Positions 1-64,000 of a DNA stretch of 64,000 bases are shown here, piece after piece. Both the position numbers and the translations under genes were made by a program. Positions within the stretch are counted from its first letter, which is position 1. The number at the start of each line of letters is the position of its first letter. The stretch lies in the NCBI GenBank assembly GCA_023014365.1, contig JAEBUN010000028.1, positions 434,001 to 498,000 of the forward strand, read 5' to 3'. This DNA comes from Lepiota brunneoincarnata. Taxonomy: Eukaryota; Basidiomycota; Agaricomycetes; Agaricales; Agaricaceae. The notes beneath the pieces were generated by a model that saw nothing but the letters and a program-made list of their open reading frames with translations, was not told the origin of the DNA and ran no database searches.

Positions 1-186
1 TCTTTTGTTGGTGTGGGGGTGGAGGAAAGTTAAGGGGTCCAGGGAGTGTGATAAGCAGCCCAACCTTTTTTTTTGGTACCTAATAAGCTACTGAAATACT
101 GTCTGGTCTCAATAGCAACTCTATAGCCTGTGAGTGTGCAGAATGTCCAAGGTGTATTATTACTTATTCTACTTGGTGCCAACATA

Positions 187-1836
187 CTAAATGTTCCTCA
201 GGGAATCCCAGAAATCTTTTACCCTTATAGCTGTCATCGGTACGATGTCTCCTGCATCTATCAAGTTTCCTGTGTCTATCAAGTCCTTGTTTTCTCTCTG
301 AGGGTTAACACAGAACTTCCAAAGCTCCAGTACATACTCCTGTAATAAGTTGCATGGCAACATACTCAACACAAGTTGTACAACCAGGACCACTAACATG
401 GTCCACAGGAGATGCCTGAACACTGTACTCAAGGCCACTATTGAATTCCTTGATGTGTCAGGAGGATGGACAGTTGCCTTTTGTGCAGGAAGGTTAGCCA
501 TTCATACCTTTCTGGAGCAACTACCTTTACCTCAGAACACAGAGTCCAAATTTTCACAGAGTGCTCATGACCATCTTGCCCACCTGTTGCAACAAGACAT
601 GTATCTCCAACTTGTTGGACCTCCCGAGGTGGTTAGATAAAACCTTCAAAATTTGTGGGCAAAATGCACTGCGATAATTTGAACTATATAGCTGTCTATT
701 TTCTAGTTAAGTACCTCCATTTCTATCTGAATGTTTTGACTCACCACCACCATGTGGCAGTTCCTTTACCTTGCTCTCTTCTCTCATCCTGAAAACCTGT
801 GGCCTGCCATTATCACTGCCAGCAACAATAAACTGGTTGTCCAGTGCAAAGGATACCAGAACTGGTACATTCTGGGCAATCAGGTAAGTGAATGATCTTA
901 TAGGTTGGCAATTTGGGAATGAATAAATATCCACTCTGGTTTCCAGATTTGAAACTGCTAGTTGGTTTCCATTGGAGGAAATTGCAGAGTGGCTGCTGGA
1001 TATTGAAACTTCAGGGAATGAGATAAATCGTGCTATCTTTCCCTGCTTACATTTGAGTAAGCAGTGTGATTGGTGCTGTCCCTTCCCAAGGATTCACATG
1101 GAAAAATTGGCTGTCTCGCATGTAAGTACTTGGCAAGTCATTTTCCATGTTTGAGGCTTACACTTCATGTGATTCTAGATAAGAGATAGCAAGTTCTGAT
1201 CCTGAATTAATAAATGCAAGTCCTCTTGGTATGTTGCTGTTTGCTGGTTCAGATGCAATTTCAACTAGTTGACCTGGTTGAAGTAAGAATAATGCTCTGA
1301 ACCTGTGGTGTCATGACCTGCCTTGATTGTTGATATCGTGAACCTTCACGCCATCAGGGGAAGCAGACACAAGCCGACAATGAACCATGTCAAAGGCCAG
1401 TTCTTCTACTCTCTTGTTGTGTGCCTGTACATGAAAACTGATTTGATAAGTCTGCAAAAAATTAACTTCTCATATCGTATCCCAGAGGCATTTGAGCATA
1501 CCAATGAATCAGAGGGGGCTTTTTGGCAGAGGAAAACCTTTCCATCCATACAACCAAAAGCAAAACATGCAGGCCTATCCTCCCCATCTGAACATAACCA
1601 CATCGCAGCAGAGACAGGGCCATTGAAGAGAACTTTGAATGTCCAACATGCATACCCTTGCTCGACGTTCCAAACTGTAAGTGTTCCATCATCTGCTATA
1701 GATCATGGTCAATCATAAATCAGCAGTTGGCTTGCATTACCCACCTCCACTTAACAATCTGGATCCGTCAGGGCTAAACTTCAGCATGTTGATGGGAAGG
1801 TGGTGGGCCTTCAGATTGTGTTTAAGCTGAATCTAT
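187..1836 (-). pseudogene. WD40-repeat protein, decayed copy A
   Basis: Read on the minus strand this stretch gives successive WD40 blades: an exon with HLPINMLKFSPDGSRLLSG near 1,810-1,750, then DDGTLTVWNVE near 1,700, a segment with CFAFGCMDGKVFLC near 1,570, one with RLVSASPDGVKVHDI near 1,350, one with FIVAGSDNGRPQVF near 820, and a last exon (501-187) with a hydrophobic stretch (LLWTMLVVLVVQLVLSML) that looks like a C-terminal membrane anchor. The first intron interrupts the codon for the first Asp of DDG, exactly as in copy B at 9.4-11 kb, so the two are homologous genes, not chance WD motifs. Stops and frame breaks lie between segments. WD40 propellers are protein-interaction scaffolds; no specific role can be given. 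Exon limits are approximate. Confidence 0.6.
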
Positions 1837-2242
1837 AATCATATGAGATGTAGGCATGAGTTTGAGCCAATGCAATATGCCTTGACACCTGCTGAAGGCA
1901 TTGTAGGTCATCTGGAGTAAAATTGGGGTGTTTGGAAGTTTGTTGCGCTTGCTCTGCTGCCTTCACTTTCAACTTTTATATTGGTTTAATTTTTTGTATC
2001 TTTTTGTGCATATCCTGTTGCTATAGCCATTGCAACATTATTTTTTGTATCTTTTGTTTGTGCCAGTGCCTCCTGTCAACTTAGGCATGACCTATCAGGA
2101 ATGATGCTCAACCAAATTGAATTGTATATGAAAAGTATTTGTATCCTTGCAAATGTTTTTGTTTTCCATTACGTTTTGTTGTACCCATAATAGTTGTCCT
2201 CCCTTTATAAGTCATGTACCACAGAAACCTGCCTTCATATTA
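1837..2242. other. intergenic, no gene seen
   Basis: T-rich stretch upstream of WD40 copy A (for example poly-T near 1,980-2,060). Possible promoter region for the minus-strand gene; no coding segment or repeat recognised. Confidence 0.4.
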
Positions 2243-3562
2243 CCATGAATCCCTCTCAAACACACCAACATCAATGCAAAACCTGCTCACCACCCTGTCA
2301 TCAATGCACCCTCTGTTCCCATTGCTCACCACAAGTCAAAGAGCACAATGTTGGTTCAAGGGGTAGACATTGAAGCTTATCTTCAAAGAGGTAAGTACAC
2401 TTGGAACTTTTGGAACATCATGTCTCATGGTTTGTTGATGCAGCCACAAAGAATTAGGCAGATGTGGGGATTGGAGCCTTTCTCTGAAAATGTGAATATA
2501 TGTCTCATATCGCAGAATTTGATACCTAATTACTTTGCCAGGTGGCAACACGAAAGTAATCCTACTGCTGCTTCTGTTGCTCATAGTGTGGGTTGCAAAA
2601 TTTCTGCAATCATCACCATAACTCACAATATACAGAGCTTGGTACATTTTGGGCACATGCTCAATTCATATCTCTGGCCAGGTGCTACAGGACATGATGT
2701 CAAAGTATGTCCCACCCCTCCCACAAATAACTCTTCTCTCATTTTCCTTAGATGGGTGTACTTTCCCACTAGAATGTGGATGAGCCTTCCTGCCCTAATG
2801 TAATCGCCCCAGAAGAGCCCTCCTGCCTGGATATAACCCCTTCAGTTGGACAACTGACTCTGGCTTCCACTGAACACCCCACCCCCAACAAAGCTCCTTT
2901 AGCCAGATCCCCTATCCTGAGAGCCAGTCCCCTCCAAAATGTAACTCCCCCTGCCAAACCTACCACCCCAAACACAGCCAGATCTGTGATCCCAAATGCC
3001 TCTCTTCCCACTGAACATCCTCTCTTGGATGTCATTCCCACCATTGAATCTCCCACCCCAAATGTTGCTCCCGCCATTAAATCCCCCACCCCAAATGCTG
3101 GCCCTTTGGCCAGATCCCCTATCTGGAATGCTGCTCCCTCCATCCAATCCCCTATCCAAACCACGGCTCCTCCAGCTGAATTCTCAATTACAGATGTAAC
3201 TCCTTTGACTGGATGTGCTACTCTGAGTGCAACTCCCTTACTAGATCCCCCCATCCCATCCACAAACACCTCTGTTAGACTTGCTGAGGCTAGCATGACC
3301 CATATCAATGACAGCCAGCTGTCCCATGAGTTGAATACTGCTGACAGTTGAAGTGGGTGCAACATATTGAACCAAATTGGCATAATGCTCAGATCGCAGC
3401 TATCCTGGCTTCTGTTGATAACACTGGCTGTGCTAGTATCTCCAGGCAGGGCAACAGACACCTGGAATGCATCTTAGCCTCAACAACTATCAACAATTGT
3501 CCTGATCATATGACCACAGGTATTCCAAAACATCTTCCTGCCAACTACTATGATGTGACTTA
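2243..3562 (+). CDS. hypothetical Cys-rich then Pro-rich repeat protein remnant
   Basis: Not recognised. An ATG at about 2,243 opens a short Cys/His-rich peptide (CKTCSPPCHQCTLCSHC, paired CxxC motifs). Downstream, after probable introns, an open stretch of about 190 codons (2,776-3,351) is built from an 11-residue repeat rich in Pro, Ser and Asn (SPTPNVAPAIK, SPTPNAGPLAR, SPIWNAAPSIQ and variants). A further open stretch (3,348-3,563) follows in another frame. It could be a low-complexity host protein or the decayed 5' part of the neighbouring transposon. Start, splicing and expression are all uncertain. Confidence 0.25.
2860..3260 (+). repeat. degenerate 33-bp tandem repeat coding an 11-aa unit
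   Basis: Units spaced about 33 bp share CCCACCCCAAATG(T/C)TG and code for (S)PTPNxAPxxx. At least six diverged units can be followed between roughly 2,860 and 3,260. The period is a multiple of three, so unit gain or loss would not break the frame. Confidence 0.55.
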
Positions 3563-3563
3563 G

Positions 3564-4526
3564 TGAAAAGTGTTATCATGGGCACAGTGGATTGGCATGG
3601 AATCCCAACCTGATTCCCCACTCCCTCAAGTTTTATGAACCAATGTGGTGCCCTGACTTTGCCCCTGGCAAAACACCACATGATGGAATTGTATTGGCAT
3701 CATTGATGATTAAGGTATGTATCTATTTGGGCCCTTAAGGCCTCTATCTGTTCCATCTGCAATTACATAGTATACTATGTATGAACTTCTTTGTTGCCCA
3801 GTTATTCTTGTAGTGGTTTAGGACCAGGAACTTTTTAGTGATCTTCATGTGCATTATTGATGTATATGTACAGATATTGGTTGTGTCCATACCATTTGAC
3901 AGACCTCTTCCACCTTTTTGGGATCCTGCTCTGTGAATGGCTTGCAGTTGTTTAGGTGACGCCCCACAATTTCTCTAACAAATTTCTATTTGCTTGTCAA
4001 GAACAGTGTAAAATCATTATGTGTGGAACACACCTGTACTTCTTTGCATGTACTCTGCTCCCATCCAAGTACTGTAAATAATGTGTAACCACCTTGAGCA
4101 AGTTGCCCCAGCTCTCCACGTGGTTCTGGGATAACTTCATCAATCACTCGTGCAGTCTGCGCTATGGCCTCAGGGCCCATCTTCCATAGGTTCAAAGAGT
4201 TGAATGAAGATTAGGAGAGTTGCTATTTAGGGTGCACATGGTCCTTAAGGCATGTGCCAACATACTCATGGAGATGTGATGCCCACTGCTAATACTGGTT
4301 TAAAAGCTGAAAATACAAGCACTTTGGTTGTGATGTACCATATTGTTCTCAATAAGGGGGTTTATTGTGAAATACAAAGTCTTTATTGAACATGCCCCAA
4401 GTATTTTTTACTTCTACTTATGGAATAAAGACCTAACATTCATATATTCCAGCATGCTTGGTTGTATACTGGAATCCACATCCAAATTAACCAATACCCC
4501 ACTTGGAAACTAGCATGGGACAAAAA
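3564..4526. other. no gene supported
   Basis: Short open stretches only, on both strands. No recognised protein segment, RNA gene or repeat. It may contain the 5' flank of the CACTA-like transposon, but I found no convincing CACTA-type terminal inverted repeat here. Confidence 0.35.
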
Positions 4527-4929
4527 TGAGTGTCTCCCAACACCCCTCCCCCATTGGATAGTATTCATGATGGCTTATCCTGCCTGACTCTCAGTGCTCT
4601 GTCCCCTCCAGAATCAAGTCGTGATGACCTTCTCAATGAACTTCTGGCCATTCTCAAATCAACCAGTGCAAAAGCACAGGATATTTGTCAGGAGCTCAAC
4701 ATCTGGAATAAAATCAACACACTGGTGCCATTGCACCAGACATCAACCAGATTTTCCACAAGAAACAAAGCTTTGGCATATTTTCAAGAAGAGCTCCAAA
4801 CTTTCAACCACCTATGTCTTCACCTCAATAGGTTATCTGATTATGGGAGCACAGGCATTATCCATCTGAAACATGGATCCTTACAAGTTATTCAAGTGAT
4901 TGTACTGATGCTTGAATATAGGATAGAAG

Positions 4930-5593
4930 TGTCATATCCATGCCAACTCAGAGTCTAATCACTTAAACTTTGGCTTCTCAGTTCCATGTGTGCTCCACAC
5001 AACAACCCTCTGCCCTCTGACTCAGCCCCAACTTGCTCTGACCACAACCCACTGCCCCGATCACACAACCACCTCCACATGTGCCATGGTCACCTGACCC
5101 TCAGTGTCTCTAGTTCCAGTCTCCATTTCCCGTCCGTAGTCAAGATACATTATTGGTCTCCATACCTGTACTGGTTTCCATTCCATTTGTAATCTGTTTG
5201 TAATCCATTTGTAACTATATTGGTCTCCGCTTTGCTCCGCACGTAGTCAGTACAAGTCATAGTTTGTAAGGCCAGTAGTATATATACCATAGGTACTTGG
5301 CCTGTACTCTTCAGTCTGATAATTGAATCGAGCAGCGGACTAGCTCCCTGTCTCCCTACCCTCCTCTCTCTATCTTGCCTTGCTCCACTTTGGCCCCGAC
5401 TTCCTGAAATACAGACTAGGACAGCAGGAGGGCACAGCACATATGCTGAGGCTGCAAGTCCAACTCCCTGCCTGACATACTCCACCTCAGTCCCGAAGTC
5501 TATGTACTGACTTCACCCTGTCCCCTGGTTACCTTATACCAAGGACACCACCCCAACCTTCCACTTTGGTCCCGATCTGCACTGGCTCTAACA
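4930..5593 (+). repeat. solo LTR of chromovirus family G1
   Basis: 664 bp beginning TGTCATATCC and ending GGCTCTAACA, homologous along its length to the LTRs of the young element at 57,960-63,325 and in the same orientation. Flanked by the perfect duplication AGAAG (4,925-4,929 and 5,594-5,598). It keeps the TATA-like stretch and the AGTCTGATAAT self-primer segment near 5,313. Many CpGs of the young LTR are TpG or CpA here. It interrupts the Tnp2 pseudogene. A solo LTR is the usual product of recombination between the two LTRs of a full element. Confidence 0.93.
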
Positions 5594-8207
5594 AGAAGAC
5601 TGGAAGGTGACTCCAAATCAAGAGCTTAATGCACACAACACAGGTGAGTTTTTTTTCCTATTCAATTGCTGCATAGAGCACTCATCAAAATCACTACTTC
5701 AGACTATTATTTTGATCACCCCCTTTAACAGGCCAATCCCAGCATTATTATCATCCTATATCTAGCTATTGCCCTTCACCTCCTTGCCTTGTGCTCTCGC
5801 TCAGTGAGCAACTTTTCTCTTCAGATGACAAAATTGGCTTTGCAATCTGCTTTTCATAACCACACACACAAACAGTTGTTTGATACAATCCCCAATGATG
5901 TTTGTGTTGCTCGGGCCAAATTTCTTATCAAGCCAACAGTCACCACTTATGCTATGTGCCCTATGTGCCACTCCCTCTACCCATCTTAATGTACCTTTGT
6001 TCAATTTCCTGGTTGTCAGCCTTGTGGAGCAAGACTTTGCAAGTCTGGAGTTTGCGATGGTTTCAGTGTCTGAGTTCCAATCCGTCCCTACATGATGCAG
6101 AGCTTCACTACTTTTCTTGCCTCATTCTACACTTGCCCCAGCATTGAGGCTGCTATCTGGGCCACAAACTGCCCTCCAACACAAGGCATGACTGTTCATG
6201 ACATCATGCAGAGCCAAGGAGTTCGAGAGTTCCGTGATCACCAGGGCAACATCTTTGTTGACTGTGAAGGTGAGATTTGAACTGTCTGGAGTCTAAGTTA
6301 TGATGCCTTCAATCCATTTCATAATAAAGCTGCAGGGAAATCAGTCTCTTGTGGGATCTTTGCCATAGTCTGCCTCGGTTTGCCCCCTGAACTCCACTAC
6401 AAGCCTGAGAACATATATCTCATTGGCATCATTCCTGGACCCAGGCAACCCTTCAATGATGGGCTCAATTCATACCTGGGAGAATTAGTCAACACCTTAA
6501 TTACCTGCTACATCAAAGGCACATGGTTCAGTCAAACATATGAGCACCTGGAGGGATGCTGCTCATGGGAAGCTGTCATACCAAATGTCAATGATCTACC
6601 AGGGTCACACAAAATTTCAGGATGTGCTGGTCATTCTGCCACTCATTTTTGCAGCCTTTGCCATCTCCTCAAGAAGGACATAAATAACACTGACCAGATG
6701 ACAAAAGCTTGGCAACCTGTGAACTTAACTGAGTTCCAGGATGCTGCAATCGCATAGCATGATGCACCCAGCAAATCTCATCATGCCAAACTGTACAAAC
6801 AGAATGGTGTACGATGGACAGAACTCCTCCAGTTACCCTATTGGGATCCTACAAGGTATGTAGTCATCAATGGCATGCATAACCTTTTCCTTGGACTTGT
6901 TAAACATCACTTCCATGTCATCATTGGAATCAATTGGGAGGAACCTCTTCCGACAGATGACAATGACAATCTTCTACATGGAAAGCCTCAAGAAAAGGAA
7001 CTTGTGCATGGCTGTCAGGTTCTTCAACACAATCCAACTTCAGCAGCGCTCCACCATCTCTCGATCCCTGTACTCTGTACACTGTGCCAGGAGCATGGAG
7101 TTCAGATTCATCAAAGCTCTAGGCAAATCAAGAAGCTTCACTTTGTTTCTGCACTCCTTGTAAGTGTCCCCTCACAGTGCACCTGCACCCCTTATTGATA
7201 TCCAGTAGGGTATAACTCAACCTGTCTCACCCCCCACTGGTCTAGAAGATCACATGAACAATGATGACCATGACCTGCCTACTTTCAGTCTTGACAAGGA
7301 TGAAGAGTCAGAAGAATTAACCACCTCTGGTCCTTTCATCTCATCATCCGATCTCCTGCAAATCCAACAGAGTATTATGTTCATCTTATGCCCTACCTGG
7401 AAAACATGTCCCCCCTCCAACTTTGGTACTACCAGACATGGTAAACTCAAGGCCAATGAGTGGCAAGCCTGCATAGAGTTTGATCTGCCTATTGCTCTGA
7501 TGAGAATGTGGGCATACCCTGCTAGACTGGAGGATTTCTCCAAAATCAAGCAGCTTATTGTAAGAAGTACACTCCTTCTTTCCATAGCCATACAGTATGC
7601 AACCTCACACACGATCACTGAAACTTGCACCAATCACTACCTGGCAACTATGAGTGCCTATATCCAGACAATATGCCAAATCTGACCAGGCATTGACCTT
7701 CACCCCATTCATCATAATGCCCTACACATTGACAAGTACCTTTGCTTATTTGAACCCATGCATGGATGGTGGATGTTCCCATTTGAAAGGCTCATCAGGC
7801 ACCTACAGGGCCTGAACAGTGACTTTAAGATTGGTATGATACCTCTCCTTGTGTGTGAATCATACTAATCTAGCTACAGGAGAACTAGAAAGCACATTGC
7901 TCAAATCTTTCTGTGCAGAGTCAGAGTTACAAGCTAGCTTAAGCTGCTTTGGTCCCAAATGCCTCAAACTTTCCAATGAAGTGACAGACATTCTTGGCCA
8001 TTGTTTCCCCTTGCAGAAAATTGGTACACTCTCGGATGAGTCCACCACCTTTGGCCAGTGTACGTACCCAAAGGGAGCAGGGAAGAAATTTGTACTTGAC
8101 ATGGATATTTGGAGGCAACTACGGGCTAATGACATCTCAAGCAAAGAAGCCAACCACTTTCCAAGATGTGTCATCAATGGTAAAGAATTCTCAACTACCT
8201 TCAGAAT

Positions 8208-8868
8208 TGTCATATCCATGCCAACTCAGAGTCTAATCATTTAAACTTCAGCTTCTCAACTCCATGTGTGTTCCACACAACAACCCTCTGCCCTCCGACT
8301 TGGCCCCAACCTGCTCCGACTGCAACCCACTGCCCCAATCACGCGACCACCTCCACACGTGCTGTGGTCACCTGACCCTTGGTGTCTCATACCCCTGTCT
8401 CCATTTCCCGTCCATAGTCAAGATATGTTATTAGTCTCCATACCTGTACCCGTTTCCATTCCATTTGTAATCCGTTTGTAATCCATTTGTAACTAGATCG
8501 GTCTCCGCTTTGCTCCGCATGTAGTCAGTACAAGTCATAGTTCGTAAGGCCGGTAGTATATATACTGTAGGTACTTGGCTTGTACTCCTCAGTCTGATAA
8601 TCGAATCAAGCAGCGGACCAGCTCCCTGTTCCCTATCCTCTCCTCTCTTCTGCCTTGCTCCGCTTCGGCTCCGACTTCCTGAAATACAGACTAGGACAGT
8701 AGGAGGGCACAGCACATAAGCTGAGGCTGCAAGTCCAACCCCCCGCCCAAAGTACTCCACCTTGGTTCCAAAGTCTACGTACTGACTTCACCCTGTCCCC
8801 CGGTTACCCTATATCAAGGATACCACCCCAACCCTCCACTTTGGTCCCGGCCTGCACCGGCTCTAACA
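8208..8868 (+). repeat. solo LTR of chromovirus family G1
   Basis: 661 bp, TGTCATATCC to GGCTCTAACA, same family and orientation as the solo LTR at 4,930. Flanked by the perfect duplication AGAAT (8,203-8,207 and 8,869-8,873). Joining the flanks makes the Tnp2 reading frame continuous from 7,849 through to 9,288. Confidence 0.93.
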
Positions 8869-9431
8869 AGAATGAAGAGAAATAGTTATATATTTTTCTA
8901 CTGTTCATGTGACAAACAATTGGTTCCAGCTGTAATAAGGGCCATATTTGCCCCTGATATCAGGACAGACTTCTTCCTTGCAGTTCATCAATATCAACAA
9001 CAGGTACCACTTGATTTCCTCAATGACTTTGAAGAGTTTGGTGCTGGTGCCTGGTTGAGCATAACAAATGCTGAGGTGGAAATTCTACCAAGCTCAACCA
9101 CCATTTATGCAGCCATACCCTTCCTGTGGGAGAAGGACTGCCTGATCATGAAGCCAATTATTCAGGTATGCATCCCCTTATCTGATCATGTGACAACCAC
9201 TGACCATCTTCCAGGAGATGTGCTCAACTCAAGCCATCGGCAATTGAGCAGGTGTCACATGTGTGACAGGTCTAGGGCTGTGCAATGAGCAGGTCTCCTT
9301 GATCTGCATAACAATAATGATACTTGAATCAATGTTCATGTCTAATTGTTATACTATGCTATCACTACAATAACCAGATATGTATATAATATGGACATCT
9401 GTTGCCACCCCATGCAGTCATTCCTACCATG

Positions 9432-10960
9432 ATGTCCAACACCTCCTATGTGAGTCTTGTAAATAATCTTCTTTCTACATACCTGATAGGTGTCCAGTTC
9501 CAACACCAAAGGACACTATTACATCACACTAAACCAGTCAATGTTTTGAAGTTCAACCTCAATGGTTCAAAGCTTTTAAGCGCAGGTGTGTTAGAAACCC
9601 AGGCACTCTCCATACTCATTCTGATCATCCCAGGCGATGACATGATGCTGGCCATCTGGAATGTAGGATTGGGTGCATTAGAATGGTCAACTTGTGTACC
9701 TGATAGTGGTGCTATCTGCTGTGCAGCATGAATCCAGTTAATGGGTAATGGAACAGCTCAGTACATCATCTTTGGATGTGCAGATGGTTCCATTCACATA
9801 TACCAACAGGTCAAAAGACAAGACAATTTTGGGTTCATCTTCAAGACTACCGCTCATGAACAAGCTATTGAGGCACTCACAGTCGATGCTATAAAGCAGT
9901 GTTTGGCAAGCGCTAGTGCTGGACAAGTTAAGATATGGGATGTGTTGTTGGATGGTAGATTGAGCCAACTCTTCCATTTCGCACTTCTAATTATTTTGTT
10001 GTAGGCAGTCTATCATTTTTTGCAACATCAGCCACCCAATCATCAACCCCCTGATCCATTGAATTCTTCAACAGTGGGAGGAAAGTTATCACCAGCTACC
10101 TGGAGACACAAGAAATGTAACCATTGTATTTGTCTTGGGTTGATTGAGCTCTCACCTTATTCTCTTCCAGTGTTGTTTACCAACTACACCCATGGAAGAC
10201 AGTTTCATGCTGGATGCTACCAACAAGAATGTAGGGCTCCTGTGGTACCACATACGCCCCAAGGATCTTACCAACTATTTAGTGGGTATGCTGTTGTCAT
10301 TGCAAGTGAATGTATTCTCCTAGTTTCAAATCTCCTGAATGGGATCGATGCATACATGCTCCCCCCTACAAGAGCTATCAAGGTCTTCCAGCAGCATATT
10401 CGGTATAATGTACCCCTTCTTGTGATGTCTGTGAAAGATGGCGAGCTAGTAGTGGTTGGTAGCAATGATGGCTTGGTTTGGATATATGATTACCAAAGCA
10501 GTACAGTATTACAGGAGCTCCACCATGGTCCAAGTAAGGCCCTGATTGACTAGCATGATACTTTTGCTGATGTACCTATGCATAAAGTTGCTACCCTGGT
10601 TCAGATTGTGGACATGCATATACACCTTTTCTAGACATTCTACAATTGAACCTCCACAGTCATTTACTTTGGGTGACAAAATCAGGATTGCCTCTGCAAG
10701 CAGCGATCCAACACAATCACAGGTGGATATCAAAATTTGGAGTGACAAGGTAAGCCATACAGTGCATCTTTCTTGGCTTGTTATCAAGTATAGTATAGGT
10801 AGAAGCAGAGGTCCCCAAAATGAATACTCAGAAATCACTGGTGGCAATAATTTTTTATCTTACTGGGATCATTCTTGTTGGTGGTTTCTACCTGCACAAA
10901 AAGTATCCCAGTTTGTTTGGTACAATCTCTTGGCCATTATAATGAAATTGTAAGATATGG
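9432..10960 (+). pseudogene. WD40-repeat protein, decayed copy B
   Basis: Plus-strand exons carry WD40 blades: PVNVLKFNLNGSKLLSAG (~9,535-9,585), intron about 9,587-9,634, DDMMLAIWNVG, YIIFGCADGSIHIYQQ (~9,765), CLASASAGQVKIWDV (~9,905), LLVMSVKDGELVVVGSNDG (~10,420) and IRIASASSDPTQSQVDIKIW (~10,680). Gene order of blades and the first intron position match copy A. An in-frame TGA at about 9,729 sits where a Trp (TGG) is expected, and frames change between blades. The pair A/B faces outward from the transposon-bearing interval. A scaffold-type propeller is likely; function unknown. Confidence 0.62.
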
Positions 10961-11039
10961 GATAGTTTCTCCTCCCCCAGGGTTTCTCTGGGTGCTGGCA
11001 AGAGGTATTCATCAAAAATGTCCAATTCATAATGATGCT

Positions 11040-11400
11040 TGACTGTAATGAATACCAACAGCGCACTTCACTTCCCGTTTTGAGTTTTTGGGAGGTCTGA
11101 TGTAGATGAGCTGTCCAGGGGGCAAAGGGATACTGACTGGTAGCTTTAGCATAGACTGGAAGTCACCAGCAAATCTAGGCTTGCATATGGGAGTGAAATT
11201 GTCACAATGAATGAGAGTACAGAGATGGCTCAGCAGGCCAATGGTATTGTTGTATGTGAGAACAACACCAGTAGAGGGAACTACATATCTCTCTCATTCC
11301 ACCAGATTGGTAGCATCTAACCAATCATAGAGGAACTTTTCATTCTCATGCTGCAAACACTGACTTAACTGCCTGCTCCTCATTTCAAAATGTCATGATA
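11040..11400 (-). pseudogene. unrecognised coding remnant
   Basis: One minus-strand frame reads almost without stops for about 110 codons, including RQLSQCLQHENEKFLYDWL and PVSIPLPPGQLIYIRPP, broken by one TGA where the downstream frame resumes in phase. Composition looks like real protein. It lies downstream of the gene at 11.4-14.1 kb on the same strand and could be its last exons or a separate remnant. No family recognised. Confidence 0.3.
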
Positions 11401-11429
11401 GCATAAGTATATATGTACAAAAAAATCTT

Positions 11430-14060
11430 AGAAAGACAATGATGAATGGACTGTGGACAGATATTCCTTGGACCATATCTCCAACTGTTTCTTTGCCTGC
11501 CAAACCTCACCATATCCTCATAGGTTATCTCTCCACTTGTTCACTGGGAGGGGCATTGGTTGGGGACTTCCTTGATAGATGCAGTTGACCCTGTTGGTGT
11601 AATACCTCTCATCTAGGGCTGTCCACCAATGCTGGTGCATCCCACTTGATTCATAGGTAACCCACAAAGGGAACCACAACACCTTTGAAATCTGGTTACT
11701 GTGTCCTAAATTCATTGAGTATTACATTTCCATTTGCAGTGCCTAAACTTACCAGTGAGTACAACATACAAGCCACAAAGCATCTCCTCCTCATCAGTGC
11801 TCAGGTCATCATCAAATAATTCCTTTCCATCACTGTCAAACACAGAAAAACAATGCTGAACGTCTGGCTGCATTGTAGGGCCCTCTAAAGCTTCACTTAA
11901 TCCAATGGTTTCTTTTGCTATGCATTCCAAAAAGCCTCCATGAAGCAGGGCAGCCCGAGCATGATGTTGCCTGAGGAGCACATCACACTGGCATTGGTAG
12001 TATACAAATCAATAGGAGTGAATTTTTCTTCAGCAACACAAAGAAGGGGAGGAGTTGGTAGAGTCCTTTTGCCCGGAAGACCTTCAAAATCAGCCTTCCA
12101 TTGCAGTATATGAAATGCTATGCCATCCTCCAAAAGCATCATAACTATGTCCTTTTCTTGGAGCTTCTCATCCATGCGACAGATTGATAGTGCCACAGAA
12201 GCACTTGGAACAGCAAGTTTCCAAGGAACTGTTGACATGTGACCAAAATCAAACATGTACAGCTGCACTCCATCGGAATTGGCTACAGTACAAATCAAAT
12301 GAAGTCAGGGGGAGGAGAGTGGTACATGGTTTGCCCAAGAAAGGTCCCAGCTGTCTGAAGGGGGTTTGGATAATGGCAAGTGCCAAAAATGTCAAAGGAA
12401 GAGGATGCTTGATTTCGGGATGGGGCCACAATGAACCAAATCTGCCGCTGTGACATCAGTTAGTCCCATGAGAGTGATAAGGGCCCTGCATTCTGCCACA
12501 CCCAGTTCTGCCTGAACACATTCAGGCATAGGCAGAGGGGGGACAAACCCAAAGTGTAGGTGCATGATGTCAAGCAGGACTATATTGTTATCATCCACAA
12601 TTTGTTTAGCCAGTGATTGATCAACAATTGGCCCATTGTCCTTCAAGAAAGCAGTCTCCAAATCTCCTGTCAGTAATTCCCAGCCTCTGTCTACAACACA
12701 CCCAGTATCAAAGTCCTGCTCCTCAAACTCGTCATCATCCAGTGGGCCTAATTCATCCACGCAATTCCATTCATTGTGAAAGGGATCATATTGCTTCTGT
12801 TGCGAGCTGAACCCCATAAGCATCCAAAATGATTATTGCGACAAACCAGACTCTGCATGTAGGCATCTTGGTCTTCAAAACTCCAGTCCCATACATATAC
12901 AGGTGCTGAGTTCTTCTTCTCCCAGTTTTCATGTGCTTGGTGCTGGGTGGGCATTTCCTTTTCCATCCACTTTGCATTACCAGCTTCTTGGTTTGAGAAG
13001 AAAGTTTTCAAGATTTCCAGAGGGTCTGGGCGGTGGGAGCTGGGTAAAGGAGATATCATCAGGTCTGGGGAAGCAGGTGAAAGTGTATCTGTTTCAACAT
13101 GGTGGGCAGGGCTGGGTGTAATCCAAGTTGTTGCCTCTTGCAGCTGCCATCCAGGGGGAGCCTTGAGAGGAAAGTTGGGATGTCAGCTGTGGCTATCAGC
13201 TTCTTGGGCACCCCATTTATACCAGACCAGGATGCCACAGTAGATAAAGAATGATGCTCTGGGCTGAGCTGGGTTGACAGGAAAAGGAAGCAAGAGACCA
13301 ACACAATCAACAATCCATGCCTTTTGCAACAAGGGAGACACTTGCAAACTATTGGAAATTGCCTGTCCTAAATGCATCTGGAGGGTGTGGACATACCACG
13401 CTGGTGGTGATATTCCCTTGCAATGATTCAGGTCTGGGATTTTGCATATCATCCCATACAACAAGCCAATCCAAACACCAAACCAGTCTCTACCTAAAAG
13501 AGCTTGCCTACAGGCAGCATTTTTGGAGGGATGCCCATGGTGGTAGTGAAAGTGATATGGCAGGTATGGACGGTGGTAATGAAGGGCATAATGTGAGCCC
13601 AATTCCTTGGTTACCTGAGCCAGTAGTTTGCCAATGACTAGCCACTGGTTTGCTAGGCTTTGTGGCAAGATATGCCCAACTATGTCAATCTTCACCATAT
13701 GGTGAGGTATATAGGAGAGGATGTCAAACAGAACTCCGGTAAATGGGACAGGAGCACGAGGTAGAAAACCAAGCCACTCCATTGCAGGCGACCACCAGCG
13801 TGGCTGCTGCATATCACTTGGAACAGATCCTTCAACATTCAACAATCCTCCTACATCTTCTCCAGCATCAGGCAAAACCAAATCGCAGACTGAGTTTGGA
13901 GAATAATACACCTGACCATCAATAAGTGACACATGACCAGCTTCAGTTCCCATCCTAAACTGTATCCAGTTAAACCAATCTACAATTCCACTATCTGTGA
14001 TGGATATTCCAAAACACAGAGATAAAGGGGCGAAGTGATGAGGGTCAAGTGAAGGGGGAG
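11430..14060 (-). pseudogene. expanded Agaricomycete family of unknown function, decayed
   Basis: Minus-strand segments in order: a 256-codon open exon (13,953-13,183; includes MGTEAGHVSLIDGQVYY, PYHFHYHHGHPSKNAACRQ and PVNPAQPRASFFIY); a segment with VYVWDWSFEDQDAYM (~12,890); YDPFHNEWNCVDELGPLDD (~12,770) followed by an acidic stretch; then LDIMHLHFGF, EEMLCGLYVVLTGK (~11,770) and SSGMHQHWWTALDERYY (~11,620). I recall this arrangement (F/YxWE-type segment, YD.F.NEW.xC.E followed by acid, late CGxY.V.TG and WW) from a large family of hypothetical proteins in mushroom genomes; no function is known to me. Frames change and at least one TGA replaces an apparent CGA (~11,516). Probably dead. Confidence 0.55.
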
Positions 14061-16744
14061 CGGTGTCATGTTGAGGGGCGTTGATGAGTCACAATTGATG
14101 TGATAAAGTCACAGGAAATGTGACCTGCTCTTCTCTCAGCCCCCATCATGACCACCACTCCATCCTTCCTTCGCCTTACTCACCATTGTTTATGCCATGC
14201 TCGGTGCAGAGTCAGACCCACATATCTTGGAATATCTGAATATGCTAGTTCAGAGACTCCATAGCCTACCAATGTGATTTGGATTATCCATACACATCTC
14301 CATATCAGTTTTGCATTAACCAAGTATGCCAGAGGCCCAAAGATGGGGAAGATGAGTAGGCCATGCCAAATTTGACAGGTGATACCAGGTGTGTTTGCTC
14401 AAAACAACTTTCATCCTCTTCTTGACCCCTTGCATTGTCTGGAAAAATCTGTCACAATGCTAAAGGTATGTCATCACCACTAGCTTCAAAACAGGGTCTA
14501 CAGCCTTGAATCCAGAGATTTTTGTGTTTATTACAACCTATGTGCCTTTTGGGAGCTAATTCGCCCCTTGTCATTATTGAATTCCCAAAGCACAAACATG
14601 TATCCATGTGTTGGGTCATGTATATGGTTTTTACAGGTAAGTTTAGGTTTTGTTGACAGATGTGTGATTACTCAAACAATCTAGGTGGAGGAACATACAA
14701 ATTCAGTCATTGTATCAACCCCAGTGGACAGTCCAGGATCAACAGCTTTACTTCGCTAGGATCACTAACATTCGAAGGTTCCTCCTCCAATGGATAAGTA
14801 AATGGCAAGTTGGATGGGTTCTATGAACCCCAATGGGAAGAGAAATGGCTGGAAGCCCATCTGGAGAGATACCGTTTCTGTATTTTACCCTAGACAGATG
14901 CAGTAAATACCTCATACATTAGTTATTTGCAAAAACTGTGTTGCTTTTTTTTCGCATAGCATCTACTCAAGAATCTATCTTCCAGACAATCCAGTGTGCT
15001 AACTAAATCTGTGCGGTCCCACCCACCTCCAAACATGTAATTCATCGCCCTCTGCTTCTTCCATGCTTGCATGGACATTAACGTTGCATTCAACAACTTG
15101 TGCAACTTGATTCCAGATACTCCTCCTTACTGATACTGAATCCTGATCATGCAGAATCGAGTTTCTGAGTTGCAGAGAAGGCAAAAATGGGTACCATACC
15201 GCTGTTGGGTCATATGGTGAGTGGCATCCTGTCCTTCAAGAGTTTCTAATATCACTTTGACCAACTCCATGACTTACCTAGTTTCGGCTCTATTTTGGAT
15301 GTGATTCTTCCTTTCAAGCAACCCAAGACCACTCCAAGGACGGCTGGTAGATTGAAGACATAAAGGGTTGTCACAAACAGGTAAGTAGCCTGGATGACAT
15401 ACCAAACACTATCGCTTTCCACTCAAACCAAACTTTTCTGGCCTGGATGATCACAATATAGCCCCAAGTCAACTTGGGCATCCTAAGTGCTAGAAAGCAA
15501 GACCTTATTCCAGCCCATCAGGATTAGTGTATCTACCAAGACATACCTACCAGATATTTTCTTCAACCAGCACACTGCCCTGTTGCATCAGTCACTGGAT
15601 AGCCTCTTGGAAATAGTCACCAAAATCAGAGGGTAGCTTCATCTACCATGGAGTATGTCAACACAGTTCTCTCTCAGCAGTGTGTGATACTGCAAAAAAG
15701 GATATATCCCAGCAGCCCACTCCTGCACCCACTTGTGGGCCACTCAAGACAAAGGTCTCATATCTTTTGAAAATACAAAGCACTGCATGGCTCCTGCACA
15801 TTCCCCAATGAATTTAATTACTTGGATGGAATGCGTGGGAATCATGCATGCTGCCTGTAGAAGACATGCCAATTTTCCATTTCTGGCACCATATGTTTGG
15901 GCACTTTTGTTAAACTAAATGGATCTATATACATACACCAATTATTTAATTATATTTTCTATTTCAGTGAGCAGATAAATGGCGTCCACAGAGACAATTA
16001 AGATAGTCTAAAATAACATACCATGTATATATAGACTCTGCAAAATATCTAAACAGACACAATAAATTTATTGTTGTTTTTTGTATAAGTGACTGAACAC
16101 ATGAGGTCCATCCATCCATCAGCGTATTTTGAATAAACAGGGATATTTATGGCACCCTGTGCAGGCCTCTTGCATTCCCATAGGTCTCAAGTGTGTATAA
16201 CACTAAGATAAGGATACAAGGTACAGTATGGTATCCTTATATACTACTATGTGTGGCTATGCTCTTACTATATATATCTGGACCCAGGTAAAGTGAGTCA
16301 TACTGGGTCAAGGTCTTATCTATCTAATTATAGATTGTTCTGATATGTACTTCTGATTGTTTCAGAGTGACAGTTCTTCTATCTATTTATATACTTGGTA
16401 CTTCTGATAAGAGTTCCTTCTGGACAGGTTTCTGATTAGGGAATTCTGATAACAGTTGCCCAGATCTATGATAAACACAGATCCCCATATAACTGTCTAG
16501 GCTTACTGTCTTGCAGGGGCCACTACTGGGATGGAAGTTGCAATGTGAGAGCTGCCCCAGAGTTTGGGTAATCCCTACTAACATCCTGCACCTGGCTGAG
16601 CTTTACTTGCTTGGAATGTGGGAGGGGGGTGGCCTGTCCTCTTGGTTGGCTTGTTCTCACCTTGATATCCCCTCTTACCATCCCCTATCCTCTTGGTCTC
16701 TTGTGGGCATGTGTAAGGGGAACTCTAGGTCATTGCTCACAACC
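14061..16744. other. gene-poor stretch with weak coding remnants
   Basis: No gene I can defend. A minus-strand stretch at 15,184-14,999 (WNQVAQVVECNVNVHASMEE and a following Trp-rich segment) and a plus-strand stretch at about 15,640-15,918 look protein-like but match nothing I recognise. 15,920-16,740 is AT-rich and then mixed sequence with no feature seen. Confidence 0.3.
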
Positions 16745-16803
16745 ACAGATTTGGAATTCTGATCCCCAGACTCCCTACATTTGGAAATCTAACTCCCAAC
16801 CTC
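16745..16803. repeat. minisatellite, left part (target of old G1 element)
   Basis: About two units of a roughly 30-bp repeat of the form CTCC(C)TACATTTGGAAATCTAA. The array resumes at 34,827 on the other side of the old G1 element, so the element inserted inside it. Confidence 0.7.
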
Positions 16804-17444
16804 TGTTAGAGCCGGTGCGGGTCAGAGTGGTATCCTTGATATAAGGTAACCAGGGGACAGGTTGAAGTCAGTATGTAGACTTCGGAACTGAGGCGGAGTA
16901 CTTCGGGCAGGGGGTTGGACTTGCAGCCTCAGCTCATGTGCTGTGCCCTCCTGCTGTCCTAGTCTGTATTTCAGGGAGTTGGAGCCAAAGCGGAGCGAGG
17001 CAGAAGAGAGGAGAGGATATGGAACAGGGAGCTGGTCCACTGCGATTTGATTATCAGACTGAAGAGTACAAGCCAAGTACCTATGGTATATATACTACTG
17101 GCCTTATGAACTATGACTTGTACTCAATATGTGTGGAGCAAAGTGGAGACCAATATAGTTACAAATGGATTATGAATGGATTATGAATGGAATGGAAACC
17201 GGTACAGGTATGGAGACTGATAACGTATCTTGACTACAGATGGGAAATGGAGACTGGGAACTAGAGACACTGAGGGTCAGGTGACCACGGCACGTGTGGA
17301 GGTGGTTGCATGATCAGGGCAGTGGGTTGCAGTCGGCGCAAGTTGGGGCCGAGTCGGAGGGCAGAGGGTTGTTGTGTGGAACACACATGGAGTTGAGAAG
17401 CTGAAATTTAAGTGATTAGACTCTGAGTTGGTGTGGATGTGACA
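16804..17444 (-). repeat. 3' LTR of old G1 element
   Basis: 641 bp; in plus-strand reading it starts TGTTAGAGCC and ends GGATGTGACA, the reverse complement of the G1 LTR termini. Next to it (17,445-17,458) lies the complement of the AAAGGGGGGGCAC polypurine tract. Confidence 0.9.
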
Positions 17445-17515
17445 GTGCCCCCCCTTTAGGGCCGAGCCTCGAGGCCCAAGGTGGTCTAGGCCGGGGCCCA
17501 TTGGAAAGTTCTGGC

Positions 17516-20475
17516 AGGGTATAAAAATGGTGAACTGGTTCGATTCCAAAAAATACAACTTGACCTCCTACTCCCATGAGCAGACAACCCTCCCAACAAC
17601 TGACCACTGCAGAGTGCAAGGCACAATTGTTGAGGGAGAAGGCAGAGTGAGAGGAACAAGAGCGGCTAGAAATCAAGAGGCTGGAGGAGGAGCAGCAGCA
17701 GCAGATAATAGCGCTGCATCAGCAACAAGCAGAGGAGCAGGTGAGGGAGCGTATGGCAGAAGAGATCAGGCAGCAACAAGACAAGGCTACCAAGGCAGAG
17801 CATCAGGCAATTCAGGCCTGACTTGTTGCAATGACTGCAGGGGCTTTGTCAAGCCACCTGCCAGAAGAACCAATGGAGGTAGATACAGAGGAGTTGGGTT
17901 CCAATTACACAGATAGTGACAAGACAGAAGATGAGGGGGAGGAGGAGGTGGAGGCCTCCAGGGATACAAGGGGTAAGGGAAAGGCAAGGGTGAGGGTGGC
18001 CCCACAACGGGGCCATGCGAACATATTTGGGGGTGAGAACTCCTGCTGGAGGTGCAAGCAAGATGGGGTCCAGTGTGAGGTCACCGGTGAGTGAGTTGTT
18101 TCTTGAAGGTTTCCGGGATACATACTGATAGGGTTTTTAGTAACACCAGGAGTTGCTGTCGGTGTAGTAAAATGAAGAAATGATGCAGAAGCCAAGAGGA
18201 GATGGAGCCAAGTGGGGCCAGCAGGTTGTCGGGCCAACAGTTTGAGGGTAAGTAAGGAGTCCTGTATTGTGATGTACACTAATCAGTGGGTGTTGTAGAG
18301 TTGAAACAGCTCATTGAGGAAAAACACCAGGAGACCATCAAAAAGGTCAACATCCTGGAGGTACAGCTTGAGTGGTCCATTGCTCAATTGGGGGAGAAGG
18401 TGGACAAGGTGGAGCAGGTGGTGGGCCGTTATGAGCAACTGCGACATTGGGAGGCGCAGGTGGATTGTAATTGGTTGAGTGGAAATGTTACAGAGACAGT
18501 GTTGTGCCGCAAAATCATTTCATTTGTGAAATCACTAGCTAATAAAGTAACTAACTCTCCATTACTGAATAATATCAGTATATGGCCATGGTCAGACACT
18601 GGGTGCGAGAGATTTAGAATACTATCTAAAATATGTGAAGGTGGACATCTCAGAAACAGAACCAGAACACCCAGACAAGTAAAAGTGATGTTAACTAACT
18701 TATGGGTGACAAGGCTATGGAAGAATGACTCTGGTATGAATGTACCCGAGCATTGTATCCAATACCATGTTAACTAAGATATTAGTTAAGATACTCATGA
18801 CTGTACAAAAAAACCCATTTCTTCGCCTCTGCCCTAGAAAGCGGACAAGTTGCAACACCTATGTCATCCGGATGGTACCTAGTCATAATAACAGGTCCGG
18901 GAGTGAATCTTGACAAAAGAATGTAGGGATTAGCTGAATGCCCTGACAAGAATGTCCCCTTGAAATGGTTCTGATGATATTGAAACCTAAGGGATCGAAT
19001 GGGGGTATCCCAGAGGGTACTCAGGGAAGGATGCCCCCTCATAGAAACAAAAAGAGATCAGAAATGATGAACTAGAAAATGAAGATTGATAAGAATAGAA
19101 TAAGCTAATTAATTCTAGTGTTAGTCTACTACCTGAAGACTATGGAAGTGGACTTTAGAACATTAGGGTTGAAAAGCTCAGGTGTGGAGAGTCCGAGAAT
19201 AAAATAAAAACCAATAGATAAACATTAGTGAGGAAACTTGCTAACCCGGCTGGCTGTGATATAAATAGCCAGGCACCTAGGGAGCAAGTCCCTGAGAGCA
19301 AATTGATGTCGCTGATATCGGAACTCCTAGAATGATGCTCCTAAATGATGAGGAGACAATAAAATGATGAAGCTGAAGGCTTGTTTCAGGTATACCCATA
19401 AGTTAATTGTATATTGTTATAAAAACTTGTCTGTAAATTACATGGGAGGGAAGAAAACCACTTGCCTATTTTTAACCCCCTGATTGTATGGTTGATTAGG
19501 ATAGGAATATAAAGCAATTTTACACGATTTTCTTCGGTCATAAGACCACCAGAGACTTAAAGAGTTATACTCTTTAAAACCAGACCCTTTGAAACAATTG
19601 AGATATTGACAGACCCTTCTGCTTGACTCGAGAACTGAATATGAGTTGCTACACCTCTTCTGTTCTTAAGTAGAAAGTTTACTAACTTTTGTTTCTTTGG
19701 GTTCCTCTTAGAGGCCTTGCCTCAGAAGTATACCATTGAATTGTAGAGCTGTTTAATTGAGAAGCAAACATAGTACGCTAGGGCCCATTGAAAACACTGT
19801 CCACTAGGTCTATCTAGCCTAAAGATACTTACTGCAGGAGCTTGCTAGCAGCCTGTCTCACTGAGTAGTATAAAAGTTTCATTGCCTTGTTCAGAAGCTG
19901 TAGTGCACTAGGGCCCATTAGATAACGCCGTCTGCTAGGCCTACTAGCTTAAAGACACTTACTGCAGGAGCTTGTCAAAAGCCTGTCTCACTGGGTAGTG
20001 TAAATTTACAGTATTGTCAAGAGAAAAGGACGTAGTATGCTAGGGCCTGTTAGAACACGTTGTCTGCTAGGTCTACAGAGGTTCACTGATTGCAAAAGCT
20101 TGTGTTTTGCCTGACTTATCGAATCGTGAAGATATTAGTTAACATATTATATCATAACGACCATCAAAGTTCCCATTGTATTCAGATAGAACAACTGTCT
20201 GTCTGGTTGGAGACTAAGAGAATAACGTACCAAAACCCTAAAAACACTAGAATTGAATATATTTCTGGAGATCTGTGACAACCTCTCCCCCATGAACTTA
20301 TAAAGTCAGAGTTAGTGAACCTGTTAACGAACTTCATTTTCAATCTCATAAAGTAATCCGCATTTCAACGGAGGGTTCAGAGGAGAGTGTCAGGGCCGCC
20401 TTGGAAGAGGAGGTGCAGGGCTTGATGGAAGATGATGCTGCACAGTTGCCTGGCCCCTCTGGAGATGATAAGTAA
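17516..20475 (+). pseudogene. opposite-strand Zn2Cys6 coiled-coil gene, decayed copy
   Basis: Plus-strand homologue of the intact gene at 61,453-62,529. It has the conserved TATA stretch (GGGTATAAAAA, ~17,516), an ATG at 17,576, a Glu/Gln/Arg-rich coiled coil, an acidic region, and CWRCKQDGVQC (~18,045) before the same first intron. The second zinc half reads CCRCSKMKK-stop-C, with TGA replacing CGG. The third exon starts about 18,297 and is cut at 18,499 by the 1.87-kb LTR-like element, resuming at 20,372 and ending with TAA at 20,473-20,475. An early TGA (~17,648) replaces a CGA. Conserved architecture in this much older copy shows the gene belongs to the family. Confidence 0.8.
18500..20367. 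mobile_element. 1.87-kb LTR-like element, copy 1
   Basis: 1,868 bp starting TGTTGTGCCGC and ending GCATTTCA, with flanks ACAG (18,496-18,499) and ACGG (20,368-20,371): a 4-bp duplication differing at one CpG. Nearly identical to 39,923-41,793. It has TG...CA ends, no open pol-like frame, and three diverged internal repeats of about 120-130 bp (~19,765, ~19,900, ~20,030) sharing CTAGGGCC, CTGCTAGG and CTTACTGCAGGAGCTTG. Most simply a solo LTR with unusually long LTR of an LTR retrotransposon whose internal part is not in the window; a non-coding LTR derivative is the alternative. Confidence 0.8.
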
Positions 20476-22355
20476 TCTGGTAGTAGTTTTTGTTGTCTTT
20501 TCTTTTTTGATAAATCTTGTTGTTTCTTGGTGTGATGGTGATCAGTGGAAACTCAGAGTGAATGGAGGGGGCCAGGCTTAGTGGGGTAAGAGGAATGGAA
20601 AGCCTCTACTAGATCTATGGCATGTTCAAGCTTGGTAGCTGGTAACCATGAAGACTCTTCTTCAGTGTCTTCATAACCTAACCAAATGACTTTGTAGAGG
20701 AGTTTGCATGCGTGGTGCTGATCAATCTTTGAGTTGACAATGCAAGTGATCTTGTATTTGGGTTTGCTGTCAATAGAAATGGGCACAGGTGGTGGGTCCA
20801 ATTGGGTGGGTATGGTGTTAGGTGTGGCTGGTTCAAGCATAGAAACATGGAAAACTGGGTGTACTCCACACATAGAGTTGGGGAGTCAGAGGGTGAAGGA
20901 GTGGGTACCTGCTTGGGCAATGATCTCATAGGGTCCAAGGAACTTTTCGGAGAGCTTTTTGGAGGGATGGGTGGTGCGGAAGAACTGGGCTTTAATAAAC
21001 ACTTTTTGCCCAACCTTGAAGTCCAGAGCCGGGAGATGGTAGGCGTCGGCAGAGGTCTGGTATCATTGCTGGGCTAACACTATTTCCGACTTCAAGGTTG
21101 TATGTAGGTCATTGAGATCAACTGCAAAATGGCGGGCCTGAGCAGAGGCAAGGTCATGTTCAGGATGAACTGTGATGTTTGGATGGTATCCTTTATTAGC
21201 AAAGAATGGGGAGATACCAGTGGTGGCACTAGGAGCGTTGTTGTAAGCAAACTCAGCTAGTGGTAGTAATTTGGACCAATTGTCCTGTTGGTAGTTACGA
21301 TAGACCTGGAGATATTGTTCCAGGGTCTAGTTGGTGCATTCCGTCTGTCTGTTGCCTTCTGGGTGGTAGCCTGAAGTGAAGTGTAGTTTCATGTTGAGGG
21401 CTTGTCCCAATGAATGGAAGAAGTGAGAGACAAATTTGGAGCTGCGGTTGGAGGTAACATGTTTAGGTACACTGTGTTTGGAGAAGACATGGAGGACAAA
21501 TAGGCAGGTGAGGTCGGAGGAAGTGATGGTATCGTAGGTGGGGATGAATAAGGATTGTTTGCTGAGTCTGTTGACTATTACTAGGATGGCATTGTAGCCA
21601 GAGGAGGCAGGGAGTTTCTTGATGAAGTCCATGGAGATTGAATTCCAAGGGCATTCAGGGATGGGGAGTTGCTTGAGGAGACCGTAGGGGTGGTAGCACT
21701 GGGGTTCAGACCTCATACAGGTGACACAAGACTTACAGAACTCCTTGATGAAGGTGCAGACACTAAGCCAGGTGTATTCGTGCTGGATGAGTTCCAGCAT
21801 TTTATTCTGACCAAAGTGGCCAGCTAGGACATAATCATGCTTGTACTGGAGAACCCGAAGTCAGAGATTGTTGGCATCAGGGACATAGATTCTGTCGTCT
21901 AGGAGGAGGAAACCCTTATCGTTGACTGACCAATGGCCTTCCGGGCTGGCAAGATGGGCAGAAGTGGTCAGGTCCACTGGTAGGGCGGTGAGGATGTTGC
22001 AGTGTAGCTGATCAAGGTCCATGACTACAGCTGTGTGAAGGGAAGGGGCATAAAGAGTGGTAGCATGGACAGAGGCCATGAGCTGTTCATGAGTGAACAC
22101 AGGCCAGAAGTTGTGCAGGTTGACTGATGCATAGTTGCTATTCCCCCCTTTAGGGTAGACGTCCCATTGTCTAGTTAGGGCATCAGGCTTGGTGCTGAGG
22201 TGGCTGGGTCGGAACCAGATGATGAGGTGGAATTGGGATAAGAACTTAGACCAACAAGCTTGGCAGCAAGTAAGGATTTTGGTGGTGCAGAAGTATTCGA
22301 GGTTTTTGTGGTTGGTGACTACATCAATAGTAAGGGGGGCACCTTCTAGGTAGTG

Positions 22356-22722
22356 TGTTACGCTGGTTAGGCGTCTGCAAGGCTCAATGCGATTAATGAC
22401 AAGTTAACCGTTGAGTAGTGCGAGCAAGTCTAAGGCGATGCCAAAGAACAGGAACAAATACTGTGTATAATAAGACAAAGCTAAAGATCACAAGTAACAC
22501 TTAGGTCTATATATGTATACTACTGAGGTGACTGGCATGTGATAAAGAAGAGAATCACATGCGAACGAGCGGAAATCACAGGCCAAGGGTAACTAACTAT
22601 AGACGAGCGGTGACATGTGATAAGTAAATATAACTGGGTGTTGACAGCGGGCGGTGGCATGTGTTTAAGTAAAAATAGACAGAAAATATGCGGGCGGGTG
22701 TACTAAGAGGAAAATGGTAACA
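22356..22722 (-). repeat. 3' LTR of G2 copy 1
   Basis: 367 bp; plus-strand reading TGTTACGCTGG ... ATGGTAACA, inverted TGTTAC/GTAACA termini. Homologous to 29,637-29,999, differing at several CpG sites and by a 4-bp indel in the TATA-region microsatellite. Confidence 0.92.
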
Positions 22723-22732
22723 TTACCCCCTT

Positions 22733-23899
22733 CTAATCTTCGAACTCTGTTTTGAAACTAACAAGTGGTGGGGTACAGGCATCAGATGTGGATCGTGAAT
22801 GTAGTCGTTCCTAGTCATAGCCGTAACCATCATAGGCATAGTCGTAGTCGTTGTACTGGCTGTCATCAATGATATCGTACGTTCGTCCAAAGGTATTGGG
22901 ATAGCGTTGTGCCGTCCTTTTGAGTGCAGCATTTCTTTGATTCTGGTGGTAGACAGGACAGGATCACATGTAATGTCCCGGTGCAGAGCGGTTGCAGTGG
23001 CAACAGGTGTATCGGGGGCAACTGTGTGCCCAGTGGCCAATCTGATGGCATTCGAAGCAGCGATTTCTTCCAACATCATACGAGCAGGTTGTAGCAGTTT
23101 GGGGTGTGATGGTGGGGGTGGTACGATGTCGAGGAGGTCTTTGGGGTAGGGGGTGGGTTTCCTGCTGTTGGCGAGCTTCCATTCGCTGGGTGAAGTCGTC
23201 CACTGTTTGTTGTCGAGTTTGGGGTGGTGGTGCGGAGGCGGGGGGTACAATAACAGGCGGGGTAACAGGGCTTGGAGGTTGTTCAGGTCGAACTTGTTGG
23301 TGGGTAGAGTGTACAGGGACTCGTTGGGCCAGTCTGTCGGTTGGCGTAGGTTGAATCGTACTAGGGATTGCGGGCGCAATCCGTATACTGGTTGTGGAGC
23401 TGCAATGCTCGGTGAAGATTCGGCGGAAAGTGGGGTTGGCCCACAGGCGGTTGAACGTGTTTTGATTTGCTTCTTTAACTCTTTCGACGCTTTGTTCGAG
23501 GCCGTGGAGGCAGAGGAGGTTTTCACGGAGTTGGAAGAAGCCATCACGAACTTCTGTCGATACTGCTGGCATTGGTGCAATAAGAAGCGAAAAGATGAGG
23601 GTAGAGGCACTGTTGACTTTGTTAATATAGTTGCTAACGGAAGCGACAAGCGGGGGAGCAGGGACGGCGGTTGGCGTTTCTGTGATGGGTGGAACAGGAC
23701 TGGGGGGAGTGGTCTGTCATGGTACGCAGCGTGGGGGTAGTGTGTCTTCAGTGGTGTTAAGAGCGCTTTCGATGAGGAATTGGTAGAGGATGCGGTTGGA
23801 GTCGGGTTGCGTGGATGAGGATCTGGTCGTTCCATCTAACATAGGTGGGGTAGAAATAAGGGCAGATTCGGATGGGAGTGAATGGACGGAAGAAGGCAT
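22733..23899 (-). pseudogene. G2 third ORF downstream of pol: double zinc-knuckle protein
   Basis: 389 codons from ATG at 23,899 to TAG at 22,733, seven bases after the pol stop. In order: Ser/Pro-rich N-terminus, a helical segment (DGFFQLRENLLCLHGLEQSV), a long Pro/Gln-rich linker, knuckle 1 CFECHQIGHWAHSC (C-x2-C-x4-H-x4-C), knuckle 2 starting CCHCNRSAPGHYM (C-x2-C-x6-H, final Cys after a damaged codon), and a Tyr/Asp-rich tail. Three in-frame TGAs occur where CGA or TGG is expected. The copy at 47,814-48,980 has exactly the same length. Resembles a nucleocapsid-like RNA-binding protein; role unknown. TTTAACAG just before the ATG could serve as a splice acceptor. Confidence 0.7.
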
Positions 23900-23906
23900 T
23901 GTGCTG

Positions 23907-26900
23907 TTAAATGAGGCAGTGTGATTTATTTACGGTAGGGGTGGCGGCGAGAACGACGTGGTTTCTTTGTGGCTTTAAGAAAACAAATGACAGGCATATT
24001 TTCGTCATTTTGGTTGAGTCCTTTGAGTCATTTATACTCCATCAAGAATGCTACTGCATCTCCTTCATCTTCCGTTTTGGGAATAATTTGTCCATCCACA
24101 GTTTCAGGTCTGATTTCATTGGGTACCAATTTAAAATGGGACTTGGGTTCCCATGTATTTTCAGATTTGGGCCATCCGAGCCATTTGACTAGGTATTCAA
24201 GGCGGTTTCATCGTTTTCAGTGGTTTAATATGGCTTCGATTTCGTATACTTGTTCGCCTTTGATGGTGAGGGGTGGTGGTCGAACATAGTTGGGTCCATA
24301 CGTTTCAGTTTCAGTATACGGCATGAGGAGTTGGGCATGGAATACGGGGTGAATTTTCCAACGTTTGGGAAGTTTGAGTCGATATGAAACAGGGGGCAAA
24401 ACGTCAAGGATGCGGAATGGTCTGAGACGTTTGGGGGCCATTTTGCGTGTGACATATGGGGTATTTAGGTTCCGGGCGTTGAGCCAAACCATTTGATTTT
24501 CGTGGAACGGGGTAAACTTTGATTGACGTCAATTTTCCATATGTTTCATGGTGGTTTCATGTGCGGTTTTAGCGTTTCAGCGGTATAGATTGATTAATTC
24601 CATGCGGTTGTTGACGGTGGGGGATTTGGTTTCAAGGAGAACTGTGGGAAGTGCTTTTGGTTGTATTCCCATAATGATTTCGAACGGCGTTTGTTTTCGC
24701 AAGGCATGTGGTCTGCTGTTGTACGTGAATTCGAGGATAGGGAGAGCCTGTGACCAGTTTTCGGGGTGATGCGAACAGAAAATGGAGAGATATGCTTGGG
24801 TTTCCTGGTGTGAGTGTTCGGTTGCTCCATCTGCTTCGGGATGATAGGCTGTGGTCATTGTGGGGGTTATTTCGAGTCATTCTAACAGTTTCTGGAATGA
24901 CTGCATGGTAAAGCGTGGGTCTCGGTCGGATATGATACGTTCGGGTAGGCCATAATGTAAGTAAACTTTATTTAGAATGATGTCGGCTATGTCGTTGGCG
25001 GTTGCGGATTTGTTGGTAGGGGTGAGAATTACCCCCTTTGAGAGTCCATGGTCCACAATGGACAGAATCAAGTCAAAACCTGCGGAGGGAGGGAGGTCGG
25101 TAATGAGATCCATTGCAATCTGGGCAAATGGGCAGTTTGACTCAGGTGCAGGGATAGGGGTAAAGGCAGGCTTGGCAGGGTGGCGGTTAATTTTAAACTG
25201 TTGACAGTCAGCGCATCCTTTGACATAATCACGTGTGAAACTGGCCATACCGGGCCAGTAGAAATCACACTCCAATGCATGAAGGGTCATATCGATACCG
25301 GGGTGTCCTGCGGTGGGGGAATTATGATACTTCCATATGATATGTCGGCGGAGTTCAAGGTCTTCTGGTGGTACGGTCCTACCATCGTAGGTAACAATTA
25401 GACCTTTTGGGGTCTGCGTCACGGAATATTGGGAATCCGTCGGGGTGTAAGGGGTGGTCAAGAGGGTGGTAATTTGTTTGGTGGTATGTACGTCATAGGT
25501 ATTGTGGCAGTGGATGTCGTCACGTGTTTCTTGGTCGATGGTGTTAATAAATATAGCATCGGGCAACATGGTTATGGATTTGTTGTCCTCGTCTTCATCG
25601 GGGATGTGATCGGGACATCGGGAAAGAGCGTCGGCAGCAGGTATTTTTGTTCCAGGAACGTGTTCAATTTGGAGATTAAAGCGGGAGAGGAATTGATGCC
25701 AGCGGGCCTGGCGTCGGTTTATGTCCTGCGGTTTCTTCCAGTAAGTAAGGTTTTGGTGATTGGTATGAACTTTAACGGGGAAGGGTCCTCCTTCGAGATA
25801 ATGACGCCATTCTCCTAGGGCGTGAATAATAGCAAGTAGTTCGCGGTCGTGAATATCGTAATTTCATTCAGCGGGTGTGAGGGTTTTCGATAGAAAAGCC
25901 ACAGGATGACGTTGATTATTAATGTTGGTTTGATAAAGTATGGCTCCGGTTGCGTATTTCGAAGCGTCACATTCGATTTCAAACGGTTTTGATTGGTCGG
26001 GCATTGTAAGCACGGGTTGCTTTGAAAATTGAAGTTTCAAAGCATCAAACAAGTCTTGACATTCGTTGGTCCATTCGAATAGTCGTTTGGTCGACATAAG
26101 AGCGTTAAGGGGTTGGGCAATAGCAGAATATCCATGAATAAACTTCCGATAGAAGTTGCAGAATCCTATAAATTTACAGACGTCTTTAGTACATTTTGGT
26201 ATGGGCCATTGGGCAATTCCAGCTAGTTTGATGGGGTCCATTTTGATTTTATTGGGTGTGATGATCATACCGAGGTACTCCATGCGATCGCGGTAGAATT
26301 CGCATTTCTCGGTTTTGAGGTAGATGTCGTTCAAGGCCAAACACTTGAGAACTTCTTCCATAATGCAATCGTGTTCCTCCTGGGTACGAGCGAAGATGAG
26401 GATATCGTCCATATATACGACGATTCCTCCTTTGCAGATTGGGGACGCTAGGATGTCGTCCATGAATGCTTGAAAAGTCGCGGGGGAATTACACATTCCG
26501 AAGAACATGACGGTCGGTTCGAATAATCCAAGTGGGGTGTTAAACGCTCCTTTCCATTCGTCTCCTTTCTTGATATGAATGTTGTTATATCCGGCACGAA
26601 CATCAAGTTTGGAAAATATGCGGGCTCCTTTGAGTTTATCCATAATTTCGGTAACCATCGGGATTTGATACGCGTTTTTGACCGTATGCTTGTTGACATA
26701 GTGGTAATCTTGACAGGGGCAAAGTGAGCCATCCTTCTTATCAACGAAGAAGAACAGGGAGGCCATCGGGGATTTCGACGGACGGACGTAGCCTTTATGG
26801 AGGTTTTTGGATATGAACTCTTTCAAAGAATTGTCCTGGTTTGGGGAAAGTTTATAGGCTTTCATTGCGACAGGTTTGAATTCGGGTTTTAATTCGATAG

Positions 26901-27786
26901 CGTGGTCATAAGATCGTCAAGAAGGGAATCGTTCAGCAGCCTTTTTGCTGAAACGACTCAACCATCGGTGGAATCGGCGGGGGACTTTCATAGCAGGGTC
27001 GTCGACCTTTTTGTCTCCATGTTTAATTGCAAGTTCTGTAGCCTGACTAGTTTGGTTGATCTCGAGCTCGACATGAGCGAGTTCAGCGGGCGTACTAATG
27101 ATCTGACGCATCTCGGACTCTAGAGAGAACTCTTCGTAGTCCTCATCGAGGAGAGGTTCATAGATTGGTTCGTGCGGGGTATAGGAGAATTTTCCTTTGG
27201 GGTTGAATGCGTTTAGTCGGTCCATGGCGAGGGTAGCAATGTCGATTGGTCAGTTGTTGTACGTCAAGTACTCAGGGTGGTGGTTGCGCTTCTTTTCTTT
27301 TCTCCATTGGAACGTACGGCATTTCCAATCAATTTTCGGGTTGACTTTGTTAAGCCACAGGAAACCAAGAACCATTGGCTTCGATCCTGTTGCTGCGACG
27401 TAGGCGGTGATGGGAGTTAATTGACCATCAATTATCGTGTGGAAGGTAGAGTAATGGGTAATCATTCTGTTCAAGTTGTTTGATCCATCGAAATTGCGCA
27501 TACTGATTGCTTGGGGAAGTTCTTGCTTCCATAGACAGTGCTTGGTGACGAAGTCGTCTGATATGAAGTTTCCTTGAGCTCTGGAGTCAAGGAGGGCGAT
27601 AAGCGGGACGTCTTTTTGTTCTCTCAGGCTCTGCACCTTTAAAGGAAGATATATGGATTTATTGTTTGAAGTAGATGCGAGAGTTACAACATTACAAGAG
27701 AGAGGGGAACTGGGAGGGGCTGGCATCGAACAGAACCTCCGAATCAAAAATTTGCGAACGGTTGCATAGTCGGGTCTTTGGACCAA
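23907..27786 (-). pseudogene. pol of G2 copy 1: protease-RT-RNase H-integrase-chromodomain
   Basis: Frame -1 to gag and overlapping its end by about 40 nt. Protease region has LLDSRAQGNFI: the D-S/T-G triad reads DSR (GGA to AGA). RT with DYHYVNKHTVKNAY and catalytic YMDD (~26,410); RNase H CDASKYATGAILYQ (~25,960); integrase HHCC (CADCQQFK, ~25,205) and core residues MDLITDLP, ISDRDPRF and ADGATEHSHQE; chromodomain YEIEAILNH...LEYLVKWLGWP (~24,250-24,180). TGAs at several CGA sites (for example ~26,922, ~25,868, ~24,879, ~24,577). Integrase would insert new copies and the chromodomain would direct them to chromatin marks. Confidence 0.88.
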
Positions 27787-29357
27787 GTCTCGTAGACTTC
27801 AACGGCTTTGGTTTTGGGAATAGATTCGATAATGGAACGGATTTTAAGGGATGCATTTCGTATGTTGGTTGCTTTATCGATTTTGGGTTGTGGTCGGGCG
27901 ACATTGGGACAGATATGGGAGATATGACCAGGTTTAAAGCAGTGGAAGCATAAGCCTTTCTTGTAGGCACGTTTTTCTTCGGGTGTGAAGATGGCGTTGA
28001 TATCAATATCGTCATTGTGGGGGAAATGATCCGGTTGGTCTTCTTCAGCTTCTTCATGATCGGGGTGCGGATCACCAGGGATATTAAAAGAAGGGTAATA
28101 TTCGGGACCTTCATTAAGGTACGTGTTGTCAATCTCCATAGCGTTCGGATCACACGATGGGCAGAACTGATAGTGGTGATTTGGTCTGGTATAGGACAAT
28201 TGTTGTTGTGGTTTATGATACGGTTGTTGCGTATGACGGTAGTTATTGGCTGGGGCGGGGCGTGGACGGAATCCTGGACAGGGTCCAAGGATTGTGGAAG
28301 TGGTACACCAGTTATGGTCAATCTGGATGGCGTGGCGGTACCATTCGTTTATGGTGTTAGGCAGGTTCAGGTCAGTGAGAATTTTGTAAGCGAGGTTTCG
28401 ATTGATGACGTTTTGGAATTTCTCTATGAGGGCGCAATCTTCGCGGAGTCCTGAATGATGGATGAGAGTCTTAAACTCTGCGACGTTACGGGATCCTTGA
28501 CGGAGGGTGTTGAGATTGTGGAATGCCTGGGAGGGGACGTTGATGGGTGAGAATGCTTCGGTGAATTCTTCAATGAGTTCTTCATACGATCTGGGGGTGA
28601 ATACTCCCCAAGTTTGTTTGGACTGGAAATATTGGTTTTTCCAGTTGCTGGCTTCTCCGGATTTAAGCAGGGACAAGAAAAATACAATCTTCTTATCGTC
28701 GTCATAATAGATGTCGGTGTTACCATAGAGGTAGAGTGCTACGGAATTAATGAATTCTTGAAAGTTCTTGCAGTTGCCGTTGAACGGTGTCAGTTTCTCG
28801 AACGATAGTTCTTTGTAGCCGTTATGCTGTGGTTGTGGTGACGGTGGACGGGGTGGACCTTGTGGTGGTCGAGGCGGTCCTGGTGGGCCTTCAGGTGGTC
28901 CTGGCAGTGGGCGGTCTGCCAGCAGGTCTCCCATAGTTTTGGACATGGGTTCAGAGGGAGGGGAAGGTGGTGGGAAGGGTTGTAGGTTACGGGGGAGTTG
29001 GTATTGTCCGGGTTCGATCTGATGGATAGGAAAGCGTAAGGGACCTCCTGTGCTTGTGGTTGCTTCTAGCAGACCAAAAGGAAGTCGAGGCGGTTCGACG
29101 GGTGATGGTTCAGTAATCTGGGTGGCTACCTGAAGGGTGGTATCCACTGGTTTGGGTGGGGTTGCGTATACAGGTTGGTCAGACTCAGGAGAAGACAAAG
29201 GCATGCAAAAAGAAGGAGTAGGGTGAGGAGTAGATGGAATGGCATGTGGGGTAACAGACAGTTGAGAGGGTCCTGGAGATCCAGAACCAGTTTGGGAGAT
29301 ATGAGGGTTAGGATGGTCTGTCCTGGACTTGAAATAACTACCCGTGATGGGCAACAA
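27744..29357 (-). CDS. gag of G2 copy 1
   Basis: Open for 537 codons. Pro-rich N-terminal third (PPRPPQGPPRPPSPQP), then a retrotransposon-gag capsid region (FNGNCKNFQEFINSVALYLY ... FTEAFSPINVPSQAF), and one CCHC knuckle near residue 475 (CFHCFKPGHISHIC). Gag assembles the particle and packages RNA. ATG chosen because it follows the 5' LTR leader and the frame opens shortly before it. No stop inside, unlike pol in the same element. Confidence 0.85.
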   Translation of the reverse strand: MLPITGSYFKSRTDHPNPHISQTGSGSPGPSQLSVTPHAIPSTPHPTPSFCMPLSSPESDQPVYATPPKPVDTTLQVATQITEPSPVEPPRLPFGLLEATTSTGGPLRFPIHQIEPGQYQLPRNLQPFPPPSPPSEPMSKTMGDLLADRPLPGPPEGPPGPPRPPQGPPRPPSPQPQHNGYKELSFEKLTPFNGNCKNFQEFINSVALYLYGNTDIYYDDDKKIVFFLSLLKSGEASNWKNQYFQSKQTWGVFTPRSYEELIEEFTEAFSPINVPSQAFHNLNTLRQGSRNVAEFKTLIHHSGLREDCALIEKFQNVINRNLAYKILTDLNLPNTINEWYRHAIQIDHNWCTTSTILGPCPGFRPRPAPANNYRHTQQPYHKPQQQLSYTRPNHHYQFCPSCDPNAMEIDNTYLNEGPEYYPSFNIPGDPHPDHEEAEEDQPDHFPHNDDIDINAIFTPEEKRAYKKGLCFHCFKPGHISHICPNVARPQPKIDKATNIRNASLKIRSIIESIPKTKAVEVYETWSKDPTMQPFANF

Positions 29358-29623
29358 TGTCTTTTCCGGTAAAGAGAAACCTCCGAGAATTTAAGATCCA
29401 CTAAGACGTTCGACAAGACAAACGAGGAATCTGAGAACCTATAGAGATGCTGGGGTGCGAAGGTTCAGAAGAACAACAGCCGGAGTTCTTCGGGGTGAGG
29501 ACCGTGTCAGATGCTCAAATAGACGAGCGATGGTCCTCAACAGATTACGGTTCTGTCTAGACCTCACAGTTAACGGTACTGTGCAAACCAAGGAGGGCGA
29601 GAAGAGAGAAGAGAGGCAACGAG

Positions 29624-29796
29624 TAGCTTTGTCTTTTGTTACGCTGGTTAGGTGTCTGCAAGGCTCAATGCGATTAACGACAAGTTAACCGTTGAGTAGT
29701 GCGAGCAAGTCTAAGGCGATGCCAAAGAACAGGAATAAATACTGTGTATAATAAGACAAAGCTAAAGATCACAAGTAACACTTAGGTCTATATATA
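29624..29796 (-). promoter_or_regulatory. G2 copy 1 core promoter and self-primer pairing sites
   Basis: Minus-strand TATA (TATATATA, 29,789-29,796), then 25 nt downstream TAGCTTTGTCTT (29,764-29,753), the probable RNA 5' end. Just outside the LTR (29,635-29,624, one base offset) lies AAGACAAAGCTA, its perfect 12-nt complement. In Tf1/sushi elements the RNA 5' end folds back on such a site to prime reverse transcription in place of a tRNA. Confidence 0.75.
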
Positions 29797-29999
29797 CTAC
29801 TGAGGTGACTGGCATGTGATAAAGAAGAGAATCACATGCGAACAAGTGGAAATCACAGGCCAAGGGTAACTAACTATAGATGAGCGGTGACATGTGATAA
29901 GTAAATATAACTGGGTGTTGACAGCGGGCAGTGGCATGTGTTTAAGTAAAAATAGATGGAAAATATGTGGGCAGGTGTACTAAGAGGAAAATGGTAACA
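29637..29999 (-). repeat. 5' LTR of G2 copy 1
   Basis: 363 bp, TGTTACGCTGG to ATGGTAACA in plus-strand reading; holds the promoter and self-primer segment. Confidence 0.92.
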
Positions 30000-32612
30000 T
30001 AGTGCCACCAGATGCGAAAAGCTTCAAATATTGCCAGGAGTTCCTTGTCGTGGGTGTTATAATTAAGTTTGGCCATGTTAAAGGTGTGGGAATGGAATGC
30101 AACAGGGTGGACCTCACCATCATTGGTGATGATAGAGAGGATGGCCGCAAGGGCATAGTCAGAGGCATCGGTCTCAACAATGATCTGAGCATTGAGGGCC
30201 CAAGGAGTGAGGATGGGGGCAGATATGAATGCTTTTTTCAGGGAACTGAAGGCTTCATGACATTTGTCAGTGAAATTCCATTTTATGTCTTTGCAGGTGA
30301 GGTAAGTGAGCGGAACAACAATGTTGGAGTAACCATGAATGAAGCGACGATAGAAATTGGTGAAACCTAAGAAGGACTGGATGTCCTTGACTTTCTTGGG
30401 TTCCGGCCACTCCTGGATGGTCTTGACCTTAGATTGGTCCATTCAGAGACCATCAGGGGAAAGGATGTAGCTGAGGTATTCCACTGTGTCAGAGTGGAAC
30501 TGGCATTTGTTGGGGTGGGCATATAGACTGTGTTGTCAGAGCCGCTTGAGGACTTCCTTGACTTGGTCATGATGGATACTATGATTGTTGGAGTATATCA
30601 GAATGTCATCAAGATAGATAGTAATGCAGACGTCAAGCATGTCCTTGAATATATCATTCATGAACTGCTGGAAGGTGGTGGGGGCATTGGTGAGGCTGAA
30701 AGGCATAACCATCCATTCGAAAGAGCTGTAGCGGGTCCAAAAGGCAGTCTTCCATTTGTTGCCATCAGCAACGCAGACAAGATGGTAAGCATGATGGAGG
30801 TCAATTTTGGTATATATGCAGGCTTTGCAAGGGGAGTCTAAGAGGTCGGAGATGAGCGGAAGGGGGTAATGGTCCTTCTTGGTAATACAGTTGAGACCTC
30901 TAAAATCAACACATAAATGGAGGGAGCCATCCTTTTTCTTTATGAAGAGGACTGGGGCTCCATGAGGAGAAGTGGAGGGGCGAATGAAGCCAATAGATAA
31001 ATGTTCATCAATGAAATCATGTAGAGCTCCAAGCTCTGATTGTGAAAGGGAGTAAATGGTACTGACTGGAGGTTGACTACTGTCCTCAAGGTTAATCTGG
31101 AGGTTATAAGGGCAGTGTGGAGCGAGTGTGTCAGCACATGATTTACTGAAAACATCAGCAAACTTGTGGCATTCCTTGGGGATGGATGAGAGGTCAGCTG
31201 GGTCTTTGGAGACAGAAGAGGACACAGCCAATGTGGAGGCGGCAGAGAGATTGATTCGGAATTGTTGGGAACCAGGGAGCTTGGCAGCGCAGATAAAGGC
31301 AGGGGCATTTATCAGGGAGATGTGCAGTTTTGCGATGGGGACAGATTGGGACAAGGTCCCAGACAGGGGTGGTGAACCTAGGTCAGGAGTGTCAGGGGTG
31401 GCCATAGGCAGGGCTGATGTGGGTGTGATGCAGGTAGAGATGGAAGCAGGATTCTCAAGTAGGGATGGCCAGAAAGTGATACTGCCCAAAGCCCAGTCAA
31501 TCAATGGATTGTAGCGGGTAAGCCAGTTGTGTCCTAAGACCACAGAACAAGAAGAGTTGAGCCAGGTGACATAAGTGTCCAAGATAATAGATTCACCAGA
31601 GGGGAAAGATACAGGCAGTTGCGCAAGCTCCATAATGTAGGCATTTGAGGTCCCATCAAATAACCAAAGTTCAATAGCCAGGATGGATGAGGTTGGAATA
31701 ATATGAGAACAAACAAAAGATGAGTCCACAAAACAGTGAGTAGAACCGCTATCAACAAGAGCTTTGAAAGGAGAAAGAGAAGAGAAATCAGAACTAACTA
31801 TATTGTCCATTGTAGAAAGCAGGTCTGAAGCGGAGAGTATGGAAGCGGAAACAGAAGATAAAGAAGTAACTAAAGGAGAAGTTAATGTAATGTGAAAAGA
31901 GTTCGGGTTGGAAAGAGCAGACACATTGAGACAGAAACTCTCTGGAGCACAGCAGAGTTCAATGCGATCCTCAATCTGTGCAGAGGCCTGAGGACCACCA
32001 ACTATTTTTCTGAGCTTGGGAGAGCTGGCACATCTGTCTTGGGGAGCTGAGCCTGTTGGCCTTTAGCCTTGGCATCAGGGAATTTCTTCTTGTCGCAGTT
32101 GGCAGCCCTGTGATTGGGATCTGCACAGACAAGGCAGAGGTTATTGTTGAAATGTCATTGACATTCCTTGGGGGTTAATTTACCGTCCTTACCAAGTTTA
32201 CTAGTAAGGTCGGATTTGGGCAGGGCCAATTTCTGACCAGTGGATGGGTTGGGTGGAGTACCCTTGAAGTTGTTGTTGTTGGGGGTGCTGCCTTTGTTGT
32301 TACTATTGGCAGGCTTGGTGGCAGGTTGTGTGTTGGACAAGGTGGATGGGGATGGATTGCCTCCAGGTTTCCTAGAGGCAGTTGGGTCTGAAGCGGCTTT
32401 GGCAGGGGCCTTCTTGCGCTGGTGTTCCCAATAGCAGGCATCAATCTTCATCACTGCTGCCTGCATTTCGATGAAGGTGTCGGGTTCGCCATTGGGCCAA
32501 TTGGACAGGATGTCCTGGATGCGGTTGGGGAGGCCTTTGTAGTAGTGGTGACAAAATACTTTGTCACCCCAGCGGAGTTGGCCAGCTAGGCGGAGAAAGT
32601 TGATGTTGTGTT

Positions 32613-32981
32613 ATGAACAGTCCAGACCGGGAGGAACAAGAACTATTGTTCGACTTTACAAGATGGGTACAGGAGACTACAGACCAATTACGGGCACAAG
32701 AATACGAAGACGAGGAAGGGGAATATTACACCGCCATGCAGGACCTGGCGAGAGAAGCAGGAATGGAGATAACCTTGGAGGATATATTGGAATACCCCAA
32801 GGACGAGGAAGATAACCATGGATCAACCGACCCAACCTCCGATACGGATGGAAGCACTGAGAGAATGGAGAGCGAGAACGGAGAGGACTCCATGGAGATA
32901 CAATCGGGAGAAGAAGATTATGAGTCAGAGGAAAGCGATGGAACATCGCACAGCAGTAGCAAGAGTACTGACTCATTGTAA
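32613..32981 (+). CDS. acidic ORF inside the U3 part of the solo LTR
   Basis: 122 codons from an ATG four bases into the LTR, ending about 110 bp before the TATA box. N-terminal half looks helical and folded (RWVQETTDQLRAQEYEDEEG, then DLAREAGMEITLEDILEYP); the C-terminal half is a Glu/Asp/Ser-rich tail. The frame is open through the LTR start, so in a complete element it could also be the 3' end of a longer ORF running into the 3' LTR. No family recognised. It might be non-coding, but the biased, stop-free composition favours past coding. Confidence 0.45.
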   Translation: MNSPDREEQELLFDFTRWVQETTDQLRAQEYEDEEGEYYTAMQDLAREAGMEITLEDILEYPKDEEDNHGSTDPTSDTDGSTERMESENGEDSMEIQSGEEDYESEESDGTSHSSSKSTDSL

Positions 32982-33090
32982 TATAAATAACACTAGGATG
33001 CCATCAGCCAGGATGTGCATCATGGTCAGGACTGCGCACGACCAGTAGAACAGCCAAGTAACCTATAACGAGTATATAGCACCTCGTAGG

Positions 33091-33136
33091 TATATAAGGC
33101 CTGTACAAGTAGAGATTAAAGCTTCAAGCTTTAATC
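33091..33136 (+). promoter_or_regulatory. LTR TATA box followed by a 23-bp palindrome
   Basis: TATATAAG at 33,091 is followed at 33,114-33,136 by two 11-bp arms (GATTAAAGCTT / AAGCTTTAATC) around a single C. The position, about 16-40 bp past the TATA box, puts it at or just after the expected transcription start. Confidence 0.55.
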
Positions 33137-34164
33137 TTGTTAACAGCGGTCGTTTACCTCTCTGCCTTAACTTGGCGTCTTCCCTCGTTATCTCATTGAG
33201 CGCGATCCACTAAGCTCTATAAGGCCAACCGTCTCGGACACCTTGTAGAGTGATTGAAGGCCGTCTCCAGTTATCCTCAGATACAGAAGGAGCACGGATC
33301 ATAACATGTTGTAGATGGCAATCTTCTTGTTGTAGCGCATTCGGAGGGAGTCAAGCTGCTCAGCAGCTTCTCCGGTCAGATCCATGGGACCAAAATTGGT
33401 CTGCAGTTCTAGGGTGAACTGGTCCCAGTCCTTGATCCAGTTGTGCATTATTCCATGGTTGTCAGCCTTGTTGAGGCCAATTTTGAAGTGTTGCTGGGCC
33501 ACACCTGTAAGATACATCAATACAAAGTTGACCTTGGTGGCGGGGATAGCAAACTGGGCCGGGTTGATACAGAAATAGAGTCAACATTGGAAGAGGAAGG
33601 GTTTGAGTTCGGCAGGGTTGGAACCTGTAAAGATGTCAGGTTTGCAAGCTTTGGTATGGGGAGTTCGGGGAGGCTGTGGGGCTTGAGAGTTCCCACAGCT
33701 GTCCATTTGGTCAGCTATGCATTGGAAAACTTGGAGCAGGAGTCTATCATAGTTGTCCTGGTTGTTGCCAGGTGGGATGTTGTTGTTGTTGTTGCTATTG
33801 TCTGATGGTTTGTCGTTGCCTGGGGGCCTGTCCCCATTGTCAGGATAGTCATCGGGATCACCAGGGTTGCTGGGATCAGGATTGGGGTTGGGGCCATTGT
33901 CGGGGCTGTCAGGGGTCTGGAATAGTGAGGGTTGTATATCTTCGGAAAATTGGTCTGGAGTTGAGGGCATGACTGATTGTTGGTGAGAGTGAGAAACCCT
34001 TGGGGAGCCGGGTTGCAGTTCCTCAGAAGGAGGTTGTCAAGTTATGCATTTGCTACAGCGAGCAGCTGGAGTTACCAGAGTGTGAGTACAGGTAACTGTT
34101 CAAGAGACCATGGTTAGAAAAATTCAGAGTGTGGTGGACAGGAGGAGTTTGAGTCTGATAATAC

Positions 34165-34826
34165 TGTTAGAGCTGGTGTGGGTTGGGACCAAAGCAGAGG
34201 GTCAGGGTGGTATCCTTGATATAAGGTAACTGGGGGATGGGTTGAAGTCAGTACATAGACTTTGGAACCAAGGCAGAGTACTTTGGGTGGGGGGTTGGAC
34301 TTGCAACCTCAGCTTATGTGCTGTGCCCTCCTGCTGTCCTAGTCTGTATTTCAGGGAGTTGGAGCCAAAGTGGAGTGAGGCAGAAGAGAGGAGAGGATAT
34401 GGAACAGGGAGCTGGTCTGCTGCTCGATTTGATTATCAGACTGAAGAGTACAAGCCAAGTACCTATGGTATATATACTACTGGCCTTACAAACTATGACT
34501 TGTACTGACTATGTGCAGAGCGAAGTGGAGACCAATATAGTTACAAACAGATTACAAACAGATTACAAATGGAATGGAAACTGGTACAGGTATGGAGACT
34601 GATAACATATCTTGACTATGGACAGGAAATGGAGACTGGGAACTAGAGACACCAAGGGTCAGGTGACCATGGCACATGTGGAGGTGGTCACATGGTTGGG
34701 GCAGTGGGTTGCGGTTGGAGCAAGTTGGAGCTGAGTCAGAGGGCAGAGGGTTGTTGTGTGGAACATACATGGAGTTGAGAAGCCAAAGTTTAAGTGATTA
34801 GACTCTGAGTTGGCATGGATGTGACA
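34165..34826 (-). repeat. 5' LTR of old G1 element
   Basis: 662 bp, reverse complement of the G1 LTR. TATA-like TATATATA (~34,470) and the self-primer segment (ATTATCAGACT, ~34,431) are kept; the matching primer-binding site AGTCTGATAAT is at 34,152-34,162, two bases outside the LTR. Confidence 0.92.
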
Positions 34827-34950
34827 ACCTCCCTGTACTTGGAAATCTGATTCCCAGCCTCCCAATGCTCGGAAATCCGATTTCCAGCCTCCCTGGGCCC
34901 AGAAATCTGTCCCCCCAGCACCCCAGTACTCAGAATTCCCTCCTACACCC
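34827..34950. repeat. minisatellite, right part
   Basis: Continuation of the array left of 16,804: units of about 30 bp such as CCTGTACTTGGAAATCTGAT, then CCAATGCTCGGAAATCCGAT, then CCTGGGCCCAGAAATCTG. Confidence 0.7.
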
Positions 34951-36784
34951 CTCCAACACAGATGCAAACCCTCACTGGTGTGCATGACCCTATTCCAAGC
35001 CCATTCCCAGCTATACTCACTTTAGGCATCCCTGACACCTCATGGCCATTTATGTAGAGTAGATTACTCAACTCAGACCTTACATCAGGTAGTATAAGTA
35101 GTGTAGGCAAGCTCAGAGAAACCTTACTCAATTCTCTAAGGTTTCTCCCTGCTCAGGTATGTACTTGGTAGAAGTCCAGAAATGATACTAAGGTTTCTTC
35201 TTGCTCAGCTGACACAACACAGCAACCAGATCGCCCTTATAGCATGCCCTTGTTTTCAAGCAGGAGACTCCCTACTTGCAAGGGGGTACATATTTGGGGG
35301 AAGCACACTTGCTACGGGTTTTGTGAGAGCTTGGCAAGAAGCATGGTTGTCCCACTGCAAACCCACCTAGGACATGCCCAGGGGGACTCCCAACCCATTT
35401 TGGCCAGCCAGGGATCCACTGACCCCAGTAGAGGCTGCCCAGAATCACCAGCTCATCAGGCAGCCAGCATACCCAGCCATTAAGCACCTTTGCCAAGGGT
35501 GTACCCAATTCCCCAACAACCCCAGACAGCCCCAGGATACTCCAGAAGGGTGAAGAGAGGTGGTATAGTGTAGACAACCCACTAAAAATGGGACAGCTGC
35601 CTGTAGATTAGGATTAGAAAATAATATAAGAGGGGGATGATGGTGGTAAGAGGGAAAGAAGTGCCAGATCCCCACCTGTCCCAGGTCTCTGCCTTGCCCA
35701 CAGCCAACCATGTTGCACTTTCAGAGGTCCATGGACCAATGGCATGGAGTTGTTTCAGTACCCTAAGCCTGTGCTGCCCACTTTGGATGGAACACCCATG
35801 GGGGATCTAACCCCAGGGCATGCCCAGATGTGGACTCACTCAGAGCTCCAAGGTCCAGGTGGCAGACCTCCCCAATTAGCAACCCCTATGGAAGAAGCTG
35901 TAGGTAACCCCAATGCCCCAATGCCCCATCCTTTGCCACCCAACTGGATACCTACTACCATAGACTAATGACCAGTACTTACTTGGCTTATGTGGGTGGC
36001 ACCTGGACCAAGTATTCCCATGTGGGGGGTTACCTGGCCCCTAAATCAGGACATTCAATCTGTTTTTGTTAGAATTCCCCCACTTACCATGCCTTGTGCT
36101 TTTGCTCCCTTATCAGGTACAGCCAATCTGGTCCAATCAAGATTGATCCAGATCTGCCACTTTGGGCTCCAATGATCTCTCCCCCAGATTTACTCCAGAT
36201 CAACAATTGTCAGTTGCCAAATTGAGAACTGAGATCAAGGAAACCACCAAATTTCCTTGGAGATAGTTTACCCACCTGAAGAACCAAGCACATGGTAGTA
36301 TCTGATGACAACTGTGCAACCTTTCCCCATTTCACAGGTATGGAGGATGAGAGAGAATTGAACCCCTAACCTTTCTGGCAGCCATGCACAGCCACCTCTC
36401 CCCATCTTTAGTGATTGAAACCACTGGGCTAGAGGGGCTCTAATGGATGCAAGTCTGCTGATTGGGCTTTGGTCTCAAGGAGTCGATGGTTATCCACCTC
36501 CTGCCCTTGGGTGGGGTGTAGCAGTTTACAGTGAACTGATGCCTAACCCTGATAAGGGGGGGACCTGAAGCTCTTAGAGCCTTAGTCTGCAGGGTGCAGG
36601 GATTTATGGGGAATTGACCTCTAACCCCCCCAAAGGGGGGGGGGACCTCTAGGCCCTATCTACCCCTTGTTTCCTGTGCTCCAGTTTTTGTTGGGGTAGT
36701 GGACTCTTCACCCATGCACACTTCTTTACAGAGTGTAGCCTTTCAAGCCAGTGGGGCTTTCTCCCCTACCTTACTGGTAGTTAT
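34951..36784. other. no gene supported; LINE 3'-end-like fragment at its right end
   Basis: 34,951-36,480 has only short open stretches and no recognised protein. CTAAGGTTTCT(C/T)C(C/T)TGCTCAG occurs twice (~35,138 and ~35,190). From about 36,500 to 36,660 the sequence (GGGTGGGGTGTAG..., then GAATTGACCTCTAACCCCCC and a poly-G run) resembles, twice over, the 3' untranslated motif of the local LINE family (compare 42,070-42,145), suggesting LINE tail remnants. Confidence 0.35.
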
Positions 36785-36789
36785 CCCAC

Positions 36790-39700
36790 AACCCTGTTAC
36801 TGCTGCCTCCCTGCTGGAAACGGTGGACTCACTGGGTCTGGATCTCTCACTCCCTGAGAACCCAGGCCCCATGCACTTCCCCTTTGAGGAGGGGCTCGCT
36901 TCTACCGTGATCGACCTCATGTTTGTGAGGGTGTGCGGCCACTTGCCACTTCCCATGTGGTGTCCTGATCTGCAGGGTCAATCTGATCATTGCCCCCTTC
37001 AGATCACTGTCCCCCTGGAGGCCTTCAAGGAGGCTGTGCCCAGATGCTCGCTGAGGCGGGGCTTGGACAAGGAGGCCAAGTTCCTGGCTGAGGTCTCAAT
37101 GGGGCTTATGGGTCTGGACTTTCCAGACCTGGGCTCACCTGGCAGGATTGACAAGGTAGCCCTGGCTATCTCTGTGGTTTTCTCCAAGGCGTGGCTTGCC
37201 AACTCCAAGGAGATCTGTGTTGTCTCGTGGTCTAAGCCATGGTGGGATGACAAGTGCTCTCACACTTACGCAGTGTATTCTTGGTCCCAGGACCAGGAGG
37301 ATGTGCGCACGTTTAAGCGGACCTGGAAGGCTGCTAAGCACAAGTTCTTCAATGAGCACATCGAGGAGATTGCTTCTACTAACAAGCACCCCTGGAACCT
37401 GATGGATTGGGTCAGGGCACACAAGTTGCCTCCCTGCAAGGCAATCCATTATCACAATCACCCCTGCAACACCCTTGAGGAGCTCTGGGAAGGGCTCCAC
37501 AGCTCTTACAATGCTGCCAACAACCGCCAGGTTGATGTTGGTGTTCTTGATCAGATTGATCTGCTCCCACCATGGGAGTGGCCGGTCTTCTCCAACTTGG
37601 AGATGCACAATGCCTTGCGCGCATGCTCCTCTTTGTCATCGCCTGGTCTGGACCACGTCATGTGGATGCACCTCAAGTCCATTCTGGCAGGCCCGACGGC
37701 TACCCATTTGGTCTGTCAGATCACTGATACCTGCATGGAGTGCGGGCATTGGCCTTGTCACTTTAAGGAGAGCATGTCGGTTATTATACCAAAGCCTGGC
37801 AAGCCCTCCTATGCTACACTGAAGGCATTCAGACCGATCATCCTTCTCAATACTCTCAGTAAGCTTATTGAGAAAATGATCTTGTGCTGCTTGCAGTTTG
37901 AGGCTGTCAAGTTTGGCGTGTTCCATCCAAACCAGTTTGGAGGTATGATCCAGTGGTCCACCAAAGATGCTGGTGCCTACCTTGTGCACTTAGTCCATGC
38001 CGGGTGGACCTGCAGGTTGAAGACAAGTGTTCTCACCTTTGATATCACACAGTTTTTCCCATCCCTAAACTATGGGATGCTTCTCGTGATTCTGGCTCAG
38101 CAGGGGTTCTCCCCTTGTGTGGGCCAGTTCTTCACTTCTTATCTCACAGGGAGGTTCACCAGCTATGCCTGGAATTCCTTCCTGTCTGAACCATTCTGGG
38201 CAGAGGTGGGGGTGGGCCAGGGGTCTGCCCTCTCACCCATCCTATCCAGCCTCTACTTGGCTCCCGCCATGTATATTATTGAGTGGAGGCTCCCTCAGCC
38301 AGGCCTGTTGCTCCTGTCTTACATCAACAATGGTACCATCTTGGCGCAGGCCTGAGACCTGGATGCTAACTGCGTCCTGCTCCACAGATCTTACGAGGTG
38401 GTCCATGACACCTTCACTTGGTTCGCACTTGTCATGGAGCACGACAAGTCCAAGCTCTTCCATTTCTCACAGGATCATTCCAGTGAGAATCCCCCGGTGG
38501 ACTTGGGGTTTCCCCTGTTCATTGGCGCTACCATTCTTTGGCCCAAGACCTATTGGAGGTATCTGGGCTTCTACTTCGATCGTGCCCTTACATTTAGGGA
38601 GCATGTTTGCTTCTACTCTACCAAGGCTATTTCCATGGTCAAGGCTATGGGAATGCTTGGTAACTCCGTCTGGGGGCTTCTGCCAGACCAGAAGCACCTT
38701 CTGTATCGGTCATGTGTGGTTCCTATTGCCATGTATGGCTTTCACTTGTGGTATTACCAGGGTGCCAGGTGTAAGGGTGCCTTGGACCACCTTCGCTGGA
38801 TGCAGTGTTGGGCTGCACTCTGGATTACTAGCACCTTTAGGACGTCGCCTGATGGGGGGGTCGGGGCCATTGTGGGCCTGATCCCCATTCATCTTCATCT
38901 CTGGAAGCTCCGTGATTGCGCCGAGTTGCGGTACACCACGCTTGCTCTGGGCCATCCCATCCATGCCCTCCTTAGCTGGGGCTACAGCAGTGATCTCCGG
39001 TCCCATGTCCAGTCCATAGCCAGGCTCCCTCCCCGCAAGTTGATCAAGGTGAAGGGGCCTGTTGTTGATGCTAACCAGTGTCTTGCCACCCTCACTGGGC
39101 CTTTTGACACTGTTGTGCCAGAGGCTTGGCCGGGGCACTGTCTCTTGGATGTGTACCCGGGGAGGGTCCACTTCCACTCGTATGACTGGGGGGTGGAGGA
39201 TGCCCTCGCAGCCCATGTCACAGCTCTTGACTGGGTTCTCACCCGGGTGCAGGCTGATCCAAGGGTTCTGGTGGCGGCGATGGATGCAAGTCTGCTGCCC
39301 CACCGGGTCCACCAGGCGGTTTCAGCCACTCAGATATTCCAGGGGCAGGACTGCATCCATGCAGTCCAGCTTCTGGGGGGAAATGTTACGGCTTCAGAGG
39401 CCAAGCTCTTCACCATCTGGCTGGCGGTGTCCAAGGCAGTTACTGTCAGGGGCGCCGCTGGTCTTGTCTTGTTCACCAACTCAATGGCTTTGGCCAGGCA
39501 AGCGGTGGACCCATTGGTACACTCCGCCCAGGGTCATTCCTTGGTGGTCTGTCGCCTTCTTGCTGAGTGGTTTGCCAGGGGTCTGGCCCACTCAGTCCAC
39601 TTCTGGGAGGTCCCTTCATGTGCAAAGTGGCCTTTCCATACTCAGGTGCACAACTTTGCTAGGTTGTTGCCTCCCGTTGGGGTAGGAGCTTGTCCCCGGG

Positions 39701-42018
39701 CCTCGCTTGACTACCTCCACAAGGAGGAAGTACATTCATGCCAGGACCACTGGATTGATTTGTTCCAGGATCCTGACTACCATGGGCATGGTTTCCTCCA
39801 GCTTGCCAGGGATGATGATTGTCCCCTTTGGCCCACGTATCTCTACGGTGGGGCCTGGATCCCGCACGCTTATTCAGTGTCAGTGATGGCCCGGATGACA
39901 TGTGCTATTCTTAATCACATGCTGTTGTGCCGCAAAATCATTTCATTTGTGAAATCACTAGCTAATAAAGTAACTAACTCTCCGTTACTGAATAATATCA
40001 GTATATGGCCATGGTCAGACACTGGGTGCGAGAGATTTAGAATACTATCTAAAATATGTGAAGGTGGACATCTCAGAAACAGAACCAGAACACCCAGACA
40101 AGTAAAAGTGATGTTAACTAACTTATGGGTGACAAGGCTATGGAAGAATGACTCTGGTATGAATGTACCCGAGCATTGTATCCGATACCATGTTAACTAA
40201 GATATTAGTTAAGATACTCATGACTGCACAAAAAGACCCATTTCTTCGCCTCTGCCCTAGAAAGCGGACGAGTCGCAACACCTATGTCATCCGGATGGTA
40301 CCTAGTCATAATAACAGGTCTGGGAGTGAATCTTGACAAAAGAATGTAGGGATTAGCTGAATGCCCTGACAAGAATGTCCCCTTGAAATGGTTCTGATGA
40401 TATTGAAACCTAAGGGATCGAATGGGGGTATCCCCGAGGGTACTCAGGGAAGGATGCTCCCTCATAGAAACAAAAAGAGATCAGAAATGATGAACTAGAA
40501 AATGAAGATTGATAAGAATAGAATAAGCTAATTAATTCTAGTGTTAGTCTACTACCTGAAGACTATGGAAGTGGACTTTAGAACATTAGGGTTGAAAAGC
40601 TCAGGTGTGGAGAGTCTGAGAATAAAATAAAAACCAATAGATAAACATTAGTGAGGAAACTTGCTAACCCAGCTGGCTGTGATATAAATAGCCAGGCACC
40701 TAGGGAGCAAGTCCCTGAGAGCAAATTGATGTCGCTGATATCGGAACTCCTAGAATGATGCTCCTAAATGATGAGGAGACAATAAAATGATGAAGCTGAA
40801 GGCTTGTTTCAGGTATACCCATAAGTTAATTGTATATTGTTATAAAAACTCATCTGTAAATTACATGGGAGGCAAGAAACCGCTTGCCTATTTCCCCCCC
40901 TGATTGTATGGTCGATTAGGATAGGAATATAAAGCAATTTTACGCGATTTTCTTCGGTCATAAGACCACCAGAGACTTAAAGAGTTATACTCTTTAAAAC
41001 CAGACCCTTTGAAACAATTGAGATATTGACAGACCCTTCTGCTTGACTCGAGAACTGAATACGAGTTGCTACGCCTTTTCAGTTCTTAAGTAGAAAAGTT
41101 CACTAACTTCCGTTTCTTTGGGTTCCTCTTAGAGGCCTTGCCTCAGAAGTATACCATTGAATTGTAGAGCTGTTTAATTGAGAAGCGAACATATGTAGTA
41201 CGCTAGGGCCCGTTGAAAACGCTGTCCACTAGGTCTATCTAGTTTAAAGATACTTACTGCAGGAGCTCGCTAGAAGCCTGTCTCGCTGAGTAGTATAAAA
41301 GTTTTATTGCCTTGTTCAGAAGCTGTAGTGTGCTAGGGCCCATTAGATAACGCTGTCCGCTAGGCCTACTAGCTTAAAGACACTTACTGCAGGAGCTTGT
41401 CAAAAGCCTGTCTCACTGGGTAGTGTAAATTTACAGTATTGTCAAGAGAAAAGGACGTAGTACGCTAGGGCCCGTTAGAACACGTTGTCTGCTAGGTCTA
41501 CGGAGGTTCACTGATTGCGAAAGCTTGCGTTTTGCCTGACTTATCGAATTGTGAAGATATTAGTTAACATATTATATAGCAACAACCGTCAAAAGTTCCC
41601 ATTGTATTCAGATAGAACAACTGTCTGTCTAGTTGGAGACTAAGAGAATAACGTACCAAAACCCTAAAAACACTAGAATTGAATATATTTCTGGAGATCT
41701 GCGACAACCTCTCCCCCACGAACTTATAAAGTCGGAATTAGCGAACCTGTTAACGAACTTCGTTTTCAATCTCGTAAAGTAATCCACATTTCAACGCCAA
41801 TAGGGAGCTATCAGAGGCACTTTTTCCCACAGGAAGGTTATTCCTGTCGCTGCAGGTTTTGGGAGGAGACTTGCAAGCATGTGTTCCAGAGTTGCCCCAG
41901 GCACTCCATGGCGGGGGTCCCAGCTATGGTTGAGGCCCTCATTGCTTTCCTTGAGGTGTCGCCAACCACATTCGTGTTCACTGAGAGGGCCAGGCCCCCC
42001 CCTGGGGGTATCGGCTAG
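36790..42018 (+). pseudogene. LINE L1 ORF2: endonuclease tail-RT-RNase H-Cys-rich end
   Basis: Endonuclease C-terminal motif SDHCPLQ (~36,990); RT with FRPIILLNTLSKLIEKMI (~37,830), DITQFFPSLN (~38,045) and GVGQGSALSPILSS (~38,210). The catalytic RT box reads SYINNGT (~38,325) where YxDD is expected, so both Asp are Asn. In-frame TGA at 38,353 replaces a CGA. RNase H begins AAMDASLLP (~39,275) and reads FTNSMAL (~39,475), where the related copy at 56.5 kb has FTDSMAL. Coding resumes after the insertion at 41,794 and ends at TAG 42,016-42,018 with a CRC...C-type end. LINE ORF2 performs target-primed reverse transcription; this one cannot. Confidence 0.88.
39923..41793. mobile_element. 1.87-kb LTR-like element, copy 2
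   Basis: 1,871 bp, TGTTGTGCCGC to ACATTTCA, flanks ATGC (39,919-39,922) and ACGC (41,794-41,797): a 4-bp duplication differing at one CpG. Same orientation as copy 1 and almost identical, including the three internal repeats. Inserted in the RNase H/C-terminal part of LINE L1; the intact LINE sequence at 56,985-57,010 shows the empty site. Confidence 0.82.
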
Positions 42019-42386
42019 TAGCTCTGCCTGGTGCCTGGTTGGGTCCGGGCTGGGGCATTGGTTATTCCCCTGCCACCTTTGGGTGGCGTGTAGGGATTTA
42101 TGTGGGAATTGACCCCTAACCCCCAATAAGGGGGGGGGGACCTCACCCTGGTTTGGTTCCTGCTCTGCATGCTGGGGGGTAGCTGTCCTCCCACCTCTGT
42201 TCATTCGGGGTGGCTTCGTCCTGGGCATGGGGAAATGCATGCCCGCATCCACAGTCATGTGTTGTATGTACAGATACCCTGTAGTGTACGGCTCAGTCAT
42301 TTGTACTGTAGTACATTGCTGCACGTGGCCTCCCTACACGGCCCACATAATAAATTGGAGATTTAAAAAAAAAACAAAAAAAAAAA

Positions 42387-43500
42387 GTGACAGACATCTG
42401 AGGGCCGATTTCTCAGAGCCAGGTACTGCCAGAGAGGTACAAGGGTTGGAGAGGCTTCCTGAGGGAGTCCAACAGGGGGAGGAAATTCCTACCCTGATAC
42501 AAGGGTGAGTGAAACATGTTCACCCACTCATCAATGCACCCCCTTGTGACCTCAGCACGGAGGGAGTCGATAGTAGTCACCAGGCAAACGCCTAGCGACA
42601 CATGAAGCTCCTTCGCCATTGCAATGGCATCAGAGTGAAGCTCTGCAACAGAGCCCAAAGGCACCTGCCAGAAAGTGACAGTCCGCTGGGCCTTGGCAGC
42701 CAACCAGCGGTCCAGAGACCGACACACCTCCAGGGAGTGAGCCTGGCTGGCATATACAGAAGGATCCACAGCTCTGCAGGCAGAGCCTGTGGAGCTGGTG
42801 TAGACAAAGATGTGGTCGGTTTCAGCATGATCAAGGACCATGCCTACTCCCAGCCAAATGGAGTGGAGTTCTGCATTAGCAAGCAGAACTCACCCCGCAG
42901 CCTGCTTGGCCTGCTTGACCAAGTGTTTGCCTGCAAGTACACAAGCCACTGAGATGGCCTGCAGTCTCCTGCATGGCAGCCAGTGGGCACCAGCCGCTAT
43001 GCACATAGACGATGGGTTAGCCTGCACCCTCTGAATGGAGGCATGCAGTCCATCAAGATGCCGTTGCCTTGAATCCCCCTCTGGATCAATGGTGTAGAGC
43101 ATAAATTTGATCTGCCCTGAGAGGCAGTCCAAAAGTCTGAGACCTGGCCTGTTTGTTGGAATTGGTGATTCTGGCAAACTGACGGAATGCTGACCACCAG
43201 AGTAGCTGACTGCCTCATGGTAGCCTCACTGTAGTTACACTTATATACCTGTTGTTCTCAAGTAGTTACACTGTCTGTTTACCTCCCTTACCCCTGCTGT
43301 TGTCTCCCCTTGAATATATGCCATTGTTGGTATACACCTTCTTGGGATGATTTCAACACTGTTCTCATCCACAAATGGACTGAACAGCTCAGTAAGCTGC
43401 AGAAGGACATTCTGTACCTCCATAAGAGCACTCTTCACCTTGTAATGCATCAGTTCACAGTAAATCACTTCAGACCACCTGAGAGCAGCTGGTGAATAAC
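42387..43500 (-). pseudogene. second LINE family (B), RNase H fragment, copy 1
   Basis: Minus-strand RNase H region: CIAAGAHWLPCRRLQAISVA (~43,000), LANAELHSIWLGVG (~42,870), HIFVYTSSTGSACRAVDPSV (~42,790), then WVNMFHSPLYQGRNFLPLLD (~42,500). The third catalytic position reads TSS where TDS is usual. A direct copy lies at 43,805-44,640. A 205-bp solo LTR interrupts it. Truncated at 42,387 by the tail of LINE L1. Confidence 0.65.
43154..43358. repeat. 205-bp solo LTR
   Basis: Starts TGTTGGAAT and ends ATTTCAACA, flanked by the perfect duplication CTGTT (43,149-43,153 and 43,359-43,363). The paralogous LINE copy at ~44,550 lacks it, giving the empty site. It contains TTATATACC near 43,241. 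No internal region in the window. Confidence 0.82.
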
Positions 43501-43557
43501 CATAGACTCCTCGAGGCCTAAGCCACAAGGGGGGACTAACCCAAAGGCCCTCCCCAG

Positions 43558-44850
43558 TTATTCCACCCCTTGGGGCTGGAATAGGAACACAAGCGTGGAG
43601 GGGTTGTGTTCCAGAAAGCCCAGAAGGGCGTTGAGGTCGTGGAGTAAGCCGCCACATTGTGTGTACTTTGGATAGGAAGTGAGAATGTGAGTGCAGGTTT
43701 CAAGCTGCAACCCACAAGGACAGGAGTAATCCTCCTGGGGGTGGAATCTAGTGCGGTACTCCCCTATGGGGGCGTGACCAAGTATAGTGCAGACTGCCTG
43801 CACTGTGCCAGCGACAGACATCCGAGGACCGATTTCCTGGAGCCGCGTACCTCCAGAGAGGTACAAGGGTTGGAGAGGCTTCCCGAGGGAGTCCAGCAGG
43901 GGGAGAAAATTCCTACCCCTATACAAGGGTGAGCGAAACATGTTCACCCACTTGTCAATGTACCCCCTCGTGACCTCAGCCTGGAGGGAGTCAATAGTAG
44001 TCGCCAGGCAAATGCCCAGCAATACATGGAGTTCTTTTGCCATCACAATAGCGTCAGAGTGAAGCTCTGCAACAGAGCCCAAAGACACCTGCCAGAAGGT
44101 GACAGTTCGCTGGGCCTTGGCAGACAACCAGCGGTCCAGAGACTGACACACCTCCAGGGAGTGAGCCTGGCTGATGTATACAGAAGGATCCACAGCTCTG
44201 CAGGCAGAGCCTGTGGAGCTGATGTAGACAAAGATGTGGTCAGTTTCAGCACGATCAAGGACCATGCCTACTCCCAGCCGAATGGAGTGGAGTTCTGCAT
44301 TAGCAAGCAGAACTCACCCCGCAGCCTGCTTGGCCTGCTTGACCAAGTGTTTGCCTGCAAGTACACAAGCCACTGAGATGGCCTGCAGTCTCCTGCATGA
44401 CAGCCAGTGGGCACCAGCTGCTATGCACGCAGACGATGGGTCAGCATGCAGTCCATCAACATGCCATTGCCTCAAATCCCCTTCTGGATCAACAGTATAG
44501 AGCATAAATTTGATCCACCCCAAGAAGCAGTCCAAAAGTTGGAGACCTGGTCTGTTCTCATCCACAAACGGACTGAACAGCTCAGTAAGCTGCAGAAGGA
44601 CATTCTGTACTTCTATAAGGGCACTCTTCACCTTGGGCCGAAGCACCAGGGTGAGAGACAAAATAGAGCGAGGGTACGCTGGGGAACTCCCTCTGAACTT
44701 GTGGCCCAGCAAGGGCCAAAGCAAATAATTCACTGCCATTGCTTCTTGATCTGGTACCACTACCAGTAATGTGCACAGCCACACCCACATCCTCACTCAT
44801 CGTCTTGTACTGCGCACCCCTGCTGTTGGATTTGACTAGTGGTAACCTCA
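43558..44850 (-). pseudogene. second LINE family (B), RNase H and Cys-rich C-terminus, copy 2
   Basis: Minus strand. RNase H segments as in copy 1 (HIFVYISSTGSACRAVDPSV, ~44,215), followed by IGPRMSVAGTVQAVCTILGH (~43,800) and a Cys/His tail (CPCGLQLETCTHIL, ~43,700), ending with TAA at 43,558. Such C-CG-x-E-x-H tails close ORF2 in Tad-like LINEs. Internal TGAs and a different reading frame upstream (44,796-44,314) show decay. It lies head to head with LINE L2. Confidence 0.65.
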
Positions 44851-44858
44851 ACCGAACA

Positions 44859-46929
44859 TGTCCTCCTCAGCCTCCCAGCAGGCTTTGTGAGGAGGGGCAG
44901 ATTGTGGTGGATCTTGCAGCCAAGGCTGTGGTCCCCCCCCCCTACCCCCTCCACGGACCCCTTGGACACTTTGTCCCTCAGCTTCCCTAAAAGCCCCACC
45001 ACTGCCCCCGCTAGCTTGTCTGGCATTGCTGCAAGCATTCATGCTGCCTCCCCACCTTGTGGGATGGCAGTAGACCCAGTGGAAATGCTGAGGCAGGCTT
45101 GCCCTGTCTCCTGCCTCTCCAACTTCTCTAACAACTTGCAGTTGTCTTCCAAACAACCGCAGTGTAACTCTAGCAAAGGGGGTTGCCCCCTCTTTGCCCC
45201 CCCCTCCCCCTGGTCTCCCCCCCCAGATTAGATCTCATGGTGGATATGTCTGCCCCAAATCAGGCAATGAACATGCAGGCAATAGGGGAGTCATTGGAGG
45301 TTGCAACCCAGTATCTCTCTGAGCATACTGAGGAGTTGCTTACTGGTCCGTCGTGGGAGTGGGTGTGGATGGCCTATGACCTTCTCCTCAAGGCTACTGG
45401 TCACAGTGGATTCCTTGACTATGCCCTGGATGACCATGCGGACGAGGAGACACTGTGGGCCTCTATTATTGATGGCATATGCCCCTTTGGGGAGGGCATA
45501 CACCAATCCATTCCAGAGGCAGTGAAGGCAATTCCTAAGGGCATCACTGGAGCCCCCACCTCCAGGCTTGCAATCAAGGCTCTGCCCTCTGGTCCAGCCC
45601 CCATGGACACGGCTCCTGACTCCCATGCCACCCCAGCTGCAGGATTGGGTGCGGCTAAGCCCACTGCCCCCAGGGGCAACAAGGGTAAGGGCAAGGCCCC
45701 CCCTCCCCTGGTGAAGCTGCCCAACCCTATGGGTCCTGGGCCTTTGCAAGCAGGCATGTCCTATGCATGGATGGCGTTCCAGCCACTGCCTAAGGTGAAC
45801 CTCTCCACCAAGCCTAAGGATACCAAGTGCTCTTTTGCTCAGGTGGCTACCCCCCCCCCTGGTCTCTAGGGATAGCGATACTAAGGTCGCAGAGGCTATC
45901 GCTGCCATGGCAAGGGCCTTCCCCCACCTGTCCCCCGCAGACATCCTCCACATGGTTGGTCGAGGATCTCCAACCCCTTCTGCTAGCAGGCCCTGAAAGA
46001 GGCTGCGCAATACCACCTCTGGCCCCACGAGGCACCAGGTTGTCATCCTGTTTGTGGGGCCTCGGCCTCCAATCAAGGATTTGTCTCAGGTTGTCACAGG
46101 AGCTAACCGTGCCCTCTTCAACATGAGATCTAACCTTAATGTCATGTCCGCCTCCCCGGCATACGATGGTGTATCCCTCATGACTGACCCAGTTGTGTCT
46201 ATGGCAGATCTTAGTATGATTCAGGACTGGGCCTCCTGGTTCTTCCCTTTGGGATCACAGCCTATGGCCACGGTCCCATCCTCTAAGTCCTTCATGAAGG
46301 TGTCAGACGTCCCTTTCTTTGCCCCTGACAGTTCCCACATTACCAGTCAGTGGATTGAGAACATCATGCGACAGTCGTCACATTGTGGTTTTCAGAACCT
46401 TCAGGGCTCTCCCCAGGTCCGGAGGAACTCCGACAAGTCAGACACTGCAACTGTCTGGTTTGAGATTTGGGACTTGCAGACTGGGTCCACCTCCAAGTCA
46501 ATGATCGGAGGGTCATTGGCCATTGGGCCCCGTGCTTGCCCTATAAGCACGGCTTCCCAGTGAGTTGGGACATCTCTCTGCTGCCATTGCTGGTGGTGGG
46601 GGCACCCAACTAATGTCTACAGGGCGAGATTCCCAACCTGCCCCAGCTGCTCTGAGCTGCATAGTGAGGACAATCATTGGTCAATGGCAGGATACTGCAA
46701 AGCCCACCCCAATGTGAACCCACTAGTCGCTGGCACTGCTGAGGGCACAGAGTGCCCTTATCAGCCCCACTGTAGGAACTGTGGCAGCACCCATACTGCC
46801 CACAACAAGAAATGTCCTTTCTGGTGCAAACATTTTGAGGATGGTTGGGCCAAGAAGAGATATCAGGAGGTACATGGCTTGTCTGCCACCCCCAGGATCC
46901 TGCTAACTCAACCCAGGAGTAATGCCTAG
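44859..46929 (+). pseudogene. LINE ORF1 (gag-like, zinc knuckles)
   Basis: Starts around MSSSASQQAL (44,859). The best open stretch is 45,183-45,869, followed in shifted frames by ADILHMVGRGSPTPSASRP and RHQVVILFVGPRPPIKD, a central fold (46,054-46,563), and a Cys/His-rich end (CPYQPHCRNCGSTHTAHNK, then CPFWCKHF, ~46,760-46,840). An in-frame TGA at ~45,996 replaces a CGA. LINE ORF1 proteins bind the element RNA. Frameshifts make it inactive. Confidence 0.75.
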
Positions 46930-47451
46930 GTTCCAGAATGAGTTATGCATATGGTCTCAGAATGTAAATTGTAATTACATTTTGTTGGACAATTATCTCA
47001 AGTTGTATAAAAATAACTTTGATGTCTTTTTGTTCAAGAACCCCCTTGGCAGAACCTCTGGAAGGCTCCCTCTACTGTTTGTAAGAACAGTGAGGGTGTT
47101 GTAGGTACTCCACTCCATCCAGAGTGGACTTGCATTTGGAACCCTCAGCCAGGCAATTCCCCCCTGCGGGTGTTAGCTTATGTCCACTTGAGGCTGAAGT
47201 TGTTATGGCCATCCCTTCACAGGGATTTGGTCAACCATCGGGTTATGGTTATGTCCATGTGGCAGGGGGGGCACACCTATAACCTTATGAATGTCTATTC
47301 CGACAACCGACACACCACCATTTTGGCCCTTTGGGGACTGGTAGACTCCCAATTACATTTTGTTGGACAATTACCTTGAGGTGTATAAGAATGGCTTTAA
47401 CATTCTTTTCGTGCAAGAACCCCCTTGGCAAAACCTCCATAAGGCTCCCTC

Positions 47452-47803
47452 TGTTACGCTGGTTAGGTGTCTGCAAGGCTCAATGTGATTAACAACAAGT
47501 TAACCATTGAGTAGTGTGAGCAAGTCTAAGGCAATACCAAAGAGCAGGAACAAATATGGTGTATAACAAGACAAAGCTAAGGATTACAAGTAATACTTAG
47601 GTCTATATATACTACTGGGATAACAGGCATGTGATAAAGGAAAGAATCACATGCGGATGGACGAGAATCACAAGCCAAGGGAGTACTAACTATAGATGGG
47701 TGGTGACATGTGATAAATAAATATAACTGGGTTCTGACTGTGGGCGGTGACATGTGATAAGCAAAAATAGACGGACAGGTGCGTGAATGGGAAAATGGTA
47801 ACA
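47452..47803 (-). repeat. 3' LTR of G2 copy 2
   Basis: 352 bp, TGTTACGCTGG to ATGGTAACA in plus-strand reading; followed by the complement of the polypurine tract at 47,804-47,813. Confidence 0.92.
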
Positions 47804-47813
47804 TTACCCCCTT

Positions 47814-48980
47814 CTAATCTTCGAACTCTGTTTTGAAGCCAATAGATGGTGGGGTATGGGCATCGGGTGCGGATTGCGGAAGTAGTCATTTCTAGTTGTA
47901 GCAGTAACCATCGTAGGCATAGTCGTAGTCATTGTATTGGCTGTTGCCAATAATATCGTATGTTTGTCCAAAGGTGTTGGGATATTGTTGCGCTGTCCTT
48001 TCAAGCATGGTGTTTCGCTGGTTCTGGTGGTAGACTGGGCAGGTCCACATGTAATGTCCTGGCACGGAGTGGTTGCAGTGACAACAGGTATATCAGGGGC
48101 AGCTGTGTGCCCAGTGGCCAATTTGATGGCACTCAAAACAGCAATTTCTTCCAACATCATACAAGCAGGTTGTCATGGCTTGGGGTGTGATGGTGGGGGT
48201 GGTACGATGTCAAGGAGGTCTTTGGGGTAGGGGGTGGGTCTCCCACTGTTGACAGGCTTCCATTTGCTGGGTGAAGTCATCCACTGTTTGTCATTGAGTT
48301 CGGGGTGGTGGTGCAGAGGTGGGGGGTACGATAATAGGCAGGGTAGTAGGGCTTGGAGGTTGTTCAGGTTGAACTCATTGGTGGGTAGAGTGAACGGGGA
48401 CTTGTCAGGCCAGTCTGTCAGTTGGCATAGGCTGAATCAGACTAGGGATTGTGGGTGCAATCCGTATACTGGTTGTGGAGCTGCAATGCTCAGTGAAGAT
48501 TTGGCAGAAGGTGGGGTCTGCCCACAAGTGATTAAATGTGTTCTGGTTTGCCTCTTTGACTCTTTCAACGCTTTGCTCGAGGCCATGGAGGCAAAGGAGG
48601 TTGTCGCAGAGTTGGAAGAAGCCATCACAAACTTCTGTTGATACTGCTGGCATTGGTGCGATAAGAAGCGAAAAGACAAGGGTAGAGGCACTGTTGACTT
48701 TGTTAATATAGTCGCTAATGGTAGTGACAAGCAGGGGAGTGGGGACGGTGGTTGGTGTTTCAGCGACGGATGGAATGGGACTGGGGGGAGTGGTCTGTCA
48801 TGGTACACAGCATGGGGGTGGTGTGTCTTCAGTGGTGTTAAGGGCACTTTCGACGAGAAATTGGTAAAGGATGTGGTTGGAGTCAGGTTGCGCGGACGAG
48901 GATCTGGTTGTTCCATCTAATGTCGGTGGGGTAGAAATAAGAGTGGATTCAGATAGGAGAGATTGGATGGAGGAAGGCAT
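47814..48980 (-). pseudogene. G2 third ORF, copy 2
   Basis: Exactly 389 codons, as in copy 1, from ATG 48,980 to TAG 47,814, eight bases past the pol stop region. N-terminus, helical segment (EVCDGFFQLCDNLLCLHGL), linker and double zinc-knuckle region are all present; here the second knuckle keeps its last Cys (GHYMWTC), completing C-x2-C-x6-H-x4-C. Several TGA/TAG codons at former CGA or TGG codons, one of them shared with copy 1 (after CVP). Confidence 0.7.
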
Positions 48981-48987
48981 TGTGCTG

Positions 48988-51900
48988 TTAAGTGAAGTGG
49001 TGTGATTTATTTATGGTAGGGGTGGCAGCAAGAATGGTGTGGTTTCTTCATGGCTTTAAGAGAACAAATAATGGGCATGTTCTCATCGTTTTGGTTGAGT
49101 CCTTTGAGTTGCTTATACTCCATCAGGAATGCTACTGTGTCTCTTTCATCAGGTGTTTCGGGGATAATTCTTCCATCCAGAGTTTCGGGTACTGATTTGA
49201 AGTGAGACTCAGGTTCCCAGGTGTTTTTGGATTTGGGCCATCTGAGCCATTTGACTAGATATTCAAGGTGGTTTTGTTGTTTTCGGTGATTTAGTATAGC
49301 TTCGATTTTGTATACTTCTTTGCCTTCGATGGTTAGGGGTGGAGGTTGAATGTAGTTGGGTCCATACATTTCGGTTTCAGTATATGGCATGAGGAGTTGG
49401 GTGTGGAATACAGGGTGGATTTTCCAATGTTTGGGGAGTTCAAGTCGATATGAAACAGGGGATAAAACGTCAAGGATATGGAATGGTCCGAGACATTTGG
49501 GGGCCATTTTGCACATGACATACAGGGTATTTAAGTTCCGGGTGTCAAGCCAAACCATTTGGTTTTCGTGGAACGGGGTGAACTTTGATTGACGTCGGTT
49601 TTCCATGTGTTTCATGGCAGTCTCGTGCATGACTTTAGCATTTTGGCGGTATAAATTGATTAGTTCCATGCGGTTATTTACGGTGGGGGATTTGGTTTCA
49701 AGGAGAATTGTGGGAAGTGCTTTCGGTTGTATTCCCATAATAATTTCAAACGGTGTTTGTTTTCGTAGGGCATGCGGTTGGCTATTATATGCGAACTTGA
49801 GGAGTGGTAGGGCTTGTGACCAGTTTTCGGGGTGATGTGAGCAGAAAATAGAAAGATACGCTTGAGTCTCCTGATGAGAATGTTTGGTTGCTCCATCTGC
49901 TTTGGGGTGGTAGGCCGTGGTCATTGCAGAGGTTATTTTGAGTCATTCTAGCAATTTCTGGAATGAATGCATGGTAAAGTGTGGGTCACGGTTGGATATG
50001 ATACGTTCGGGTAGGCCATAACACGGGTAAACCTTGTTGAGGATGATGTTGGCTATGTCATCGGCAGTTGCTGTTTTGTTGGTAGTGGTGAGAATTACCC
50101 CCTTCGAGAGTCCATGGTCCACAATGGACAAGATCAAGTCAAAACCTGTGGAGAGAGGGAGGTCAGTGATGAGATCCATCGCAATCTGAGTGAATGGGCA
50201 GTTTGATTCAGGCGCTGGAATAGGGGTAAAGGCAGGCTTGGCAGGGTGTTGGTTAATTTTAAACTGTTGACAGTCGGCGCATCCTTTGACATAATCATGT
50301 GTGAAACTGGCTATACCAGGCCAGTAGAAATCACACTCCAATGTGTAAAGGGTCACATCGATGCCAGGGTGACCTGTGGTGGGGGAATTATGATATTTCC
50401 ATATGATACATCGGCAGAGTTTGAGGTCTTCCGGTGGAACGGTTCTACCATCATAGGTAACAATTAGACCTTTCAGGGCTCAAGTTACAGAGTATCAGGA
50501 ATCCATTGGAACGTATGGGGTGGTCATGAGGGCGGCGATCTGTTTGGTAGTATGCAGGTCATAATTATTATGACGAAGTATATCATCACGGGTTTCTTGG
50601 TCGACGGTGTTGACGAATATAGTCTCAGGTAATACCGTTATGGATTTGTTGTCTTTGTCAGGGATATGATCAGGATGTCAGGAGAGAGCATCGGTGGCAG
50701 GTATTTTTGTACCAGGTACATGCTCGATTTGGAGATTGAAGTGGGAGAGGAATTGATGCCAGCGGGCCTGGCGTCGGTTTATGTCCTGTGGTTTCTTCCA
50801 ATAAGTAAGGTTCTGGTGATCGGTACAAACTTTAACAGGGAAGGGTCCTCCTTCTAGATAGTGACGCTATTCTCCGAGGGCATGGATAATGGCAAGTAAT
50901 TCGCGGTCATAAATATCATAGTTTCATTCGGCAGGCATAAGGGTCTTCGATAGGAAAGCCACTGGGTGGTGTTGGTTATTAATGTCGGCTTGGTAAAGTA
51001 TGGCTCCAGTAGCGTATTTTGAAGCATCGCATTCAATTTTGAACGGTTTTGATTGGTTGGGCATCGTAAGCATGGGTTGCTTTGAAAATTGAAGTTTCAA
51101 AGCATCGAATGAGTCTCTGCATTTGTTGGTCCACTCAAATAGATGTTTGGTCGACATGAGGGCATTAAGAGGTCAGGTGATAGCGGAATATCCGTGGATG
51201 AACTTCCAGTAGAAGTTACAGAATCCTATAAACTTGCGGACATCTTTGGTACATTTCAGGATGGGCCATTGGGCGATTCCGGCTAATTTAATGGGGTCCA
51301 TCTCAATTTTATCAGGCGTGATAATCATGCCAAGGTATTCCATACGATTGCGGTAGAATTTGCATTTCTCAGTTTTGAGATAGATATTGTTCAGGGCCAA
51401 ACACTCGAGAACTTCTTCCATAATGCAGTCATGTTCTTCCTGGTCACAAGCAAAGATGAGTATATCGTCCATGTAAACGACGATTCCTCCTTTGTGGATC
51501 AGGGATGCTAAGATGTTGTCCATAAATGCCTGGAAGGTCATGGGGGAGTTGCACATTCCGAAGAACATGACGGTTGGTTTGAATAGTCCAAGCAGAGTGT
51601 TGAATGCACCTTTCCATTCATCTCCTTTCTTGATACAAATGTTGTTGTATCCAGCACGGATGTCTAGTTTGGAGAATATACGGGCTCCTTTGAGTTTATC
51701 CATAATCTCAGTAACCATCAGGATTCGGTATGCGTTCTTGACCATATGCTTATTGACATAGCAGTAGTCTTGGCAGGGGCAGAGTGAGCCATCCTTCTTG
51801 TCAACGAAGAAGTATGGGGAGGCCATCGGAGATTTTGACAGGTGGATATAACCATTACAAAGGTTATCGGAAATGAACTCTTTCAAAGAGTTGTCTTGAT

Positions 51901-52836
51901 TTGGGGAAAGCTTGTAAGCTTTTATGGCAATGGGTTTGAATTCGGGTTTTAATTCAATTGCATGGTTGTAAGATCATCAGGGAGGGAATCATTCAGCAGC
52001 TTTCTTGCTGAAATGACTCAACCATCAGTGGAATCAGCGTGGAACTTTAACAGCAGGGTCATCGACCTTTTTGTCTCCGTGTTTAATCGCAAGTTCTGTA
52101 GCCTGACTGGTTTGGTTGATCTCAAGCTCAATGTGAGTGAGTTCAGCGGGCGTACTAATGATCTGATGCATCTCAGACTTGAGAGAGAACTCTTTGTAGT
52201 CCTCATCAAGGAGAGGTTCATAGATTGGTTCGTGCAGGGTGTAGGAAAACTTTCCTTCAGGGTTGAATGCATTTAATCGGTCCATAGCGAGGGTAGCAAT
52301 ATCGATCGGACGGTTATTGTACGCTAAGTACTCGGGGTGGTGGTTATGCTTCTTCTCTTTTCTCCATTGGAACGTACGGTGTTTCCAATCAATCTTCAGG
52401 TTGACTTTGTTAAGCCATGAGAAACCAAGGACCATTGGTTTTGATCCTGTTGCTGCGACATAGGCGGTGATGGGAGTTAATTGACCATCAATTATTGTGT
52501 GGAAGGTAGAATAATGGGTAATCATTCTGTTTAAATTGTTCAATTGCGCATGTTAATTGCTCAAGGAAGTTCTTGCTTCCATAAACGGTGCTCGGTGATG
52601 AAGTCGTCTGATATGAAGTTCCCTTGAGCTTCAGAGTCAAGAAGGGCGATAAGCAGGACATCTTTCTGTTCTCTCAGGCTCTGCACCTTTAAAGGAAGAT
52701 ATATGGATTTATTGTTTGAGGTAGATGTGAGAGTTACAACATTACAAGAGAGAGGAGAACTGGGAGGGGCTGGCGTCAAACAGAACCTCCAAATCAAAAA
52801 TTTGCAAATGGTTGCATAGTTGGGTCTTTGGACCAA
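48988..52836 (-). pseudogene. pol of G2 copy 2
   Basis: Protease triad reads DSE (GGA to GAA, ~52,640); RT box VVYMDD kept (~51,475); RNase H CDASKYATGAILYQ; integrase CADCQQFK (~50,275) with ISNRDPHF, where copy 1 has ISDRDPRF, so a catalytic Asp is lost; chromodomain IEAILNHRKQ...LEYLVKWLRWP. A long C-terminal segment (49,924-49,007) is still open for 305 codons. Stops at several CGA sites shared with copy 1. Confidence 0.87.
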
Positions 52837-54486
52837 GTCTCATAGACTTCAACAGCTTTGGTTTCGGGAATAGATTCAATAATAGAATGGATTTTAAGGG
52901 ATGCATTTCGTATATTGGTTGCTTTATCGATTTTCAGTTGCAGTCAGGCAATGTTAGGGCACATGCAAGAGATGTGGCCGGGTTTGAAGCAGCGGAAACA
53001 CAAGCCTTTCCCATAGGCGCATTTCTCTTCAGGTGTAAAGACAGCGTTGATATCGATGTCATCATTGTGGGGGAAATGATCCAGTTGGTCTTCTTTGGCT
53101 TCTTCTTGATTGGGGTGCAGATCACCAGGGATATTAAAAGAAGGGTAATATTTGGGACCTTCATTAAGGTACATGTTGTCAATCTCCATAGCATTCAGAT
53201 CATGTGATGGGCAGAATTGGTAATAGCAGTTTGGTCCGGTGTAGGACGATTGTTGTTGTGGTTGACAATACGGTTGTTGTGTACGGCGGTAGTTATTAGC
53301 AGGACAATTGTTGTTGTGGTTGACAATACAGTTGTTGCGTACGGCGGTAGTTATTAGCAGGAGCGGGACATGGATGGAATCCTGGACATGGTCCGAGGAT
53401 TGTGGAAGTGGTGTGCCAGTTGTGGTCGATCTGGATAGTGCGGTGGTACCATTTGTTTATGGTGTTGGGTAGGTTTGGATTGGTAAGAATTTTATAGGCA
53501 AGGTTCCGGTTGATAACATTTTGGAATTTTTCTATGAGGGTGCAGTCTTCAGTGAGTCCTGAACAGTGGATGAGAGTCTTGAACTCTGCGATGACATCTT
53601 CGACATTTTGGGATCCCTGGTGAAGGGTGTTGAGATCGTGGAATGCTTGAGAAGGGACGTCGACAGGCAAAAATGCTTTGGTGAACTCTTCGACAAGTTT
53701 GTCATACGATCTGGGGGTGAATTCTCCCCAAATTTGCTTCAACTGAAAGTCCTGGTTTTTCCAGTTGCTGGCTTTGCCAGTTTTAAGCAGGGATAAAAAG
53801 AATACGATTTTCTTGTCATCAGTGTTATAGATGTCGGCATTACCATAGAGATATAAGGCTATGGAGTTAATGAACTCTTGGAAGTTCTTGCGGTTGCCGC
53901 TGAATGGTGTTGGTTTCTCAAATGATAATTCTTTGTAACCGTTGTGTGGTGGTTGTGGTGACAGTGGACAAGGTGGACCTTGTGGTGGTCCAGGTGGTCC
54001 TGGCGGGCCTCTGGGTGGTCCTGGTGGGCCAGATGGTGGCTGGTTAGCTGGCGGGTCTCCCATAGTTTTGGGCATGAGTTCAGAGGGAGGGGAAGGTGGT
54101 GGGAAGGGTTGTAGGTTATGGGGGAGCTGGTAGTGTCCGGGTTCGATCTGTTGGATAGGAAAACGTAGGGGACCTCCTGTACTTGTGGTTGCTTCTAGCA
54201 GACCAAAAGGGAGTTGAGGTGGTTCAACAGGTGATGGTTTGGTAATCTGGGTGGCTACCTGAAGGGTGATATCCACTGGTTTGGGCAGGGTTGCGTATAT
54301 AGGTTGGTCAGACTTAGGAGAAGACGAAGGAATGCGAAAAGAAGGAGTAGGGTGAGGAGTAGATGGGGTGGCACGTGGGGTAATAGATGGTTGAGAGGGT
54401 CCTGGAGATCCAGAACCAGTTTGGGAAATACAAGAGTTAGGATGGTCTGTCCTGGCTTTGAAGTAACTACCCATGATGGGCAACAA
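52800..54486 (-). pseudogene. gag of G2 copy 2, frameshifted
   Basis: Open from 54,486 to 53,296 (396 codons), then broken by a 58-bp tandem duplication that shifts the frame; the rest, with the CCHC knuckle CFRCFKPGHISCMC (~52,985), is in another frame. N-terminal Pro-rich part and capsid region match copy 1. Confidence 0.85.
53245..53360 (-). repeat. 58-bp tandem duplication in gag
   Basis: Two adjacent 58-bp units (53,245-53,302 and 53,303-53,360), differing at only a few bases; copy 1 has a single unit at the matching place. 58 is not a multiple of three, so gag is frameshifted here. Confidence 0.8.
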
Positions 54487-54764
54487 TGTCTTTTCCAGTA
54501 AAGAGGAACCTCCGAGAATTTAAGATCCACTAAGACGTTTGACAAGACGAACGAGGAATCCAAGAACCTATAGAGACACTGGGGTGCAAAGGTTCAGAAG
54601 ACAACAGCCAGAGTTCTTTGGGGTGAGGACCGTGTTAGACACTTGAATAGACAAGTGATGATCCTCAACAGATTATGGTTCTGTCTAGACCTCATAGTTA
54701 ATGGTACTGTGCAAACCAAGGAGGGTGAGAAGAGAGAAGAGAGGCAACGAGTAGCTTTGTCTTT

Positions 54765-55116
54765 TGTTACACTGGTTAGGCATCTGCAAGGCTCAATGCG
54801 ATTAACAACAAGTTAACCATTAAGTAGTGCAAGCAAGTCTAAGGTGATGCCAAAGAGCAGGAACAAATATGGTGTATAACAAGACAAAGCTAAGGATTAC
54901 AAGTAATACTTAGGTCTATATATACTACTGGGATAACAGGCATATGATAAAGGAAAGAATCACATGTGGATGGACGAGAATCACAAGCCAAGGGAGTACT
55001 AACTATAGATGGGCAGTGACATGTGATAAATAGATATAACTGGGTTCTGATTGCAGGCAGTGGTGTGTGATAAGCAAAAATAGACGGACAGGCGCGTGAA
55101 TGGGAAAATGGTAACA
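54765..55116 (-). repeat. 5' LTR of G2 copy 2
   Basis: 352 bp, TGTTACACTGG to ATGGTAACA in plus-strand reading; keeps TATATATA (~54,918) and the self-primer segment. Confidence 0.92.
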
Positions 55117-56331
55117 CCCTCTACTGTTTGTAAGGATGGTGAAGGTGTTGTAGGCACTCCACTCCATCTGGGGTGGACCTGCATTTGGAACCCTCAGCCA
55201 GGCAATTCATCTCCACGGGTGTTGGCTTATGTCCACTTGAGGCTGAAGTTGCTGCAGCCATCCCTTTGTAGGGACCTGGTCAACCATTGCAATGTTATGG
55301 TTGGGTCCATGTGGCAGGGGGGACACACCTATAACCTTATGAACATCTATTCTGATAACCGACACACTGCCATCTTGGCCCTTTGCAGGCTGGTGGATTC
55401 CCTGCCTGCCATGACCTACATGGCAGGCGACTTCAATTGCTACTCAGAGTGGTGGGATCCTAATCGGGTCTTGTATCCCAGGATCACCCAATCTCTTTTG
55501 GAGGTTGGGATGGATCTAGGACTTGATTTGGCATTACCAGTGGTACCAGGCCCAACTCACTTCCTGCACGATGTGAATCTGTCACCATTGGTGATTGATC
55601 TCATCTTCCTACCAATGGCTTGAGATCCAGATCTCAGGCCTCTGATCAATCTTGAGAAGCACAGTCCTTCGGACCATGCTCCTCTAACTTTGGTTCTCCC
55701 GGTCACTCATTTTATGACCAGTGTGATCCATCAAGTTCTGAAGCCTGATAGCGACGAGGAGTCAAAGTTCATGGCACAGATATATGAAGGGTTGGCCACT
55801 TTGTGGATGCCTTTGGACACCCCTGCAGAGGTGGAGTCTGCGGCTTTGGCTGTAGCTCGCATCATCTCCCAGGCCTGGGATGCCTTCTCTGAGGAGGTGT
55901 TCATTGTAGGGCGCTCTAATCCATGGTGGAATGATGAGTGCACTGCTGCTATTCAGGCGTACCATGCAGCTCCTTTGGAGGACACATGGTCCAAGTTCCA
56001 ACGTATTGTTAAGGCCATCAAACACAAGTTCTTGGATGAGAAGATTGAGGAGATTGCTTCTGTGAACAAGTGCCCCTGGGACCTCATGGCCTGGGTCAAA
56101 CAGTGCAAGCTCCCCACATGTGATGTAATCCAGCATAATGGAGTGCTGTGTCATGATATGGACTCTCTTTGGGATGCCCTTCACAGGACCTACAATGCAG
56201 CCTCTGACCACACTGTGGATTCCTCTGTATTGGACATTCTCCCTGTGCAGGCAGTGCAGGTATGGTATCCTTTCTTGGCTTTGGAGCTCCAGGACGCTCT
56301 GCGTTCTTGTGTGAAGAAGACTGCCCCAGGA

Positions 56332-57584
56332 TCCGGGGGTCCTGGTGGCAGCGATGGATGCAAGTCTGCCGCCCCACCGGGTCCACCAGGCAGTTTCGGC
56401 CGCCCAGGTTTTCCAGGGGCTGGGCTGCATTCATGCGGTCCGGCTTCCAGGGGGGAAGGTTATGGCTCCAGAGGCCGAGCTCTTCGCCATCCGGCTGGCA
56501 GTGTCCAAGGCAGTTTCTGTCAAGGGCGCCGTGGGTCTCGTCTTGTTCACTGACTCGATGGCCTTGGCCAGGCAGGCGGTGGACCCTTCGGTACATTCTG
56601 CCCAGGGTCATTCCTTGGCGGTTTGCTGCCTTCTCGCCGAGTGGTTTGCTGGGGGGCCGGCCCGCTCAGTTCACTTCTGGGAGGTCCCTTCGCGTGCGAA
56701 GTGGCCTTTCCACACTCAGGTGCACGACTTTGCTTGGTCATTACCTCCCGTTGGGGTAGGGGCTTGTCCCCGGGCCTTGCTTGACTACCTCCGCAAGGAG
56801 GAAGTACGGTCATGTCAGGACCGCTGGATTGATTCGTTCCAGGATCCTGACCATCGTGGGCATGGTTTCCTCCAGCTCACCAGGGACGATGACCGTCCCC
56901 TGCAGCCCACGTATCTCCATGGTGGGGCCTGGATCCCGCACACTCACTCGGTGTCAGTAATGGCCCGGATGATGCGCGCTATTCTCAATCACGCGCCGAT
57001 AGGGAGCTATCGCAGGCGTTTTTTCCCACAGGAAGCCTATTCCTGTCGCTGCGGGTTTCGGGAGGAAACTCGTGAGCACGTGTTTCAGAGTTGCCCTAGG
57101 CACTCCATGGCAGGGGTCCCAGCTATGGTCAAGGCCCTCATTGCTTTCCTCAAGGCGTCCCCGACTGCATTTGTGTTCGCTGAGAGGGCCGGGCCCCCCC
57201 CAGGGGGTATCGGCTAGTAGCTCTGCCTGGCACCCAGTTGGGTCTGGGCTGAGGCGCTGGTTATTCCCCTGCTGTCTTCGGGCAGCATGTAGGGGTTTAC
57301 ACGGGAATTGACCCCTAACCCCCGATAAGGGGGGGGACCTTGTTTCGGCTCGGTTCCCATGCCGCACGCTGGGCAGCAGCTGTCTTCCCGCCTCTGTTTG
57401 TTTGGGGCAGCTTCGTCTTGGGCATGGGGAAATGCATGCCCGCGTCCGTGGTCACGTGTTGTATGTACAGATACCCTGTAGCTTACGGCTCAGGTTGTAC
57501 CATAGTTAGTAGCTGCACGCAGCCTCCCTACGCAGCCTGCGTTATAAATTGGAGATTTAAAAAAAAAACAAAAAAAAAAAAAAA
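56332..57584 (+). mobile_element. 5'-truncated young LINE copy L4
   Basis: Begins inside RNase H and ends in an A-rich tail. Flanked by AAGACTGCCCCAGGA (56,317-56,331 and 57,585-57,599), a 13-15-bp duplication (the first As merge with the tail) typical of target-primed insertion. It retains many CpGs and an undamaged reading frame, so it is among the youngest insertions here. 3' region includes the poly-G run and GTATGTACAGATACCC motif shared with L1 and L5. Confidence 0.92.
56334..57217 (+). CDS. LINE RNase H and Cys-rich C-terminus (partial ORF2)
   Basis: About 290 codons open to TAG at 57,215-57,217. RNase H catalytic positions are intact: AAMDASLPP (first Asp), PEAELFAIRLAV (Glu) and LFTDSMALARQAVD (second Asp). 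C-terminal CRCGFREETREHVFQSC (~57,045) is a Cys/His cluster typical of Tad-like LINEs. No start of its own; this is the 3' end of ORF2. It serves as the reference that shows which residues L1 has lost. Confidence 0.85.
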
Positions 57585-57959
57585 AAGACTGCCCCAGGAC
57601 CTGACCATGTTACATGGTCATACCTGAAGGACATTGTGGCAGACCAGGTGTCCTGCCACGTGTTTGTCGATCTCACCAATGCCTGCCTGACGGCAGGGTA
57701 TTAGCCTGATTATTTCAAGGAGTATAACTTGGTGGTCATACCTAAGCCAGGGAAGCCCTCATACTCTATGCCCAAGGCCTTCCAGCTGATCATGGTTCTT
57801 AACATGTTGGGCAAGCTTGTGGAGAAGATGATCTCCAACCACCTCCAGTTTGATTGTGTCAAATGGGGGGTGTTTCATCCCAACCAGGTAGGTGGCATTT
57901 GCCAAAAGTCCACTGAGGATGCTGGGTTGATCCTCACTCATCTCGTTCATGTGGGGTGG

Positions 57960-58620
57960 TGTCATATCCACACCAAACCTAGAGCTTAACCATTAGGCTT
58001 CGGCTTCTCGACTCCATGTGTGCTCCACACGACAACCCTATGCCCTCCGACTCGGCCCCGACTGGCTCCGACCGCAACCCTTCGCCCCGATCACGCGACC
58101 TACCTCTACACGTGCCACGACCACCTGACCCTCGGTGCTCCCATTGTCCAGTTCTCCATTCTCCGTCCATAATCAGAATACGTTACCAGTCTCCATACCC
58201 GTACCGGTCTCCATTCCATTCAAAATTATTCGTAATCCGCTTGTAACCATATGGGTCTCCGCTTCGCTCCGCACGTAGTCAGTACGGGTCATCATTCGTC
58301 GAGCTAGTAGTATATATACCGTAGGCACTTGGCTTGTACTCCTCAGTCTGATAATCGAATCGAGCAGCGGACCAGTCCCCTGTTCCCTATCCTCCTCTCT
58401 CTCTGCCTCGCTCCGCTTTGGCCCCGACTTCCTGAAATACGGACTCGGACAGTAGGAGGGCACAGCACATAAGCTGAGGCCGCAAGTCCACTCTCCGCCC
58501 GAAGTACTCCGCCTCGGTCCCGCCGTCTACGTACTGACGTTGTCCCGTCCCCCTGTTACCTTATACCAAGGATACCACCCCGACCCTCCGCTTCGGTTCC
58601 GACCCGCACCGGCTCTAACA
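57960..58620 (+). repeat. 5' LTR of young G1 element
   Basis: 661 bp, TGTCATATCC to GGCTCTAACA. Reference LTR for the two solo LTRs and the old element. Confidence 0.96.
58311..58355 (+). promoter_or_regulatory. G1 LTR TATA box and predicted RNA 5' end
   Basis: TATATATA at 58,311-58,318, then AGTCTGATAAT at 58,345-58,355. The latter would be the first 11 nt of the RNA if transcription starts about 30 bp past the TATA box. Confidence 0.7.
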
Positions 58621-58622
58621 GT

Positions 58623-58633
58623 ATTATCAGACT
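58623..58633 (+). other. self-primer binding site
   Basis: ATTATCAGACT, two bases after the LTR, is the perfect complement of AGTCTGATAAT at 58,345-58,355. No tRNA-complementary TGG-type site is apparent here. In Tf1/sushi elements the RNA 5' end anneals to this site, is cleaved and primes minus-strand synthesis. Confidence 0.75.
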
Positions 58634-58673
58634 CAAACTCCTCCTGTCCACCACACTCTGAATTTTTCTAACC

Positions 58674-60080
58674 ATGGTCTCTCGAACAGTTACCCGTACT
58701 CGCACTCTGGTAACTCCAGCCGCTCGCCGTAGCAAACGCATCACTCGACAACCTCCTTCCGAGGAACTGCAACCCGACTCCCCGAGGGCTTCTCGCTCTC
58801 ACCAACAATCGATCGCACCCTCGACCCCAGACCGTTTCTCTGAAGATATACAACCTTCAGTATTCCGGACTCCCGACGGCCCCGACGACGGCCCCGACCC
58901 CAATCCTGATCCCAGCGACCCTGGTGATCCCGACAACTACCCTGACAATGGGGACGGGCCCCCGGGCGACGACGAACCATCAGACAACGGCGACAACAAC
59001 AACAACATCCCACCTGGCAACACCCGAGACGACCATGATAGACTCATACTCCGAGTTTTCCAACGCATAGCCGACCAAATGGACGGCCGTGGGAACTCTC
59101 AAGCCCCACAGCCTCCTCGATCTCCCCGTACCAAAGCTCGCGAACCTGACATCTTTACAGGTTCCGACCCCGCCAAACTCAAACCCTTCCTCTTCCAATG
59201 TCGGCTCTATTTCCGTACTAACCCGGCCCAGTTCGCTATCCCCGCCACCAAGGTCAACTTCGCGTTAACGTACCTTACCGGCGTGGCCCAGCAACACTTC
59301 GAAATCGGCCTCGACGAGGCCGACAACCACGGAATAATGCACGATTGGATCGAGGACTGGGATCAGTTCACCCTGGAACTGCAGACCAATTTCGGTCCCG
59401 CGGATCCGACCGGAGAAGCTGCTGAGCAGCTTGACTCCCTCCGAATGCGCTATGACGAAAAGATCGCCGTCTACAACGTCGACTTTCTCCGTCTGGCCGG
59501 CCAACTCCGCTGGGGTGATGAGGTATTCTGTCACCGCTACTACAAAGGCCTCCCCGACCACATCCAGGACATTCTGTCCAATCGGCCCGACGGCAAGCCC
59601 GACACCTTCATCGAAATGCGAGCAGCAGCGATGAAGATCGATGCTCGCTACTGGGAACGCCAACGCGAGAAGGCCCGCGCCAAAGCCGCTTCGGACCCGA
59701 CCGCCTCTAGGAAACCTGGAGGCAACCCATCCCCTTCCACCGCGACAAACCATCAACCTGCCGCCAAGCCTGCCAACAGTAACAACAAAGGCAGCACCCC
59801 CAGTAATAACATCTTCAAGGGCAATCCGCCCAACCCGTCCGCCGGTCAGAAATCGGCCCCGCCAAGGTCCGACCTTACTAGTAAACTTGGTAAGGACGGT
59901 AAATTAACCCCCGAGGAACGTCAACGACGTTTCGACAATAACCTCTGCCTTGTCTGCGCAGATCCCAATCACAGGGCTGCCAACTGCGACAAGAAGAAAT
60001 TCCCTGACGCCAAGGCTAAAGGCCGACAGGCTCAGATTCCCGAGACAGACGCGCCGGCTCTCCCGAGCTCGGAAAAATAG
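58674..60080 (+). CDS. gag of young G1 element
   Basis: 468 codons, intact. Basic/Thr-rich start (MVSRTVTRTRTLV), an Asp/Pro/Asn-rich segment, a capsid-like region (about residues 160-310; FTGSDPAKLKPFLFQCRLYF and TGVAQQHFEIGL), a Ser/Asn/Pro linker and a CCHC knuckle near residue 425 (CLVCADPNHRAANC). First ATG after the leader. Ends GAAAAATAG; pol continues in the -1 frame across this stop. Gag would build the particle that packages the RNA, possibly that of related full-length elements too. Confidence 0.92.
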   Translation: MVSRTVTRTRTLVTPAARRSKRITRQPPSEELQPDSPRASRSHQQSIAPSTPDRFSEDIQPSVFRTPDGPDDGPDPNPDPSDPGDPDNYPDNGDGPPGDDEPSDNGDNNNNIPPGNTRDDHDRLILRVFQRIADQMDGRGNSQAPQPPRSPRTKAREPDIFTGSDPAKLKPFLFQCRLYFRTNPAQFAIPATKVNFALTYLTGVAQQHFEIGLDEADNHGIMHDWIEDWDQFTLELQTNFGPADPTGEAAEQLDSLRMRYDEKIAVYNVDFLRLAGQLRWGDEVFCHRYYKGLPDHIQDILSNRPDGKPDTFIEMRAAAMKIDARYWERQREKARAKAASDPTASRKPGGNPSPSTATNHQPAAKPANSNNKGSTPSNNIFKGNPPNPSAGQKSAPPRSDLTSKLGKDGKLTPEERQRRFDNNLCLVCADPNHRAANCDKKKFPDAKAKGRQAQIPETDAPALPSSEK

Positions 60081-61381
60081 TCGGCGGTCCTCAGGCCTCT
60101 GCACAGACTGAGGATCGCATTGAACTCTGCTGTGCTCCAGAGAGTTTCCATCTCAATGCGTCCGCTCTTTCCGATCCAAACTCTCTTCATATTACATTAA
60201 CTTCTCCTTTAGTTACTTTGTTACCCTCTGTTTCCGCTCCTGTACTCTCCGCTTCGGACCCGCTTTCTACAACGGACAATGTAGTTAGTTCTGACTTTTC
60301 TTCTTCTTTTTCTCCTTTCAAAGCTCTTGTTGATAGTGGTTCTACTCACTGTTTTGTGGACTCTTCTTTCGTTCGTTCTCATAGTATTCCAACCTCGTCC
60401 ATCCCGGCTATTGAACTTCGGTTATTTGATGGGACCTCAAACGCCTACATTACGGAACTTGCGCAACTGCCTGTATCCTTCCCCTCCGGTGAATCTATCA
60501 TTTTGGACACTTATGTCACCCAGCTCGACTCTTCCTGTTCTGTGGTCTTAGGACACAACTGGCTCACCCGCTACAATCCGTTGATTGACTGGGCTTTGGG
60601 CAGTATTATTTTCCGGCCATCCCTACTCGAGAATCCTGCTTCCGTCTCTACCTGCATCGCACCCGCATCGGCTCCGCCTATGGCCGCCCCTGACTCTCCT
60701 GACCTAGGTTCACCACCCCTGTCCGGGACCTCGTCCCAATCTGTCCCCCTTGCGAAACCGCACATCTCCTTGATAAACGCTCCTGCCTTTATCCGCGCTG
60801 CCAAGCTCCCTGGCTCCCAACAATTCCGAATCAATCTTTCCGCCGCCTCCGCATCGGCCGCGTCCTCTTCTGTCTCCGAGGAACCGCCTGACCTCTCGTC
60901 TATCCCCGAGGAATACCACGAGTTCGCTGACGTTTTCAGTAAATCGCGTGCTGACACACTTGCTCCACACCGCCCTTACGACCTCCAGATTAACCTAGAG
61001 GATGGCGGTCAGCCTCCAGTCGGTACCATTTACTCCCTTACACTCCGACTTCCCGACTCCATGCGTGGAGTACACCCAGTCTTCCATGTTTCCATGCTCG
61101 AACCAGCCACACCTAACACCATACCCGCCCGATCGGATCCGCCGCCCGCGCCGGTTTCCATTGACGGCGAACCAGAATACGAGATTGCCCGCATCGTCGA
61201 CTCTAAGATCGATCGGCGCCGCGCGTGCAAGCTCCTCTATAAAGTCATCTGGTTAGGTTACGAAGACACTGAAGAAGAGTCCTCGTGGTTGCCAGCCACC
61301 GAGCTTGAACATGCTATAGATCTCGTAGAGGCTTTTCATTCCTCTTACCCTGCAAAGCCTGGTCCTCTTCACTCACTTTGA
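60080..61381 (+). CDS. truncated pol: protease fused in frame to chromodomain
   Basis: About 433 codons, open from the gag stop; first ATG at 60,218. Protease DSGSTHCFVDSSF (triad intact, ~60,332) and VVLGHNWL. At about 61,031-61,045 the text jumps from GTIYSL, which precedes RT in the old copy, to TLRLPDSMRGVHPVFHV, which follows integrase there. It ends with the chromodomain (YEIARIVDSKIDRR..., VIWLGYEDTEEESSWLP). Both donor sites share a short ACTCC(C)TT-like match, fitting template switching. Expression is probably by -1 frameshift at the A5 run before the gag stop. The fusion has no RT, RNase H or integrase. Confidence 0.92.
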   Translation, partial: VGGPQASAQTEDRIELCCAPESFHLNASALSDPNSLHITLTSPLVTLLPSVSAPVLSASDPLSTTDNVVSSDFSSSFSPFKALVDSGSTHCFVDSSFVRSHSIPTSSIPAIELRLFDGTSNAYITELAQLPVSFPSGESIILDTYVTQLDSSCSVVLGHNWLTRYNPLIDWALGSIIFRPSLLENPASVSTCIAPASAPPMAAPDSPDLGSPPLSGTSSQSVPLAKPHISLINAPAFIRAAKLPGSQQFRINLSAASASAASSSVSEEPPDLSSIPEEYHEFADVFSKSRADTLAPHRPYDLQINLEDGGQPPVGTIYSLTLRLPDSMRGVHPVFHVSMLEPATPNTIPARSDPPPAPVSIDGEPEYEIARIVDSKIDRRRACKLLYKVIWLGYEDTEEESSWLPATELEHAIDLVEAFHSSYPAKPGPLHSL

Positions 61382-61452
61382 GTTACTGACCACACATCGC
61401 ACCAAGAAACAACCATGTATTAAACAAACCAAAAAAAAACAACCCCGTACAA

Positions 61453-62529
61453 CTACCTATCGGTGTCGTCTCCAGAGAGCCCGGGCGACCCATTCACTTC
61501 TTCCATCAAATCCTGCACCTCCTCCTCCGAAGCGGGCCCAACACTCCCCTCCGTCTCCGAAAAATTTCCACTCGACCAATTTCCGTCCACCTGAGCCTCC
61601 CAACGCCGTAGTTGCTCGTAGCGGCCAGCAAGCGACCCCATCTTGTCGACCTTTTCCCCCAACCGAGCGATGGACCGCTCAATTCGCACCTCCAGGGTGT
61701 AGATTTTCTTGACGGTCTCCTGGTGCCTTTCTTCGATGAGCCGTTTCAACTCTACAAGGTCCATCAATTGGCATCCATCATAATACAGGATTCCTTACTC
61801 ACCTTCGAATTGCTGGCCCGACAAACCACCGGCCCCGCTCGGCTCCGTCTCCTCTTGACCCCCGCACCGTTTTTTCATTTTGCTGCACCGACGGCAACTC
61901 CTGGTGTTACTAAGAAACTATCAGTATGTAGTCCGGAAATCCTCCAAAATGACTTACCCGCCGGCCACCTCACATGGGGCCCTGTCTCGCTGGCACCTCC
62001 AGCAGGGATTCTCGCCCCCGAATACGTGCGCATGGCCCCGTCGCGGGGCCGCCCTCGCCTTTGCCTTCCCCTTACCCTTACCCCCTGAATCCCCGGAGTC
62101 CTCCTCCCCCTCTTCCTCCTCGTCCCTCGCCTCATCCCTATCCGTATATTCGGAATCCGACTCCTCCGTATCTACTTGCATCGGGTCTTCCGACAGACGG
62201 CTCGACGAGGCCCCTGTGGTCGTCGCAACAAGTCGGGCCCGAATCGCCCGACGCTCTGCCTCGGCGGTTTCCTCTTGCTGCCTCCTGATCTCCTCCGCAT
62301 ATCGCTCCTTCGCGCGCTCTTCCGCTTGTCGCTGGCGCAGCTCTATGAGCCGCCGTCGCTCCTCCTCTTGGCGCTCTATTGCCAGCCGCCGCTCCTCCTC
62401 CTCTCGCCGTTCCTCTTCTTCTAGCCTCTCGATTTCGAGCCGCTCTCGTTCCTCTCGCTCCGCCTTCTCTCTCAGTAATCGCGCCTTGCGCTCCGTAGCG
62501 GTCAGTTGACGGAATGGTTGTCTGCTCAT
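61453..62529 (-). CDS. opposite-strand three-exon gene: coiled coil and Zn2Cys6 cluster
   Basis: Exon 1 62,529-61,958, intron 61,957-61,901 (GT...CAG, branch-like TACTGAT), exon 2 61,900-61,803, intron 61,802-61,752, exon 3 61,751-61,453; 969 nt, 322 residues. Order: Arg/Glu-rich coiled coil (residues ~10-95), acidic Asp/Glu/Ser stretch, basic Gly/Lys/Ala stretch, then CWRCQRDRAPC + EVAGGS + CRRCSKMKKRC, and a second coiled coil (LKRLIEERHQETVKK...). Splicing joins the two halves of the zinc motif at GG|G; unspliced, exon 1 stops within a codon. The spacing is the Gal4-class DNA-binding signature. A nuclear DNA-binding role is inferred. No known captured host gene recognised. Confidence 0.82.
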
Positions 62530-62582
62530 GGGGGTAGGAGGTTAAGTTGTGTCCTCTCAAATTCGAATCAGTTCACCTTTTT

Positions 62583-62590
62583 TTTTATAC
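62583..62590 (-). promoter_or_regulatory. TATA box of the opposite-strand gene
   Basis: Minus-strand GGTATAAAAAAAA about 55 bp upstream of the ATG and outside the LTR. The old copy has GGGTATAAAAA at the matching place (~17,516-17,526). Confidence 0.6.
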
Positions 62591-62651
62591 CCTCGTGGAA
62601 TTTTCCGGTGGGCCCCGGTCTAGACCGCCTTGGGCCTCGAGGCTCGGCCCT

Positions 62652-62664
62652 AAAGGGGGGGCAC
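62652..62664 (+). other. polypurine tract of young G1 element
   Basis: AAAGGGGGGGCAC directly before the 3' LTR; the plus-strand primer site for reverse transcription. Conserved next to the old copy's 3' LTR. Confidence 0.8.
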
Positions 62665-63325
62665 TGTCATATCCACACCAAACCTAGAGCTTAACCATTA
62701 GGCTTCGGCTTCTCGACTCCACGTGTGCTCCACACGACAACCCTATGCCCTCCGACTCGGCCCCGACTGGCTCCGACCGCAACCCTTCGCCCCGATCACG
62801 CGACCTACCTCTACACGTGCCACGACCACCTGACCCTCGGTGCTCCCATTGTCCAGTTCTCCATTCTCCGTCCATAATCAGAATACGTTACCAGTCTCCA
62901 TACCCGTACCGGTCTCCATTCCATTCAAAATTATTCGTAATCCGCTTGTAACCATATGGGTCTCCGCTTCGCTCCGCACGTAGTCAGTACGGGTCATCAT
63001 TCGTCGAGCTAGTAGTATATATACCGTAGGCACTTGGCTTGTACTCCTCAGTCTGATAATCGAATCGAGCAGCGGACCAGTCCCCTGTTCCCTATCCTCC
63101 TCTCTCTCTGCCTCGCTCCGCTTTGGCCCCGACTTCCTGAAATACGGACTCGGACAGTAGGAGGGCACAGCACATAAGCTGAGGCCGCAAGTCCACTCTC
63201 CGCCCGAAGTACTCCGCCTCGGTCCCGCCGTCTACGTACTGACGTTGTCCCGTCCCCCTGTTACCTTATACCAAGGATACCACCCCGACCCTCCGCTTCG
63301 GTTCCGACCCGCACCGGCTCTAACA
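62665..63325 (+). repeat. 3' LTR of young G1 element
   Basis: 661 bp, matching the 5' LTR except for C at 62,722 in a CpG (T at 58,017). Confidence 0.96.
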
Positions 63326-63332
63326 GGTGGGC

Positions 63333-64000
63333 TTTTTTTTTTTTTTTTTTAATCTCCAATTTATAATGTGGGCCGCATAGGGAGGCCGTGTGCAGCTACT
63401 AACTACAGTACAACCTGAGCCGTAAGCTACAGGGTATCTGTACATACAACATGTGACCGCGGATGCGGGCATGTGTTTTCCCATGCCCAGGACAAAGCTG
63501 CCCCGAACAAATGGAGGCAGGAAGACAGCTACCGCCCAGTGTGTGGTGCAGGAACCAAACTGAAGTGAGGTCTCCCCCCTTACCAGGGGTTAGGGGTCAA
63601 TTCCCACGTAAATCCCTACATGCCACCCAAAGGTAGCAGGGGAATAACCAATGCCCTGGCCTGGACCCAACTGGGTGCCAGGCAGAGCTACTAGCCGATA
63701 CCCTTAGGGGGGGGCCCGGCCCTCTCAGCGAATGCAAACGCGGTTGGTGACACCTTGAGGAAAGCAATGAGGGCCTCGACTGTAGCTGGGACCCTCACCA
63801 TGGAGTACCTGGGGCAACTCTGGAACACATGCTTGCGAGTCTCCTCCCAAAACCCACAGTGACAGGAATAACCTTCCTGTGGGCAAAAGCACCTCCAATA
63901 GCTCCCTATCAGCGTGTGATTAAGAATAGCATGCATCATCCAGGCCATCACTGACACTGAATGAGCGTGCAGGATCCAGGCCCCACCGTGGAGATACATG
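63333..64000 (-). mobile_element. LINE copy L5, 3' end (runs off the window)
   Basis: Minus-strand LINE of the L1/L4 family: complement of the A tail (poly-T 63,333-63,350), 3' untranslated region with poly-C run near 63,575, and the ORF2 C-terminus. It starts directly after the target duplication of the young G1 element. Its 5' part lies beyond 64,000. Confidence 0.88.
63691..63999 (-). CDS. LINE ORF2 C-terminus, partial
   Basis: 102 codons to a stop at 63,691, homologous to the end of the ORF at 56,334-57,217: YLHGGAWILHAHSVSVMAW, then the Cys/His cluster CHCGFWEETRKHVFQSC and FAFAERAGPPPKGIG. Truncated by the window edge; Arg-to-Trp/Cys/His changes at CpG codons indicate ageing. Confidence 0.8.
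   Translation of the reverse strand: MYLHGGAWILHAHSVSVMAWMMHAILNHTLIGSYWRCFCPQEGYSCHCGFWEETRKHVFQSCPRYSMVRVPATVEALIAFLKVSPTAFAFAERAGPPPKGIG

Follow-up and report, generated by a model that had tools for sequence, protein, structure and literature searches.

The locus described here raises the question of why a Ty3/gypsy retrotransposon of the fungus Lepiota brunneoincarnata holds an intron-containing gene on its opposite strand, and what the protein encoded by that gene might do. The element spans positions 57960-63325 of the window, by which we mean the whole analysed stretch of 64,000 nucleotides, with the TSD GGTGG on both sides, and these borders correct an earlier description. The LTR length is 661 nt after trimming, the repeat being 662 nt with its last G as shared flank. 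The following parts were recognized in the element:

57960-58620, plus strand: 5′ LTR (TGT...ACA), with the TSD GGTGG at 57955-57959
58674-60080, plus strand: gag open reading frame, 468 aa (Pfam Retrotrans_gag, E 2.8e-9)
60218-61381, plus strand: remnant pol open reading frame with protease, deletion junction and chromodomain (~61178-61342) (Pfam RVP_2, 3.5e-9; Chromo, 1e-7)
61032-61043, plus strand: 12-bp junction of a 2.49-kb pol deletion, found once in the genome
62652-62661, plus strand: polypurine tract AAAGGGGGGG before the 3′ LTR, recognized by its sequence
62665-63325, plus strand: 3′ LTR, with one difference from the 5′ LTR and the TSD GGTGG at 63326-63330

According to the Pfam matches to gag, PR and Chromo in the window copy, and to the full-length pol frame in the copy L044, the element is a chromovirus (Ty3/gypsy). 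Among the pol relatives listed, the closest named one is that of Leucocoprinus birnbaumii (80%), and others come from Pisolithus, Trametes and Lentinula; no relatives of pol were found in viral contigs. Relatives of the L044 pol carry RT, RNase H and integrase domains, with Chromo in many of them. The window copy itself is devoid of RT, RNase H and integrase owing to the pol deletion at the 12-bp repeat, whose junction occurs a single time genome-wide at up to one mismatch. This loss coexists with nearly identical LTRs in the same copy.

The antisense gene is located on the opposite strand, between the pol stop and the 3′ LTR, that is, in the aORF-3R position. The original prediction described it as a minus-strand frame of three exons, and both coordinates and join were reproduced: exons 62529-61958, 61900-61803 and 61751-61453 together give 969 nt, corresponding to 322 codons and a stop. 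Its features are:

62583-62589, minus strand: TATA box of the antisense gene, ~60 nt before the ATG
61958-62529, minus strand: exon 1, with a long charged helix, an acidic stretch and the first half of the zinc cluster
61901-61957, minus strand: intron 1, 57 nt, GTAAGT...CCAG, with a CTGAT branch-like site
61803-61900, minus strand: exon 2, with the second half of the zinc cluster and a linker
61752-61802, minus strand: intron 2, 51 nt, GTGAGT...GTAG
61453-61751, minus strand: exon 3, with a 59-residue helix (possible dimerisation coil) and an acidic tail; stop at 61453-61455

The zinc cluster would indeed be completed by splicing, as had been proposed, since its cysteines are spaced C-x2-C-x6-C-x6-C-x2-C-x6-C, with Cys3 and Cys4 on opposite sides of intron 1. 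In the window gene this intron opens with an in-frame TAA, and unspliced RNA would therefore be limited to a 191-aa protein with half of the cluster.

In regard to whether such a protein is maintained, the gene was aligned in 43 copies, comprising the window gene and 42 loci (29 near, 4 from larger fetches and 9 spreading identity) picked non-randomly by score and identity spread, with the decayed and deleted copy L049 and the copies L059-L067 left out. Both introns are present in all of them, and start with GT and end with AG in 43/43, even though copies diverge by as much as 43% in intron 1 and 47% in intron 2; the branch-like CTGAT/CTGAC of intron 1 is likewise found in each. In 39 of the 43 copies the ATG is preceded by a TATAA at a distance of 56-65 nt, in agreement with the expectation that the gene has its own TATA box outside the LTR. 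The spliced frame is uninterrupted in 29 copies and broken in the remaining 14. All 258 cluster cysteine codons encode Cys, with 20 silent TGC/TGT variants (tallied per copy, not per event), and are thus not the neutrally changing codons that would have spoken against the original prediction.

Comparison of element subfamilies shows the gene, including its TATA box outside the LTR, to be conserved, the coding sequence by purifying selection. In the survey of other copies suggested earlier, dN/dS fell below 1, and even below 0.5, in all seven chosen subfamily pairs (0.13, 0.22, 0.19, 0.16, 0.17, 0.18 and 0.32), the bootstrap upper limits of these values being 0.18-0.45. Within subfamilies, the ratios were 0.38 (window-L010) and 0.52 (window-L031) for the young subfamily, and 0.13 (L044-L046) and 0.12 (L046-L047) for that of L044. 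In exon 1, comparison of all six frames gave the annotated one the lowest ratio in 11/11 pairs. It was free of stop-bearing codons in nine of these pairs, the two exceptions involving L051 and L057, which are broken copies, whereas each of the five other frames carried 2-14 such codons. For the 34-codon zinc piece, the annotated-frame ratio was 0.39 in both W-L050 and W-L056, tied at 0.17 in W-L052, and was not the lowest in W-L051 (0.28 vs 0.24 in one sense frame). The GT-AG borders in all 43 copies and the low dN/dS support a spliced gene whose protein is under selection, and the Gal4-type spacing of its cysteines is also as originally described.

The spliced protein gave at least 250 matches in the 55.6-Mb assembly, with exon 1 at no fewer than 113 places, and an RT query taken from L044 also recovered at least 113 places; all these counts are lower bounds drawn from the best-scoring candidates only. 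Among the matches listed, the gene stands opposite to RT in at least 84 of the 113 RT places, at 2.47-4.19 kb and most commonly at 2,892 bases (28 times), and no same-strand gene was listed within 6 kb of RT at any of the 113. Nine of the other 29 RT places were opened, and full-length gene matches were present in two (L061 and L067), so most of the family copies listed have the antisense gene. Four of the nine (L059, L060, L062 and L063) share one internal gene deletion, while L064, L065 and L066 have other deletions. The shared deletion occurs at exactly four places in the genome, with four different flanks, and joins the first 19 codons to the tail in frame, as judged by eye, L063 having a stop in the remainder. 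Such a distribution indicates that the gene-deleted lineage apparently continued to move once most of the gene had been lost, and it strongly suggests that an element can do without the gene in cis. Either the protein works in trans, as is probable, or it is dispensable. The possibility raised at the outset, that other young copies lack the frame, is thus realized in part, by one gene-deleted lineage at four places. What this lineage retains is the promoter, the first 19 codons and the tail.

A candidate for an intron-less processed copy, at C1:3250860-3251765, had seemed too short for introns but was rejected because intron 1 is kept there; one deletion runs from within exon 2 across intron 2 and into exon 3. 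Among candidate relatives of the antisense protein from other organisms, 0 of 640 and 0 of 62 passed, a weak sign of absence in a protein set that may miss spliced fungal genes; with pol, 7,958 of the 7,978 candidates scored there passed.

As for the nature of the protein, Zn2Cys6 clusters (PF00172) follow the spacing C-x2-C-x6-C-x5..12-C-x2-C-x6..8-C, and this is kept exactly in 43/43 copies. The HMM search recommended by the original prediction gave a divided answer: the isolated zinc piece of the window copy matches Pfam Zn_clus with E 0.0024 and 18.4 bits, below the 21-bit gathering score, while the full spliced protein had no Pfam match at E<=1. Zn_clus matched six of seven subfamily zinc pieces at E<=1, with a best E of 7e-4. 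In the PDB, phmmer at E<=10 returned three sequences only, all of them Zn2Cys6 domains (Pho7 twice and PPR1, E 0.69-1.2). A profile search also placed the two Pho7 entries and PPR1 first (E 0.15-0.26). Next came aBAK (two chains) and a designed inhibitor, matched through the stretch after the cluster, and for two of these three chains the E was nearly the same (0.28). The best Pfam stretch aligns the second half of the element cluster with the first half of the Zn_clus model, and it is this second half that holds the basic residues SKMKKRC, the first half being without the usual ones. With the basic residues so placed, the protein may not contact CGG in the usual way. A base contact of Gal4 is Lys18, which is also missing in Pho7 (PMC5559640). 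In single-sequence models of each exon alone, the exon 3 peptide is predicted as one helix at residues 2-60 (50 residues with pLDDT >=90) and the exon 1 peptide as one helix at residues 11-105, the latter possibly being a lone charged helix rather than a coiled coil. From the order of cluster, short linker and helix, which is that of Gal4 and Ppr1, we infer a dimeric DNA-binding protein of Zn2Cys6 type. The antisense, intron-containing gene of the family, kept working by selection, probably encodes a DNA-binding protein, and the element may encode its own regulator.

Genes in this position are known from other elements. Additional antisense ORFs between pol and the 3′ LTR have been described in Grande, RIRE2, Retand, PvRetro13 and Boty (PMC7264820), and the gag-pol of Boty has a CHROMO domain (PMC4227169). 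The earlier statement that such an arrangement is unusual in Ty3/gypsy elements was therefore too strong, as antisense genes before the 3′ LTR occur both in plants and in the fungal Boty (PMC7264820, PMC4227169). Boty of Botrytis cinerea, with its gene brtn (Zhao et al. 2011, via PMC7264820, PMC8365987 and PMC4227169), is likewise a fungal CHROMO Ty3/gypsy element with an antisense gene; the passages citing brtn, by whose description it is compared here, say nothing of a Zn2Cys6 cluster, of introns, of selection or of binding sites. Retand resembles the present family in having an antisense ORF between pol and the 3′ LTR, with predicted DNA binding and some non-autonomous members, and 97% of its clusters have antisense ORFs with the TRP28 domain, probably DNA-binding (PMC11963269). 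However, Retand is a plant, non-chromovirus element with another domain, and the main text of that report mentions neither zinc nor an intron (PMC11963269). The Grande gene23 is also antisense with an upstream promoter, and its protein is nuclear, yet Grande is a plant element and no zinc cluster is named in the passages of the same review that describe it (PMC7264820).

Outside this group, HBZ of HTLV-1 similarly arises from a spliced antisense transcript and is a factor of DNA-binding type (PMC1459196, PMC3185765), but it is a bZIP protein starting in the 3′ LTR, unlike the zinc-cluster gene with a TATA box outside the LTR. Regulators of the Gal4/Ppr1 type share the six-cysteine spacing and the downstream helix (PMC5559640), whereas the element protein has its basic residues in the second half, scores below the Pfam cut-off and is encoded by a retrotransposon. 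A 2020 review states that a clear resemblance to another protein had been described for none of the antisense genes in this position, and names a transposase-28 domain for Retand and an SMC domain for PvRetro13 (PMC7264820). A Zn2Cys6 gene in antisense within a retrotransposon was not found in the open-licence literature searched, and in that literature the combination of a Zn2Cys6-type cluster, an intron inside the cluster, selection that could be measured, and derivatives without the gene, all within a single fungal family, seems to be new. With a recognizable DNA-binding pattern, selection and natural gene-less derivatives, the function of such an antisense gene becomes directly testable.

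The explanation we prefer, tentatively and with confidence that falls somewhat short of even, is that the gene encodes a trans-acting, Zn2Cys6-type DNA-binding regulator, as the antisense gene of a lineage of fungal chromoviruses. This lineage holds a third gene on the opposite strand, between pol and the 3′ LTR, and a dimeric nuclear zinc-cluster protein, produced from the antisense promoter, would act in trans. More speculatively, this protein could bind CGG-N6-CCG in the leader that separates the TATA box of its gene from the polypurine tract. Its own promoter would then be its first target, which would result in autoregulation of either sign, and later affect expression or silencing of the element. 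The antisense placement itself could be due to introns not being removed from the sense genomic RNA, which is reverse transcribed, so that only in this orientation would a spliced gene survive retrotransposition. The presence of the introns in 43/43 copies agrees with antisense placement protecting them, and the same may be a general reason for antisense placement, which lets a gene with introns pass intact through an RNA intermediate.

Several other explanations have to be weighed against this one. The gene could be a passenger no longer needed by the family, its constraint being a relic, and the frame broken in 14/43 copies, the gene-deleted lineage with its four copies and the dN/dS of 0.38 and 0.52 in two young-subfamily pairs all point in that direction. 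However, the frame is intact in 26 of the 34 copies of one set, and dN/dS is low between several subfamilies and inside the L044 subfamily (0.13, 0.12), so we consider a mere passenger quite improbable. Even less can be said for an antisense RNA as the functional product, with dsRNA controlling the element and the protein incidental. Although pol and the gene converge, with 71 nt between their stop codons, and their transcripts could overlap, the dN/dS of 0.13-0.32 and the 258/258 cysteine codons need a protein, which largely refutes this idea and leaves it with hardly any probability. A protein-based alternative is an accessory replication protein, taking part in RNA export, particle assembly or as an integration partner, in which the cysteine cluster binds RNA or protein. 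The lack of the usual basic residues in the first half of the cluster and the long charged N-terminal helix would suit such a role, and an RNA-export accessory protein is known from the LTR element Cer1 (CERV, PMC10309623), but all three PDB matches of phmmer at E<=10 are transcription-factor domains, and we regard this possibility as doubtful, if less so than the passenger.

The alternative closest to a trans-acting regulator is an anti-silencing or LTR-activating factor, which would bind element DNA away from its own promoter and either relieve silencing or drive the LTR. Action in trans fits the gene-deleted copies that still moved, the cluster is of DNA-binding type, and a precedent exists in VANC of the VANDAL DNA transposons (PMC5735166, PMC10398659). 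Nevertheless, the LTR does not have the appearance of a target, contrary to the earlier suggestion. There is no CGG-N6-CCG in the 30,348 nt of LTR from the 43 copies, although an old family LTR elsewhere in the window contains a single site, at 8848, and in 12 LTRs CGG is kept at 0.63 and CCG at 0.52 vs 0.708 for all triplets, which CpG decay may explain; the LTR as target was accordingly set aside as unsupported by either measure. Matched pairs of LTR and protein variants were also rejected, the class of the LTR and that of exon 1 being exchanged independently of each other. For example, L044 and L045 are 1-12% apart across LTR segments and 21-26% in exon 1, while the window copy and L044 are 21-26% apart in exon 1 and 0-1% in exon 3. 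Such decoupled divergence means that the modules recombine, presumably via template switching. On this evidence an anti-silencing or LTR-activating role is unlikely, though it deserves more credence than an accessory replication protein.

Returning to the trans-acting Zn2Cys6-type regulator, its candidate targets lie in the leader, between the polypurine tract and the TATA box:

62616-62627, no strand assigned: candidate site A, a CGG-N6-CCG inverted repeat, in 31/43 copies
62606-62617, no strand assigned: candidate CGG-N6-CCG overlapping site A, in 26/43 copies
62596-62607, no strand assigned: candidate site B, CGG-N6-CCA in the window and CGG-N6-CCG in 5/43 copies, 20 bp from A

Gal4, Ppr1 and others typically bind pairs of CGG triplets as homodimers (PMC5559640). 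The 43 leaders contain 62 CGG-N6-CCG (31 at A, 26 overlapping it and 5 at B), all from copies sharing ancestry, and at least one occurs in 43 of 50 leaders, while the 43 gene bodies contain none; the spacing of Ppr1 is also six. L052, L057 and L067 carry both A and B, at a distance of 20 bp. On the other hand, in dinucleotide shuffles of seven leaders, at least one site appeared in 2-13% and two sites in 0.03-0.6%, and CGG with spacer 6 ranks only 20th by copy number, 19 other arm-spacer pairs being as frequent or more. Changed cells at site A number 14/255 in the arms vs 16/253 in the spacer, and at site B 22/246 vs 18/246; the arm changes at A are all transitions, and two of the spacer changes are transversions. 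The six CGG-N6-CCG of the 64-kb window are distributed among gag (three), the old LTR mentioned above (one) and the leader (two), and L044 has one each in leader, pol and gag. Because the arms are no better kept than the spacers, and sites are also found in gag and pol, the chances of an own-promoter target are lowered, and the leader CGG-N6-CCG is a lead, not proof. The fuller version, in which the family runs a Gal4-type autoregulatory circuit in trans that sets element activity and is exploited by gene-less and pol-less derivatives of the family, is accordingly more a possibility than an expectation, somewhat unlikely as it stands. Many leaders also have a second palindrome-like stretch, GAACTGGTTC, just past the TATA box (GAACTGATTC in the window, 62565-62574), and the arm GAA with spacer 4 occurs somewhere in 43/50 leaders.

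The window holds older traces of the family as well, among them a much older gene copy, which was found where it had been reported, at 17.5-20.5 kb:

17576-18498, with its tail at 20377-20469, plus strand: old decayed copy of the antisense gene, with intron 1 and both zinc halves present

In this copy a stop lies just before the last Cys. The old family copy at 16819-31729 appears to be split by another gypsy element, with pol at 26985-24130 and 35% identity to the family, and a further gypsy pol at 52045-49196 is 33% identical to the antisense-gene family. Three family LTR-like stretches (4930-5593, 8208-8868 and 34164-34826) are 81-83% identical to the young LTR, and the window search found no antisense-gene match beside them. 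The young element itself is flanked by inverted arms (56908-57575 and 63333-64000) of 668 nt that are 85% complementary, and the ORFs at 55096-57217 look, from their translation, like a non-LTR element.
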